Shown: piece after piece, positions 1 to 53,776 of the stretch
How positions within the stretch are numbered: the first letter of the stretch is position 1
How the letters are laid out: every line of letters starts with the position of its first letter
Origin: Bacteroidales bacterium
Lineage (GTDB): Bacteria; Bacteroidota; Bacteroidia; Bacteroidales; F082
Direction of reading: 5' to 3'
NCBI GenBank assembly: GCA_017395365.1
Contig: JAFPUN010000006.1
Span: 1 to 53,776, forward strand
Length of the DNA stretch: 53,776 nucleotides
Notes under the pieces: model-generated
The model's database searches: none
Told to the model about the DNA's origin: nothing
The model's input: the letters and a program-made list of their open reading frames with translations, nothing else
Position numbers and translations under genes: made by a program

Positions 1-96
1 ATCCGTCTCTTCATACTCCCTGACCACCGATATTTTAAAGGACATCGGATAATCCTTCTGTGTTCGCTTAACGTACTCTCTTTCTTCTTTTTCCAT
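1..96 (-). CDS. IS3-type transposase OrfA, 5' end only
   Basis: The first 32 codons of a gene that leaves the window at the left edge. The N-terminus starts MEKEEREYVKRTQKDY and continues SFKISVVREYEE. That is the lysine/arginine-rich start and first helix typical of the small helix-turn-helix OrfA of Bacteroidota IS3-family transposases, which binds the element's ends and works with OrfB by frameshifting. The ATG at 94-96 was chosen because it is the first start of the frame. A small dyad, CGTTAC-N8-GTAACG, lies just upstream at 101-120 and may belong to the element's end. The assignment rests on only 32 residues; an unrelated helix-turn-helix protein is possible. Confidence 0.5.
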   Translation of the reverse strand, partial: MEKEEREYVKRTQKDYPMSFKISVVREYEETD

Positions 97-150
97 TTAT
101 CGTTACTTTTTGTTGTAACGCTTTTTCAGGACAAGACAATAGGCACAAAA

Positions 151-178
151 AAAAAGCCGACATCGCTGCCGGCTTTTT
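151..178 (-). terminator. Rho-independent terminator of the peptide transporter gene
   Basis: AAAAAGCCG at 151-159 pairs perfectly with CGGCTTTTT at 170-178 around a 10-nt loop. Read on the minus strand the hairpin is followed by a long T-run (146-155). It lies about 50 bp past the transporter stop codon and separates it from the transposase fragment. Apart from this and the 101-120 dyad, nothing is seen between 97 and 230. Confidence 0.8.
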
Positions 179-230
179 ACCTTAATTGATATTTCAAGGA
201 CGCGAGATTTGCGTCTCTAGAACCAAATTA

Positions 231-1874
231 TTATTTAGCTACTCTCTCAAGCCATTTCAACATGCCTAGCATGATGGACATGGAGACGACACAAATCAAG
301 GCGAAGACTGCCCAAGTCATCCACTGATGCGGGAACGAATCCAACATCTTAACGCCGAGGAAGATAAGCAGGTTGCCAATTGCGGTTGCGGTCAGCCACA
401 AGCCTTGGCAAACACCCACCATGTGGCGAGGTGCAATCTTCGACACAAACGACAGACCCAGAGGCGAGATGAACAATTCGGCAACCGTGAGGAAGAAATA
501 AGTGACGATCATCACCCAAGGGCCGGTTTTCATTGCCATCTTGGTTTCTTCGGGCAGAGCCTTGAATTCGGCGCCAGAAGGATAATTGTTGGCAACGGCA
601 ATGATTATCAAGAAGAAATAGGCGCAAGCTGCGATAAACATACCCAATGCAATCTTCTTAGGCGTAGACACCTCTTTGCCCTTGAGTGTAAGCGAAGCAA
701 AAATCCACATGATGATAGGCGTAAGCACAATCACGAAGAAAGGATTGATGAATTGCAGAATCTCAGGCGGGATAGCACTGGTATCCACGAAATCGCGGGC
801 AAAAATCGACAGCGACTGGGCGTTTTGGTGGAAGGAGAACCAGAAGAACACGGCAATACCCAAGACTGCATACAAGGCAGCCATGCGCTGCTTGATTTCC
901 TTGGCATCGGCCTGACGCTCGGCTTCGGTATATCCTTTCACTTCGGCCTTTTCCTTCTTCACAGGATTCGGCAGTTTGTGGCGCACTGCGATGAAAATCG
1001 CAAGAGAAATCAGCATGGCGACCACCGACACGATGAATGCAAAGTGAACACCCGTGTTATAGACCTGCAAGTAGTTTTGGCAGAAACCCTGAAGGTTTTC
1101 CGATGCACCTGCAAAATTCTGAGACAAAGCGGTGAGGTTGGTCACATCGTTACCTTCAGCAGTACCCATCAAGAACTTGTGGCACAAACGCGGGAGATCG
1201 GCATTATAGACCAAGTCCTTGGTCTTCAGCCACCAGTCGCGAATGATAGGTGCCACAAACGGGGCAATCACGCCACCGATATTGATGAACACGTAGAAAA
1301 TCTGGAAGCCGCTGTCGCGCTTTTCCTTGGCTTGAGCCAATGCCTCGGGACCTTTCTTGGCAGCCTCTGCCTCAAAATCATCATACAGTTGACCCACAAT
1401 GGCTTGCAAATTGCCCTTGAAGAGACCGTTACCGCAAGCAATGAGCACCAAAGCAACCATGGCGAGGACAAAACCACCACTGCTGAAGACAGGAATGGCA
1501 AGCAAGCCATAGCCAATGGCCATCACGATGATACCCGTGATAATGGTTTTCTTGTAGTTCTGGGTACGGTCGGCAATGATACCGCCGGGAAGTGCCAAAA
1601 CATAAATCAAGAAGTAAAACACAGCGAAAATGAGTCCTGACGTGGCATCAGAAAGGCCGAACTTGGAGCAGATGAACAGCACCAACACGGCATTCATGAT
1701 GTAATAGCCGAATCGCTCGCCCATGTTACTCAAGGCTGCAGCAATCAAGCCTTTAGGATGCTCTTTCTTGGCCTTTTTCAAATAAAAGATCAAGAAAGGG
1801 ATGACAATGATTAAGATCAAGGCAAACACCACCAATGTCCTGTGGTTTTGCCAAAGATTTGATAATGTACCCAT
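231..1874 (-). CDS. POT/PTR2-family proton-coupled oligopeptide transporter
   Basis: A 547-residue inner-membrane protein of the major facilitator superfamily, expected to import di- and tripeptides with protons. The family signature is near the start of the fold: residues around 48-60 read SNMGERFGYYIM, the PTR2 ExxER-type motif. About 12 to 14 hydrophobic segments follow. A charged loop (KEKAEVKGYTEAERQADAKE) separates the two six-helix bundles. The length fits bacterial DtpT-like members. The gene is monocistronic, with its own TAnnTTTG box and terminator. Peptide import would suit the proteolytic lifestyle implied by the secreted C25 peptidases elsewhere in the window, but that link is inference. 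Confidence 0.93.
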   Translation of the reverse strand: MGTLSNLWQNHRTLVVFALILIIVIPFLIFYLKKAKKEHPKGLIAAALSNMGERFGYYIMNAVLVLFICSKFGLSDATSGLIFAVFYFLIYVLALPGGIIADRTQNYKKTIITGIIVMAIGYGLLAIPVFSSGGFVLAMVALVLIACGNGLFKGNLQAIVGQLYDDFEAEAAKKGPEALAQAKEKRDSGFQIFYVFINIGGVIAPFVAPIIRDWWLKTKDLVYNADLPRLCHKFLMGTAEGNDVTNLTALSQNFAGASENLQGFCQNYLQVYNTGVHFAFIVSVVAMLISLAIFIAVRHKLPNPVKKEKAEVKGYTEAERQADAKEIKQRMAALYAVLGIAVFFWFSFHQNAQSLSIFARDFVDTSAIPPEILQFINPFFVIVLTPIIMWIFASLTLKGKEVSTPKKIALGMFIAACAYFFLIIIAVANNYPSGAEFKALPEETKMAMKTGPWVMIVTYFFLTVAELFISPLGLSFVSKIAPRHMVGVCQGLWLTATAIGNLLIFLGVKMLDSFPHQWMTWAVFALICVVSMSIMLGMLKWLERVAK

Positions 1875-1934
1875 AATTGTGATTTTTAATAATTATTGAT
1901 TTTTAAATAGATTTCTCGTTTTCCAATTAACGGA

Positions 1935-1942
1935 CAAAAATA
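1935..1942 (-). promoter_or_regulatory. -7 box of the peptide transporter
   Basis: The minus strand reads TATTTTTG, a full match to TAnnTTTG, about 60 bp before the start codon. Confidence 0.6.
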
Positions 1943-2004
1943 GGAAAATAATCAATGCCGTCGCAAAAATGGCGAAAAAAGTCCGATCATAGCCGAAAAA
2001 ACAC

Positions 2005-2012
2005 TACTTTTG
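2005..2012 (+). promoter_or_regulatory. -7 box of valS
   Basis: TACTTTTG matches TAnnTTTG and lies 19 bp before the chosen ATG, so the leader is very short. This favours the start at 2031 over the upstream in-frame ATG at 2010, which overlaps the box. Confidence 0.65.
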
Positions 2013-2030
2013 CACTTCATTTTTACGACT

Positions 2031-4709
2031 ATGGAAATCAGCAGCAAATACAGCCCTCAGGAAGTTGAAGGCAAATGGTACGAACACTGGATGGACAAGA
2101 ACTACTTCCACTCCACGCCTGACGAACGCGAACCCTATACCATCGTGATCCCGCCGCCGAATGTGACCGGTGTGCTTCACATGGGCCACATGATGAACAA
2201 CACGATTCAGGACATCTTGATCCGCCGCGCCCGCATGCAGGGCAAGAACGCCTGCTGGGTGCCCGGCACCGACCACGCCTCCATCGCCACCGAAGCCAAG
2301 GTGGTGAATAAGCTGGCGCAACAGGGCATCAAGAAGACCGACATTGGCCGTGAGGAGTTCCTCAAGCACGCCTGGGACTGGACCCACGAGCACGGTGGCA
2401 TCATCCTTAAGCAGTTGCGCCGCCTCGGTTGCTCCTGCGACTGGGAACGCACCTCGTTCACCATGGACGACATCCGCTCGAAGAGCGTCATCCGCGCTTT
2501 CGTCGACCTGTATAACAAAGGCCTGATTTACCGTGGCGTACGCATGGTCAACTGGGACCCGAAAGCCTTAACGGCTTTGAGTGATGAGGAAGTCATCTTC
2601 AAAGATGAGCACAGCAAGCTGTTCTACCTGCGTTATTACCTCCATGAAGACGACGGTACAGGTGCCACGGGTGCTGAAGGTGAAATCATCCACACCGACG
2701 AGCAAGGTCGCCGCTATGCTGTGGTGGCCACCACGCGTCCCGAGACCATCATGGGCGATACCGCCATGTGCATCAACCCTGCCGACCCGAAGAACCAGTG
2801 GCTGCGCGGCAAGAAAGTCGTGGTGCCGTTGGTCAACCGCGTCATCCCCGTCATCGAGGACGGCTATGTTGACACCGAGTTTGGTACGGGCTGCCTGAAG
2901 GTCACGCCTGCCCACGATGTGAACGACTACATGCTGGGCGAGAAGCACAACCTCCAAAGCATCAACATCTTCAACGACGATGCCACTCTGAGCGAAGCCG
3001 CTGGCATGTACATCGGCATGAGCCGCGAGGACTGCCGCAAGCAGATCATCATCGACATGAAGGAAGCAGGACTGTTGGAGAAGATTGAGGACTATAATAA
3101 TAAGGTGGGTTACTCCGAGCGTACCAATGTGCCGATTGAGCCGAAACTCTCGATGCAGTGGTTCCTCAAGATGGAACACCTCGCCGACATCGCACTGAAA
3201 CCCGTGTTGAATGGCGACATCAAGTTCTATCCCGCCAAATATGTCAACCTCTACCGTCACTGGTTGGAGAACATCAAGGACTGGTGCATCAGCCGTCAGC
3301 TGTGGTGGGGCCATCAGATTCCGGCCTACTACCTGCCCGAAGGCGGTTTCGTGGTCGCCGAGACGCCCGAAGAAGCCTTGAAACTGGCTATCGAGAAGAC
3401 AGGCAATAAGAATTTGACCCTCAAAGACTTGCGTCAAGATGACGACGCTTTGGACACTTGGTTCAGCTCATGGCTGTGGCCTTTGTCGCTCTTCAACGGT
3501 ATCCTTGACCCCGACAACGCCGAGTTCAAGTACTACTACCCCACCAACGACCTCATCACCGCCCCCGACATCATCTTCTTCTGGGTGGCCCGCATGATCA
3601 TGGCTGGCGAGGAATACCAAGGTGAAGTGCCGTTCAAGAATGTGTATTTCACGGGTATCGTGAGAGACAAGTTAGGCCGCAAGATGTCCAAGTCGTTAGG
3701 CAACTCCCCCGACCCAATCGAGCTTATCGACAAATTCGGTGCCGATGGCGTGCGTATGGGCATGATGCTCAGCGCCCCTGCCGGCAACGACATCCTCTTC
3801 GACGAGGCCCTCTGCGAGCAAGGCCGCAACTTCTGCAACAAGATCTGGAACGCCTTGCGTCTCGTGAAAGGCTGGAATGTGGACGAAAACGCCGCCCAAC
3901 CTGAGGCCGCCAAAATGGCCGTGAAGTGGTTTGAGGCTCGCTTCAACCAAGTGCTGGCCGAGACCAACGACAACATCGACAAGTACCGCCTCAGCGACGC
4001 CTTGATGGGCATCTACAAACTCACTTGGGACGACTTCTGCTCATGGTACCTCGAGATGGTGAAGGCTCCGCAAGGCCAGGGCATCGACCCTGTGACCTAC
4101 GCCGCCACTATTAAGTTCTTCGAGAACCTGATGCTCTTGCTGCACCCCTTCATGCCGTTCATCACCGAGGAAATCTGGCACGCCATCGCCGAGCGCAAAG
4201 AAGGTGATGACATCATCGTGGCACAGCAGCCCAAGCTGCAAGCCGTTGATGAGGCTATTCTGAAACAGTTCGAGTTCACCCAAGAGGTCATCAACAATGT
4301 CCGCAAGGTACGCAGCGACAAGAACATCGCCTTCCGCGACGCTATCCAACTCGTGGTGAAGGGCACGGCCAACAAGGACTTCGACTGCGTGATTGCCAAG
4401 CTCTGCAATGTGAGCGAGGTGAGTTATGTGGCTGAGGCTCCTGCTGGTGCCTTCGGTTTCATCGTGGGCAGCACCGAGTTCTTCGTGCCGCTCACTGGCA
4501 GCGTCGATGTGGAGGCCGAAATCAAGAAGCTGGAAGAGGAACTGAAATACGCCCAAGGCTTCCTGAAGAGCGTTGAAGCCAAACTCTCCAACGAACGCTT
4601 CGTGAGCGGTGCTCCTGCCGCTGTCGTCGACAAGGAACGCAAGAAAAAAGCCGACGCCGAAGCCAAGATTGCTGTGATTGAGCAGCAGCTGGCGGGGCTA
4701 AGGAAATGA
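2031..4709 (+). CDS. valS: Valyl-tRNA synthetase
   Basis: A cytosolic class I aminoacyl-tRNA synthetase that charges tRNA-Val and edits threonyl errors. The start [10 protein letters not shown] gives 893 residues, normal for ValS. The HIGH signature is [13 protein letters not shown] (residues 41-53; HMGH at 50-53). The KMSKS loop is at 551-555, inside [14 protein letters not shown]. The CP1 editing domain lies between, with [12 protein letters not shown] near residue 240. The last ~65 residues form the coiled-coil tRNA-binding arm ([14 protein letters not shown] and onward). The gene is monocistronic and faces away from the transporter gene. It ends at a hairpin shared with the convergent small gene. 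The neighbours give no functional clue. Confidence 0.98.
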
Positions 4710-4736
4710 TTTTTTTCAATACACAAAAAAAAAACC

Positions 4737-4767
4737 GAACAGCGGAGATTTTCCACCTCCGCTGTTC
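4737..4767 (-). terminator. Terminator between valS and the convergent small gene
   Basis: GAACAGCGGAG pairs with CTCCGCTGTTC around a 9-nt loop. On the minus strand it is followed by ten T residues (4726-4735), so it is a strong intrinsic terminator for the gene ending at 4797. It may also stop valS readthrough. Confidence 0.8.
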
Positions 4768-4796
4768 TAATAATTGCACGCTATTTAACTAACTGT

Positions 4797-5225
4797 TCAA
4801 TTCATCAATCGCCGAACAATCATCCCTTGCAAGGAATAACAGCCTGGACAATTACAATGGTTTAATTGCACAGTTTTTGTCTCATTAGACGGTATTACAA
4901 CTTGATAAACCTCTTCAACATAGGTTGATCCGCCTTGGCTATATGAATCAAAAGCCAATTGAATTAAAACTGTAACAGTGAAGTTGTTATAGTTTTTGAG
5001 ATAAGCTCGAGTAATGCCATTTGAAAAAGGACCTCCTCCAAGATCCTGACGTGAAATGCTTTCTAAACTTACACCGCCAATATCTTCTGAGGAGCAAATT
5101 CCATTTATCTTGAAACCACAATCCGTATTGGTGCTTTGACTACCATTATTGGTAATTTGGATTATGTTTTGCCCAATACAATTTATTGAAACAAAACAAA
5201 TAATGAGAGCTATTAGCTTTTTCAT
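4797..5225 (-). CDS. Small exported protein of unknown function
   Basis: A 142-residue protein with an N-terminal signal peptide (MKKLIALIICFVSINCIGQ). The mature part is rich in Asn, Gln and Ser and looks like a single small beta domain. Four cysteines sit near the C-terminus and middle (CGFK, CSSED, CNCPGC). I recognise no family. It is AT-rich compared with valS and lies at the start of an accessory stretch. No clear TAnnTTTG box was seen before it. Confidence 0.6.
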   Translation of the reverse strand: MKKLIALIICFVSINCIGQNIIQITNNGSQSTNTDCGFKINGICSSEDIGGVSLESISRQDLGGGPFSNGITRAYLKNYNNFTVTVLIQLAFDSYSQGGSTYVEEVYQVVIPSNETKTVQLNHCNCPGCYSLQGMIVRRLMN

Positions 5226-5308
5226 TTTCTAGTCGCCTATTATATCCCATTGGCTTTTCGGTTTTAATTGGTTACTGCATTGATGATGATCCTTCACTTT
5301 ATACATAC

Positions 5309-5337
5309 GGGGGCAACCATAGTTGTGGCTGCCCCCC
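5309..5337. repeat. Hairpin downstream of the small lipoprotein gene
   Basis: GGGGGCAACCA and its imperfect complement GTGGCTGCCCCC form a stem at 5309-5337. No T-run follows on the minus strand, so it is a weak terminator candidate or a palindromic repeat. Confidence 0.45.
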
Positions 5338-5350
5338 ATTCTCTTTCACC

Positions 5351-5611
5351 TTAATTATTAGGGAACGATACAGCCTTCCCCGTTCCGCCGCAAACACAAG
5401 TTTCTTTTTGGCCGTTGCGCATGACATACCCTTTTCCGCCACATGCTTCACATGTTCCAGAATTTGGTTTTGTGGGTGTCGAATAAGCATCCCGACTGTA
5501 ACTACTTGAGCTACCATATGAGCTGTATGAACTAGTGTAACTTGGAGTATCACAACTCTGCATAGCGCATACTAAAATTGCAACTAAAACACATAAAAGT
5601 AATTTCTTCAT
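5351..5611 (-). CDS. Small lipoprotein with a DnaJ-type zinc-finger half motif
   Basis: An 86-residue protein. The start MKKLLLCVLV at 5611 was preferred over an ATG 33 bp upstream because it begins a normal lipoprotein signal ending in the lipobox AMQSC. A Ser/Tyr-rich linker (SSYSSYGSSSSY) follows. The C-terminus has CEACGGKGYV and CVCGGTGK, two CxxCxGxG-like knuckles as in the DnaJ central zinc finger, although the second reads CVCGG. Family knowledge suggests zinc binding or a redox/chaperone-like role at the outer membrane; the function is unknown. A long leader containing a structured RNA candidate lies upstream. Confidence 0.6.
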   Translation of the reverse strand: MKKLLLCVLVAILVCAMQSCDTPSYTSSYSSYGSSSSYSRDAYSTPTKPNSGTCEACGGKGYVMRNGQKETCVCGGTGKAVSFPNN

Positions 5612-5733
5612 TTTAATTCTGGCAGTATTTATCCTGTCGCCCACAGTTTTGTTGATAATTTTGTGTTCCCTACTCTATTATGGCTTTTCGGGTATCTCCG
5701 CCTGTACCGTATGAACGAAAGACATACACACAA

Positions 5734-5752
5734 AAAAAGCGTGGCACTTTTT
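5734..5752 (-). terminator. Weak terminator-like hairpin after the RNA candidate
   Basis: AAAAAG (5734-5739) and CTTTTT (5747-5752) flank a 7-nt loop. The minus strand runs on into a 7-T tract. It is short and AT-rich, so modest evidence. Confidence 0.35.
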
Positions 5753-5762
5753 CGCCTTCATC

Positions 5763-5891
5763 GGAATCTTTGAGGTCTTCGACTACCTGACATTCCCAAT
5801 TACAACGAACAAAGCCCACGCCTATTGGCGGGAGCGCCGTTGCCTTACTCCGGGAATGTCAATTTGAAAGTGTCGAAGTTTCAAAGATTCC
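5763..5891 (-). ncRNA. Long rod-shaped structured RNA candidate, possibly 6S-like
   Basis: Three nested complementary blocks are interrupted by internal loops: an 11-bp stem (5763-5773 with 5881-5891), a 7-bp stem (5777-5783 with 5872-5878) and a 10-bp stem (5788-5797 with 5852-5861). The apical region contains further small hairpins, such as CCGCC-AATA-GGCG on the minus strand. A minus-strand -7 box (6057-6064) lies upstream and a weak terminator (5734-5752) downstream, suggesting a transcript of about 310 nt. No open reading frame of note lies inside. A rod with internal bubbles recalls 6S RNA, but no conserved 6S sequence was recognised. The strand is inferred from the promoter; a plus-strand box at 5656-5663 (TAATTTTG) is an alternative. 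The rest of the 5612-6116 interval shows no gene. Confidence 0.4.
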
Positions 5892-6056
5892 AGTGTATAA
5901 GCTACTTCGCTTTTTCCTATTCTATGATGTGCATATCGCTTGAAGCGTTATCTCATAGGCCAATATTTAGTTTATAATCTGTTAGTTACCATTTTGTTGC
6001 TTTTCAGCAACTGCTTCTTCTGTGTTTATGTCTCCGACATTCATCGGATGACGCTG

Positions 6057-6064
6057 CAAATATA
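6057..6064 (-). promoter_or_regulatory. -7 box for the structured RNA and/or lipoprotein leader
   Basis: The minus strand reads TATATTTG, a TAnnTTTG match, about 165 bp before the RNA stem and 445 bp before the lipoprotein start. Confidence 0.4.
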
Positions 6065-6116
6065 AAGAAAATGACTTCAAACACACGAAAAAGAAGAAAA
6101 GTTTTTCAATAACACA

Positions 6117-6203
6117 TTTCCGCAGAAAACCCAAAGATAACCTGCGCAAATGGCATCAAAAAGCATAATTTGCGCAGAAAATCATACAATAAGTTGCGCA
6201 ATT
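6117..6203. repeat. Left 87-bp direct repeat of ATPase locus 1
   Basis: It matches 7695-7781 without gaps at 80 of 87 positions and in the same orientation. The repeat is built from the palindrome TGCGCA, which recurs at 6143, 6171, 6195 and again at 6223 beyond the repeat. Spacings alternate 28, 24 and 28 bp, so the unit is about 52 bp. It ends 13 bp before the -7 box of the gene it flanks. Confidence 0.9.
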
Positions 6204-6216
6204 ATGGTAATTTTTA

Positions 6217-6224
6217 TATTTTTG
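6217..6224 (+). promoter_or_regulatory. -7 box of ATPase gene 1
   Basis: TATTTTTG matches TAnnTTTG and is 20 bp before the ATG. Its last bases overlap a further TGCGCA copy at 6223, so a protein bound to the repeats could block transcription. Confidence 0.6.
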
Positions 6225-6243
6225 CGCAGAAAATATTATTGCC

Positions 6244-7689
6244 ATGGAAAAGAAACTTATCGGAAGAAATGTTGAATATAAGGCTCTTACAAATTATTTC
6301 ACTTCAAAAGGCTCGGAATTTATTGCTGTGTATGGTCGTCGGCGCGTCGGAAAAACCTTTCTCATCCGAAAAGCCGCCAATGACCAATTCGCTTTTTTCC
6401 TCACAGGAGCGCATGAAGTACCCAAAAACGAACAACTCATCAACTTTGCCATCGCCATCCAAAAGCATTTCAAAACCGAGCGGCTTGAGATTCCAAAAAA
6501 CTGGATATTAGCATTTTATGAACTCTCAAAGCATTTGGAATCCTTGCCTAAAGGCAACAAAATCATCTTCATTGATGAACTTCCGTGGCTGAGTACGGCC
6601 AAATCAGGGTTTGTGGCTGCATTGGAAAACTTCTGGAACAGTTGGGCCTCCTTGCGCGACGACATCAAATTGGTGGTTTGCGGTTCGGCAACCTCTTGGA
6701 TGATTGATAACCTCATCCACAGCCGTGGCGGACTACACAACAGAATCACGCATCAGATTGTACTTGAGCCTTTTACATTAAATGAATGTGAAGCCTATTT
6801 CCGCGCATACGGTTTCTCCTATTCAAGGAAACAAATCGCGGAATGTTATATGGTCATGGGCGGCATACCTTATTATATGTCGCTGATGGACAAGAGCAAA
6901 AGCGTGGCACAAAATGTTGATATGCTGTTCTTTGCCTCCAATGCGAGCCTCAAAGATGAATTCAACGAACTTTACCACGCCCTGTTCAAGAAAGCCAACA
7001 CGCACATTCAGGTGGTGACCGCATTGGCTACGAAAGGCAAAGGCCTGACCCGACAAGAGATTGTGAAAGCAGCCAATGTCACCGACAACGGAGCCTTAAG
7101 CACCGTGCTTGAAGAATTGGAAAAATGCGGGTTTATAAGGACTTACGAGCCTTTCGGCAACCTTCAAAAAGCCACCGACAAAAGGCAGAAAAGCGACACA
7201 CTGTTCCAACTCATCGATTCCTACACCTTGTTTTATTTTGATTTCATCGTCCAAAACAAGTATCACGACGAACAGTTCTGGACCAACTCTTTCAATAGCC
7301 CTATCCATAGCACTTGGAGCGGTATCGCCTTTGAGCGGCTTTGTTTGGCGCACTTGACGCAAATCAAGAAAGCATTGGGAATCAGCGGAGTGCAGACTTT
7401 GGCGTGTTCTTGGCGAAGTTCGTCAGTGAATAAAAGCAGCCAAATTGACCTGCTCATCGACCGCAAAGACGAAACCATCAACATCTGCGAAATGAAGTAT
7501 TCCAAAGGGAAATACGAAATCGACAAAGCTTATGAAGATACGCTCAACGAAAGACTGACAACCTTTGTTCAAGAAACCGGCACGAAAAAAACGCTTTTAC
7601 TCACCTTCGTGACTACTGAAGGCGTAAAGCAAAATGCACACAGTGGAGGTGTTCAGTGCGAAGTGGTTTTGGATGAACTATTTGAGTGA
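6244..7689 (+). CDS. AAA+ ATPase with C-terminal DUF234-type PD-(D/E)XK domain (locus 1)
   Basis: 481 residues. The N-terminal P-loop domain has Walker A GRRRVGKT (31-38, Lys37), Walker B IIFIDE (107-112) and a sensor-like strand KLVVCGSATSW. A winged-helix-like middle follows (LTRQEIVKAANVTDNGALSTVLEELEKCG is the DNA-binding-type helix pair, here split by description). The C-terminal nuclease-fold signature is QIDLLI with Asp402, then CEMKY with Glu416 and Lys418. Families of this build (archaeal-type ATPase/DUF234) are common in Bacteroidota; the biological role is not established. The gene with its promoter is bracketed by 87-bp direct repeats and sits next to a second such gene. Nucleic-acid binding and cleavage are inferences from the fold. 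Confidence 0.85.
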   Translation: MEKKLIGRNVEYKALTNYFTSKGSEFIAVYGRRRVGKTFLIRKAANDQFAFFLTGAHEVPKNEQLINFAIAIQKHFKTERLEIPKNWILAFYELSKHLESLPKGNKIIFIDELPWLSTAKSGFVAALENFWNSWASLRDDIKLVVCGSATSWMIDNLIHSRGGLHNRITHQIVLEPFTLNECEAYFRAYGFSYSRKQIAECYMVMGGIPYYMSLMDKSKSVAQNVDMLFFASNASLKDEFNELYHALFKKANTHIQVVTALATKGKGLTRQEIVKAANVTDNGALSTVLEELEKCGFIRTYEPFGNLQKATDKRQKSDTLFQLIDSYTLFYFDFIVQNKYHDEQFWTNSFNSPIHSTWSGIAFERLCLAHLTQIKKALGISGVQTLACSWRSSSVNKSSQIDLLIDRKDETINICEMKYSKGKYEIDKAYEDTLNERLTTFVQETGTKKTLLLTFVTTEGVKQNAHSGGVQCEVVLDELFE

Positions 7690-7694
7690 TGAAT

Positions 7695-7781
7695 TTTCCG
7701 CAGAAAATCCAAAGATAATCTGCGCAAAAGGCATCAAAAAGCATCATTTGCGCAGAAAATATTTCAATAAGTTGCGCAATT
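7695..7781. repeat. Right 87-bp direct repeat of ATPase locus 1
   Basis: The second copy of the 6117-6203 repeat. It starts 6 bp after the ATPase stop codon. Seven mismatches, four of them clustered near the inner right part. No promoter-driven gene follows directly; the next repeat begins at 7821. Confidence 0.9.
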
Positions 7782-7820
7782 TTTGAGGAAAACATTCCCT
7801 CCATTACACAAGATATCAAC

Positions 7821-7876
7821 AAAACTCTATGGAAAAATCATAAATAGTCTGATTTTTTCCCAGAGTTTTATCAAAA
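7821..7876. repeat. Left 56-bp flanking repeat of ATPase locus 2 (hairpin type)
   Basis: An imperfect inverted repeat with arms at 7821-7840 and 7850-7869. The whole block matches 9212-9267 at about 46 of 56 positions in direct orientation; mismatches are concentrated in the loop. It lies 6 bp upstream of the gene's -7 box. Confidence 0.85.
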
Positions 7877-7881
7877 ATGAT

Positions 7882-7889
7882 TATTTTTG
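7882..7889 (+). promoter_or_regulatory. -7 box of ATPase gene 2
   Basis: TATTTTTG matches TAnnTTTG and lies 20 bp before the ATG, the same spacing as in ATPase gene 1. Confidence 0.6.
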
Positions 7890-7909
7890 CGGCATAAAAG
7901 GCAAAAACT

Positions 7910-9211
7910 ATGGAAAGAAAAGTGATGGCCGAACTGGTCAAATGGAAAGACAAGCAGAACAAGATGCCGCTCATCCTGAACGGGGCAAGACAGGTGGGCA
8001 AGACCTATATCTTGAAGGCTTTTGGTGAAACCTATTTCGAGAACACCATCTATGTACACTTGGAAAACCAAGCGGCAACGGCTGCGTTTTTTGAAGGCGA
8101 CCTCACGCCTACAAGGATCATCCAATACCTGGAAGCTGCCTACAGTCAAAAGATTACAGCGGGAAAAACACTAATCATTCTTGATGAAATCCAAAGCAGC
8201 GAGCGGGCTCTGATGGCGTTGAAAGTCTTTTGCGAGGAAGCACCGCAATACCACATCGTGGCTGCTGGGAGCTTGCTTGGTGTGGCCGTCAATCGCGAGA
8301 AGTACTCCTTCCCCGTCGGTAAGGTCGATGAAATCAACATGTATCCCCTTGATTTCGAGGAGTTTCTTTGGGCCAATGGAAAACAGTTTTTCGCCGAGGA
8401 AATCAAACAGCATTTCGCAAACAACCAACCTTTTGCCGAGGGCATCCACCAAATGCTCATCGAACTTTACAAGCATTACCTGATTACAGGAGGCATGCCT
8501 GCTGTGGTCAAGCAATTTGTCGAGACACAGAAGTTCACGGACATCATCGACATCCAAAGCCGCATCTTGAACGAATATCTGGCCGACATGGCGAAATATG
8601 CCTCTGCCTCGACCTCGGTGAAAATCAGGGCTTGCTACAACTCAATCCCGACCCAATTGGCCAAGGAAAACACCAAGTTCCAATACAAAGTGGTGCAAAA
8701 AGGCGGCAGTGCCACACTGTTCGGCGAGTCCATCGACTGGCTGGAATCGGCGGGCATCGTCTTGAAATGCCAAAAGACCACTCAAGGAGTGATGCCCATA
8801 GCAGCATACGCTGATCTCTCTGACTTCAAACTCTATATGGCCGATGTGGGACTGCTCACCATGAAGTCGGGGCTTGCCTACCAGACCGTGCTTTCCACCA
8901 TCGAGCAAGACAACAGTTTCTTGGGCGCGTTGGCCGAAAACTATGTGGCACAACAATTTAAAGCCAACCAAATTCCGCTTTACTACTGGAAAAACGACAA
9001 CACCGCCGAAGTGGATTTCGTGCTGCAACTCGGCACCGACATCATCCCCGTAGAAGTCAAGAAAGGCAAGCGGAACAAGGCCATCAGCATGAATTTGTTT
9101 GCAAAGAAATACAATGCACCTTATTCGATAAGGATTTCACAAAAGCATTTCGGCTTCGACAACAACATCAAAGCCGTGCCGCTTTACGCGACATTTTGCA
9201 TCACAAAATAG
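7910..9211 (+). CDS. AAA_14/DUF4143 ATPase with PD-(D/E)XK domain (locus 2)
   Basis: 433 residues. Walker A is GARQVGKT (25-32, Lys31) and Walker B LIILDEI (88-94, Asp92 and Glu93). The sensor strand is YHIVAAGSLLG, typical of the AAA_14 family. The C-terminal DUF4143 region carries the restriction-endonuclease-fold signature: EVDFV with Asp369, then PVEVK with Glu382 and Lys384. The motif is intact, so a catalytically competent nuclease is possible. The family is widespread and highly multicopy in Bacteroidota, with no settled function. The gene is bracketed by 56-bp repeats; the right copy begins directly after the stop codon. Confidence 0.88.
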   Translation: MERKVMAELVKWKDKQNKMPLILNGARQVGKTYILKAFGETYFENTIYVHLENQAATAAFFEGDLTPTRIIQYLEAAYSQKITAGKTLIILDEIQSSERALMALKVFCEEAPQYHIVAAGSLLGVAVNREKYSFPVGKVDEINMYPLDFEEFLWANGKQFFAEEIKQHFANNQPFAEGIHQMLIELYKHYLITGGMPAVVKQFVETQKFTDIIDIQSRILNEYLADMAKYASASTSVKIRACYNSIPTQLAKENTKFQYKVVQKGGSATLFGESIDWLESAGIVLKCQKTTQGVMPIAAYADLSDFKLYMADVGLLTMKSGLAYQTVLSTIEQDNSFLGALAENYVAQQFKANQIPLYYWKNDNTAEVDFVLQLGTDIIPVEVKKGKRNKAISMNLFAKKYNAPYSIRISQKHFGFDNNIKAVPLYATFCITK

Positions 9212-9267
9212 AAAACTCTGTGGAAAAATCACAAAATCTAAGATTTTTCCACAGAGTTTTGTCAAAA
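9212..9267. repeat. Right 56-bp flanking repeat of ATPase locus 2
   Basis: It contains a perfect 19-bp inverted repeat (9212-9230 with 9242-9260) starting at the base after the TAG stop. It could also act as the gene's terminator, though it is the same sequence that sits upstream of the promoter. Confidence 0.85.
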
Positions 9268-9271
9268 CAAG

Positions 9272-9299
9272 GTAGAGACGGTGTGCACACCGTCTCTAC
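9272..9299. repeat. 28-bp perfect palindrome between convergent genes
   Basis: GTAGAGACGGTGTG is followed at once by its exact complement. It lies between the ATPase gene and the convergent FKBP gene. It resembles dispersed GTAGAGACG-type palindromes seen in many genomes and may double as a terminator. Confidence 0.75.
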
Positions 9300-9315
9300 A
9301 AACAGCATATTAAAA

Positions 9316-9855
9316 TCAGTTGCAACCACCGCCGCAACCTTCGCAGCCACCTTCACTGCAGTCGCCGCCGCAACCGCTGCAGCCACCAGGAGCGAAGTCT
9401 TCATCGGTCGACTCGCGCACATCGAGAATCTCACCAGAGAAATGGAGGTGCTTGCCCGCCATGTCGTGGTTGAAGTCCATCTTCACATGGTTGTCGCCAA
9501 TCTCGCGGACGATACCGGCAATCGGGCGACCGTCGGAGGTCTGCATCATCAGCTGGGCACCGACTTTCACCATGTCCATCAGCACATTGTTCTGCATGAA
9601 CATATTCTTGTCGAGGTCCATCACATAGGCCTCATCACGCTCACCGTAGCCCTCTTCGGGGGTCAGGTGGAAGGCATAATGGTCGCCGGGCTCCTTGCCC
9701 ATCAAGTTCTCTTCAAACTTGGGCAGCAACTGGTGCATACCGAAGATGCACACAAAGGGATTCTCTTTCGTGGTCTCCTGAAGGATGGGACCGTTTTCGT
9801 CGTTCTCACGTAGGACATAAGTCATCGTGACAACAGCTTGATCTTGAATTTTCAT
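9316..9855 (-). CDS. SlyD-like FKBP-type peptidyl-prolyl isomerase
   Basis: 179 residues and no signal peptide, so cytosolic. The FKBP fold is recognisable from MTYVLRENDENG, then FGMHQLLPKFEENLMG and GDHYAFHLTPEEGYGE, with the insert-in-flap domain between about 70 and 130 as in SlyD. The last ~25 residues are a Gly/Cys tail (GGCSGCGGDC, then GGCEGCGGGC), the metal-binding tail known from SlyD. It would catalyse prolyl isomerisation, act as a chaperone and bind nickel or zinc. It is monocistronic. No hydrogenase or urease gene lies nearby to indicate a client for metal delivery. Confidence 0.93.
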   Translation of the reverse strand: MKIQDQAVVTMTYVLRENDENGPILQETTKENPFVCIFGMHQLLPKFEENLMGKEPGDHYAFHLTPEEGYGERDEAYVMDLDKNMFMQNNVLMDMVKVGAQLMMQTSDGRPIAGIVREIGDNHVKMDFNHDMAGKHLHFSGEILDVRESTDEDFAPGGCSGCGGDCSEGGCEGCGGGCN

Positions 9856-9901
9856 TTTATAACATTTTAATAATTAAACAATTAAATTCATCGTTTTATT
9901 T

Positions 9902-10068
9902 AACTACAGATTTTACAGATTATACTGATTCCTATCAAAATTATGAGGATGCAAGCATCCAAATTTGTACAGATTCAGACTCTAACTTACAGACCATCTG
10001 TACAAATTGGGCACTTGTGCCTTTGAGTTTTTCTGTCTTAATCCGCTTCATCTGTGCAATCTGTAGTT
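9902..10068. repeat. Palindromic element ending in AACTACAGATT
   Basis: The outer ends are AACTACAGATT (9902-9912) and AATCTGTAGTT (10058-10068). An inner perfect 13-bp pair lies at 9962-9974 and 9996-10008 (AATTTGTACAGAT type). The 167-bp block fills the gap between the FKBP and vWA genes. The ends resemble those of the 36721-36871 element. Confidence 0.75.
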
Positions 10069-10077
10069 CCTTATCTA

Positions 10078-12150
10078 TCAATAACTGCCAAACATCTTCC
10101 GCAGCAGCCATTCCACCGCGGCCAAGCCGATGAGGACAAAGAATATCCACTTGGAGTGGATCAAGTCCTCGAAGCGGCTCTCATGGTGTTCAACGGAGGT
10201 GATGCGCGAATCATTGTGCAAATCGGCAAAAAGTTGCTGCAACTCGCGTGCAGTATAGCAGTTTCCGTTGGTCAGGCGAGCGATGGTGCGCATACGGTCG
10301 ATGTCAGCAGTAAGTTGTTGTGCCTCAATGCCGATGGCCACCACGCTAAAGGTGCCGTTCACATTGATCTTGCGCTCGCCCATCTGCGCTTGTACCTTAT
10401 AAGCATACAGGCCCTCTGGTAGTAGGCCTGCATTCAGCTCATAGTCATGGTCGCGTTTCGAGAAGGTGTAGTCGTAGGTCTCGCCTGTCAGCTTGTTCTC
10501 GATTTGAATGGTCAAATCGGGGTCGGTCACGAGTTCGTTGTTCGGGTTGCGCAACTCGGCGGTGATGACGACAGGCTCGTTGCTGTAGTAAGTCTCCTTG
10601 GCATAGATGGCCGAGCCGTCATTGGCCGACAGCAGCAAGTATTTCAGCGACTTGGAGAACATCTCGTCAAAAACATCGTGGTTCTTGTTCTGGTAATACT
10701 CGTACAGCCTCCAACGCCAGATGTTGGTACCAAAAAGGAAGGCCATCTTACGCCCGTCGTTGGCGAAGCTCAACAATGGCAGGCCCGACTTGATGCCCAT
10801 CACTTCTTGTAGCAACAAGTCATCGTGCAACTTTAAAGTATTGATTTCCAGATGCGGCAAGGCCAAAGGCGGGTATTTCGCGATGAGTTGCTCCGACTTC
10901 GAGTCGAAGGTAAAGGTCGAAAAGGCCGTGTTTTGGTGCGCCTTGACATCCATCAGGGTGTTGGTCGCGCCAGAATGCAAGGCAAAGACATTCTGCAACT
11001 TGCTTAACATATCACGGTCGGTGTCATTGCCAACGATGAAGAGAACGGGTAGTTTCACATTCTTGTCTAACTGTGCCTTCAAGGCATTGAAATCCATGCG
11101 CGCCGATGGCACTTGATGCAGGATAACCAGGTCATAGTTGCTGAACTCAGGCAAGGTCTCCTTGCCAAAGCAGAAATCCACCTCATAGTTGTCGTTGAGC
11201 ACGCTGCGCAACGCGCCCAAGTCGGGATGCGGCGAGGCGGCCACACAAAGTAGCTTATATTTCTGGTCGAGCACCTCGACATAGATATGACGCACATTAT
11301 TGAGCAGTTGCTCCTCCTCGGCGATGCCGCTCACCTCGATGTCGATGGCCATCACGCCTTTCTTGGTGGCGTCTAGCATGAAGTCGATTTCCTTGGAGAA
11401 ACGGTTGGACGGAATCTCGATGTCGCGCTTCTCGATGAGGCGACCGCTTTCCTTAAGGGTCAGTTGGGCCTTGTGGCCAGCCAAGTCGCGGGCAGCCACC
11501 GTCACGCGGATGGGGAAGGTCGCACCGAGCGACACCACCTTATTATAATGCACATTGCGGATGGCGAGATCGGGATAGGAAACCGTGTCACCCAGAACGA
11601 CGGTATGGATGGGGAACGGGAAGTTCTCCGCCACCAGTTCCGGCTCGAAGCCTCGGTTGTAGATGCCATCAGAGAAAAGCAGCACTGCACCCACATTGCG
11701 CTTGTAATACCTTCTGTCCAAGGTCTTTATAAGCGACGACAAGTCCGTCAGTTGGTCGGAGAAATCGAGTTGCTCGAAATCACGGACTTCCTCACCAAAA
11801 AGGTATTCATCAACTTGAAAATCAGCGCTCAAGTCTTTCCTAAACTGCTCAAATTGGGTCAGATAATCTTTTTTGTAAAACGCTGAATCCTTGCAAAGGA
11901 CGACAGACGAGGAATTGTCGTGCGCAAGGATAATGGTTGGCGTTTCCACCGAGCTGAATTTCTGCCGAATCAGCGGGTTGAAGAGCAACAAGACTACCAA
12001 TCCGACAATCAAGGTTCGTAGTGCAAACAAAATGATTGTCAATGCTTTGCCGTAGTGTTGTTTCTTGTTCCGGAAATACAACAATGTGGCCGCTGCCAGA
12101 CCTGCCAGCAGCGATAAGGCTAACATCCAGATGGGAATTCCGATATTCAT
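10078..12150 (-). CDS. Membrane-anchored vWA and GATase-like domain protein
   Basis: 690 residues. Two N-terminal membrane spans (about 5-25 and 37-58) are followed by a periplasmic von Willebrand A domain whose MIDAS is DNSSS (78-82) and whose later aspartate lies in LFSDG. A glutamine-amidotransferase-like Rossmann segment comes next (YKLLCVAASPHPDLG, then YDLVILHQVP and LFIVGND). A beta-sandwich region precedes a C-terminal membrane span (WIFFVLIGLAAVEWLL). Proteins of this build are conserved in Bacteroidota and related to Bat-type aerotolerance/MoxR-linked proteins, but no moxR or bat gene lies here. A role in envelope assembly or stress is inference. Confidence 0.75.
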   Translation of the reverse strand: MNIGIPIWMLALSLLAGLAAATLLYFRNKKQHYGKALTIILFALRTLIVGLVVLLLFNPLIRQKFSSVETPTIILAHDNSSSVVLCKDSAFYKKDYLTQFEQFRKDLSADFQVDEYLFGEEVRDFEQLDFSDQLTDLSSLIKTLDRRYYKRNVGAVLLFSDGIYNRGFEPELVAENFPFPIHTVVLGDTVSYPDLAIRNVHYNKVVSLGATFPIRVTVAARDLAGHKAQLTLKESGRLIEKRDIEIPSNRFSKEIDFMLDATKKGVMAIDIEVSGIAEEEQLLNNVRHIYVEVLDQKYKLLCVAASPHPDLGALRSVLNDNYEVDFCFGKETLPEFSNYDLVILHQVPSARMDFNALKAQLDKNVKLPVLFIVGNDTDRDMLSKLQNVFALHSGATNTLMDVKAHQNTAFSTFTFDSKSEQLIAKYPPLALPHLEINTLKLHDDLLLQEVMGIKSGLPLLSFANDGRKMAFLFGTNIWRWRLYEYYQNKNHDVFDEMFSKSLKYLLLSANDGSAIYAKETYYSNEPVVITAELRNPNNELVTDPDLTIQIENKLTGETYDYTFSKRDHDYELNAGLLPEGLYAYKVQAQMGERKINVNGTFSVVAIGIEAQQLTADIDRMRTIARLTNGNCYTARELQQLFADLHNDSRITSVEHHESRFEDLIHSKWIFFVLIGLAAVEWLLRKMFGSY

Positions 12151-12170
12151 CTAACGCTCAAAATGAGGTG

Positions 12171-12178
12171 CAAAGATA
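12171..12178 (-). promoter_or_regulatory. -7 box of the vWA protein gene
   Basis: The minus strand reads TATCTTTG, a TAnnTTTG match, 20 bp before the ATG. Confidence 0.6.
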
Positions 12179-12185
12179 CGCTTTT

Positions 12186-12641
12186 TTATTTCAAAAACTT
12201 TTGATGAAACAATCTATCTATATCAGCCACAAAACGGTCTTTGTCAAAGTCCGTCACTTTTTTTGGCACTTTCAAATTCTGAAAGGTATTGAGAACTTCT
12301 GAAGCAACTATTCTTTTTAATTCCTCGCCTTCTGCCACCAACACCTGCTCATAATTCAATTTGATTTCTATGTCCAATGTCTTATGGATGACAATTGGAA
12401 TTGACCCAAAAGCCATTGTTTCCTTGTGTTCCGTGTATCGAGGCCGACGAGGTTTAGAAAAATCATCATATACAGGTTCAACAACGATAAGTCCAACAAG
12501 CATCTTTTCAATAGATTCACCATAATCATTTGATGCGACCAAATTGTTTGCCGCCTCCGACACTTCTTTTATCGCTTGCCTTTTTGAAACGCTTTTCTCC
12601 CAAGAAACGCTAGAGTCAATTACACTTATTTTCAATTCCAT
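12186..12641 (-). CDS. Uncharacterised 151-residue cytosolic protein
   Basis: No signal peptide or membrane span. The protein is charged and mixed alpha/beta: an N-terminal strand-helix segment (MELKISVIDSSVSWEKSVSK, ends), a helix with repeated Ala/Asn, and a lysine-rich C-terminus. I recognise no family. It has its own promoter box (12662-12669) and lies between the vWA gene and ATPase gene 3, in the same direction as both. A partner or immunity role beside the ATPase is possible but unsupported. The 12642-12809 gap contains no other gene I can support. Confidence 0.6.
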   Translation of the reverse strand: MELKISVIDSSVSWEKSVSKRQAIKEVSEAANNLVASNDYGESIEKMLVGLIVVEPVYDDFSKPRRPRYTEHKETMAFGSIPIVIHKTLDIEIKLNYEQVLVAEGEELKRIVASEVLNTFQNLKVPKKVTDFDKDRFVADIDRLFHQKFLK

Positions 12642-12661
12642 AATAATACTACATTTCGAGG

Positions 12662-12669
12662 CAAAAGTA
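12662..12669 (-). promoter_or_regulatory. -7 box of the 151-residue protein gene
   Basis: The minus strand reads TACTTTTG, 20 bp before the ATG. Confidence 0.6.
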
Positions 12670-12809
12670 CAAATTTATTGAACAAAGCAGATTTCTTTGC
12701 GGAGCAAATCCCCGAAAACAAAGATACATATTGCTGGTTTAGGCAAAACTCTGTTTGCAAGTTTTCCATTGCTGCTTCCTTTTGTACTGTTTCTTTAATT
12801 GAGCCATTT

Positions 12810-14063
12810 TTAGCCCAACAACCATTTCCAAAGCGGCACCACTTGAATGGTCTTGCCGTCCTTTTCCAAGATAGTTTCTTCATCTTTGGTGATAATCATC
12901 AAATCGTCTACTTCAAATCGTTTGGAAACCTTGATTAAGGCTTCGGTTTCACGTTGGAAAGTGCTTTCGTCTTGCAGGGAATAAGAGGCTTGAATAAGTT
13001 TTTTTTGCTCGGGCAAGTAGAAATCGACCTCCACGCTGTTATGGTAGAAACAAACCTCGTTCTTGTATTTCCTTATCAAGTTAATGGCCACCATATTCTC
13101 CAAAAGGCTGGCCTCTGGGTCGGGCAAAAACAGGTTGAGAATGCCATTATCAATGAAATAATACTTGCGTTGGGTGTTGCGTTCGGTCAATTTGCCGATG
13201 ATATTCTCCAAAGGCAGCAGCAACCACGATTCGCACATGTAATTCACATAATCAATGACTGTATCAGTGCTAGCCTTTTTGCCAGTCGAACTTACCACAT
13301 TGGCCAAACGGTTGTAGGAGGAAGGCTGTTTTACGCTTTCCGCCAACTTTTTGGCCAAAATGCGCAGACCAAAGTCGTTGCGGATGTCGTAACGCGCAAT
13401 CAAATCGCCAAAGAAAACCTTGTTGAACAATCCGCTGAGCCATGAGCGTTTGTCGGCCACATTCATCACCTCGGGCAAACCTCCGAAACGGAAATAAGTC
13501 TCGAAATGCTTCACAATCTCTTTCCCATGAAGGTGCAAAGCGTTCTTTTCCTTCATGTTAATGCCCGAAAAAGACAAATACTCAGCAAATGAAAGTGGAA
13601 ACACGTCCTTAATCATATAGCGCCCGCCCAAAGTTGTCGCAATTTCCGAACTCAACATCTTGGCATTGCTGCCGGTGATGTAAACCCTGTATTTTTGGTC
13701 GGCCAACCGTCGCGCGAACTTCTCCCAACCGTCAACAATCTGAATCTCGTCGAAGAAGAAAATAGGCAGGGTATCAAACATTTCCTCATAAGCAGATTTG
13801 ATGATGTCCAAATCGGCCAAAGTCATTATTCCCAAACGATCATCCTCAAAGTTGAAGTAGCAGATTTCCTCCATACGATGGCCTTTTTCCAATAATTGAT
13901 GGATGCGCTGATACAACAAATATGACTTTCCAGCACGGCGCAAGCCCACAAGTACATAATTCAGTGCGTCTTCAAACACATAATCGCGCTCAAAAAAGCA
14001 TACAGATGAAATAAAACGCTGATTTTCAACGATAATATTCTTAATCAAATCCTTTCTTAACAT
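12810..14063 (-). CDS. AAA_14/DUF4143-type ATPase with altered nuclease motif (locus 3)
   Basis: 417 residues. Walker A is GLRRAGKS (40-47, Lys46) and Walker B IFFFDE (101-106). The sensor strand is YRVYITGSNAKML, as in the AAA_14 family. In the C-terminal restriction-endonuclease-fold region the first motif is present (VEVDFYL), but the expected E-x-K reads IQASYS, so the nuclease is probably inactive or altered. The gene is transcribed from a box directly beside three 33-bp repeats. Unlike loci 1 and 2, no copy of the repeat was seen after the stop codon. The cellular role is unknown. Confidence 0.85.
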   Translation of the reverse strand: MLRKDLIKNIIVENQRFISSVCFFERDYVFEDALNYVLVGLRRAGKSYLLYQRIHQLLEKGHRMEEICYFNFEDDRLGIMTLADLDIIKSAYEEMFDTLPIFFFDEIQIVDGWEKFARRLADQKYRVYITGSNAKMLSSEIATTLGGRYMIKDVFPLSFAEYLSFSGINMKEKNALHLHGKEIVKHFETYFRFGGLPEVMNVADKRSWLSGLFNKVFFGDLIARYDIRNDFGLRILAKKLAESVKQPSSYNRLANVVSSTGKKASTDTVIDYVNYMCESWLLLPLENIIGKLTERNTQRKYYFIDNGILNLFLPDPEASLLENMVAINLIRKYKNEVCFYHNSVEVDFYLPEQKKLIQASYSLQDESTFQRETEALIKVSKRFEVDDLMIITKDEETILEKDGKTIQVVPLWKWLLG

Positions 14064-14086
14064 GGTTTTTGTGTTTTATACGACTG

Positions 14087-14094
14087 CAAAGATA
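14087..14094 (-). promoter_or_regulatory. -7 box of ATPase gene 3
   Basis: The minus strand reads TATCTTTG, 23 bp before the ATG and 6 bp from the first repeat unit. Confidence 0.6.
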
Positions 14095-14100
14095 CAATTT

Positions 14101-14184
14101 TATCGATTATGTTCGATAAAAATACATACTTTTTATCGTTTATATTCGACATAAATATACAGATTTCATCGATTATATTCGATA
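14101..14184. repeat. Three dyad repeats at 33-bp period upstream of ATPase gene 3
   Basis: Core units start at 14101, 14134 and 14167: TATCGATTATGTTCGATA, TATCGTTTATATTCGACA and CATCGATTATATTCGATA. Each is a dyad of the form TATCGA-N6-TCGATA, with some decay in unit 2. The period is exactly 33 bp, about three helical turns, so bound dimers would lie on one face of the DNA. The position beside the -7 box suggests an operator array. Confidence 0.85.
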
Positions 14185-14289
14185 AAATGGGTAATTTATA
14201 CTTCTTTAACCAATTGTTGAACGTAATTGGCAACCTCTTCCATCCAATATATTGTTCAAGAATAGTCCTCAAAAATAAGAAAAAAAGCC

Positions 14290-14297
14290 TACTTTTG
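14290..14297 (+). promoter_or_regulatory. -7 box of the glycosyltransferase gene
   Basis: TACTTTTG matches TAnnTTTG, 16 bp before the ATG. Confidence 0.6.
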
Positions 14298-14313
14298 CGG
14301 AAAATTTGCGTCC

Positions 14314-15075
14314 ATGAACAGCATTTCGGTCGTCATCATCACCTTCAACGAGGAGCAGAAAATCGCGCAATGCCTTGACTCCGTTAAGGATATTGCCGAC
14401 GAGATTATCGTCGTTGACTCGCATTCCACTGATGCGACCGAGGCCATCTGCGACCGCTACGGCGTGAAGTTCTTCACCCAGGACTGGCTCGGCTACTCTG
14501 ACCAGAAAAACCTCGCAGACGAACTCGCCACCTGCGACCTCATCTTCAGCATCGATGCCGACGAAGCCCTTTCGGACGAACTGAAACAGTCCATCAAAAC
14601 ACTGAAAGACAAAGAAATCGCCGAAAACGAAGTCTTCGCCATGAACCGCCTCAACAACTACTGCGGTCAGTGGGTCAAAGGTTGTGGACTTTATCCCGAG
14701 ACCAAGATCCGCATCTGGCGGCGCGGCTTCGCCGAGTGGGAAGGCATCATCCACGAGTGGCTGAAATACAAAGAAACACCGAAGAAAACCCTGTTGCGCG
14801 GCGACCTGCTGCACTACTCTTGGGACACGCCTGAGGCCTTCCGCAAGCAGCAGTTCCATTTCGCTGAGCTGGGCGCGCAGTCGTACTATGAACGCGGAAA
14901 GAAGACAGGCATCCTGCCTTGGATTTTCAGCCCGAGCATCAATTTCATTCGCACCTATATTATAAAAGGCGGATTCCTCTACGGCAAGACGGGCTTCAGC
15001 ATATGCCGCGTGATGATGCAGGCCAACAGGCATAAATACAATCTATTAAGAAAGAAGATCAAAGAGAAACAATAA
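14314..15075 (+). CDS. Family 2 glycosyltransferase, LPS-core type
   Basis: 253 residues, cytosolic face of the inner membrane. The GT-A fold shows VVIITFNEEQKI at the start, IIVVDSHSTDATE and the metal/nucleotide-sugar motif FSIDADEAL (about 85-93). The later QWVKGCGLYPETKIRIWRRG and IIHEWLKY segments are typical of the WaaE/KdtX-like subfamily, which adds a sugar to the lipopolysaccharide inner core. The sugar cannot be told from sequence. It may be cotranscribed with the downstream tsaC-like gene, although a 109-bp palindromic element lies between them. Confidence 0.9.
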   Translation: MNSISVVIITFNEEQKIAQCLDSVKDIADEIIVVDSHSTDATEAICDRYGVKFFTQDWLGYSDQKNLADELATCDLIFSIDADEALSDELKQSIKTLKDKEIAENEVFAMNRLNNYCGQWVKGCGLYPETKIRIWRRGFAEWEGIIHEWLKYKETPKKTLLRGDLLHYSWDTPEAFRKQQFHFAELGAQSYYERGKKTGILPWIFSPSINFIRTYIIKGGFLYGKTGFSICRVMMQANRHKYNLLRKKIKEKQ

Positions 15076-15094
15076 TGGGAGAACGATAACAGAG

Positions 15095-15203
15095 CCTTTA
15101 ACCGTCATGGCGGACAAGGATCCGCCATCTCCTGAACGCGAAGGATTACTCTTGTATTCAGGAGATTGCGGATCGAGTCCGCAATGACGGTCAAGGGTTA
15201 AGG
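15095..15203. repeat. 109-bp palindromic intergenic element with two side hairpins
   Basis: The outer arms pair CCTTTAACCGTCAT with ATGACGGT...GTTAAGG, and ATCTCCTGAA with TTCAGGAGAT. Each arm also folds on itself: TGGCGGA...TCCGCCA on the left and TTGCGGA...TCCGCAA on the right. A cruciform with two side hairpins resembles REP/BIME-type dispersed elements. Confidence 0.8.
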
Positions 15204-15231
15204 TTGTAACCAAAGTAAAAACAGAACCACT

Positions 15232-15804
15232 ATGGAAGAAGCATTTGAACAAGAAATAGAACGCACGGTAGCGGCACTGAAAGCCGGAAAGACCATCCTC
15301 TACCCCACCGACACCATCTGGGGTGTGGGCTGCGACGCCACCAACAACAAGGCCTGCCTGCGGGTTTACGCCGTCAAGCAACGCCCGCTCAACAAAAGCC
15401 TCATCATCCTTGTCGATTCGGTGGAAAGGCTTCAGGATTATGTGGTTAACGTGCCCGCCATCGCTTACGACCTCATCAAAGGCGCCAAAAGCCCGCTGAG
15501 CATCATCTATCCCGAAAGCAAGAACTTGGCCAAGGCCGTTTCCGACGACAAGAGCATCTGTATCCGCGTGGTCGACAACGAGTTCTGCAAGGAAGTCATC
15601 CGTCGCCTCGGTAAGCCCATCACTTCCACTTCGGCCAACCTAACCGGGCAACCTTCATCGATGATTTACAACGACATCTGCGACGAAATCAAAAACGCGG
15701 TCGATTATGTGGTGCAGCTCTACCACGACAGCTTCTGCAAGCCCAAAAGCTCGACTATCATCAAGCTCAACGAGGACAACACTTTTGAGATTTTGAGGCA
15801 ATAA
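15232..15804 (+). CDS. Threonylcarbamoyl-AMP synthase, YrdC/Sua5 family
   Basis: 190 residues, cytosolic. It uses threonine, bicarbonate and ATP to make the intermediate for the t6A37 tRNA modification. The family core is present: AGKTILYPTDTIWGVGCDA (about 20-38), KQRPLNKSLIIL, and SICIRVVDN followed by PITSTSANLTGQPS, the nucleotide-binding end. The length matches the short YrdC/TsaC type without the Sua5 C-terminal domain. A second unlinked copy is common in Bacteroidota, so I leave the symbol empty. The next gene starts 18 bp downstream, which suggests cotranscription. Confidence 0.95.
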   Translation: MEEAFEQEIERTVAALKAGKTILYPTDTIWGVGCDATNNKACLRVYAVKQRPLNKSLIILVDSVERLQDYVVNVPAIAYDLIKGAKSPLSIIYPESKNLAKAVSDDKSICIRVVDNEFCKEVIRRLGKPITSTSANLTGQPSSMIYNDICDEIKNAVDYVVQLYHDSFCKPKSSTIIKLNEDNTFEILRQ

Positions 15805-15822
15805 CCATTAAACAACAACACC

Positions 15823-16650
15823 ATGACAAGCAAAGTATCCTTTTCAGCATTCATCCTCATCGTCGTTCTAGGTTTGTTTAGCGCATGCAAAAAAGACAAC
15901 AACGGCACCCAAGTCCCCATCGAACCTGACACACCTGTCGTCACTGAACAGATTCCTCCCATCGACGAGTATATGCCCGAACGTCTACTCCACTTGTTCG
16001 ACTCGCTTAATGTGCTTTACCGCGGTGACAATCCCCCGACCATCACGGGTGACTTCATGACAGAATTAATGACCATACTCTTGATAGACAAAGTTCCCGG
16101 AAGTCTCTATAATATTATGCCAGGTCCAATGATGGGAAACTATTACTATGAAATGAGAGAACAGGAAAATGACAAACTCAGTCTATCATTCAAAAGACCT
16201 ATTGGCTCTCCCGAAAGCTTTTCCTATTTTTTGGAAAAATCCGATACCGATAGCACCTATTTACGCATTAAGGACAGCACTGCTTATTTCACAAACGATC
16301 CCATCGCCCCCTCTTATTTTAGGACCAGCAAGTTCAAGGCAGAAGACTTCAAGCACGCATACATCCTAGGTAACGGCGATTATTTTACGCTATATTTCTA
16401 TGAGATTCGCGACATCTCAAGTGGCTATCTTCCACTAAATGCTATCCTCATTTCCGGCAAGATGTCCAAAGACACAGAAGGCAACCCGACCATCGAAAAC
16501 TTCTGGTGCGGTATAGAAACCATGAAATACTATTATGAGGGTGCAAGCCTGAACATAATCATCCAAAATGGCCATATGCCCACTCCTGGAGACATTTTCA
16601 TCATGCAAAGCCCAAATACTTTAGTGCAAAGCAGTTACAATTACAAATAA
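15823..16650 (+). CDS. Lipoprotein of unknown function
   Basis: 275 residues with a lipoprotein signal ending in the lipobox LFSAC, followed by Lys/Asp residues (CKKDNNG) as usual for Bacteroidota surface or periplasmic lipoproteins. The mature part is mostly beta with several aromatic strands (MMGNYYYEMREQ, YFTLYFYEIRD). I recognise no named domain. It lies 18 bp after the tsaC-like gene and 13 bp before the S41 protease gene, so the three are probably one operon. Confidence 0.75.
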   Translation: MTSKVSFSAFILIVVLGLFSACKKDNNGTQVPIEPDTPVVTEQIPPIDEYMPERLLHLFDSLNVLYRGDNPPTITGDFMTELMTILLIDKVPGSLYNIMPGPMMGNYYYEMREQENDKLSLSFKRPIGSPESFSYFLEKSDTDSTYLRIKDSTAYFTNDPIAPSYFRTSKFKAEDFKHAYILGNGDYFTLYFYEIRDISSGYLPLNAILISGKMSKDTEGNPTIENFWCGIETMKYYYEGASLNIIIQNGHMPTPGDIFIMQSPNTLVQSSYNYK

Positions 16651-16663
16651 ATCCATCTTATCA

Positions 16664-18277
16664 ATGAAATCCCTAAAATTGTTTTTCTTGGCTGCCCTTT
16701 GCCTTGTTTCAATGGCAGCAACAGCCCAAAACCAACCACAGAAGCCCCAGACAAAGGCGCAGATGAATGCCCAAAAGTTGGGCACTGTCCTATATCTCAT
16801 CGAGAACTTCTACGTCGACACCACCAATATGGACAAGGTGACGGAAGACGCCATCGTAGCCGCATTGAAGGAACTCGACCCACACTCGGCCTACATCTCG
16901 AAGAAGGATGTGGAGAAAGCCAACGAGCCCCTCGTGGGCAGCTTCGAAGGCATCGGCGTGACCTTCCAACTCATTCGCGACACCATCACCGTCATCAGCC
17001 CCGTGGCAGGCGGTCCTTCAGAAAAGGTGGGCATCATGGCTGGCGACCAGTTCATCAAGATTGACGGCGAGGAATGCTTTGGCAAGAAGGTCGACAACGA
17101 ATACGTGCAGAAGCACCTGCGCGGCAAGAAAGGCACCAAGGTCACCGTCAGCGTGAAGCGTGGCAACAGTCCCGAACTCATTGACTTTGAGATCACTCGC
17201 GACAAGATTCCAGTGAACAGCATCAACGCGTCCTATATGCTCGACAACCATGTCGGCTACATCAAACTCGACCGCTTCGCCCAGGAGTCGACCCAAGAGT
17301 TTAAACAAGCCTTCACCAAGCTTCAAGCCCAAGGCATGGAGTCGCTCATCTTCGACCTGCGCGGCAACACAGGCGGTTACCTCAACACTGCCATCGAGTT
17401 GGTGGACCAGTTCATCACCGAAGACAAGCTCATCGTCTTCACCGAAGGCACCCACTCGCCTCGTCAGGAATGGCGCAGCACCAAGGCAGGGCTCTATACC
17501 ATCGGGAAACTGGTTGTCTTGATTGACGAAGGCTCTGCCTCGGCCAGCGAGATCCTCTCGGGTGCCATCCAAGACCATGACCGTGGTGTCGTCATCGGTC
17601 GCCGCTCCTTCGGTAAAGGTTTGGTTCAGAGACCTTTCAATCTCCCTGACGGTTCACAGATGCGCCTCACTACCTCGCGCTACCACACGCCTTCAGGTCG
17701 CTGCATCCAACGACCTTACGAGAACGGAGCAGACGATTACGCCAAGGAGATGAAGAAACGTCTCGAACACGGCGAATATTACCATGCCGACAGCATCCAC
17801 TTCCCCGACTCGCTGAAGTTCAAGACCGACGGCGGACGCACCGTCTACGGTGGTGGCGGCATCATGCCCGATATCTTCATCCCCGTCGACACGGCCTACA
17901 ACAGCAAGCTCTACACCAATCTTGTCCGCAAAGGCGCCTTAAACCGTTACACCACCGACTACGGCTTGAAACACCGTGACGCCCTCAAGGCACAGTATGG
18001 CGATTTCGAACACTTCAACAAGGACTTTACCGTAGGCAAAGACCTCATCGACGGACTCAAAGCCGCCGCCAAGGAAGCCAAGGTGGAATGGAACGATGAA
18101 CAATTTGCACATTCCGAGAAGTTCATCCTCTTGCAGATGAAGGCCTTGATTGCCCGCAATGTTTGGGATACCCAGCAATACTACCAAGTGATGGCCTCCG
18201 TCGACCCTGGCATACAAAAAGCGATGGAAGTGCTTGGCAATGAAAAAGAATACAAACGCTTATTAAAAGTCAAATAA
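16664..18277 (+). CDS. S41-family C-terminal processing protease
   Basis: 537 residues with a cleavable signal peptide (MKSLKLFFLAALCLVSMAAT, then AQ), so periplasmic or outer-membrane associated. The N-terminal helical part is followed by a PDZ domain (about 75-170, FEGIGVTF to VSVKRG) and the S41 catalytic core. Aligning GSASASEILSG with E. coli Prc places the nucleophile at Ser293 and the general base at Lys318 in RSFGKGLVQ; the 25-residue spacing is the same. It would trim unfolded or tagged exported proteins. The last gene of the probable tsaC-lipoprotein operon. Confidence 0.94.
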   Translation: MKSLKLFFLAALCLVSMAATAQNQPQKPQTKAQMNAQKLGTVLYLIENFYVDTTNMDKVTEDAIVAALKELDPHSAYISKKDVEKANEPLVGSFEGIGVTFQLIRDTITVISPVAGGPSEKVGIMAGDQFIKIDGEECFGKKVDNEYVQKHLRGKKGTKVTVSVKRGNSPELIDFEITRDKIPVNSINASYMLDNHVGYIKLDRFAQESTQEFKQAFTKLQAQGMESLIFDLRGNTGGYLNTAIELVDQFITEDKLIVFTEGTHSPRQEWRSTKAGLYTIGKLVVLIDEGSASASEILSGAIQDHDRGVVIGRRSFGKGLVQRPFNLPDGSQMRLTTSRYHTPSGRCIQRPYENGADDYAKEMKKRLEHGEYYHADSIHFPDSLKFKTDGGRTVYGGGGIMPDIFIPVDTAYNSKLYTNLVRKGALNRYTTDYGLKHRDALKAQYGDFEHFNKDFTVGKDLIDGLKAAAKEAKVEWNDEQFAHSEKFILLQMKALIARNVWDTQQYYQVMASVDPGIQKAMEVLGNEKEYKRLLKVK

Positions 18278-18296
18278 GTGTTTTTGACTTTTTTTG
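18265..18296 (+). terminator. Terminator of the S41 protease operon
   Basis: AAAAGTCAAA (18265-18274) pairs with TTTTTGACTTTT (18281-18292) and runs into T residues. The TAA stop codon lies in the loop region, so it overlaps the gene end. Confidence 0.75.
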
Positions 18297-18350
18297 TTCC
18301 AAAGGGTAACTTTTTTGGCCTTCACTCGTCTAACACTTTGGAATTATTCT

Positions 18351-18358
18351 TATTTTTG
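18351..18358 (+). promoter_or_regulatory. -7 box of the first C25 peptidase gene
   Basis: TATTTTTG matches TAnnTTTG and gives a leader of about 70 nt. Confidence 0.6.
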
Positions 18359-18435
18359 CCGTTTAGAAGTCTGCTGTCCCATTAGACATTCAGAAACAAG
18401 TAATAAATTCAATATCAACTTATTAAAAACAAAAA

Positions 18436-21400
18436 ATGAAGAAATTTGGTTTACTCACCGCAGCATTCCTGATGATGGGATTGCTGTTTGGCAGCCAAGT
18501 GATGGCCCAGCACATCGAACTCGGCACTGCCAAGTCGGCACAAAACTGTGCCCAAGTAACTGACAATGGCTTCACGGCCTCCTTCTCCTTCAGCAGCATC
18601 GATGCCACTGAAGTTTCCACTGAAAAAGGCGTGTTCTCCACCATCACGATGGAAGGCACCTATCCTTCGGGCAATGTAGGCGAACCCATGTTGCCTGCCG
18701 CCAACAAACTTATTGCCGTCCCGTTCGGAGCAAAAGACCTCACGGTCACTGTGAAGAGCTACAGCACGAGCACCTATCGCCTGGCCGACTACGGCATCAA
18801 CAAGGTCACCCCGATGCAGCCCATGCTCCGCAAGGACCAGAAGCCCGAAGACGTGCCTTTTGCCTATAGCGAGAAGGCCTATGCCGTCAAAGGTTTCGCC
18901 GGCCGCCCCATCGCCGAGGTAAAGATCCAAGGCACGATGCGTGGCATCCAGATTGGCGCCCTCACGGTGAACCCCGTACAATACGACGCTGCCAGCAACA
19001 GTATCCTCGTCTTTAACGACATCGAAGTCGAAGTGAGCTATGGCGCATACGACAAGTCGGCTGCCTACAACGAGTTCTCAAGAACCTTCAGCCCCTATTT
19101 CGCCAACATCTACGGCATGATGTTCAACTGGCGTGATGACGTCTATGACGAGCACCCCGACCTCTGGCAGAATCCTGTCCACATGCTGATCATCGCCGAC
19201 CGTATGTTCGAGGAATGCCTGCAACCTTGGTATGAATGGAAGACCACGAAGGGCTTCTACCTGAACATCAACTACACCGATGAAATCGGCACCAGCGCCG
19301 CTGCCATCCGCGCCTTCATCCAGGACGAATATTCGAAAGATGCCCCCACCTTCTTGATGATTATGGGCGACAAGAACCAAGTGGCCGCCAGCGCCACGGG
19401 TAGCGAGACCCACTGCGTCACCGACCTCCAATACTCGAGCGTCGATGGCGACCAGTACCCCGACATGTACCACAGCCGTTTCCCCGCCGAGACCGTTACT
19501 CAAATGATGGCCATGGTTGAAAAGGCCTTGGAATACGAGCAATATACCATGCCCGACCCGAGCTATCTAAACAATGTACTCCTCATCGCCGGTGAAGATA
19601 ACGGCTGGGGTGTCACCGTAGGCCGTCCCACCATTTGGTACGCCACCAACTATTATTATAACACCGAGCACGGTTACGATCAAGTCCACGAATACAGCCA
19701 CGGCCAATATACTGGGTGCTATACCTGGCTGAACGAAGGCGTCGGCTTCGCCAACTACACCGCCCACGGTTCCAACACCAGCTGGGCCGGCCCTCAATTC
19801 ACCGTCAGCGATGTCAACAACTTGACCAACCAAGACAAGTACTTCCTCGCCATGGGTAACTGCTGCGAGGCCGCCGACTGGGGCATCAACGGTACCTGCT
19901 TCGGTGAGGCTATGGTCCGTGCCGAAAAGAAGGCCGCCTATGCCTACATCGGCTCCTGCCCTTCGACCTACTGGCTCAACGACTATTACTTCGGTGTGGG
20001 TGCTACTAGTCGCCATGACGGCACCATGCCTTCCTACGAAGAGACCACCATGGGCTTCTACGATGCCATGTGGACTGATGACGCCTACAACACCGTCACC
20101 TCCATGATGTTCATCGGCAACTTGGCAAGCAATGCTGCCCAAGCCCTCGGCTATGAACTGCACTGCAGCACGCTCTACGACTGGCAAGCCTACCATACTT
20201 TGGGTGACGGTTCCATCTTGCCTTTCCGCATCCAACCTACCGAAAACACCGTCAGCCACATGCCTACCCTGCCTATCGGCATGGATTTCTTCACTGTCAG
20301 TGCTGACCCTGGTTCCTATGTGGGCATCACCAAGGACGGCATCCTCTATGGTGCTGGCATGATTGGTGAAAGCGGCTCTGCCGATATCGCTATCAGCCCC
20401 ATCACAAGCGGCGGTGATGTCACCATCTGCGTGACCCACCCCCAACGCATTCCTTATACCAATGTAATCCCTGCCGCCGCCATGGACGGTGCCTACATTG
20501 CCGTCGACAACGTGCAATGCGAGCAGCCTCTGGTGACCGGTGCCTATGTGGCTCCCACCGTCACCCTGAAGAACGTCGGCGTCGAGACCGCCAACAACGT
20601 CAACGTCGTGTTGAGCACTGAGTCGGAATACATTGAACTCCTCAACACCACGGCCACCGTTCCTTCCATCGCCCCCGATGCCGTTTACGAGATTGAAGAC
20701 GCCTTCGCTTTCAACACGGCTGTCGACATTCCCAACGGCACCAGAGTGCGTTTCTTCGTGAACTGCACCTCGGGCAGCGACACCTGGGAAGGCAGATTCG
20801 ACCTCACCTTCGGCGCCCCTGAGTTCGTCATGACGAACATCAGCAACACCGAACTGCAACCTGGCGGCAGCGCTGTCGTCACCTTCGACATCACCAACAA
20901 CGGTGGCTTCGACGCCCAGAATGCCGTCCTGCAAATCGTCAGCAGCTCGAGCGACCTCACCTTCGAGGTGAACAGCATTGAGATCCCTGCCATTGCCGCA
21001 GGCGAGACGGTCAGCGTCAGCGCCAACCTCAACGTGTCGGCCAACGCCCAGATTGGTGCCACCTATGAGTTGTCGTACCTCGTGAGCGACGGTCACTACA
21101 TCCTCAACGGCACTGCTCCCATCTCGGTGGGTAATGTGGCCGACGGCTTCGAGACCGGCGACTTCAGCACCTTCGACTACACCTTCGCCGGATCGGCCAA
21201 CTGGACGATCGTCAACACCGGAGCTTACGAAGGCACTTATTGCGCCAAGTCGGGCAACATCAGCGACAACCAAGACAGTCAGCTCGTCCTTACCGTTGAG
21301 GTGCTTACCACGGGCGAGTTCAGCTTCTATAAGAAGGTGTCGTCAGAAAACAGCTACGACAAGCTGTATTTCCTGATCGACGGCTCGTCGATGGGCGACT

Positions 21401-22047
21401 GGTCGGGTGAAAACGACTGGAGCCAACAAACCTACACCGTCACTCCTGGCACGCACACCTTCAAGTGGCGTTATGCCAAGGACAGCAGCGTGAGCAACGG
21501 CAGCGACTGCGCTTGGATTGACTACATCCAACTGCCTCCCACCAGCGTCATCCTGTCGCTTGACCCCGTCACCGACCTGGTGGCCAACGTCAACGGCAGC
21601 AACGTCAACCTGACTTGGACCGCTCCCGCTGGCGCCACGTCGTATTTCATCTACCGCAACGGTGAAGAAGTGGGCAACCAAGCCAGCACCTCTTTCATGG
21701 ATATCGTGAACGATGGCGTCTACTCCTATAGCGTCGTCGCCACCGACGGCAACGGCCGTTATTCGGCACCCGAATACGTCTCCGTCAGCGTCGGCACCGT
21801 CGGTGTCGAAGAGAACACCCTCGAGATTGTGAGCATCTATCCTAACCCCGTCAACAGCATGCTGACCATCGACGGCGGCAACGCCGAATACAGCTATGCC
21901 TTGTACAACGGCATGGGTCAGATCGTCGCCAACGGCAATGCCCAAGGCATTGAGCACGTCAACGTCAGCGACATGGCCAAGGGTGTCTACTTCCTCCGCC
22001 TCACCACGGGCACGCAAGTGCGCGTTGAGAAGGTCGTCGTGGAATAA
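18436..22047 (+). CDS. Gingipain-like C25 peptidase with T9SS sorting domain, copy 1
   Basis: 1,203 residues. Signal peptide 1-24 (ends QVMA), a profragment-like region to about 225, then the C25 catalytic domain (about 235-600). The catalytic dyad is His444 in NYTAHGSNTSW and Cys477 in GNCCEAADW. The 33-residue His-Cys spacing and the following CFGEAMVRA match gingipain RgpB, which favours Cys477 over Cys476. Beta-sandwich segments follow, then a cleaved-adhesin-like domain (about 905-1030), a fibronectin-III-like domain and a Por secretion C-terminal domain from about 1121 (SIYPNPVNS to VRVEKVVVE). Expected to be exported by T9SS and anchored on or released from the cell surface. Specificity (Arg or Lys) cannot be called. 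Confidence 0.9.
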   Translation: MKKFGLLTAAFLMMGLLFGSQVMAQHIELGTAKSAQNCAQVTDNGFTASFSFSSIDATEVSTEKGVFSTITMEGTYPSGNVGEPMLPAANKLIAVPFGAKDLTVTVKSYSTSTYRLADYGINKVTPMQPMLRKDQKPEDVPFAYSEKAYAVKGFAGRPIAEVKIQGTMRGIQIGALTVNPVQYDAASNSILVFNDIEVEVSYGAYDKSAAYNEFSRTFSPYFANIYGMMFNWRDDVYDEHPDLWQNPVHMLIIADRMFEECLQPWYEWKTTKGFYLNINYTDEIGTSAAAIRAFIQDEYSKDAPTFLMIMGDKNQVAASATGSETHCVTDLQYSSVDGDQYPDMYHSRFPAETVTQMMAMVEKALEYEQYTMPDPSYLNNVLLIAGEDNGWGVTVGRPTIWYATNYYYNTEHGYDQVHEYSHGQYTGCYTWLNEGVGFANYTAHGSNTSWAGPQFTVSDVNNLTNQDKYFLAMGNCCEAADWGINGTCFGEAMVRAEKKAAYAYIGSCPSTYWLNDYYFGVGATSRHDGTMPSYEETTMGFYDAMWTDDAYNTVTSMMFIGNLASNAAQALGYELHCSTLYDWQAYHTLGDGSILPFRIQPTENTVSHMPTLPIGMDFFTVSADPGSYVGITKDGILYGAGMIGESGSADIAISPITSGGDVTICVTHPQRIPYTNVIPAAAMDGAYIAVDNVQCEQPLVTGAYVAPTVTLKNVGVETANNVNVVLSTESEYIELLNTTATVPSIAPDAVYEIEDAFAFNTAVDIPNGTRVRFFVNCTSGSDTWEGRFDLTFGAPEFVMTNISNTELQPGGSAVVTFDITNNGGFDAQNAVLQIVSSSSDLTFEVNSIEIPAIAAGETVSVSANLNVSANAQIGATYELSYLVSDGHYILNGTAPISVGNVADGFETGDFSTFDYTFAGSANWTIVNTGAYEGTYCAKSGNISDNQDSQLVLTVEVLTTGEFSFYKKVSSENSYDKLYFLIDGSSMGDWSGENDWSQQTYTVTPGTHTFKWRYAKDSSVSNGSDCAWIDYIQLPPTSVILSLDPVTDLVANVNGSNVNLTWTAPAGATSYFIYRNGEEVGNQASTSFMDIVNDGVYSYSVVATDGNGRYSAPEYVSVSVGTVGVEENTLEIVSIYPNPVNSMLTIDGGNAEYSYALYNGMGQIVANGNAQGIEHVNVSDMAKGVYFLRLTTGTQVRVEKVVVE

Positions 22048-22071
22048 CCACTCTCGCTGAAATGCATCAAG

Positions 22072-22102
22072 AAAGGTCGTCCGTGTGGGCGACCTTTTTT
22101 TT
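22072..22102 (+). terminator. Terminator of C25 peptidase copy 1
   Basis: AAAGGTCG (22072-22079) pairs with CGACCTTT (22090-22097) and is followed by a T-run to 22102. Confidence 0.85.
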
Positions 22103-22158
22103 GTATCATGCAGAGCTTTTAGTTTCTGCGTATTCAGCGGGTTCTGCGTGAAAATAAC

Positions 22159-22896
22159 TCACATTCCGCGTTGTTTCTTGATGGCTTCGTAGGCCGCGTT
22201 GATTTCCTGGAACTTCTTCTCGGCGGCTTTCCTGACATCTTCGCCGAGATTGCTCACCAAGTCGGGGTGGTTCTTCTTGGCCATCTCTCGATAGGCTCGT
22301 TTCACCTCCTCATCGGTAGCCGTTGGCTCGATGCCGAGAATCTTGTATGCACTGTCGGTCTCCTTGATGAACATGGCCTTCACCGAAAGGAAATCGCTGT
22401 TGGTGACGCCCATGTAATCGGAGATCGTGTTGACCACGCTCAACTCTTCAGGCGAGATAAAGCCATCGGCATTGGCGATGCCAAACAGATAATGAAGCAA
22501 CTGCAGGCGTGAAGAATAGTCCATATAGCGTCCCACCTGCTGGCTGACCTCGTAGATGTTGTAATCCTGCTCCAAAATCTCACGGAGCATCTTGACATAC
22601 TTCTCCGCCTGTTCCTGACCAAAGTTCTGCAAGAAGAAACGCTTCACATAGTCGAGTTCGGAGCGTTTGACGTTGCCGTCGGCTTTCATTACGGCAGCCG
22701 AGAGCACGAGGAATGTCACATTGAAATCGCGTTGGGGCTCGGTATTACCAAAAGTTTCGTTCACCTCTGTACGCAACACCCGAGGTCTCCGACCTGAAAA
22801 AATGCTGCCCAAGACCACCGCGACGATGCCGCCCAACGGGTTCTGGGTGAATGCCCAGCCCAAGCCAAACAAGACGATTTTTGTAAAGCAACCCAT
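22159..22896 (-). CDS. TerB-DnaJ domain protein (DjlA-like)
   Basis: 245 residues from [10 protein letters not shown] at 22896; an upstream in-frame ATG at 22932 overlaps the promoter box and was rejected. An N-terminal hydrophobic segment ([10 protein letters not shown] to [11 protein letters not shown]) may anchor it in the inner membrane. A TerB-like helical domain (about 55-165) with [16 protein letters not shown] and [13 protein letters not shown] repeats follows. The C-terminal J domain contains the HPD triad in KKNHPDLV. This order matches DjlA-type co-chaperones, which stimulate DnaK at the membrane. It separates the two C25 genes and faces the other way; no functional link is evident. 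Confidence 0.9.
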
Positions 22897-22919
22897 ATCT
22901 TTTTGATTGAATCGAGCGG

Positions 22920-22927
22920 CAAAGGTA
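22920..22927 (-). promoter_or_regulatory. -7 box of the TerB-DnaJ gene
   Basis: The minus strand reads TACCTTTG, a TAnnTTTG match, 23 bp before the chosen start codon. Confidence 0.6.
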
Positions 22928-22988
22928 CACAAAAAACCGGAGTTGAAAATAATTCATCCCAAAACTACCTATGACAAGAAAAGATTTG

Positions 22989-22996
22989 TATTTTTG
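22989..22996 (+). promoter_or_regulatory. -7 box of the second C25 peptidase gene
   Basis: TATTTTTG matches TAnnTTTG, 41 bp before the ATG at 23038. An in-frame ATG at 23014 is less likely because it would put eight non-signal residues before MKKLFFSV. Confidence 0.6.
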
Positions 22997-23037
22997 CAAC
23001 CTTTAATCGATTAATGTCAACTAATCTTAATTCACAC

Positions 23038-26000
23038 ATGAAAAAACTATTCTTTTCCGTCCTGTTTGTGGCTATGTCAGTGATGGCATTTGCCCAACAA
23101 TGGAATGCCATCAGCAGCAATGCTCCTGTTAGCCCCGAGGTCACTTTGGTCTCGAGCAGCGAGGAGCAAGTCGTTGTCGACTTCTCGCTTGGCGGTTTCA
23201 ACCTTTCCAGGGTGAACACTCCGAGTGGCACACAGCAAATTGTTTCGGCCCCGAAAATGGCCGCGATGCTGGAGGCCGGTGCCCCCGACCTTCCCCAGTT
23301 CCCTGTCCCTGCCATCATCGGCGACATGGCCGAGATGACGGTCAGCGTGATCAAGAGCGAGTTTACGGACTATCCGAATGTCGAAATCGCCCCTTCTAAA
23401 GGCAACTTCAGCCGTCAGATCGACCCTGAAAGCGTGCCTTACACCTATGGTGCAATGTACAACCAAAACGCTTTCTATCCTGCAGCACAGGCTTACCTTG
23501 AAACACCTTACATCATCCGCGACTACCGTGGCCAAAACATCATGGTGCGTCCCTTCGCCTACAACCCCGTGACGAAGACCTTGCGCGTCTATCATGACAT
23601 GACCATCGCCATGAAGAAGGTGAGCAACAACGGCGTGAACCAAAAAGTGGGTCGCAAAGCCATCCAAAAGATCTCCCCCGAGATGAAGGAGGCCTACAGC
23701 CACCGCTTTATCAACTACAAGGAAAGCAATGCCAAGTACAATTTCCTTCAGGACCGCGGCGAGATGCTGGTCATTTGCCCCGACCAATATGTGGAAGCCA
23801 TGCAGCCTTTCGTCGATTGGAAGAACCAATCGGGCCGTCCCACCACGATCGTGAGCCTCTCCGAGATTGGTGGCAACAACGAGAACCAAATCAAGAACTA
23901 CATCAACGGCATCTATGCTGATCCCGAGCGTAACTTGGTTTATGTCCTCCTCGTTGGCGACTATGCTGACATCACGCCTCACTCGATGAGCGGCGGCCGC
24001 AGCGACAACTGGTTCGGCCAACTCGAAGGCAACGACTACTACCTTGAAGTCCTCACAGGCCGTTTCTCGGTGCAGAGCGTGACCGACGTCAACACCCACG
24101 TCGAGAAAGTGCTGTATTATGAGCGCGACATGAAAGGCGATGTCACTTGGGTCAACCAAGGCATTGGCATCGGTGCCAACGAAGGCGCCGGTCAAGGCCA
24201 CTTCGGCGAAGCCGACTATGTGCACATCAATTATGTGCGCGACACCTTGATGCATTACACCTATGAGAATGTGACGCAACAATACAGCGGCGTAGGCAGC
24301 GGCACCAGTGCCAACGCCATCAGCGCCGACTTCAACGCTGGCAAGAGCATCTGCAACTACTGCAACCATGGCTCACAACAGAGCTGGGCAGTCGCCAACT
24401 ACAGCATCAGCCATGTGAACGCCTTGGTCAACGACGACAAATGGCCTTACATCTGGTCGGTGGCCTGCAACAACGGCGAATTCAACGGCAACTGCTTCGG
24501 CGAGGCTTGGCTCCGCGCCACCAACAACGCCACGGGACGTCCCACTGGCGCTATCGGCGGCATGTTCAGTTGGATCTCACAACCTTGGACGCCGCCCATG
24601 TACGGCCAAGACGAAATGGTCGACATCCTCACCGGATGGAGAAGCACTGACCTCTTCTGCCACACCTTCGGCGGCGCTTCCTTGAACGGCAACATGTATA
24701 TCCTTGACGCTGCACCCAGCGACCAAGGCGCTACCCACAACACTTGGATCCTCTTTGGCGACCCGAGCCTGTTGGTCCGCACCGACAACCCCAGCAGCAT
24801 GAATGTCACTTGCTCTCCCGAAGTGCTGATGCTCGGAATGAGCGAACTGGAAATCACCGCCGAGAACACCGCTTACGGCATTGCCACCCTGATGATGGAT
24901 GGCGAAGTGATCGCCACGAGTGACATCATCGACGGCACCTGCACCCTTAGCTTCCCCCCGATGACCAATGTGGGTAATGCCACCCTGACTGTGATCGGCT
25001 ACAACAAAGTGGCTGAAGTCTTGGGTGTCTCCGTCCTTCCTGCCGAAGGCCCCTTCGTCACCATCTCCAACTACACGCCCAACTTCGCTCCTGTCAACCA
25101 AGAGACGAGCCTCACCATGGTCCTCAAGAACGTCGGCGTTGACCCGACCAACGGCAACACCAACGTCAACCTGACTTGCGCCGACGAGCGCTTAACCCTC
25201 ACCCAAGGCACCGCACAGTTTGGTGTGTTGCCTGCCGAGGAGACCGTCACCCTGCAAGATGCCTTCAGCTTCATCGTAGCAGAGGGTGTTGAAGACGGCA
25301 CGCGCTTCCAAATCGATGTCGAGATGACCGATGGCCGTCAGACCTGGAGCGGCAAGATGTTCATCACCGCAGGCCAAGCCATCCTCGACTACGGTGGCAC
25401 CGACTGGGCCGAAAGCTTCGCTGCTGGCGAAACGCTTACGCTCGTAGCCAACTTCAAGAACACCGGTCATTACATGGCCACCAACGCCATCGCCAGCATC
25501 GCTTGCGAGAGTGAATATGTCACCCTGCTCAACCCCACCATCGAGATGGGCACCATCGACCCCAACGGCATCAGCACCTGCGTGTTCAACATCCAAATCG
25601 ATGAGAACTGCCCCGAGACCGAGGTGATCGTGGTCAACTTCGCCATGCAAGCCGACGGCGGCCTCAGTGCCGAAGGTTCCATCACCATGAGAAACACCTG
25701 CGATGTCGTCTTCGAGATGTCCGACTCTTGGGGCGATGGCTGGAACGGCGCATCATTGACGGTCAGCTTCAGCGACGGTACTCCTAGCGTGAATCTCTCC
25801 TGTGAAGGCAACTCACAGACGGAAGTCCTTAAGATTGGCAAGGGCACTCATGTCACCTTGACCTGGAACCGCGGTAGCTACGACAACGAATGCTCCTTCG
25901 TGGTCAAGTACCAGAACGGGGCCCAGATCTATCAAGCCAACAATCCCTCTCCTGGTGTGCTCTTCGAGTTCGACTGCGACTGCGTCAGCATCCCCAGCGC

Positions 26001-26487
26001 CACCTTCGATCCTGTTGAAAACCTGGCTGCAGAAATCGGTATTGGCACTGTGACCCTCTCGTGGGATCCTCAGGAACGCGCCACCAACTACATCATCAGC
26101 CGCAACGGCATCGAGATTGGACAGACCACAGAGTCCTCCTATGTCGACGAGGTCTACACCGAGTATTTCTACACCTACTGTGTCGTCGCCGAGTATAGCC
26201 AAGGCGTCAGCACTCCCGAGTGCGTCGTGGTGAAGTCTGAACTGGGTGTTGAAGAGGATATGGCCGAGTTCTCCATCTATCCCAACCCCGTCAGCGGCAC
26301 GCTGCACATCGACGGTGGCAATGCCGAATACAGCTACACTTTGTTCAACGGCATGGGACAAGTGGTGGCCAACGGCAAGGCAAAAGGTGCTGAACATATC
26401 AGCGTCGACGGCCTGACCCAAGGCGTCTACTTCCTCCACCTCACCTCGGGCACGCAAGTGCGCGTCGAGAAGGTGGTGGTGAAGTAA
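23038..26487 (+). CDS. Gingipain-like C25 peptidase with T9SS sorting domain, copy 2
   Basis: 1,149 residues. Signal peptide MKKLFFSVLF to AFAQ, a profragment-like region and the C25 catalytic core (about 235-590). His444 lies in YCNHGSQQSW and Cys477 in SVACNNGEF. The dyad residue numbers are identical to copy 1, and VACNNGEF is close to the VACVNGDF of gingipain R. Beta-sandwich repeats follow, then a DSWGDGWNG domain (about 890-985) of a type common in T9SS cargo, a fibronectin-III-like domain and a sorting domain (SIYPNPVSG to VRVEKVVVK) closely related to that of copy 1. Surface or secreted protease, probably for peptide nutrition or for processing surface proteins. Confidence 0.9.
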   Translation: MKKLFFSVLFVAMSVMAFAQQWNAISSNAPVSPEVTLVSSSEEQVVVDFSLGGFNLSRVNTPSGTQQIVSAPKMAAMLEAGAPDLPQFPVPAIIGDMAEMTVSVIKSEFTDYPNVEIAPSKGNFSRQIDPESVPYTYGAMYNQNAFYPAAQAYLETPYIIRDYRGQNIMVRPFAYNPVTKTLRVYHDMTIAMKKVSNNGVNQKVGRKAIQKISPEMKEAYSHRFINYKESNAKYNFLQDRGEMLVICPDQYVEAMQPFVDWKNQSGRPTTIVSLSEIGGNNENQIKNYINGIYADPERNLVYVLLVGDYADITPHSMSGGRSDNWFGQLEGNDYYLEVLTGRFSVQSVTDVNTHVEKVLYYERDMKGDVTWVNQGIGIGANEGAGQGHFGEADYVHINYVRDTLMHYTYENVTQQYSGVGSGTSANAISADFNAGKSICNYCNHGSQQSWAVANYSISHVNALVNDDKWPYIWSVACNNGEFNGNCFGEAWLRATNNATGRPTGAIGGMFSWISQPWTPPMYGQDEMVDILTGWRSTDLFCHTFGGASLNGNMYILDAAPSDQGATHNTWILFGDPSLLVRTDNPSSMNVTCSPEVLMLGMSELEITAENTAYGIATLMMDGEVIATSDIIDGTCTLSFPPMTNVGNATLTVIGYNKVAEVLGVSVLPAEGPFVTISNYTPNFAPVNQETSLTMVLKNVGVDPTNGNTNVNLTCADERLTLTQGTAQFGVLPAEETVTLQDAFSFIVAEGVEDGTRFQIDVEMTDGRQTWSGKMFITAGQAILDYGGTDWAESFAAGETLTLVANFKNTGHYMATNAIASIACESEYVTLLNPTIEMGTIDPNGISTCVFNIQIDENCPETEVIVVNFAMQADGGLSAEGSITMRNTCDVVFEMSDSWGDGWNGASLTVSFSDGTPSVNLSCEGNSQTEVLKIGKGTHVTLTWNRGSYDNECSFVVKYQNGAQIYQANNPSPGVLFEFDCDCVSIPSATFDPVENLAAEIGIGTVTLSWDPQERATNYIISRNGIEIGQTTESSYVDEVYTEYFYTYCVVAEYSQGVSTPECVVVKSELGVEEDMAEFSIYPNPVSGTLHIDGGNAEYSYTLFNGMGQVVANGKAKGAEHISVDGLTQGVYFLHLTSGTQVRVEKVVVK

Positions 26488-26508
26488 TCACCCACCAAAC
26501 ACAACATG

Positions 26509-26542
26509 AAAGGCGACCTCGAGTTTCGGGGTCGCCTTTCTT
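26509..26542. terminator. Bidirectional terminator between C25 copy 2 and the DUF4249 gene
   Basis: AAAGGCGACC (26509-26518) pairs with GGTCGCCTTT (26530-26539). It lies between convergent genes and can serve both. Confidence 0.75.
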
Positions 26543-26559
26543 ATGGCATGTCCGGCAAA

Positions 26560-27471
26560 TCACTCCTGAAAGATATCCTCATGATAGATGCCTTCGCCCT
26601 CAATGACTGAAGTGGCGTTGAACCATCCTATCGCATCGCAGTTGGAGAAGACATTGGTGAACATGGCGGGGAAAGCCCCCATCACCGGATTAACGCCGAC
26701 GGCCAGTTTCTGGCCCACAAGGAAATACATATAATCCCTAGAGATGCTATAAAGCCTCACCTTCACCACATCGCCATCGCGCAAATACGACTTATTCATG
26801 ATGCCTACGGGAACCTCGACATTGTCTTGCAACATCTCGGGACCGTTGAAATAATAGCCTGCATAGCCACTCATGGGGAAAAGGTTGAACAGTTTCGAAG
26901 GACGGTTCTTGAAGAGTCTGCCATTCAAATAGAGTTCCACATTATAGACGATGGTAGAGTCGGCTATCGTCTGGAAATACGGGCACACGCAGACGGCAGC
27001 TTTGTCGTCGACAAAGGGGACGTCGTTCTCATCGAGTTTGGGCACCAAAGCCACCGAATCGATGCCTTGTGCGTTATTCGCCATTTTGGTATCGACATAC
27101 AGATGGAGAGGCCTTGGGTACAAAGGGTTCTCACCTATATTCACCTCCAGATGGTACCAGCGGTTTTTGCGTCCCGCCACCGAGTCGGAGAGATAATGGC
27201 CCGGCTTGTTCTCCTGCTCGCAAAACCAGATGGTGTCGTCACCCGTAGCCACATACACCTCGGCATGCGAAATCATCTCGCGTCCAATGGTATCATACAA
27301 CGCAGTGGAATAACTGAGAATCACCTCGTGACGCTTGTATTCATCCGTGATCGAGCCTTCCACAACAGGCACACGCCTGCCTTGCGGCACATCTACAACG
27401 ATATCCTCGGTGCATGAGGCCAACAGGCCAAGCACCATCATCATACCCATATGCCGTTTCCACCTTGCCAT
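26560..27471 (-). CDS. DUF4249 lipoprotein, second copy of the operon
   Basis: 303 residues with a lipoprotein signal ending LLASC. The family hallmarks are visible: VVDVPQGRRVPVVEGSITDE, HEVILSYSTALYD and PGHYLSDSVAGRKNRWYHLEV. DUF4249 proteins are outer-membrane or surface lipoproteins encoded with TonB-dependent receptors in Bacteroidota; their ligands are mostly unknown. It begins 3 bp after the previous DUF4249 gene and is a divergent duplicate of it (shared DSVAGRKN, GYYFNGPEML versus GYYVNGPEML). It is the last gene of the three-gene operon. Confidence 0.88.
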   Translation of the reverse strand: MARWKRHMGMMMVLGLLASCTEDIVVDVPQGRRVPVVEGSITDEYKRHEVILSYSTALYDTIGREMISHAEVYVATGDDTIWFCEQENKPGHYLSDSVAGRKNRWYHLEVNIGENPLYPRPLHLYVDTKMANNAQGIDSVALVPKLDENDVPFVDDKAAVCVCPYFQTIADSTIVYNVELYLNGRLFKNRPSKLFNLFPMSGYAGYYFNGPEMLQDNVEVPVGIMNKSYLRDGDVVKVRLYSISRDYMYFLVGQKLAVGVNPVMGAFPAMFTNVFSNCDAIGWFNATSVIEGEGIYHEDIFQE

Positions 27472-27474
27472 ACT

Positions 27475-28365
27475 TTATTTCCTGAAAACCGTGCTTCCCG
27501 TGACGACTGATGCGGTAAAGAACCATCCGACACCCTCGCCTTCCGGCTGAATGTTCGAACTCACATTGGCAGGAGCTCCCAGCATGGGATTGCTGCCCGT
27601 CGACATCAATATACTGTAGAAGTAATAATAATAGTCTGGCGTAATACTATACAAATCCGCACGGATCTCGTCTCCGTCATTTAGTTTCGAGCGAAGGAAA
27701 TAGCCTATCGGTATCTCCTTGTTCGACTCCAACATCTCAGGGCCGTTCACATAATAGCCTGCAAATCCGCCTTGGGGAATCATCAAGGTCAGGCTAAGGC
27801 TATCCGAGACCAAGGTGTCGTTTTTCCAGACCTTGGGCATGTAAATAATACCCGGGTCGGGAAGACTCTGGAAGTAGGGATAGACCCATTCAACGGTATC
27901 GATAAGGAAGACGGAGGGGATGGAGTCGTTACTGCCATTGTAATGCTTGATAGCCAGGCTGTCGATGCTTTCCACATTGTCGGGAATCAAGCCTTCGGCA
28001 AAAAGGCTTTGCGACTCACCATCTTGGTCAACGGCTTCCACACTGAGGCGATAGACCGTGTTTTTGCGTCCTGCGACAGAATCGGTGAAATAATGTCCCG
28101 GCTGCTCCTCGTCCTCATAATAATACATCGTATCGACGCCATCGGTGACATAGACCGTGGCCCCACTGACCATCTGGATCTCATTCTGATTGTAGAAATC
28201 CGCCGTATAGCTCAAGATGGTCTCATGGCGTTTCAACTCGTTGGTAAACGAAGCCTCCACGCCAATCCTATGGTTGCCTTCCTCCACGTCGATCACGATG
28301 TCCTCTGTGCAAGCGGCGAAGAACGCCATCGATGCAAAAACCAATATCTTACGAAGTTGCTTCAT
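27475..28365 (-). CDS. DUF4249 lipoprotein, first copy of the operon
   Basis: 296 residues; the lipoprotein signal ends FFAAC. DUF4249 features include DVEEGNHRIGVEASFTNE, HETILSYTADFY and PGHYFTDSVAGRKNTVYRLSV. It starts 5 bp after the receptor stop codon, so translation is probably coupled. By analogy with the SusC/D-like pairs of this phylum, it may cap or feed the receptor, but DUF4249 is a different fold family from SusD and the substrate is unknown. Confidence 0.9.
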   Translation of the reverse strand: MKQLRKILVFASMAFFAACTEDIVIDVEEGNHRIGVEASFTNELKRHETILSYTADFYNQNEIQMVSGATVYVTDGVDTMYYYEDEEQPGHYFTDSVAGRKNTVYRLSVEAVDQDGESQSLFAEGLIPDNVESIDSLAIKHYNGSNDSIPSVFLIDTVEWVYPYFQSLPDPGIIYMPKVWKNDTLVSDSLSLTLMIPQGGFAGYYVNGPEMLESNKEIPIGYFLRSKLNDGDEIRADLYSITPDYYYYFYSILMSTGSNPMLGAPANVSSNIQPEGEGVGWFFTASVVTGSTVFRK

Positions 28366-28370
28366 GACGT

Positions 28371-30716
28371 TCAGTATTTGAAGTTATAGGTGATGGAAGG
28401 AACTGCCGAGAACAGATACATGTTCTTGGTGACGATGTTGCCGTTAGGCCCTTGGTCGAAGGTAATCGCCCACGTGTTATGACGGGCATAGGCATTGTAA
28501 ACCGAGACATTCAACTCATGCTGCCAGCGGCGGTTGTCGAGTTTGCCCAACTTGCAGGTGAATGACAGGTCGAGGCGATGATAGTCGGGATAACGGCTCT
28601 CATTGCGTCTGCCATTGTATACGGCATAAGTCACCCCGTTGATGGTATATTGCCCGTAGGGGAAAGTCACGGGCTGACCCGTATTGTAGATCCAATTGGC
28701 GGCGAGGGTGATACGCGGTGTCACATCGTAACTGCCCACGATGACGATGTTGTGCGGGCGGTCGTAAGGCGAGCGGTATTCCCTACCGAGGCTGATTTCA
28801 GGAATGGTGCGGAATGTACGTGAGTAGGTGTACGAAATCCATCCCGTGAACTTGCCCACATTCTTCCTAACGAGGAACTCGGCTCCATAACTACGGCCTT
28901 TGCCTACACGCAACTCACCGTCAATCAGCAAATAGCCATAGGTAATGGCGTTATCCTTGAAGTCGATGACGTTTTTCATGTCCTTGTAATACACCTCCAC
29001 CGAAGTCTCGATGGCATCATCGGCGAAGTTGCGGAAATAGCCGAGGGCAAATTGGTCGCATTTCTGGGGCTTCACATTAGGACTGGTTGGGAACCACACA
29101 TCGAAAGGTAGACCGCCTGTAGCCGACGAGGCCACTTGGGCATACTGCACCGTGCGCGAATAAGAAGCCTTGATCGACGAATGCTCGTCGATTTGGAACA
29201 TGGCCGCCACACGCGGTTCGGGATTGACGACCGTATTGAACACCTCTCCTTTGCCATAATAAAGGGTATCCATAGGAGAATGGAGGATGGTGTCAAACAC
29301 ATACAACTCTTCCTGTCCTATGTTTTGGAAGCACGACAGTCTCAAGCCTGCACGGAAAGTGAGACGAGGCACGGGGGTGTAGTCATGGGTATAATATACG
29401 GCATGCTCCAACGCCTTACGGGCCACTGCTTTCGACTGGTCAATCTGAAGGTATTGCGAGAGGGCTCCTCCCCTGTCGTTAATCTCACCTTGCAGGTAGG
29501 ACTGTATGCCCGTGGTAAGGCCAAACTTCGATGTGTGTTCATCGTTCCAGTGCATCGCGAAGTCGTAGTTGAGGCTGGCGGCATCGGTGCCCGCCTTGAT
29601 GGCGAAGTCATAAGGATTATAAGCGATATCGATGCTGTAGCGATAGCGCGAACCGATCAGTGAGAGGTTGGAGGTGAAGCGGTCGGAGAAGATGTGACTC
29701 CAACGCAGGGTGGCACTGCTATTGCCATAGCCCAAACCTATCATCTGCTGCATCGAGAACTGGTCGTGGCCGTTATAGAACGACAGGAACAGGCGGTCGT
29801 TCTTGCCGAGGCTTTGCGACACCTTGGCGTTCACATCGTAGAAATTGATCTTCGACTTGTTGAGGTCTTCACCCAGGAAAGGCAGGATGAGGCCTGCATA
29901 GGTCCTGCGGCCTGCCAGCATCACCGAGGTCTTATGGTCGAAAAGCGGGGTCTCGAGCATCAGGTGGCTCGTCACCAAACCCACGCCGCCTTGAAAGCCA
30001 AAACGCTTGGGCATCTCGTCCTTGACCGACACATCGAGCACCGATGACAGACGACCACCGAAGTTGGCAGGGATGTCGCCCTTATACAGCGTGGCATCCT
30101 TCACCACGTCGTTGTTGAACACGGAAAAGAATCCAAGAAAATGCGATGCGTTGTAGATGGGAGCACCGTCAAGCAATATGAGGTTGTGGTCGGTGGCACC
30201 ACCGCGTACGCTGAAGCCCGACGAACCTTCCGAAGCCGACTGCACGCCCGGCAACAAGGTGATGCTCTTGATGACATCCACCTCGCCCATCAGCGCCGGA
30301 ATCTTCTTGATAGTGATCATATCGAGCGTCTGTACGCTCATCGCCATGGCGGTCACGTTACGGTCCTTGCGCTCGCTGGTGACTTGCACCTCCGACAATT
30401 TCTCCAATTCGGGCTGCAGCTTCATGTTGACTGTCTGCGGCTTGGCGGTCACGGTCACTTTCTTATTGAGCGTGGTATAACCCACATACGAGACACGCAA
30501 CATATGCTCACCCAAAGGCAAATCCAATTCGTAATGGCCTTTCTCATCGGTCGTGGTACCCTGCTGCAGTTTCTCGACATAAACCGACACTCCTATCAAG
30601 GTCTCGCTAGTCTCGGCATCCTTGATGACGCCTGAAACCTGTCCTTTTTGCTGTGCCAACACATTGAATGTCAACGATAAAAGACAGATTAAAAACAAAT
30701 AAGATTTTCGACGCAT
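28371..30716 (-). CDS. TonB-dependent outer-membrane receptor
   Basis: 781 residues from MRRKSYLFLI at 30716; an ATG 42 bp upstream overlaps the promoter box and would precede the signal peptide. After the signal (ends VLAQ) comes a carboxypeptidase-regulatory-like domain (about 22-100, VSGVIKDAETSETLIGVSVYV, ends) typical of Bacteroidota receptors. A plug domain follows (SVRGGATDHNLILLDGAPIYN and onward), then a beta-barrel to the terminal aromatic strand ITYNFKY. It imports an unknown ligand across the outer membrane with TonB-ExbBD energy. The DUF4249 partners downstream support a nutrient or cofactor uptake operon distinct from SusCD. Confidence 0.93.
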   Translation of the reverse strand: MRRKSYLFLICLLSLTFNVLAQQKGQVSGVIKDAETSETLIGVSVYVEKLQQGTTTDEKGHYELDLPLGEHMLRVSYVGYTTLNKKVTVTAKPQTVNMKLQPELEKLSEVQVTSERKDRNVTAMAMSVQTLDMITIKKIPALMGEVDVIKSITLLPGVQSASEGSSGFSVRGGATDHNLILLDGAPIYNASHFLGFFSVFNNDVVKDATLYKGDIPANFGGRLSSVLDVSVKDEMPKRFGFQGGVGLVTSHLMLETPLFDHKTSVMLAGRRTYAGLILPFLGEDLNKSKINFYDVNAKVSQSLGKNDRLFLSFYNGHDQFSMQQMIGLGYGNSSATLRWSHIFSDRFTSNLSLIGSRYRYSIDIAYNPYDFAIKAGTDAASLNYDFAMHWNDEHTSKFGLTTGIQSYLQGEINDRGGALSQYLQIDQSKAVARKALEHAVYYTHDYTPVPRLTFRAGLRLSCFQNIGQEELYVFDTILHSPMDTLYYGKGEVFNTVVNPEPRVAAMFQIDEHSSIKASYSRTVQYAQVASSATGGLPFDVWFPTSPNVKPQKCDQFALGYFRNFADDAIETSVEVYYKDMKNVIDFKDNAITYGYLLIDGELRVGKGRSYGAEFLVRKNVGKFTGWISYTYSRTFRTIPEISLGREYRSPYDRPHNIVIVGSYDVTPRITLAANWIYNTGQPVTFPYGQYTINGVTYAVYNGRRNESRYPDYHRLDLSFTCKLGKLDNRRWQHELNVSVYNAYARHNTWAITFDQGPNGNIVTKNMYLFSAVPSITYNFKY

Positions 30717-30735
30717 TTCCTTCAAAAAATTTGCG

Positions 30736-30743
30736 CAAAGATA
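30736..30743 (-). promoter_or_regulatory. -7 box of the TonB receptor operon
   Basis: The minus strand reads TATCTTTG, 20 bp before the chosen ATG. Confidence 0.65.
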
Positions 30744-30797
30744 CAAAAGATTAGGCATTTACAGGCCTTTTCCCCTGCAAAACCTACAAAACAACAA

Positions 30798-33713
30798 TTA
30801 TTCCAACGACTTATACCCCATCCTGTCCATCTTCTCCACCTCCAGCGACGGCTGTCCAAACTCTTCCGTCACCTTGCCCAAGAGCAGGTACACCCCGTCG
30901 CCTTGGAAGGGCCATGTCTTCAGCACCTGCGGAAAATGCACCGTGTCGAAAGCCTCGCCGGTGACATCGACAAAGGTACCTAAAGCCATAGTCTCGCCCT
31001 TGCAGGTGCGCACATATTTCACCGTCACTAGTTTGCCTAGCATCCGATAGCTTTTGCCCACAAAATGCAGCATCTGCGAGGCCATCAGCTCCCCACGGAA
31101 CTTGGTCTTCAGCAGGTCGAACCAGGTCAAAGAGACAGGAAAACCGTACAATTCAATCTCGTCATAGGCATTCTGCAAGACATTGGCCTGAAAATCGGGG
31201 AACTCGAAATGCCGGTTCTCCAATGGGAAGAGCGTCTCAGGCTGTTCTTTCTTGCCTTGGTCCTTGTTGAGATGCGCTTGCCAAAGCAGCTCGGCCTTGG
31301 TCTGCTTCGTGAAGTTGAAAGCACCGCCTCGAATGAGCAGAACCAACTGTTCCAATGTGAACGGCACCCGCGCGACGAAGTCCTCCAAACTCTTAAAAGG
31401 CCCTCGCGCCTTGCGTTCGGCGACGAAATACTCCACAAACCGCTGCTCTATGCCTTGCAGATGCACAAAGCCCATGAAGATCGTTCGGCCATTCAAAGTG
31501 GTGAGGTAGTCGCTGCGGTTGACGCAAGGCAGATGGATTTTTGCTCCCATGCGCCGTGCCTCGTTGAAGTAGAACCAGGTCTGATAGAAGCCTCCGAAGT
31601 TGTTGATGACGGCCACCTGAAACTCCAGCGGAAAGTGGCTCTTCAGATAGAGGCTCTGGTAGCTCTCCACGGCATACGAGGCCGAATGCGCCTTCGAGAA
31701 GGAATAGCCCGAAAACGACTCAATCTGCCGCCAAAGCTCCTGCACCAAGGCGTCGGGATAGCCCTTGGCCTTGCAGTTGTCGAAAAAGCGCTTCGTGACC
31801 TCCTCAAACTCCGACTTGTCGCGCATCTTATGCCCCATCATGCGGCGCAACACATCGGCATCGGCAAGGTCCAAGCCCGCAAAGTAATGCCCCACCTTCA
31901 GCACATCCTCCTGATAGATCATCACGCCATAGGTCTCGGACAGCAGCTCCTTCAACAGCGGATGCTTATAGTCTACCGATTCGGGATGATGGAAGCGGTG
32001 GATGTATTCGCGCATCATGCCCGAGCGCGCCACGCCAGGACGGATGATGGAGCTGGCCGCCACCAAGGTCTTGTAGTCGGAGCAACGCAACTTGCGCAGC
32101 AGCCCGCGCATGGCCGGGCTCTCGATGTAGAAACAACCGCAGGTCTCGGCTTTCAGCAATTGTCGCCTTATCAACTCATCCTGTTTCAGCGCGTTGATTT
32201 GGTGGATGTCGATGCGGATGCCACGGCTGTGTTCCACCATCTCCACCGCGTCGCGGATGTGTGCGATGCCGCGCTGGCTGAGGATGTCCATCTTGACGAG
32301 GCCCATCTTCTCGGCCGAATACATGTCGTATTGCGTCGTCGGGAAGCCCTTGGGGGGCATGTCGAGGGCGGCGAAGTCAGTGATGGGGTTCTCGGTGATA
32401 AGCACACCTCCGGCATGGATGGAGCGTTGGCGTGGGAAGTCGCGGAGGCGCTCGGCAAACGATAGGATCTGCTGGCCGATGAAATACTGCTGGGCAAACG
32501 CCTTCGGGTTACGCTCCATCTGGTCGATTTCGCCTTTGGGCAGGCCAAACACCTTGCCCAACTCGCGGCAGAGGGAGTTCTCCTGGAAGGTGACCGTCGC
32601 ACCCAATAGTGCCACATGCTCCTGTCCGTATTTCTCGAAGATGTGCGCGATGACCCGGTCGCGGTCGCGCCACGAGAAGTCGAGGTCGAAGTCGGGCGGG
32701 CTGCTCCGCTTGGGATTGAGGAAACGCTCGAAGTACAAGTCCAATTCTATCGGGTCCACATCGGTGATCTTCAGGCAGTAGGCCACCACGCTGTTGGCCC
32801 CGCTGCCCCGCCCGACATGATAGAAGCCTTGCGACATGGCAAAACGAACGATTTCCCACGCGATGAGAAAATAGGCGCAGAAGCCCATCCGCTCGATGAT
32901 GTCGAGTTCCTTCTCAATGCGGCGGTAGGCGGTCTTGTTGGCCGTGCCATAGCGGTAAGCCATGCCGTCGAAGGCCAGCTTGCGCAGCAGTTCACGGTCG
33001 TCATAGGCGTTGCCCGTGAAGGTGCGCTTACTCTTCACGCTCGCGTCGATGCCGATTTCACATTGTTCCAAGATATGTTCTGCATTTTCAATCAATTGCG
33101 GATAGAGCGCGTAGGTGGTTCTCATCCTTTCGGCAGGCAACAGGATTTCGTCGGGAGCGGCACAGGTCTTGGGGTCAAGGCGCGAGATCAGCACATTCCC
33201 GTCGATGGCGCGCATGCACTGGTGCAGTTCGAAGTCGGCCTCTTCCGCAAAGGTGACGGGTTGCATGGCCACCAATTTTTCGAACGACTCGCAGGCAAAC
33301 ATCTTGGTCAGTTGAGAGAAGCGCACGCCAAGGTATTCGTTCGATTTCAGTTGGTTTGGCCGACGCTTTCCGAAGGGGTAGATAACGAAGACTTCTTCCC
33401 ATTCGGGCGCAATCTCGGGATAGGGTTGCTTGATGAGGTTATGCTGGGTCAGGAAACGGTTCAGCTCGGCGAAGCCTTTGTTGTTTTTGGCCAAGGCCAC
33501 ATAGAGCAGTTCGTTGCCGTTGCGCACCTCCACACCCACGACGGGTCTGATGCCTTTCTTTTGGCATTCGAACACGAAGTCGGCAACCCCCATCGTCGTG
33601 TTGATGTCGGTCAACGGCATGACGGCATAGCCCATCGCGGCGGCCTTACTGACCAGGTCCGCAATCGGCATCGTGCCGTAGCACAGGCTGTTATATGAAT
33701 GGACGGCGATCAT
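30798..33713 (-). CDS. dnaE2: DnaE2/ImuC-type DNA polymerase III alpha subunit
   Basis: 971 residues, clearly shorter than replicative DnaE (about 1,200). The N-terminal PHP domain starts MIAVHSYNSLCYG and includes PLTDINTTMGV. The C-family polymerase aspartates are in PPDFDLDFSW (Asp341, Asp343, Asp345). The fingers carry HAGGVLITENP; a helix-hairpin-helix region and a short OB domain end the protein. It is expected to do error-prone, damage-tolerant synthesis. The gene lies with dinB and an S24 regulator, as in mutagenesis cassettes. A 48-bp promoter-region sequence is shared with dinB. The symbol is by family; a second, replicative dnaE should exist elsewhere. Confidence 0.85.
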   Translation of the reverse strand: MIAVHSYNSLCYGTMPIADLVSKAAAMGYAVMPLTDINTTMGVADFVFECQKKGIRPVVGVEVRNGNELLYVALAKNNKGFAELNRFLTQHNLIKQPYPEIAPEWEEVFVIYPFGKRRPNQLKSNEYLGVRFSQLTKMFACESFEKLVAMQPVTFAEEADFELHQCMRAIDGNVLISRLDPKTCAAPDEILLPAERMRTTYALYPQLIENAEHILEQCEIGIDASVKSKRTFTGNAYDDRELLRKLAFDGMAYRYGTANKTAYRRIEKELDIIERMGFCAYFLIAWEIVRFAMSQGFYHVGRGSGANSVVAYCLKITDVDPIELDLYFERFLNPKRSSPPDFDLDFSWRDRDRVIAHIFEKYGQEHVALLGATVTFQENSLCRELGKVFGLPKGEIDQMERNPKAFAQQYFIGQQILSFAERLRDFPRQRSIHAGGVLITENPITDFAALDMPPKGFPTTQYDMYSAEKMGLVKMDILSQRGIAHIRDAVEMVEHSRGIRIDIHQINALKQDELIRRQLLKAETCGCFYIESPAMRGLLRKLRCSDYKTLVAASSIIRPGVARSGMMREYIHRFHHPESVDYKHPLLKELLSETYGVMIYQEDVLKVGHYFAGLDLADADVLRRMMGHKMRDKSEFEEVTKRFFDNCKAKGYPDALVQELWRQIESFSGYSFSKAHSASYAVESYQSLYLKSHFPLEFQVAVINNFGGFYQTWFYFNEARRMGAKIHLPCVNRSDYLTTLNGRTIFMGFVHLQGIEQRFVEYFVAERKARGPFKSLEDFVARVPFTLEQLVLLIRGGAFNFTKQTKAELLWQAHLNKDQGKKEQPETLFPLENRHFEFPDFQANVLQNAYDEIELYGFPVSLTWFDLLKTKFRGELMASQMLHFVGKSYRMLGKLVTVKYVRTCKGETMALGTFVDVTGEAFDTVHFPQVLKTWPFQGDGVYLLLGKVTEEFGQPSLEVEKMDRMGYKSLE

Positions 33714-33730
33714 TCAAACGATTTTGATTA

Positions 33731-33778
33731 GTTTTTAATCAAAAATCTCGCCGTAAATTTAATCAAAATATTTGGAAT
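33731..33778 (-). promoter_or_regulatory. Shared 48-bp box upstream of dnaE2 (candidate SOS operator)
   Basis: It matches 36607-36654 upstream of dinB at 39 of 48 positions with no gap and in the same orientation relative to the genes. The shared core reads (minus strand) ATTCCAAATA, TTGATTA and TGATTAAAAAC. At dnaE2 the proximal part also forms the dyad TTTTGATTA (33722-33730) / TAATCAAAA (33736-33744). Confidence 0.65.
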
Positions 33779-33805
33779 GGGAGTTGGTATAAAGCAAAAC
33801 TTTTG

Positions 33806-33826
33806 TCTCACACCAAAACCAGCAAC
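33806..33826. repeat. Degenerate copy of the ATPase locus 4 repeat
   Basis: It reads TCTCACA-N7-CAGCAA, the same two blocks and spacing as in the 33-bp repeats at 35239-35318, in the same orientation, 10 bp beyond the ATPase stop codon. Only 13 defined positions match, so chance is possible. Confidence 0.35.
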
Positions 33827-33836
33827 ACGACCCGAA

Positions 33837-35186
33837 TCACAAGAACATCCCCATAAAAGCCGGCACCAAAACAATGTCGCCGTCTTTTCGAAGGTCTTTT
33901 GAGTAAACCAAATAGTTTTGCCCAATTCGGGAAGAGAACTTGGCCTTGAAGGCATCAAGCGAGGCGTGGGTTTTGTATCCTGATGATTTTACTTCGACAG
34001 GGCAAATTTTGTTTCCCCGGGATAGGATAAAGTCGATTTCGTAGTTGTGCTTTCCACTTTCTGTCGGCCATGTGTGATAAAACAAACGATTGCCAGCTGC
34101 GGTAAGCATTTGGGCTACAAGGTTTTCATAGACATAGCCAAGGTCTGCGGCCAACTTGTCGGTCAGCAATTTCTGGTATATGACATTTTCGGTCACCGCT
34201 TTGTCCCAAAAGGCTAAAGTGATGAATAGGCCCGTGTCGCCAACAAACATTTTGTATTGGTTGTAGTTGGCGTGCATGGGCATCCCAATGTTGGGGTCGT
34301 CAGCGTGATGTGCGAAATTGACGGTCAGGCTGTCCTCCAACTCTTTCAACATCTCCTCCATCGCGTCTTTTTCTTCGCTGCGTCCCAAAACGCTTGTCAC
34401 TTGATATCGCGAGGCGTTTTTCGAGAGTTGTGACGGTATAGCGCCGAAAAGCCTTCCGACTTTTCCCGAAGGGTCGATTTTCTGGAAGTCATCGTTGTAG
34501 AGTTCAATAATTTCGCGTTTTTTTGCATCGACGGCCGCCAAATTGGTGGTGTCCAGGTAGGTTTCTACAGCCTGTGGCATACCGCCCACAAGCATGTATA
34601 GCCTTAAGTCGCGCATGAGTTTCCTGGTCAAGGCATCTCCGAGAGAGCGCTTGTCGTTAAAAGCGGTTTGCAGCAAAGCCATGGTCGTTGTATCGCCCAA
34701 TGCCCAACGGAATTCCTCGTAGTCCATCGGATACATAGTCAGTCGCGTCTCTTCACTCGGAATCACGATGTCCTTCGTGTTCTTCTTGATGGAAAGCAAC
34801 GACCCCGTTTCAATGAAGTCATAACGGTGGTCTTTCACCAAATACTTGATGGCTTGCCTCACAGCAGGGCATTTCTGGATTTCGTCGAAGATGATTACTG
34901 ATCGTCGTTCATGCAAGGTCACGCCATAAATGAACTGGAGTTGCATGAAGAAGTTGTTGCGGTCGGAGATATTGTCCACGGCTTCCCAAACGGCTTGTGG
35001 CGCATCAGCGAAGTCAACCACAATGTGGCTTTCGTACTCATTGCGTGCAAATTCCTCGGCGATGGTGGACTTTCCAATACGCCGTGCCCCTTTGATGAGC
35101 AATGCCGTGGCACCGTCCCGACTTTGCTTCCATTCGAGCATTTCATCGTAAATCTTGCGCTTAAAAACCCTATAATTCGGCTCCAT
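33837..35186 (-). CDS. AAA_14/DUF4143 ATPase with PD-(D/E)XK domain (locus 4)
   Basis: 449 residues from the ATG at 35186, which has a GAGGA ribosome site; a TTG 9 bp upstream is less likely. Walker A is GARRIGKS (33-40, Lys39) and Walker B VIIFDEI (97-103). The nuclease-fold signature is YEIDFIL with Asp385, then PVEVK with Glu398 and Lys400, and the same 13-residue Asp-Glu spacing as in ATPase gene 2. The gene splits the dnaE2-dinB pair of the mutagenesis cassette, which suggests insertion. Three 33-bp repeats lie upstream. The role is unknown. Confidence 0.87.
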   Translation of the reverse strand: MEPNYRVFKRKIYDEMLEWKQSRDGATALLIKGARRIGKSTIAEEFARNEYESHIVVDFADAPQAVWEAVDNISDRNNFFMQLQFIYGVTLHERRSVIIFDEIQKCPAVRQAIKYLVKDHRYDFIETGSLLSIKKNTKDIVIPSEETRLTMYPMDYEEFRWALGDTTTMALLQTAFNDKRSLGDALTRKLMRDLRLYMLVGGMPQAVETYLDTTNLAAVDAKKREIIELYNDDFQKIDPSGKVGRLFGAIPSQLSKNASRYQVTSVLGRSEEKDAMEEMLKELEDSLTVNFAHHADDPNIGMPMHANYNQYKMFVGDTGLFITLAFWDKAVTENVIYQKLLTDKLAADLGYVYENLVAQMLTAAGNRLFYHTWPTESGKHNYEIDFILSRGNKICPVEVKSSGYKTHASLDAFKAKFSSRIGQNYLVYSKDLRKDGDIVLVPAFMGMFL

Positions 35187-35217
35187 TTTCCTCAAAATTT
35201 TTGTCTTGTTTCAAACG

Positions 35218-35225
35218 CAAAAATA
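35218..35225 (-). promoter_or_regulatory. -7 box of ATPase gene 4
   Basis: The minus strand reads TATTTTTG, 31 bp before the ATG and 13 bp from the first repeat unit. A TACTTTTG on the plus strand (35227-35234) has no gene to serve. Confidence 0.55.
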
Positions 35226-35238
35226 CTACTTTTGTCGG

Positions 35239-35318
35239 AATCTCACAATTTTTTCAGCAAAATATGTATGAAATCTCACAATTTTTTCAGCAAAATATGT
35301 ATGGATTCTCATAATTTT
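35239..35318. repeat. 33-bp direct repeats upstream of ATPase gene 4
   Basis: Two identical 32-bp copies start at 35239 and 35272 (AATCTCACAATTTTTTCAGC and onward). A partial third, ATTCTCATAATTTT, starts at 35305. The period is exactly 33 bp, the same as at ATPase gene 3, although the sequences are unrelated. Confidence 0.88.
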
Positions 35319-35330
35319 GACCGTCTACCA

Positions 35331-35401
35331 TTGGCGGCTGCCGTAATACGACAGTCCTACAGTCCTGGTCTGTAGGGCTGTCACATCGTGGCAGCCGCCA
35401 A
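35331..35401. repeat. 71-bp palindromic element, GGCTGCC ends outward
   Basis: TTGGCGGCTGCC...GACAG..TACAG faces CTGTA..CTGTC...GGCAGCCGCCAA around a 7-nt centre. It ends 4 bp before the dinB stop codon and may terminate dinB. It shares its arms with 37714-37784 in swapped order. Confidence 0.8.
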
Positions 35402-35405
35402 TAAA

Positions 35406-36542
35406 TTATCCCGCCGCCCGATGTATGATTTGCTCCCCAAACCGCGTCTTGATCTTATCCAAGGCGGCATACAGATGAGTCAGTTCCATGTTGTCGTCAA
35501 ACAAGGCCAGCTGCGGCGCCCCGCTGACCAGCTCGCTGAAGCGCACGCCCACCAGCCGTATCATCATCCGTCGGTTGTACAACTTGTCGAAGATGCCGTT
35601 CACCGTCTCGCGCAGCACATGATCGAAGGCAGTGTAAGGGATGCGCTGCTGCATGTCGTGTGTGTCGAAGTTGGAATAACGCACCTTCACCGTCACGCAG
35701 CCCGTCAGCTTGCCTTGCGAGCGCAGGTCGAAGCCGAGGCTCTCCACCATACGCGCCAGGCATTGTTTGATGGTCACCACGTCGATGGTGTCCTGATCAA
35801 ATGTCCTTTCCTTGCTGATGGACTTCCGCTCCTGATAGGGACACACAGGCGTGTTGTCCTGTCCGTTAGCCTTCTTCCAGATGTCGAGGCCGTGCTTGCC
35901 CATGGCGCGTTCCATGGCTATGGGTGGCAGCCGGCGCAAGGTGCCTATCTTCTCCACACCCATCGAACGAAGCAAGGTGTAAGTCTTCTCGCCCACCATC
36001 GGGATCTTCTGCACCGACAACGGATCGAGGAAGCTATTAATATAAGGTGTGGGCACCTGCAGCTCTCCGTTGGGCTTGGCCTGTCCCGTGGCGATCTTCG
36101 ACACGGTCTTGTTCTCCGACAAGCCGAACGAGATGGGCAGTCCCGTCTCCTTGATGATGCGTTGCCGCAGCTCGTGCGACCACAGCTGGCAGTCGTGGAA
36201 GCGGTCCATGCCCGTAAGGTCGAGGTAATGCTCGTCGATCGACATCTTCTCGTAGACCGGCGCGCTGTCGGCGATGATGTCGGTCACCAGACGCGAATAA
36301 CGGCTATAGAGTTCCATGTCGCCACGGATGAACACCGCCTGCGAACACAACTGCCGTGCCATGCGCATCGGCATGGCCGAATGCACGCCGAACTTTCGTG
36401 CCTCATAGCTGCACGTCGACACCACGCCGCGGTCCGACATGCCGCCCACGATGACGGGTTTCCCGTCAAGCGATGGGTTCACCAACCGTTCCACCGACAC
36501 GAAGAAGGTGTCCAAATCCAAATGTAAAATCGTCCTTTCCAT
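35406..36542 (-). CDS. dinB: DNA polymerase IV (Y family)
   Basis: 378 residues. Catalytic carboxylates are Asp9 in HLDLDTFF and Asp103/Glu104 in MSIDEHYLDLTG, so the polymerase is intact, unlike the inactive ImuB proteins. GVVSTCSYEARKFGVHSAMP is the fingers motif (about 39-58). The little-finger domain occupies the last ~120 residues. It performs translesion synthesis and would be the partner of the DnaE2-type polymerase. The upstream region carries the 48-bp box also found at dnaE2, and the S24 regulator gene is divergent, an arrangement expected for damage-inducible control. Confidence 0.95.
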   Translation of the reverse strand: MERTILHLDLDTFFVSVERLVNPSLDGKPVIVGGMSDRGVVSTCSYEARKFGVHSAMPMRMARQLCSQAVFIRGDMELYSRYSRLVTDIIADSAPVYEKMSIDEHYLDLTGMDRFHDCQLWSHELRQRIIKETGLPISFGLSENKTVSKIATGQAKPNGELQVPTPYINSFLDPLSVQKIPMVGEKTYTLLRSMGVEKIGTLRRLPPIAMERAMGKHGLDIWKKANGQDNTPVCPYQERKSISKERTFDQDTIDVVTIKQCLARMVESLGFDLRSQGKLTGCVTVKVRYSNFDTHDMQQRIPYTAFDHVLRETVNGIFDKLYNRRMMIRLVGVRFSELVSGAPQLALFDDNMELTHLYAALDKIKTRFGEQIIHRAAG

Positions 36543-36606
36543 CGTTTTTTCTCCTTTTTTTTGCCCAAAATGCTTGCATATTCCAAAAAAGTTGTACTTT
36601 TGACGA

Positions 36607-36654
36607 GTTTTTAATCAGAATTTTTGCCTTAAAACTAATCAATTTATTTGGAAT
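36607..36654 (-). promoter_or_regulatory. Shared 48-bp box upstream of dinB (candidate SOS operator)
   Basis: The partner of 33731-33778. It is also framed by an inverted pair ATTCCAAA (36580-36587) / TTTGGAAT (about 36647-36654). The box lies 65 bp before the dinB ATG. Its position between dinB and the regulator gene fits an operator. A plus-strand TACTTTTG (36595-36602) is also present. Confidence 0.6.
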
Positions 36655-36720
36655 AAGACAATGAACAACGGAAATATTTTTTCAAGAAAAGCATAAAATA
36701 ATGAATGTCAAATGTATAAA

Positions 36721-36871
36721 AACTACGAATTACACAAATTGAGCGAATACCTATGCGAGAATTTTGCAACTTCGTTGCGAATGTGTACGAATCTGGAATT
36801 CGTAAAAATTCGCAGCGTACGCTGCCAAATTCTTTTCGTGTAAATTTGTAACATTCGTGAAATTCGTAGTT
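36721..36871. repeat. Palindromic element ending in AACTACGAATT
   Basis: The ends AACTACGAATT (36721-36731) and AATTCGTAGTT (36861-36871) are perfect complements. Many internal AATTCGT-type segments pair as well. The architecture is the same as 9902-10068. Its right arm carries the TAnnTTTG box of the S24 gene. Confidence 0.75.
36841..36848 (+). promoter_or_regulatory. -7 box of the S24 regulator gene
   Basis: TAAATTTG matches TAnnTTTG, 46 bp before the ATG, inside the palindromic element. Confidence 0.5.
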
Positions 36872-36893
36872 AAATCTTAGATCCCACAATATC

Positions 36894-37703
36894 ATGTACT
36901 TCAACACCAACATCAAATTCCTACGCAAACATCGTGGTCGTACTCAGGATGACATTGCTTTTGCCCTGCAAATGAAGCGCTCCACATTGAGCGGCTATGA
37001 AAACGGCGTCGCCGAGCCCAACCTCGAGGCCCTGGTCGCCTTCTCCAAGTATTTCGGCATCGCCATCGACACCTTGGTGAAAGTCGACCTGAGCAGCATC
37101 AGCCCGAGCCAACTCTCGCAACTCGAACGCGGCTACGATGTGCATCTGAAAGGCAGCAACCTGCGCGTGCTGGCCACTACCGTCAATGCTGACAACGACG
37201 AGAACATCGAACTCGTCGCCGAGAAGGCCAAGGCCGGCTATGCCACAGGCTTTGCCGACCCCGAATACATCAAGGTACTGCCTACCTTCACCATGCCCTT
37301 CCTCTCGCACGACCGCAAGTACCGCACCTTCCAGATCAGCGGCGACTCGATGCTACCCATCCCCGACGGCTCCTATGTCACCGGCGAGTATGTCATCGAC
37401 TGGACCTACATCCGCAGTGGCCAGCCCTACATCGTGCTCACACAGGACGACGGCATCGTCTTCAAGATCGTGGACAACAAGATCGAGCATGAAGGCAAAC
37501 TCACCCTCAGCTCACTCAACCCGCTCTACCATCCCTACGACCTCCCCGCCACCGACATCAAGGAAGTGTGGAAATTTGTGCATTACATCAGTGCGGAAAT
37601 GCCACAACAGCGCGAAAACCGCTTCCGCGAAGAAGAACTGATGCGCACCGTACAGGAATTGAAAAAACAGGTGGAGGAAATCCAATTACGGTTGAACATT
37701 TAA
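36894..37703 (+). CDS. LexA/CI-type regulator: helix-turn-helix plus S24 peptidase
   Basis: 269 residues. The N-terminal XRE-type helix-turn-helix spans about 6-62 (FLRKHRGRTQDDIAFAL, then RSTLSGYENG). The C-terminal S24 domain has Ser152 in SGDSMLP and Lys191 in GIVFKIV as the dyad. An Ala114-Gly115 pair in KAKAGYATGF is placed like the LexA self-cleavage site. A coiled-coil tail ends the protein (LKKQVEEIQLRLNI). By family it is a repressor that self-cleaves with RecA after DNA damage. It lies divergent to dinB, near the 48-bp box, so it is the natural candidate to control dinB and dnaE2. Binding is not shown. Confidence 0.88.
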   Translation: MYFNTNIKFLRKHRGRTQDDIAFALQMKRSTLSGYENGVAEPNLEALVAFSKYFGIAIDTLVKVDLSSISPSQLSQLERGYDVHLKGSNLRVLATTVNADNDENIELVAEKAKAGYATGFADPEYIKVLPTFTMPFLSHDRKYRTFQISGDSMLPIPDGSYVTGEYVIDWTYIRSGQPYIVLTQDDGIVFKIVDNKIEHEGKLTLSSLNPLYHPYDLPATDIKEVWKFVHYISAEMPQQRENRFREEELMRTVQELKKQVEEIQLRLNI

Positions 37704-37713
37704 AAACGAAGAT

Positions 37714-37784
37714 TGTAGGGCTGTCACACCGTGGCAGCCGCTTGTGAAATCCATCGACGGCTACCATAATATGACAGTCCTACA
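37714..37784. repeat. 71-bp palindromic element, TGTAGGG ends outward
   Basis: TGTAGGGCTGTCACACCG, GGCAGCCG and CGACGGCTACC, GACAGTCCTACA form the arms around a 14-nt centre. It has the same length and arm sequences as 35331-35401 but circularly permuted. It lies 10 bp after the S24 stop codon. Confidence 0.8.
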
Positions 37785-37855
37785 GTCATTCGGCACAATT
37801 TTTGTGGTAAAGATACGTTATGTAACAAAGACAACAACCCCAAAATCATTTTATC

Positions 37856-38842
37856 ATGAAGAAAGTGTTTTTAAGTTTGATGCTCTTCTGTGGCTTGGCC
37901 CTGATCGGCACCAGTTGCAAAGACAACAACAATGGAAACAACGGCAATGTCACCCCTGAGGTGCAATCCGGTGCCCTGACTGTCGGCAACAACACCGACA
38001 ACATCGTCACTGCCAAAACCGTCAAGTACGGGCAAAAGAACGCCATCGTCCTCGCCTCCAAGGAGATGACCGCCGCCAAGAACGAAGGTATCGCCATCAT
38101 CTTCAACGGCGACATCGTCCCCGGCACCTACACGATGGGCAACAACTCGAAAGACCCCGTCCCCACTGTGGTCGGCTTCCACGAGTTCAACCTCGGCGAG
38201 CTTCCCTTCATCATGGGCGCCGACACCCTATTCTATGGCGACACCTATTACTGGATGAACGGTCTGCTATCCGTCACCGAAAATAACGGCACCTACACTG
38301 TCATTCTGTCACAAAGCATGGGCACCAACCACGACGGCCAGACCGTCCAATTGGCCCTCAACTTCCAAGGCACACTGCCGCCTTACCAGTTCGATGCCGA
38401 CAACAAGTTCAAGATCAAGAACATCGAGAGCCCCATCGGATTGGCTGGCATCACCACTATCAGTGGAATGGGTATCCTCGGTGACGGCGTGAAATCCATG
38501 CTCTTCATGTCGGCCGACCACAAACGTTCTTTCATCGTCAGCTATGGCAGCGGACAACTTGTCGACGGCGAATACCAACTCGGGTATCTCGGCACACCTT
38601 ACCTGCCCTTCCTGCCTTGCGTCCACGTTGCTCTCGACGCCGACTTCTGGACCATGCAACCCCAAACTGGCTATGTGGCCAAGAGTGGCACTCTGAAGGT
38701 CACCACCAACGACGATGGCACCAAGACGGTCCTCATGGAGAACCTGAAGCTGAAGAACGTGGAACACGACAACGAGTTCTTCTTCCCCATCATCGACGGC
38801 TCACTGCAGTACCACGGCTATATGTATGAGCTGAGCCTGTAA
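37856..38842 (+). CDS. Lipoprotein of unknown function
   Basis: 328 residues. The lipoprotein signal ends LIGTSC, followed by KDNNNGNNGN, a low-complexity Asn/Gly linker. The remainder is predicted beta with repeated Gly-Thr turns. I recognise no domain. No perfect TAnnTTTG box was seen; ACAATTTTTG near 37795-37804 is the closest. A palindromic element of the covarying family starts 7 bp after the stop codon. Confidence 0.75.
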   Translation: MKKVFLSLMLFCGLALIGTSCKDNNNGNNGNVTPEVQSGALTVGNNTDNIVTAKTVKYGQKNAIVLASKEMTAAKNEGIAIIFNGDIVPGTYTMGNNSKDPVPTVVGFHEFNLGELPFIMGADTLFYGDTYYWMNGLLSVTENNGTYTVILSQSMGTNHDGQTVQLALNFQGTLPPYQFDADNKFKIKNIESPIGLAGITTISGMGILGDGVKSMLFMSADHKRSFIVSYGSGQLVDGEYQLGYLGTPYLPFLPCVHVALDADFWTMQPQTGYVAKSGTLKVTTNDDGTKTVLMENLKLKNVEHDNEFFFPIIDGSLQYHGYMYELSL

Positions 38843-38848
38843 AGACTT

Positions 38849-38983
38849 GAGATTCCCCTCGGGGAATGGAGAACTTATTTGTTATAAGATTGCGTCGGCC
38901 AGTAAAGTCTCACGGTAACATGGGTCTTGCAGGCCGACGCTGATTATAAACAAACGCTAAACTCCATTCCCCGCAGGGGAATC
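38849..38983. repeat. Palindromic element, covarying family copy A
   Basis: The outer hairpins are ATTCCCC-TC-GGGGAAT and ATTCCCC-GCA-GGGGAAT, with GGAG/CTCC between them. The inner stem is GCGTCGGCC (38892-38900) with GGCCGACGC (38932-38940) around 31 nt. Copies B (42217-42352) and C (42811-42988) have the same plan. Confidence 0.8.
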
Positions 38984-39039
38984 ACATATTGTCGTTTATG
39001 TAAACTACCTTTGTTCAGTAACTTAACGCATTCTGTTAT

Positions 39040-39101
39040 TCAAAACTTTAGATTTTTCTACTCAAAACTTTAGATTTTTCCACTCAAAACTTTAGATTTT
39101 T
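39040..39101. repeat. Three 22-bp direct repeats before the deleted ATPase locus
   Basis: TCAAAACTTTAGATTTTTC starts at 39040, 39062 and 39084, period 22 bp. The array ends directly before a TAnnTTTG box, the layout seen at ATPase genes 3 and 4. Confidence 0.88.
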
Positions 39102-39103
39102 CC

Positions 39104-39111
39104 TATCTTTG
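39104..39111 (+). promoter_or_regulatory. -7 box of the deleted ATPase locus
   Basis: TATCTTTG matches TAnnTTTG, 3 bp after the repeat array. It now lies upstream of the remnant and of mutS2. Confidence 0.6.
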
Positions 39112-39118
39112 CTTTAAG

Positions 39119-39337
39119 GTGGACTCCATCGCCGACTGGAAACATACCTTCGCCATCGAAATCAAAAGCACCATCGAAGCCGAGCAAAACCTCTCAAAAA
39201 ACACGCGCGACTACCTTGCTCTTCGTGGCAACGACGGCTGCCGTGGTGCGGTCTTCTACCTTGGCGACTTAACCCTCTCCATCAATGGAATCGATTATGT
39301 TTCCTGGAAAGACTGGGGTAATTATCCGATGAAATAA
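39119..39337 (+). pseudogene. C-terminal remnant of a fifth DUF4143-type ATPase gene
   Basis: About 72 codons whose product starts DSIADWKHTFAIEIKST. The AIEIK segment has the E-x-K motif of the PD-(D/E)XK domain, and the ending GAVFYLGDLTLSINGIDYV fits the C-termini of these ATPases. The P-loop domain and first nuclease motif are missing. The sequence joins the promoter region 8 bp upstream, so an internal deletion appears to have removed more than 1 kb. Only a GTG could start translation. A free-standing small gene is the alternative. Confidence 0.6.
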
Positions 39338-39358
39338 CCATAGAAAAACAACCTATCC

Positions 39359-41749
39359 GTGATCTACCCAACCAACTTCGAACAAAAAATCGGCTTCGCC
39401 AGCGTCCGACAGATGCTCTCCGACCACTGCATCAGCCAGATGGGACTGGAATGGGCGGACAAGATGGCCTTCTCGACCAACAAAGCCGCCATCCTCAAGA
39501 GCTTGGAACAAACCGAGGAGTTCATAGGTCTGCTGCAGACCGGCGTACCCTTCCCCATGCGCGACTTCCACGACCTGCGCGAGGCCTTCCACCGCATCCA
39601 AATCGACGGCACCTGCCTCAATGTAGAGGACCTCTTCGCCCTGAAGCCCTCGCTCAACGTCGTCGAGGCCATCCTGCGCTATGGCCACTCCGAGAGTGCC
39701 GACGCCACGCCACGCATCAAGTCACTGATTGAGGACATCTTCATCGACCGTAGCATCTTCACCGAGGTGAACCGCCTTGTCGACGACAAGGGCGAGATCC
39801 CCGACAATGCCTCCACCGAACTGCTCGAGATTCGCCAAAGCATACGCCGCAAGCAAGGCGGCATCGAGAAACGCATCCGCCAGATCATGGGCGACGCCAA
39901 GACCGCGGGTTGGGTCGACGCGAAGGCGGAACTCACCGTGCGCGACGGCCGCCTGGTCATCCCCGTGAAGGCGGGCGACAAACGTGCCATCCGAGGCTTC
40001 ATCCACGACGAGTCGGCCACCGGCCAGACCGTCTACATCGAGCCGGCCGAGATCTTCGACACCTCCAACGAAATCAAAGAACTGGAGTATGCCGAACGCC
40101 GCGAGATCCACCGCATCCTCATGGCCTTCACCCGACTGCTTAGGCCCTACCTCTCCGAGCTCCGCAAGGCATGGCACCTCTTGGGCGAACTCGACTTCAT
40201 CCGCGCCAAGGCCTTACTGGCTAACGAAATCGGCGGCGTGAAACCCGAATTACTGGACACACCTTATATTAATTGGCAACAAGCACGTCATCCCCTTCTG
40301 GAAAAGAAGCTGAAAGCCCAAGGCAAGCAAGTCGTCCCCCTGGACCTGCAACTCAACGAGAAGGAGCGCATCCTCGTCATCAGTGGTCCCAACGCGGGCG
40401 GCAAGTCGGTCTGCCTAAAGACCACCGGGCTGCTGCAATATATGTTGCAGTGCGGTTTGATGCCCCCCATGCGCGTCGACTCGCAGTGCGGCCTCTTCGA
40501 GAGCCTCTTCATCGACATCGGCGACGAGCAGTCCATCCTGGACGACCTGTCGACCTACAGCTCACACCTTATTAATATGAAGGCCCTGCTGGAGAACGCC
40601 GACGGCAAGACCCTCTTCCTCATCGACGAATTCGGCACGGGCACCGAGCCTCAGCTGGGCGGCGCCATCGCCGAGGCCATCCTCCTCGAGTTGAACAAGA
40701 AACAGGCCTTCGGCATGGTCACCACGCACTATGCCAACCTCAAACTACTTGCCGACAACCACGAGGGCATCGTCAACGGCGCCATGCTGTTCGACACGCG
40801 CTTCATGCAGCCCATGTACATCATGATGACCGGCAAGCCCGGCTCGTCGTTCGCCTTCGAGATTGCCAAGAAGATCGGCTTCCCACGGCAGATCCTCGAC
40901 GATGCCGCCAACATCACCGGCGACCAGCACCTCAAGTTCGAGAAACAGCTGCAGCAGCTCGAAGTCGACAAGAAAGCCATCCGCAAGAAAGAACAGGACC
41001 TGCGCATCGCCGACCAGCTGCTCACCGAGGTGGTGGAGAAATACAAGAAACTCCTCGCCGAGCTTGAAAGCAAGAAGAAGCAATACCTTCGCGACGCCGC
41101 TGCCGAGGCTCAGGAGCTGATACAGAAGGCCAACAGCCAGATTGAGCGCACCATCAAGGAGATCAAAGAGGCGCAGGCCGAGAAGACGAAGACCAAGGAG
41201 ATACGCCAGAACTTAGAGAAGACCAAGGAAGAGATCGCCCAGAAGGCCAAAGAGGCTGCCGAGGCCAAGAAAAAGGAAGAGACCGAGGTGGTGCTGAAGG
41301 TGGGCGACACCGTCTGCATCGAGGAGATGCAGGTGGTGGGCGAGATCCTTTCCATCAGCGACACCGACGCCACCATCCTCTTCGACAGCGTGCGTTTGCG
41401 CACCAGTCCCGACAAGCTCCGCAAGGTGAGCCGTGCCGAGGCTCGCAAGGCACAACGCAACTGGCAGAAAGGCATCGCTGCCGACCTCAGCGAGAAGGCC
41501 GAGCACTTCGACCTCACCTTGGATGTGCGTGGCAAGCGTGCCGAAGAGGCTTTGGACATCGTCGACAAATACCTTGACGAGGCCAAACTGCTCAGCATCA
41601 AAGAGGTGAGCATCTTGCACGGCAAGGGCAACGGCATCTTGCGCAAGCTCATCCGCGAGAAGCTCAGCCACATCCACGAGGTGGAGCACTTCTGCGACGC
41701 CTCCTTAGAGACTGGCGGCACCGGGATCACTAGGGTTTACTTTAAGTAA
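39359..41749 (+). CDS. mutS2: MutS2-family ATPase/Smr endonuclease
   Basis: 796 residues, normal for MutS2. The GTG start gives MIYPTNFEQKIGF, which fits the family in this phylum. The MutS core has Walker A SGPNAGGKS (342-350, Lys349) and Walker B TLFLIDEFGTGTEP. A long coiled coil (about 525-640, KKEQDLRIADQLLTEVVEKY, ends) precedes a KOW-like linker and the Smr nuclease domain with LDVRG and HGKGNGILR. It acts on recombination intermediates or collided ribosomes in other bacteria. The gene lies 21 bp after the ATPase remnant, and the only nearby promoter box belongs to that remnant. Confidence 0.95.
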   Translation: MIYPTNFEQKIGFASVRQMLSDHCISQMGLEWADKMAFSTNKAAILKSLEQTEEFIGLLQTGVPFPMRDFHDLREAFHRIQIDGTCLNVEDLFALKPSLNVVEAILRYGHSESADATPRIKSLIEDIFIDRSIFTEVNRLVDDKGEIPDNASTELLEIRQSIRRKQGGIEKRIRQIMGDAKTAGWVDAKAELTVRDGRLVIPVKAGDKRAIRGFIHDESATGQTVYIEPAEIFDTSNEIKELEYAERREIHRILMAFTRLLRPYLSELRKAWHLLGELDFIRAKALLANEIGGVKPELLDTPYINWQQARHPLLEKKLKAQGKQVVPLDLQLNEKERILVISGPNAGGKSVCLKTTGLLQYMLQCGLMPPMRVDSQCGLFESLFIDIGDEQSILDDLSTYSSHLINMKALLENADGKTLFLIDEFGTGTEPQLGGAIAEAILLELNKKQAFGMVTTHYANLKLLADNHEGIVNGAMLFDTRFMQPMYIMMTGKPGSSFAFEIAKKIGFPRQILDDAANITGDQHLKFEKQLQQLEVDKKAIRKKEQDLRIADQLLTEVVEKYKKLLAELESKKKQYLRDAAAEAQELIQKANSQIERTIKEIKEAQAEKTKTKEIRQNLEKTKEEIAQKAKEAAEAKKKEETEVVLKVGDTVCIEEMQVVGEILSISDTDATILFDSVRLRTSPDKLRKVSRAEARKAQRNWQKGIAADLSEKAEHFDLTLDVRGKRAEEALDIVDKYLDEAKLLSIKEVSILHGKGNGILRKLIREKLSHIHEVEHFCDASLETGGTGITRVYFK

Positions 41750-41751
41750 CA

Positions 41752-41806
41752 AGAGGTTCCCGCTTCGCGGCGAACCCGAGCCAAAGCGACAAACCGCCTC
41801 TTTTAA
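41752..41806 (+). terminator. Terminator candidate after mutS2
   Basis: AAGAGG (41752-41757) pairs with CCTCTT (41799-41804), followed by a few T residues. An inner GGTTC/GAACC pair is an alternative fold. Confidence 0.4.
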
Positions 41807-41830
41807 CCTCATTGCGGGCGGAGACCCGCA

Positions 41831-42412
41831 AATCGAAGATTCGGCGGAGCCAATCTAGGAGTACAGTTACCTAAAAAATGTAAAGTCACCACACTTGTAG
41901 CGACACGTCCAAGGAGACTATAGTATATTCGGAGCACTCTTTATCTAGATTGCTTCGTTCCTCGCAAATCCCCGATTCGACGATGCGAAGCGAGTCAATG
42001 ACGCAAAGCGACGCGGGTGCAACGCCCTAAGTAGAGCAAGGCCCTGCGTCCGGCAGGCTTCCCCCTTTTAAGGGGGGCAGGGGGGATTCAACACTCGTCC
42101 GGCAGGCAGTCAATGCTGCTTGTCGGGAGACGAGTGTTGACTCCCCCGCCCTTCGGCCCCCCCCCTCAAAAGGGGGAGGTCCGCCATGAGGGTTTGAGGC
42201 ATGAGTGTAGGGTATTGAGATTCCCTTCGGGAATGGAGTTAGTATTATTAGGTAACACGCGGCGGCTTGAAGTGTTTACGGGTCGTTAACGGTACTGGCC
42301 GCCGCAGGCCACTCTATGTCTACCTCCATTCCCGCCTGCTGGCGGGAACCTCATCATTCGCATTCATGTTTCTCGTAATAAAGCAACTCGAGGATTGTCC
42401 GTCATTGCGAGG
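41831..42412. repeat. 0.6-kb tandem duplication, copy 1
   Basis: It starts AATCGAAGATTCGGCGGAGC and is repeated from 42428, offset 597 bp, growing to 636 bp toward the end because copy 2 has an insertion. Within it are nested palindromes (CCCCCTTTT...AAAAGGGGG, AACACTCGTC...GACGAGTGTT) and a copy of the covarying element. No coding signal was seen. Confidence 0.9.
42217..42352. repeat. Palindromic element, covarying family copy B
   Basis: Outer hairpin ATTCCC-TTC-GGGAAT on the left and CCCGCC..GGCGGG on the right. The inner stem is GCGGCGGC (42259-42266) with GCCGCCGC (42298-42305) around 31 nt. Confidence 0.8.
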
Positions 42413-42427
42413 AGGCACGACGAAGCA

Positions 42428-43047
42428 AATCGAAGATTCGGCGGAGCCAATCTAGGAGTACCGTTACCTAAAAAATGTAAAGTCACCACACTTGTAGCGA
42501 CACGTCCAAGGAGACTATAGTATATTCGGAGCACTCTTTATCTAGATTGCTTCGTTCCTCGCAAATCCCCGATTCGACGATGCGAAGCGAGTCAATGACG
42601 CGAAGCGACGCGGATGCAACGCCCTGAGTAGAGCAAGGCTGCGTCCGGTAGGCATCCCCCTTTTAAGGGGGGCAGGGGGGATTCAACACTCGTCCGGCAG
42701 GCAGTCTAGTCTGCTTGTCGGAAGGCGTGTGTTGACTCCCCCGCCCTTCGGGCACCCCCTCAAAAGGGGGAGGTCCGCCATGAGGGTTTGAGGCATGAGT
42801 GTAGGGTATTGAGATTCCCTTCGGGAATGGAGTTAGTATTATTAGGTAACACGCGGCGGTTTGAAGTGTTTACGAAGCGTTAACGATAGAAACCGCCGCT
42901 GGACACTCTACGTTCACCTCCATTGACTCCGTCGAAATGCTCCGCATTCAGCGTAGCTAATCTAGCGATTCCCCCGAAGGGGAACCTCCTCAATCGCATT
43001 CATGTTTCTCGTAATAAAGCAACTCGAGGATTGTCCGTCATTGCGAG
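42428..43047. repeat. 0.6-kb tandem duplication, copy 2
   Basis: It is nearly identical to copy 1 over the first ~190 bp (few substitutions), then diverges with small indels. A third partial copy of about 60 bp (CTTCGTTCCTCGCAAATCCC and onward) lies at 43110-43173. Confidence 0.9.
42811..42988. repeat. Palindromic element, covarying family copy C, interrupted
   Basis: The inner stem is GCGGCGGTTT (42853-42862) with AAACCGCCGC (42890-42899). About 40 bp of extra sequence splits the right outer arm after CTCCATT. Confidence 0.75.
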
Positions 43048-43201
43048 CGGAGCGCGGCAATCCAGATAAAGAGCTCACCATCTGGATTGACTTCGTCGAA
43101 TCTTAGATTTGCTTCGTTCCTCGCAAATCCCCGATTCGACGATGCGAAGCGAGTCAATGACGCAAAGCGACGCAGGTACAAAGCAACAATTTGTAGAATA
43201 A

Positions 43202-43603
43202 TGTAACCTATTTGTGACACTTTCTCAAAAACAATTGTAACATATTTGTTACATATTCACAAAACCATATTGTAACGTATTTGTTACACTATACTCAAGA
43301 AACAAAACATATAGTGCAATGGTTTTGTTACAGTGTATTCAAGTATTATCGTGTAACATATTTGTTACACTTTCCAAAAACATACTATGTAACATATTTG
43401 TTACAATATACCACCTCTAATAAATATGTAACACATTTGTTACACTTCGGCAAGCACCATATTTTGTAACATATTTGTTACAACATATCGCCCATACAAG
43501 ACTTGTAACATATTTGTTACAACACTCCTTCTCTCATGATTATGTAACACATTTGTTACATACCATACCCATGCAAACCTTAATGTGTAACACATTTGTT
43601 ACA
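43202..43603. repeat. Array of 11 dyads, TGTAACA-N4-TGTTACA
   Basis: Consensus TGTAACAYATTTGTTACA. Units start at 43202, 43236, 43270, 43314, 43351, 43388, 43427, 43465, 43504, 43543 and 43586. Eight or nine are exact or near exact; 43202 and 43314 are decayed. Spacing is 34 to 44 bp, mostly 37-39. The spacers are AT-rich and unrelated to each other. The array ends 99 bp before the adhesin's -7 box. No cas gene is nearby. Confidence 0.93.
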
Positions 43604-43702
43604 TTGCATAGAAATTTAAACCATATATTACTGATTTCTAATAAATTAACATAATACTTTCAAAAATGCCACAAATATGATACAAGCTAAAGATATTTTT
43701 AC

Positions 43703-43710
43703 TATTTTTG
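43703..43710 (+). promoter_or_regulatory. -7 box of the giant adhesin gene
   Basis: TATTTTTG matches TAnnTTTG. It is the best promoter match between the dyad array and the start codon. Confidence 0.5.
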
Positions 43711-44074
43711 CCGCCGGATTGGAAGGTACAGCCAGTCCATTGTACGAAATAAAGAATACTATAGTAAAAAAGGATCCTAAAATGCAGAAAACCAGCAACC
43801 TTACAAGGTCTTATGCTGGACACTTACTGACAACAATTCCTTCGCTCCGCGAGTTTTTTTCCGTGCGGTGTGAGGGGAAAATAGGTCTGCAAGTGCCTGG
43901 GAAGAGACTGCCCTGCCGCCAACCCGATGGTGTGGCGCGATTTGTCGTGCCCCGTGGCCAAAACGCCGCACTTGTGCGACCGTAACCTTATATAATTAAT
44001 AAGGTGAGTTTCGAATGTGATAAGATACAAGACAATTAATAGAGACAAAAATCAAATATTAAACACAAATCAAA
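43711..44074 (+). other. Long 5' leader of the adhesin gene
   Basis: About 360 nt with no open frame that looks coded. It contains GC-rich foldable stretches around 43850-43980 and a dyad ACCTTAT-N7-ATAAGGT (43985-44005). No known riboswitch class was recognised. Thermosensor, attenuation or plain leader are all open. Confidence 0.4.
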
Positions 44075-47000
44075 ATGCGACAGTATTACAAACAAGGAAG
44101 AAAGCTCAACAAGTTGAAAACCAGCTTGCTGATGCTGATCATGGTGCTCTTCGCCAGCGCAGCGATGGCACAAACCAATGTTAACATGTCCAACGGAACC
44201 TCAGTCGTGACTTCCGCTGGTGTTAACTTCTACGACTCGGGTGGTCCTGGTGGGGGTGATTACCGTTACCAACACAACGAGGAGTACATCTATACCTTCA
44301 CCTTGCCTAGCCAGCAAGCCAACGCAGGTTTGAAGGTGGAATTCAGCACACTCCGTGTGAATGATGACCATCTTTTCATCTATGAAGGCACTTCGCCTAA
44401 CGATGATCATCTGATTGCCGACTTCACGTGTAACGACTACTACTACTCGTTTACCGACCTGTGTGTCGGCGGCAATATCACAGTGCTTTCCCATAGCGCC
44501 ATCACCTTCAAGTTCGTTTCAAACGAACAATATCGTGACAACGGTTGGGAAGCTAGCATCAGCATCGTCGAGCAGACATACATCGCTTCGAATCCTCCTG
44601 CGCCGGTGATTGCCATGTATGCTTGCGAAAACACCGTGGAGCTGATTCCCACCATGCTGAGCACGAGCCCTGCGCTCCAGCTGTACTACAGCACTAATGG
44701 TGGCAGCAGCTACACTGAATACAGCACTCCCTTCGATGTGGAGAATGGCATGACGGTGAAGGCTTATGCCATGCTGGGCGAAGCCCAGACCGCTACCGCC
44801 AACTACCATAGCGTTGAGATTAACCGTGCAGCCATTGCAAAGCCAACGCTCACCCGTTTGTCTGAAAACAACAACCTTTTGTTGGTGACCCGTCCTACCG
44901 TTCCTACTGGTGCCAACGACACCTACAAGGTGCGTTATACCCTCGACGGCAGCGACCCCACCACCTCTGGATCGGCAATAACCATTGAGTGGACACACGT
45001 TACCGGCCAAACCGACATCAACGTCGACACCATTGATATGACCAATGCAACTTGGTTGAGCCCCACTGGCAATTTCCAAGTGAAGGCCGTTACGCAAGGA
45101 ACCACCTGCCCCGATATCATGTCGGCGGTTGAAACCTATGAGACGACCAACCTCCATGCTGCCACTCCGGTCATTACGTTTACAGGCACGGGCGAGACGG
45201 GCACCATTGCCATCACTTGTGCTACTGCGGGTGCTGACATATACTACACTATAGACGGTTCTATTCCTGATCCCGAAAACAACCCGGACAATACCTATGA
45301 GTGGGGTGCCACCGGTGCTCCCACCACCATTACGGCTGGCGGTACCGTTAGAGCCTTTGCCGTGGCTCCTCATCGAACTAATTCCAGCGTGGCTTCTGCT
45401 ATCTATGTGCCTGGCGGTGAAAGTGGCGGTAGCGGCGTGTACGGTGGCGTGGTCCTCTTGGATGACCGCGAGGACCACACTTGGAGCTACTACAGCGACA
45501 GCGAACAGCCCATCCACAGCCTGAAACCCGCCGACGTGAAGATTACCTACTTCGGCTACGGCGCGAACACCATGACTACTACCAATACGGCTGCCAACAA
45601 CATTCCTAACAGTGCTTTTAACGCGGATGTGGCTGCCAACCAAGTTGCTGTAAACGTGGGTGAAGCTGGCAACCAGTTCATCTATCTGAAGACCTTGGAA
45701 AACGCCAATGCCGAAGGAAGTGGTACCAACTACCCCTATACGATGATCGCTAACCCGTTCCAGAAGAGACCTGTGTATGATCCGAATAGTGGCGGTAGCA
45801 CCTTCAGTTATACACAAGACTTTGAAAATGGTAACGATTGGACCTTTGTCCAAAGCACTACAAACTATTGGACTCGTGGCACCGCTGCTTCAAATGGAGG
45901 AAGCTATGGCCTTTATATTACGAATGGTAATAATAATAATTATACCAATAACACGACAGCGGTTTCCTATGCTTATAAGGAATTTACACTTTCTGCTGGC
46001 ACTTATAATATAAGCTATAATTGGAGAGCATATGGAGAATCAAACTATGATTACATTCGCGTTGTGCTTGCCCCATCAAATGTTACCCTTACCGCTAATC
46101 AGTTATACGATAATTTAACTTATTACAGCGTTCCCAATGGCTGGACGGCACTTGATGGCGGAAAGTTAAACCTTCAAAACACATGGCAAACGGGTGGCGC
46201 TAGTTTTACTGTTGCCGCGGGAACCTATAAAGTGATAATTGTTTGGCGAAACGATGGTAACCGAGGGACTAACCCTCCTGCTGCCATTGACAATATCAGC
46301 ATTACCGAAGGTAGCAGTAGCTCTTCCGACTATCGTGGCTTCTACGCTTGGCGTATCAAGAGCTTGGGCGGTGGTCTTACCATCTCTGGCAAGTCGGTGG
46401 GTGATATGGTTTATCCCGATGAAGACATCACTTTCGTTACCTCCAACGCCGAAGGCAATGAAGTGGAGTTTGAAGCCCTTTGGGCCAAAGCTTGGGTAAC
46501 CACGAGCACCTCAGCCATGTCGTCAGGCAACTATGCCACTAACAACGGCAGCTATAAGAACGCTTACGAACGTAACTTCCATGTGGTTACTTCACTTCCC
46601 ACCCATAGCACTTATCCTTATACTATCACTACCATCAATCCTGATGGATCGGGTACGGTGAGATCAATTTCAAATTCGTCTTACAGTTGCGCAACCGATG
46701 TGAGGTTGGAGAATATGACACTGAGTATAACCGGCAGTGCTTACTTGAATGCCAACGGTCACAACCTGCATATTGGTCGCGGTGTGGCCAACGGCACCAG
46801 TAATGTGGCTTCTGCTGTGTATGGAGCTTATTACCAAGCATCAAATAATACTAACACTACCACATTGGACAATGATTTCAATGTGCGTATAGAGAGTGGA
46901 CGTTATTCGAACATGTATGGTTTGTATAAAGCTGCAAGTAATTACCAAACAGGCAGGACTGTTATTACAAACTCATTCACTGAGAGAGTCATTTTTGGTA

Positions 47001-50000
47001 GTGACTATGATAGGGCAAAGGACAATACCAATAACAAGCTCATCATCTCTGGAGCTATTGAAGTCGGATTATATATCAGCTGTTCATCAGCAGATGCAAA
47101 AATTGCTTTCGAAGCCTTGAGCGGTACATTTGGTTCAAATTCTGCAAATACAGAGATGTATATGGGATTTGAAAACTGCAGTGATTCATACGATTGTACG
47201 GCTTTGCGTACTCTCGATGTCTTGGGAGGTGTTTTCTTAGGAGGTGTTGCAGGAGGTGTTGATAGAGGAGCAAGCCAAGATGCAGTTGTCTTGAAGATGC
47301 GTTTCAAGGGTGGATCAGTAGGCCGTTATGTTTATGGCTCTGGACAGCATTCATCTGCAACGGGAAGCCGTAAGACCATCATTACTGGTGGCGACTACGA
47401 TTGCTGGATTTCAGGTGCATGCTATGGTACGCACATGCAATCAGGTAGCGGTAGTAGTGACTATTCTGGTAAAACCACAGGTAACACCTATGTGTATTTT
47501 GGTGGTAATGCTAACCAAACCAATACGGATGGTATCTTTGGCGCAGGATATGGTGAAGACGCTACCACGGAAGATTATTATACCGTACTTAAATCCTTCG
47601 TTGTCGTAGCCGACGATGCCACCACCACTGGCTCTGTCTATGGTGGCGGTAATAATGGTTACAACAAGGATAATGCTGAAGTTTGGGTGCTTGGCGGCGG
47701 CGAAGACAAGCTGACCGTTTCAGGTAGTGTTTATGGCGGTGCCAACTTGTCGCGCACTGAGGGAACCACTAAGGTTACCATGAAGGGCGGCACAGTGAAC
47801 GGCTCGCTCTATGGCGGTGCCCAAGGTGCCTCTGCCTCATCCGACATCGTTTATGTTACCGGTACGGCGACCGTTGATATGAAGGGCGGCCACGTGAAGA
47901 CTGATGTATACGGCGGCGGTTACGGTTCGAGAACCGTCATTAGAGGCAACACCACGGTCGGCGTCAGCGGCGGCACGGTTGATGGCAATGTCTATGGTGG
48001 TGGTGCATTAGGCACAGTGGGTAGAGATGGAAACAATAACGGTGCAAATGCTGTGGTCACCATCAGCGGCGACGCAAAGGTCAACAATGTGTATGGTGCT
48101 GGTAAGGGTACCCAGAACGACAACGTGCCTGTCACCAATGCCAACATCTTTGGTACCACTACGGTAACTGTCAAGGAAGATGCCCATGTGCTTGGTTCTG
48201 TGTATGGCGGCGGCGAAAACGGTAGCGTGGGTTACTACAACAACAACAGCACCGCTACGGGCAGCACCGTCAACATCAACGGCGGCCTCATCGATAATAA
48301 TGTGTTCGGTGGTGGTTCCTACGGTGTCACCAACGGTAATGTCGTCGTCAACATCACTTGGGACGACGACGAGATGACCAAGACCCAGATCAAAGGCTCG
48401 GTGTATGGTGGCGCCTTCGGTACGCGTGAAAAGGTGTACGTGAAGGGTACCAAGACCGTCAATATGAACAATGGTATCGTGGGCAACAGCGTCTACGGAG
48501 GTTCGCGTAACGCCGATGATGCCTTGGCTTGGACGGGCACCGCTGGCACAACCACTACAAGCAACGTAGTCAACATCTCAGGCGGTGAAGTCACCTATCA
48601 GGTGTTTGCCGCCGGTTACTTCGGCCACACTTACGGTTCAGCCTACGCCTTCATCGGCGAACATGCCATCAACACGGCACAAGAAAAGGCTCCTACTAAT
48701 GGCTTTGATTACGATATTAACCCGCTATATATCAAGGGCAGTGTGTGGGCCGGCGCCGACTTCGGTAACTTCGACGGTCATAGCTTCGGTGCTTCCACGG
48801 TGGAAGGTAAAACCTACGTCTACATCGACGGCACGGGCTACAACACCATCACCGCGAATCCCCAAGTCAATGGTTATATGAATATCGGTGGCAGCGTATA
48901 CGGTTGCGGCACCTCCTGCGATGCCGGTAAGACCGACACCAAGGTGGTGGTACGCAACTACGGTCAACCTGTGGCCAATGAATCGGGTGCCAAAGAAGCC
49001 ATCGAAGAGCCTTACCAAACGGCTACCCGTGAGCTCTATTCCATCCAGCGCGCCAAGACTGTCGTCCTCGACAATGCCCATATCAATTATGTCGGTCAAG
49101 GTAGGGTGAACTCCTTGGTCACCACCGAGAAATATGCCATCCATAATGTGGAGACCGCCTTGTATGTGGTCAATAGTAGCTCCGTGATGATCAACCGTCC
49201 TATCGACGAAATCAAGAAGTTGGTCAATGGTAGCTGCACCAATGTGTATGCGGCAAGCCCCACTTTCACTCCTGTGAATCTCAGCGATGGCACTATCAGC
49301 GTCGAAAACAAGTATCGTGTGTATGGCGGTACCTTTATTAATGTATTCTATACCACTGAGACCTCTGAGGGAACCGAAGAGAAGTATGGCGAGCTGAGCG
49401 GCTTTGCCTATATGATGACGGATGCCTACGAAGGTGATGAAAACACGAGGAGCTGCGCCTATGCCCGTCCGAAGTATGGTCAAGGCGCCTCTTTCCCACA
49501 GGGCAGCACTGCATACGACAACCCCAATGATGGTGGTTTCATCAGCTACAATGACGAGTATAATGAGTTTAATGCTGCTGGTATGAACGCCTCGCCTGGT
49601 GTTCAGATGCGCTACGAAAACCACGTCTATACCAGCAAGAACGGTGAAGACTACTTCCGTATCTGGCGTTACGGTGGCCTTCACAGCTATCGTGAAGCTG
49701 TGCTCATCGCTGAGTCAAATGCCGTGGCTAACACCTACAGTATTTGCAATGCTGTAGTTGAGCTTCCTGCCACCGTGGAGAACGGTTACTACCGTATCCA
49801 GGTGAAGCAAAGTGGCGGTACTGGCACCACTATCGACTACGGTACTGATGTGGCTACCTGCAATGCCGGCTACTATGGCGACACCTATTCCGCCACGGCT
49901 AGCAATTGGATGAGTGCTGGAACCAATGCCTTCCAGACGGGACAGTCGAGTTCAGACGTTAGTGTCGGTCTTGCCTGCATTAATTCATATCCAGATGTCA

Positions 50001-53000
50001 ACTTCGGTTTGGTAGCCATCCCGCAAGGCGCCATGGCTACTGCTGGCAATGTGAACAATGAGAATTGGATCATCAATGAGGATGCTGATGCCATTTTGGC
50101 CGGTAACAATACCAAATGGACCTATAGTGACAACACGGAGATGCCTGAGGTATTGTTCCAACTGACCTATAGCAACAACATCAGTGTGAACAGGGTGCTT
50201 GACCCCGTCACCATCTATTTTGAGCAGTACGAACCTGTCTATGAAAACGGTGAACTAACCGGTTATCAGCTTGCCGATGTGGTGGAAGTGGCTTTGATCA
50301 TAACCACAAAGACGACCATCAACCAGCCTGTGCGCACCCGTGTTGTGGCTCTTATGCAAGGCAAGGGTGAATGTGGCAACGTGTATCAAGGTAGGGTCAC
50401 CTTGCCTTCGTATTCTGTCTTTATGAACACCAACGGCGATCCTTCAGAATGGACCTTGCAGAGCCTGACATGGGACGATGAGGTGAATGGTACGCATACA
50501 GGTGCTTCGATGGTTCAGTATTCTGATGGTGAACATCCTGAATACGAAGGTTCAGACACCGAGTTCTCCATGCTCTTCTATGCAGCCCAAAACAAGGACT
50601 ACACCTGGGGTTGGGACGACTATAATTACGGCCCGTTCGATGTTACCGAATACATTGGTCAAACCAACATTGGCGAACGTATTGGTCAGACCATGGGTCG
50701 TAAGGACTTCACCATCGATTTTGACCTGTATTACGATGGCTCATTGAAATCGACGACACAACTGATGGGAACGTTGACCTTTACTTTCCAGTTCACTCAC
50801 TATAATACAGGTACTAATGATGACCCGGTTGACGGAACAGGGACTTCAACCATTGTTATTGAGGTGTGGCGAAAGGGTCCTGGCGACAATTATTACCTTG
50901 ACGGCGTGAATGGAATGAACAGCTATGCTGGTACGCGTCCCGATGCCGCAAAACTGACCTTGAACGGCATTCTTTCCCGTACCGAATACATGGCTGGTGA
51001 CAACATCTTCATCGTCAACACGGTAACACAAGATGATGCCGCCACCTTGAGCTGGGATGGTTCTGCCTACGAGAACATTACCATTTATCGTTATCCTGGC
51101 GGTCATCCTATGGCCTACGGCGATGATACTTGGACGTCGGCCTTCTATGAGGATTATAACCATGACAACCCCTGCTTCCCAGGCGTTATGGTGGATGTGA
51201 AGTCCGAGATGGAGATGCACTATATCACGCTCAACGGTTATTCGGAAGAAATCAACGCCGAACATCCTGTTGGTCATGATTTGGAATCGAGCGTTGTTGA
51301 AGCCTTTGCCGCCACGGCTCCTATGGTCAGAGTTGAGAAAAACGGTAAGCTTAACTTGGCCACCGGTACCTTGTTGACATGTAATGCCAACACCAAGGCT
51401 CAAGTCGGTGAGAATGATATTCCCGGTGGTGCTGTCAAGGTTGATAAACAAGGCACCTTGACCATGGCAGTTAATTCCACGATCACCGGCAACTCCACGG
51501 CCAATACAGGTGGTGGTATCTATATGGAAGGTACGATGAATATCGCTGGCTTGGTGAATGTGACAGGCAACACCAAAGCTACCTCCGCAAAAGCTTCCAA
51601 CGAGAACAATGTGTACTTGAAAGAATATGAAAATGTCATCACCATGACTGGCGATGTTGATCCTGAATCGAGGATTGGCATTACCAAGGACGATTGGAAA
51701 CCTGCTGGTTCAGAACAAGACAAGTGGTACAACCCCGTTGTGTTTTCCGATAATCCTTCTCGTCTGGATGTCTTCTACACGGATGAAGACCTTGGTCGTG
51801 CAACTGACGATAAGGAGATGTATCAGTTGAACAAGCTGAATTTGTCTCCGGCAGAGTTCCAGAACTCCAAGAAGTATCTTTTCTTCGTCGGTACCTGGGT
51901 GACGGCTGTGACCAGCGAGCCTACAGGCTTTGCTGCCGATAATATCAACACGCCTCAAAAACTGGCTTGGGCTATCTCCGTTGCTACGGGTTACAATGAC
52001 GTTAATAACGGTGCTGGTTATCCCAACACCAACTTCAAGTTGACCGCCGACATCGACATGAACGACAACATCTGGGTGCCGATCGGCAATGCCGATATAA
52101 ACTACACTGGTACCTTCGACGGCAACGGCCATGTGGTCACGGGTATCCGCAGTCCTCTCGACGCTTCCGACAAGGGTATGTTCGGTGTGATTAACGGTGC
52201 CACCATTGAGAATATGATCATCAGCACCGACTTCTCTGATGGTACCAGCGACAACTTGGGCGGTTTGGTCGGTCTCATGGAGAACGGTACGATTGCCAAC
52301 TGTGAGGCTGCCGGTAGCGTCACTGGTAATGCCAATACCCAAAACATGGGTGGTATTGCCGCTAAGGTGAATGATGGTACGATCCATTCCGTCTTCGCCG
52401 TCAGCACGCTGACCGGTGGTGAAGAAACCGTCATGGGTGGTTTGATTGGTACCAACAGCGGTGACCTCTACAACAGCTACGCCAATACCACGATGAGCGG
52501 TTCCACCACAATGGGTGGTCTCGTTGGTGTCAACAAGGGCCATGTTGAAAACTGCTATTCCATCATCGGCGAGCAGACCTTCCCGGCCTTTGCTTACGAC
52601 AATACGGACGGTGAAATTACCGTCTGCTATACTGACACACCGAATGGTTATATGGCAGCGCCTACTACCAGCAACGCTACTAAGTCTAACACCTATGGCG
52701 CTGTCGAGCCAGACATCAAGGCCCTCGGCTACATGTTTGGTGACAACCTCATCGCAAAGAACACCAACACCTATGTCGGTAACAGTAGCGTGACCGACGC
52801 GGCCGGTCTGACTACTTATGTCGACAAACACATCCCGGTTTGGAATGGTCTGTTGAGCGCCTTGAACCAGTGGGTGAGAGAAAAGAAAGCTATCGAAGAC
52901 GAAGAAGATCCTTTGTATGGTGTTGCCTTTGCTTCGTGGAACCGCCCAATCAACAAGGACATCAACGGCGACCTACCGATCTTGGCCTTCCCGATGGACA

Positions 53001-53776
53001 ACAGCTTGGCTACGCTCAACAGCGACGGCAAGTTCCTGCAATACAGCACGGGCCTCGACAACCTGCTAAATGACTACAAGGATCCTTCCGGCATCTTCGT
53101 ATACGGCGCTGTTGAAGGCGTTGCTAAGGTGCCTTACAACAACAACGTGAAGGTCTCCATCGCCGAGGACGCCGTGCTGATCCAGGCGGACAACGCTCCC
53201 GACTTCAAGGCCACCGTAGGTATCACCTTCGACAACTCCGACAAGGGTGCACATGCTGTCGACAATCAAGGTGTCCATCTCAAATACGACTGGCACATGA
53301 TGTCAACCCCATTGCAGGATGCCGCCTTCGGAACAACGTATAAACCTAATGCCACTATAGGCTATGGACAACCTGTCGATATCCAATCCATGGTTAACGG
53401 TTACTTCCCGAACGGTCTGCCAATGGGCGCCGAATATGAAGACGGTGTGAAATGGGACTTCTACACCTACTACGAGCCGCAGTACCACTGGATCAACTTC
53501 AAGCGTAGCATCAACAACCACTGGCACTACGATATCATCAACCATACGCATCCTAATATTCCTTACGCTGAGGCTGACCAAACCACAGGCAAGTTCACTC
53601 CCGGTAAGGGCTACATGATGGCCATCAGCCAGGATAGCTACATGAGCAACTCGGGCGTGCTGAACAACGGCGACGTGACAATCAAGCTCACCAACCAAGA
53701 GCCTAATGATTTGAAGTACAACAAGGGCTGGAACCTCGTGGGTAACCCCTACCAGGCCTACCTCAACGTCAGCAGC
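44075..53776 (+). CDS. Giant secreted adhesin, 3' end outside the window
   Basis: 3,234 codons without a stop. The signal peptide ends FASAAMAQ (about residue 33). In order: a CUB-like domain (about 36-165), two chitobiase-type segments with YTLDGSDP (about 287) and YTIDGSIP (about 388), a cleaved-adhesin-like jelly roll (about 575-750), then a right-handed beta-helix region from about 855. The helix contains some 12 turns ending in SVYGGG-like motifs (about 1187-1615). A mixed beta region follows, then four GLUG-type repeats such as GGLVGLMENGTI (about 2685-2830). The last visible part, KGWNLVGNPYQAYLNVSS, is of the type that often precedes a T9SS sorting domain. Probably a surface adhesin. 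Product length and sorting signal remain unseen. Confidence 0.85.
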   Translation, partial: MRQYYKQGRKLNKLKTSLLMLIMVLFASAAMAQTNVNMSNGTSVVTSAGVNFYDSGGPGGGDYRYQHNEEYIYTFTLPSQQANAGLKVEFSTLRVNDDHLFIYEGTSPNDDHLIADFTCNDYYYSFTDLCVGGNITVLSHSAITFKFVSNEQYRDNGWEASISIVEQTYIASNPPAPVIAMYACENTVELIPTMLSTSPALQLYYSTNGGSSYTEYSTPFDVENGMTVKAYAMLGEAQTATANYHSVEINRAAIAKPTLTRLSENNNLLLVTRPTVPTGANDTYKVRYTLDGSDPTTSGSAITIEWTHVTGQTDINVDTIDMTNATWLSPTGNFQVKAVTQGTTCPDIMSAVETYETTNLHAATPVITFTGTGETGTIAITCATAGADIYYTIDGSIPDPENNPDNTYEWGATGAPTTITAGGTVRAFAVAPHRTNSSVASAIYVPGGESGGSGVYGGVVLLDDREDHTWSYYSDSEQPIHSLKPADVKITYFGYGANTMTTTNTAANNIPNSAFNADVAANQVAVNVGEAGNQFIYLKTLENANAEGSGTNYPYTMIANPFQKRPVYDPNSGGSTFSYTQDFENGNDWTFVQSTTNYWTRGTAASNGGSYGLYITNGNNNNYTNNTTAVSYAYKEFTLSAGTYNISYNWRAYGESNYDYIRVVLAPSNVTLTANQLYDNLTYYSVPNGWTALDGGKLNLQNTWQTGGASFTVAAGTYKVIIVWRNDGNRGTNPPAAIDNISITEGSSSSSDYRGFYAWRIKSLGGGLTISGKSVGDMVYPDEDITFVTSNAEGNEVEFEALWAKAWVTTSTSAMSSGNYATNNGSYKNAYERNFHVVTSLPTHSTYPYTITTINPDGSGTVRSISNSSYSCATDVRLENMTLSITGSAYLNANGHNLHIGRGVANGTSNVASAVYGAYYQASNNTNTTTLDNDFNVRIESGRYSNMYGLYKAASNYQTGRTVITNSFTERVIFGSDYDRAKDNTNNKLIISGAIEVGLYISCSSADAKIAFEALSGTFGSNSANTEMYMGFENCSDSYDCTALRTLDVLGGVFLGGVAGGVDRGASQDAVVLKMRFKGGSVGRYVYGSGQHSSATGSRKTIITGGDYDCWISGACYGTHMQSGSGSSDYSGKTTGNTYVYFGGNANQTNTDGIFGAGYGEDATTEDYYTVLKSFVVVADDATTTGSVYGGGNNGYNKDNAEVWVLGGGEDKLTVSGSVYGGANLSRTEGTTKVTMKGGTVNGSLYGGAQGASASSDIVYVTGTATVDMKGGHVKTDVYGGGYGSRTVIRGNTTVGVSGGTVDGNVYGGGALGTVGRDGNNNGANAVVTISGDAKVNNVYGAGKGTQNDNVPVTNANIFGTTTVTVKEDAHVLGSVYGGGENGSVGYYNNNSTATGSTVNINGGLIDNNVFGGGSYGVTNGNVVVNITWDDDEMTKTQIKGSVYGGAFGTREKVYVKGTKTVNMNNGIVGNSVYGGSRNADDALAWTGTAGTTTTSNVVNISGGEVTYQVFAAGYFGHTYGSAYAFIGEHAINTAQEKAPTNGFDYDINPLYIKGSVWAGADFGNFDGHSFGASTVEGKTYVYIDGTGYNTITANPQVNGYMNIGGSVYGCGTSCDAGKTDTKVVVRNYGQPVANESGAKEAIEEPYQTATRELYSIQRAKTVVLDNAHINYVGQGRVNSLVTTEKYAIHNVETALYVVNSSSVMINRPIDEIKKLVNGSCTNVYAASPTFTPVNLSDGTISVENKYRVYGGTFINVFYTTETSEGTEEKYGELSGFAYMMTDAYEGDENTRSCAYARPKYGQGASFPQGSTAYDNPNDGGFISYNDEYNEFNAAGMNASPGVQMRYENHVYTSKNGEDYFRIWRYGGLHSYREAVLIAESNAVANTYSICNAVVELPATVENGYYRIQVKQSGGTGTTIDYGTDVATCNAGYYGDTYSATASNWMSAGTNAFQTGQSSSDVSVGLACINSYPDVNFGLVAIPQGAMATAGNVNNENWIINEDADAILAGNNTKWTYSDNTEMPEVLFQLTYSNNISVNRVLDPVTIYFEQYEPVYENGELTGYQLADVVEVALIITTKTTINQPVRTRVVALMQGKGECGNVYQGRVTLPSYSVFMNTNGDPSEWTLQSLTWDDEVNGTHTGASMVQYSDGEHPEYEGSDTEFSMLFYAAQNKDYTWGWDDYNYGPFDVTEYIGQTNIGERIGQTMGRKDFTIDFDLYYDGSLKSTTQLMGTLTFTFQFTHYNTGTNDDPVDGTGTSTIVIEVWRKGPGDNYYLDGVNGMNSYAGTRPDAAKLTLNGILSRTEYMAGDNIFIVNTVTQDDAATLSWDGSAYENITIYRYPGGHPMAYGDDTWTSAFYEDYNHDNPCFPGVMVDVKSEMEMHYITLNGYSEEINAEHPVGHDLESSVVEAFAATAPMVRVEKNGKLNLATGTLLTCNANTKAQVGENDIPGGAVKVDKQGTLTMAVNSTITGNSTANTGGGIYMEGTMNIAGLVNVTGNTKATSAKASNENNVYLKEYENVITMTGDVDPESRIGITKDDWKPAGSEQDKWYNPVVFSDNPSRLDVFYTDEDLGRATDDKEMYQLNKLNLSPAEFQNSKKYLFFVGTWVTAVTSEPTGFAADNINTPQKLAWAISVATGYNDVNNGAGYPNTNFKLTADIDMNDNIWVPIGNADINYTGTFDGNGHVVTGIRSPLDASDKGMFGVINGATIENMIISTDFSDGTSDNLGGLVGLMENGTIANCEAAGSVTGNANTQNMGGIAAKVNDGTIHSVFAVSTLTGGEETVMGGLIGTNSGDLYNSYANTTMSGSTTMGGLVGVNKGHVENCYSIIGEQTFPAFAYDNTDGEITVCYTDTPNGYMAAPTTSNATKSNTYGAVEPDIKALGYMFGDNLIAKNTNTYVGNSSVTDAAGLTTYVDKHIPVWNGLLSALNQWVREKKAIEDEEDPLYGVAFASWNRPINKDINGDLPILAFPMDNSLATLNSDGKFLQYSTGLDNLLNDYKDPSGIFVYGAVEGVAKVPYNNNVKVSIAEDAVLIQADNAPDFKATVGITFDNSDKGAHAVDNQGVHLKYDWHMMSTPLQDAAFGTTYKPNATIGYGQPVDIQSMVNGYFPNGLPMGAEYEDGVKWDFYTYYEPQYHWINFKRSINNHWHYDIINHTHPNIPYAEADQTTGKFTPGKGYMMAISQDSYMSNSGVLNNGDVTIKLTNQEPNDLKYNKGWNLVGNPYQAYLNVSS

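Follow-up and report, generated by a model that had tools for sequence, protein, structure and literature searches.

The window is a DNA stretch of 53,776 nucleotides that makes up the whole of contig C3 of genome G000 (2.11 Mb, 72.6% complete). Between a MutS2-type gene and the gene of a giant surface protein it carries an array of eleven short dyads, followed by a putative promoter and a leader (Table 1). The box of this promoter fits the Bacteroides -7 consensus, which is given as TAnnTTTG in the excerpts available of PMC7366714, and the stretch around it recurs in other genomes of the genus, with nine such loci compared. The promoter type points to a member of the Bacteroidota. The leader core (GGATCCTAAAATG...) recurs before the proteins at the same locus of G091, G092 and G095, and also in G028. 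Rfam gave no match over the array or in the leader; its sole match in the window was a DUF805b RNA at 5667-5701 on the minus strand. About 1.4 kb of repetitive non-coding DNA (41828-43184) separates mutS2 from the array and includes a tandem duplication of about 600 bp (98% over 215 nt), and its dispersed repeats were found elsewhere in G000, G066, G102 and G076. Further upstream (30798-37703), an XRE-S24 (LexA/CI-like) gene lies near genes for a Y-family polymerase and the DNA polymerase III alpha subunit, an arrangement like an SOS mutagenesis cassette.

Table 1. Features of the array locus in the window.
Feature	Coordinates	Strand	Remarks
MutS2-type gene	39359..41749	+	MutS_V and Smr domains; upstream neighbour, locus marker in relatives
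Array of 11 18-bp dyads, TGTAACA-YATT-TGTTACA	43202..43603	+	Spacers (16-26 bp) differ from one another; orthologous arrays in G102 and G066; unit starts 43202, 43236, 43271, 43315, 43352, 43388, 43427, 43465, 43504, 43543, 43586
Twelfth dyad, degenerate, inverted	43667..43684	-	Adjoins promoter; 3 mismatches (2 in G102 and in G066)
-7-like box TATTTTTG of putative promoter	43703..43710	+	Fits TAnnTTTG
Leader	43711..43948	+	Conserved in G102 and G066 despite different downstream protein
Giant secreted surface protein	44075..53776	+	Open at contig end, at least 3234 aa; CHB_HEX_C_1, Fn3_assoc and Glug domains; called secreted from its N-terminus, judged by eye

All eleven 18-bp units that the sequence-only reading had placed at the array were present. 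Eight matched TGTAACA-N4-TGTTACA exactly, while the units at 43271, 43202 and 43315 carried one, two and three mismatches, respectively. The start-to-start spacings were 34, 35, 44, 37, 36, 39, 38, 39, 39 and 43 bp, so that the spacing of mostly 37-39 bp reported earlier held in part, the actual range (34-44 bp) being somewhat wider. With up to three mismatches allowed, the dyad had 14 matches in the window compared to a mean of 2.03 in shuffled sequence, and 14 or more were reached in 0 of 100 shuffles. The arm columns over the 11 units were invariant or nearly so, with the exception of position 7, and the middle bases were mirrored (A4 in 11/11 units, T15 in 10/11). Both the mismatch scan and the unit columns thus gave the array dyads the two-fold symmetry of a putative operator. 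The motif GTnAC was kept by both arms in 10 of the 11 units and was absent from the left arm of unit 4. The spacers (43236-43603) are G-poor on the plus strand, with 14 G and 49 C among 188 bases.

Of 99 genomes of the genus, three (G000, G066 and G102) matched the exact two-unit pattern, in a search that misses arrays with more mismatches or other spacing. The arrays comprised 11 units in G000, 11 in G102 and 10 in G066, compared to one or two dyads per locus elsewhere, and the twelfth unit was present in each. The three species have common spacers and the same order of mutS2, array and giant secreted protein. An array scattered over unrelated positions in relatives would have spoken against the sequence-only reading; it stood at the same locus in all three. 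The claim that the arms are kept better than the spacers was borne out in 3/3 species pairs. Over units 2-12, the window differed from G102 at 4/154 arm and 21/187 spacer positions (Fisher p 0.003) and from G066 at 4/154 and 24/188 (p 0.0006), and G102 differed from G066 at 2/154 and 12/187 (p 0.025). The protein behind the array is different: it has CHB_HEX/Fn3-associated domains in the window and is of a VWA-like type, judged by eye, in G102 and G066. A protein on contig C17 of G102, whose start is similar to that of the array-locus protein, contains a VWA_2 domain.

All eight exact dyads of G000 lie inside the array. With up to two mismatches there were 10 array sites and a single off-array site in this genome, compared to 10 matches of the reversed control pattern, and a regulon elsewhere in G000 was therefore rejected. 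G102 and G066 had five off-array sites each, against 6 and 13 control matches, so that none of the three genomes exceeded its control.

The locus was then compared in relatives by means of mutS2, which was matched in 99 genomes; 20 of the downstream stretches were fetched and read. Among the listed reading frames, a large secreted-looking protein followed mutS2 in 7/20 stretches (G091, G092, G095, G032, G020, G111 and G112). G091, G092 and G095 share the leader core, yet no heptamer was found in their mutS2-downstream stretches, and 18/20 stretches held at most one heptamer. G111 and G112 each carry one exact dyad, between a small HTH gene and the large protein. The idea that such adhesins generally carry the array was rejected, since the stretches upstream of 13 homologues (12 of 1160 bases, and one, L067, of 473) lacked the dyad even with two mismatches allowed and contained one heptamer at most. 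A loose two-heptamer pattern was also rejected as a marker: it matched 24/60 relatives and does not discriminate, because the matches were mostly one or two per genome and many came with control matches. Among the matches listed in the scan of the genome collection, many had 12-bp periods, as may be found in coding repeats. A flank search returned mostly dispersed repeats.

Outside the arrays, nine exact dyads were found in 8/99 genomes of the genus, where the control pattern gave 1 match. In G084, G085, G111 and G112 one dyad each separates an HTH gene from a secreted-looking protein, in G023 one precedes an HTH gene, and the four remaining dyads fall inside reading frames. All of the intergenic ones (5/5) adjoin a gene for an XRE-like helix-turn-helix protein of about 75 aa. 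The expectation that the dyad recurs before secreted-protein genes was thus borne out in four relatives, where a single dyad stands ahead of a secreted or giant protein gene, and failed in G000, whose exact dyads are confined to the array. A regulator with a site in its own promoter, also proposed as a check, was seen in G023, where the dyad lies 67 bp upstream of the gene's own -7-like box, while no dyad-linked regulator was found in the incomplete G000.

The HTH protein of G112 found matches in 88/99 genomes of the genus. The search returned 30 loci, of which 26 were parsed (all except L464-L467), and a dyad was counted if it had at most two mismatches and lay between -200 and +450 bp from the recognition-helix motif. 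It was present in 6/6 loci with the helix RMxCYRIF, in 2/3 with CHRTNIYRIF and in 0/17 with other helices. The association between dyad and HTH gene is partly circular, because it was the dyad itself that led to several of the HTH loci. Moreover, the chance figures were calculated post hoc (Fisher p 6e-6 and 1e-4, and 2e-10 for the distance to the box), the helix groups having been drawn after the dyads were seen, and they are further weakened by the dyad-found loci and by the homologous pairs G102/G076 and G111/G112. The case for the link rests on the counts and on the loci that were found by protein alone and nevertheless carry the site, namely G082, G076 and G102:C17, together with G436 and G317 outside the genus, more than on these figures. 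The C17 locus belongs to an array-bearing genome and its HTH gene stands before a VWA-type giant protein, while at the G082 locus no large secreted protein follows within the stretch read.

A regulator gene adjoins the dyad at the single-site loci, whereas there is none at the array locus. HTH proteins of the RMxCYRIF subtype were not found in G000 or in G066 (85% complete), where the best matches were 45 and 44% identical and had SRQNAYKI helices; as both genomes are incomplete, absence of the regulator is not proved by this. The lipoprotein that neighbours the G102:C17 locus seems to be present in G066 as well, without the HTH gene or the dyad. The G112 protein scored above the Pfam HTH_3 cut-off (26.2 against 23 bits), the other two proteins scanned did not match this family at E 0.001, and NCBIfam matched 0/10 such HTH proteins. 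The sole solved chain matched at E 0.01 was 8tac (DBP48, E = 0.0019), which we take to be a designed DNA-binding protein. Other small HTH genes precede giant secreted proteins at L060, L064 and L068, where the dyad is absent, which suggests that the genus may have a regulator family with different operators. Beside the CHRTNIYRIF-type HTH gene of G017 (L477, 1637-1672) lie two abutting related palindromes, TGTAGCGGAATTGTGACA and TGTCACAATTCCGCTACA.

Beyond the genus, a relative of the HTH protein was found at E 1e-8 in 48/393 genomes drawn from the order. A total of 28 loci were looked at; 12 lacked the helix motif and two (L519 and L522) were evidently wrong matches, which left 14. The site was present in 2/14, G436 (RMACYRIF, two mismatches) and G317 (RIQCYRIF, one mismatch), which rank first among the HTH matches beyond the genus. 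No site with up to three mismatches was present in the remaining 12, whose helices differ. The G436 locus, found by protein alone, belongs to another family of the order. The gene after the HTH gene is not giant in either case, and in G436 it encodes a secreted-looking protein of 215 aa.

The distance from the dyad to the promoter was measured between the centres of the dyad and of the -7 box. At the RMxCYRIF loci it was 66 bp in G102, G076 and G112, 67 bp in G111, and 66 bp in G082, where the box has one mismatch. In G023 it was 67 bp before the HTH gene itself and 66 bp for a three-mismatch site before the next gene. G436 also gave 66 bp, and second sites at 44 bp were present in G023 and G436. 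The distances in G084 and G085 were 62 and 44 bp, and at the G317 site no TAnnTTTG box was found in range. At the array, unit 12 lies 31 bp and unit 11 lies 112 bp from the box, and no unit lies at 66 or 44 bp, which indicates that the array does not simply repeat the single-site layout.

The data favour the first of the readings put forward from the sequence, that the array is a multi-site putative operator of the adhesin gene. More specifically, we estimate at roughly two in three the probability that the eleven units and the degenerate twelfth are operators for an XRE-like HTH protein of about 75 aa with the helix RMxCYRIF, multiplied before the gene of a giant surface protein. Since the same site occurs singly or in pairs beside a small HTH gene at a fixed promoter distance, we consider it most likely that the array provides such a regulator with a multiplied docking platform. 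In related genomes, the RMxCYRIF gene is found upstream of the gene for a secreted or giant surface protein; one or two dyads separate the two genes, and one of these dyads is 66-67 bp upstream of the next -7 box. A dimer would bind each 18-bp dyad and, at single-site loci, would act from an upstream position as an activator, which is suggested by the fixed distance between dyad and box; the regulator of the putative operator cluster is thus probably an activator. In the lineage of the window, the locus has no regulator gene, and the operator would have been multiplied to eleven beside a conserved promoter and leader; in G102 a regulator of the RMxCYRIF subtype is encoded on contig C17. With so many sites close together, expression would respond steeply to the regulator level, and the array could also draw the regulator away from other loci. 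The eleven copies may therefore serve, for example, a sharper response or titration of the regulator. We suggest only tentatively that the array is enhancer-like, with eleven sites forming both a switch-like activator platform for one giant surface protein and a sink that draws the regulator from sibling surface-protein loci bearing one or two sites, so that the expression of surface proteins would be ranked by site number.

The same regulator and operators could instead repress. The promoter would then be shut by a nucleoprotein filament spanning about 480 bp, much as lambda-type repressors act. Unit 12 lies 31 bp from the centre of the -7 box and thus near the -33 region, and the helix-turn-helix type includes many repressors. 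The single-site loci, with the dyad at 66-67 bp from the box, place it further away than simple blocking would seem to need, and we regard repression as rather unlikely.

Much less probable is a row of boxes for an OmpR/PhoB-type response regulator, with two 7-bp half sites separated by a 4-bp gap and lying 11 bp apart, a layout that resembles the Pho box. The half sites are indeed 11 bp apart, but the mirrored A4 and T15 form a dyad and not the direct repeat of such a box, and the neighbouring gene in relatives is a small HTH gene. According to the parts available of PMC3586657, TGTWACAW is associated with OmpR of Salmonella Typhi and was present in 12/43 peaks, with several copies in seven. 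These sites are similar to the array in the heptamer and in their multiple copies, and they differ in the regulator type and in that the same parts describe no mirror dyad with N4.

It is very improbable that the units are binding sites of the nucleoid-associated EbfC/YbaB family, whose Borrelia member recognises GTnAC. This core is present in each intact arm, and EbfC binds it at operators of surface-protein genes, as stated in the portions available of PMC2720974; the same portions state that this specificity is not common to the YbaB proteins of E. coli and H. influenzae. Furthermore, the unit kept here is an 18-bp dyad with N4, unlike the Borrelia sites, and it is tied to one HTH subtype in relatives.

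A replication, partition or other mobile-element site is equally hard to support. Clusters of TGTTACA occur between phage-like genes in L173, L153 and L072, and L173 contains the identical dyad on the other strand. N4 is fixed in all array units and variable in those clusters, the array lies between mutS2 and the surface protein in three species, and the phage and plasmid collections gave no match to it. Nothing came to light in favour of the partition or anchoring site that the sequence-only account had offered as an alternative. The clusters themselves (L173 4540-4830, L153 1120-1370 and L072 5490-5700) consist of TGTTACA/TGTAACA with heptamer doublets or triplets at their sides.

The array is still less likely to act as RNA, in the form of a transcript with a row of small hairpins. 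The G-poor spacers could fit such a transcript, while the arm changes in units 1, 3, 4 and 12 are one-sided by eye, without compensation, neither strand has an exact TAnnTTTG box in the 140 bp that follow units 1-10, and Rfam gave no match at the array. The regular short repeats with unlike spacers recall a CRISPR, a reading that the sequence-only account had rightly set aside and that is the least likely of all: the three species share the same spacers, with point changes, at the same locus, and the array has no match in the phage and plasmid collections.

Operators of XRE/HTH_3 proteins are known from lambda- and 434-type repressors and from small controller (C) proteins, which use a few sites. 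By analogy, the array may work like such a small regulator-operator system, with which it shares a small HTH protein as the proposed regulator and a two-fold symmetric site of about 18 bp with an A/T-rich centre; at the single-site loci the site also adjoins the regulator gene and in one case precedes it. Unlike these systems, it has eleven sites in one stretch before one gene and no regulator gene at the locus. Mycobacteriophage stoperators, as described in the sections available of PMC9283540, are also many binding sites for a single repressor; they are asymmetric and spread over the phage genome, not clustered before one bacterial gene.

If the preferred reading of multiplied HTH operators is true, the locus would represent a natural and evolutionarily kept amplification of an operator, about eleven-fold, before a single bacterial gene, for which the one- and two-site relatives would be ready controls. 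It would also offer a testable regulator-operator pair for surface-protein control, defined by the helix motif, the 18-bp site and the 66-67-bp box distance, as seen in this genus and at one locus of another family of the order. A narrow search of the literature with combined terms for operator arrays before adhesins gave no match, which does not prove absence from print. Another array of a similar dyad, YGTAACAYCGCTGTTACA, was observed in an Ignavibacteriales record (L101, 1608-1811), with seven copies, a 31-bp period and identical spacers.
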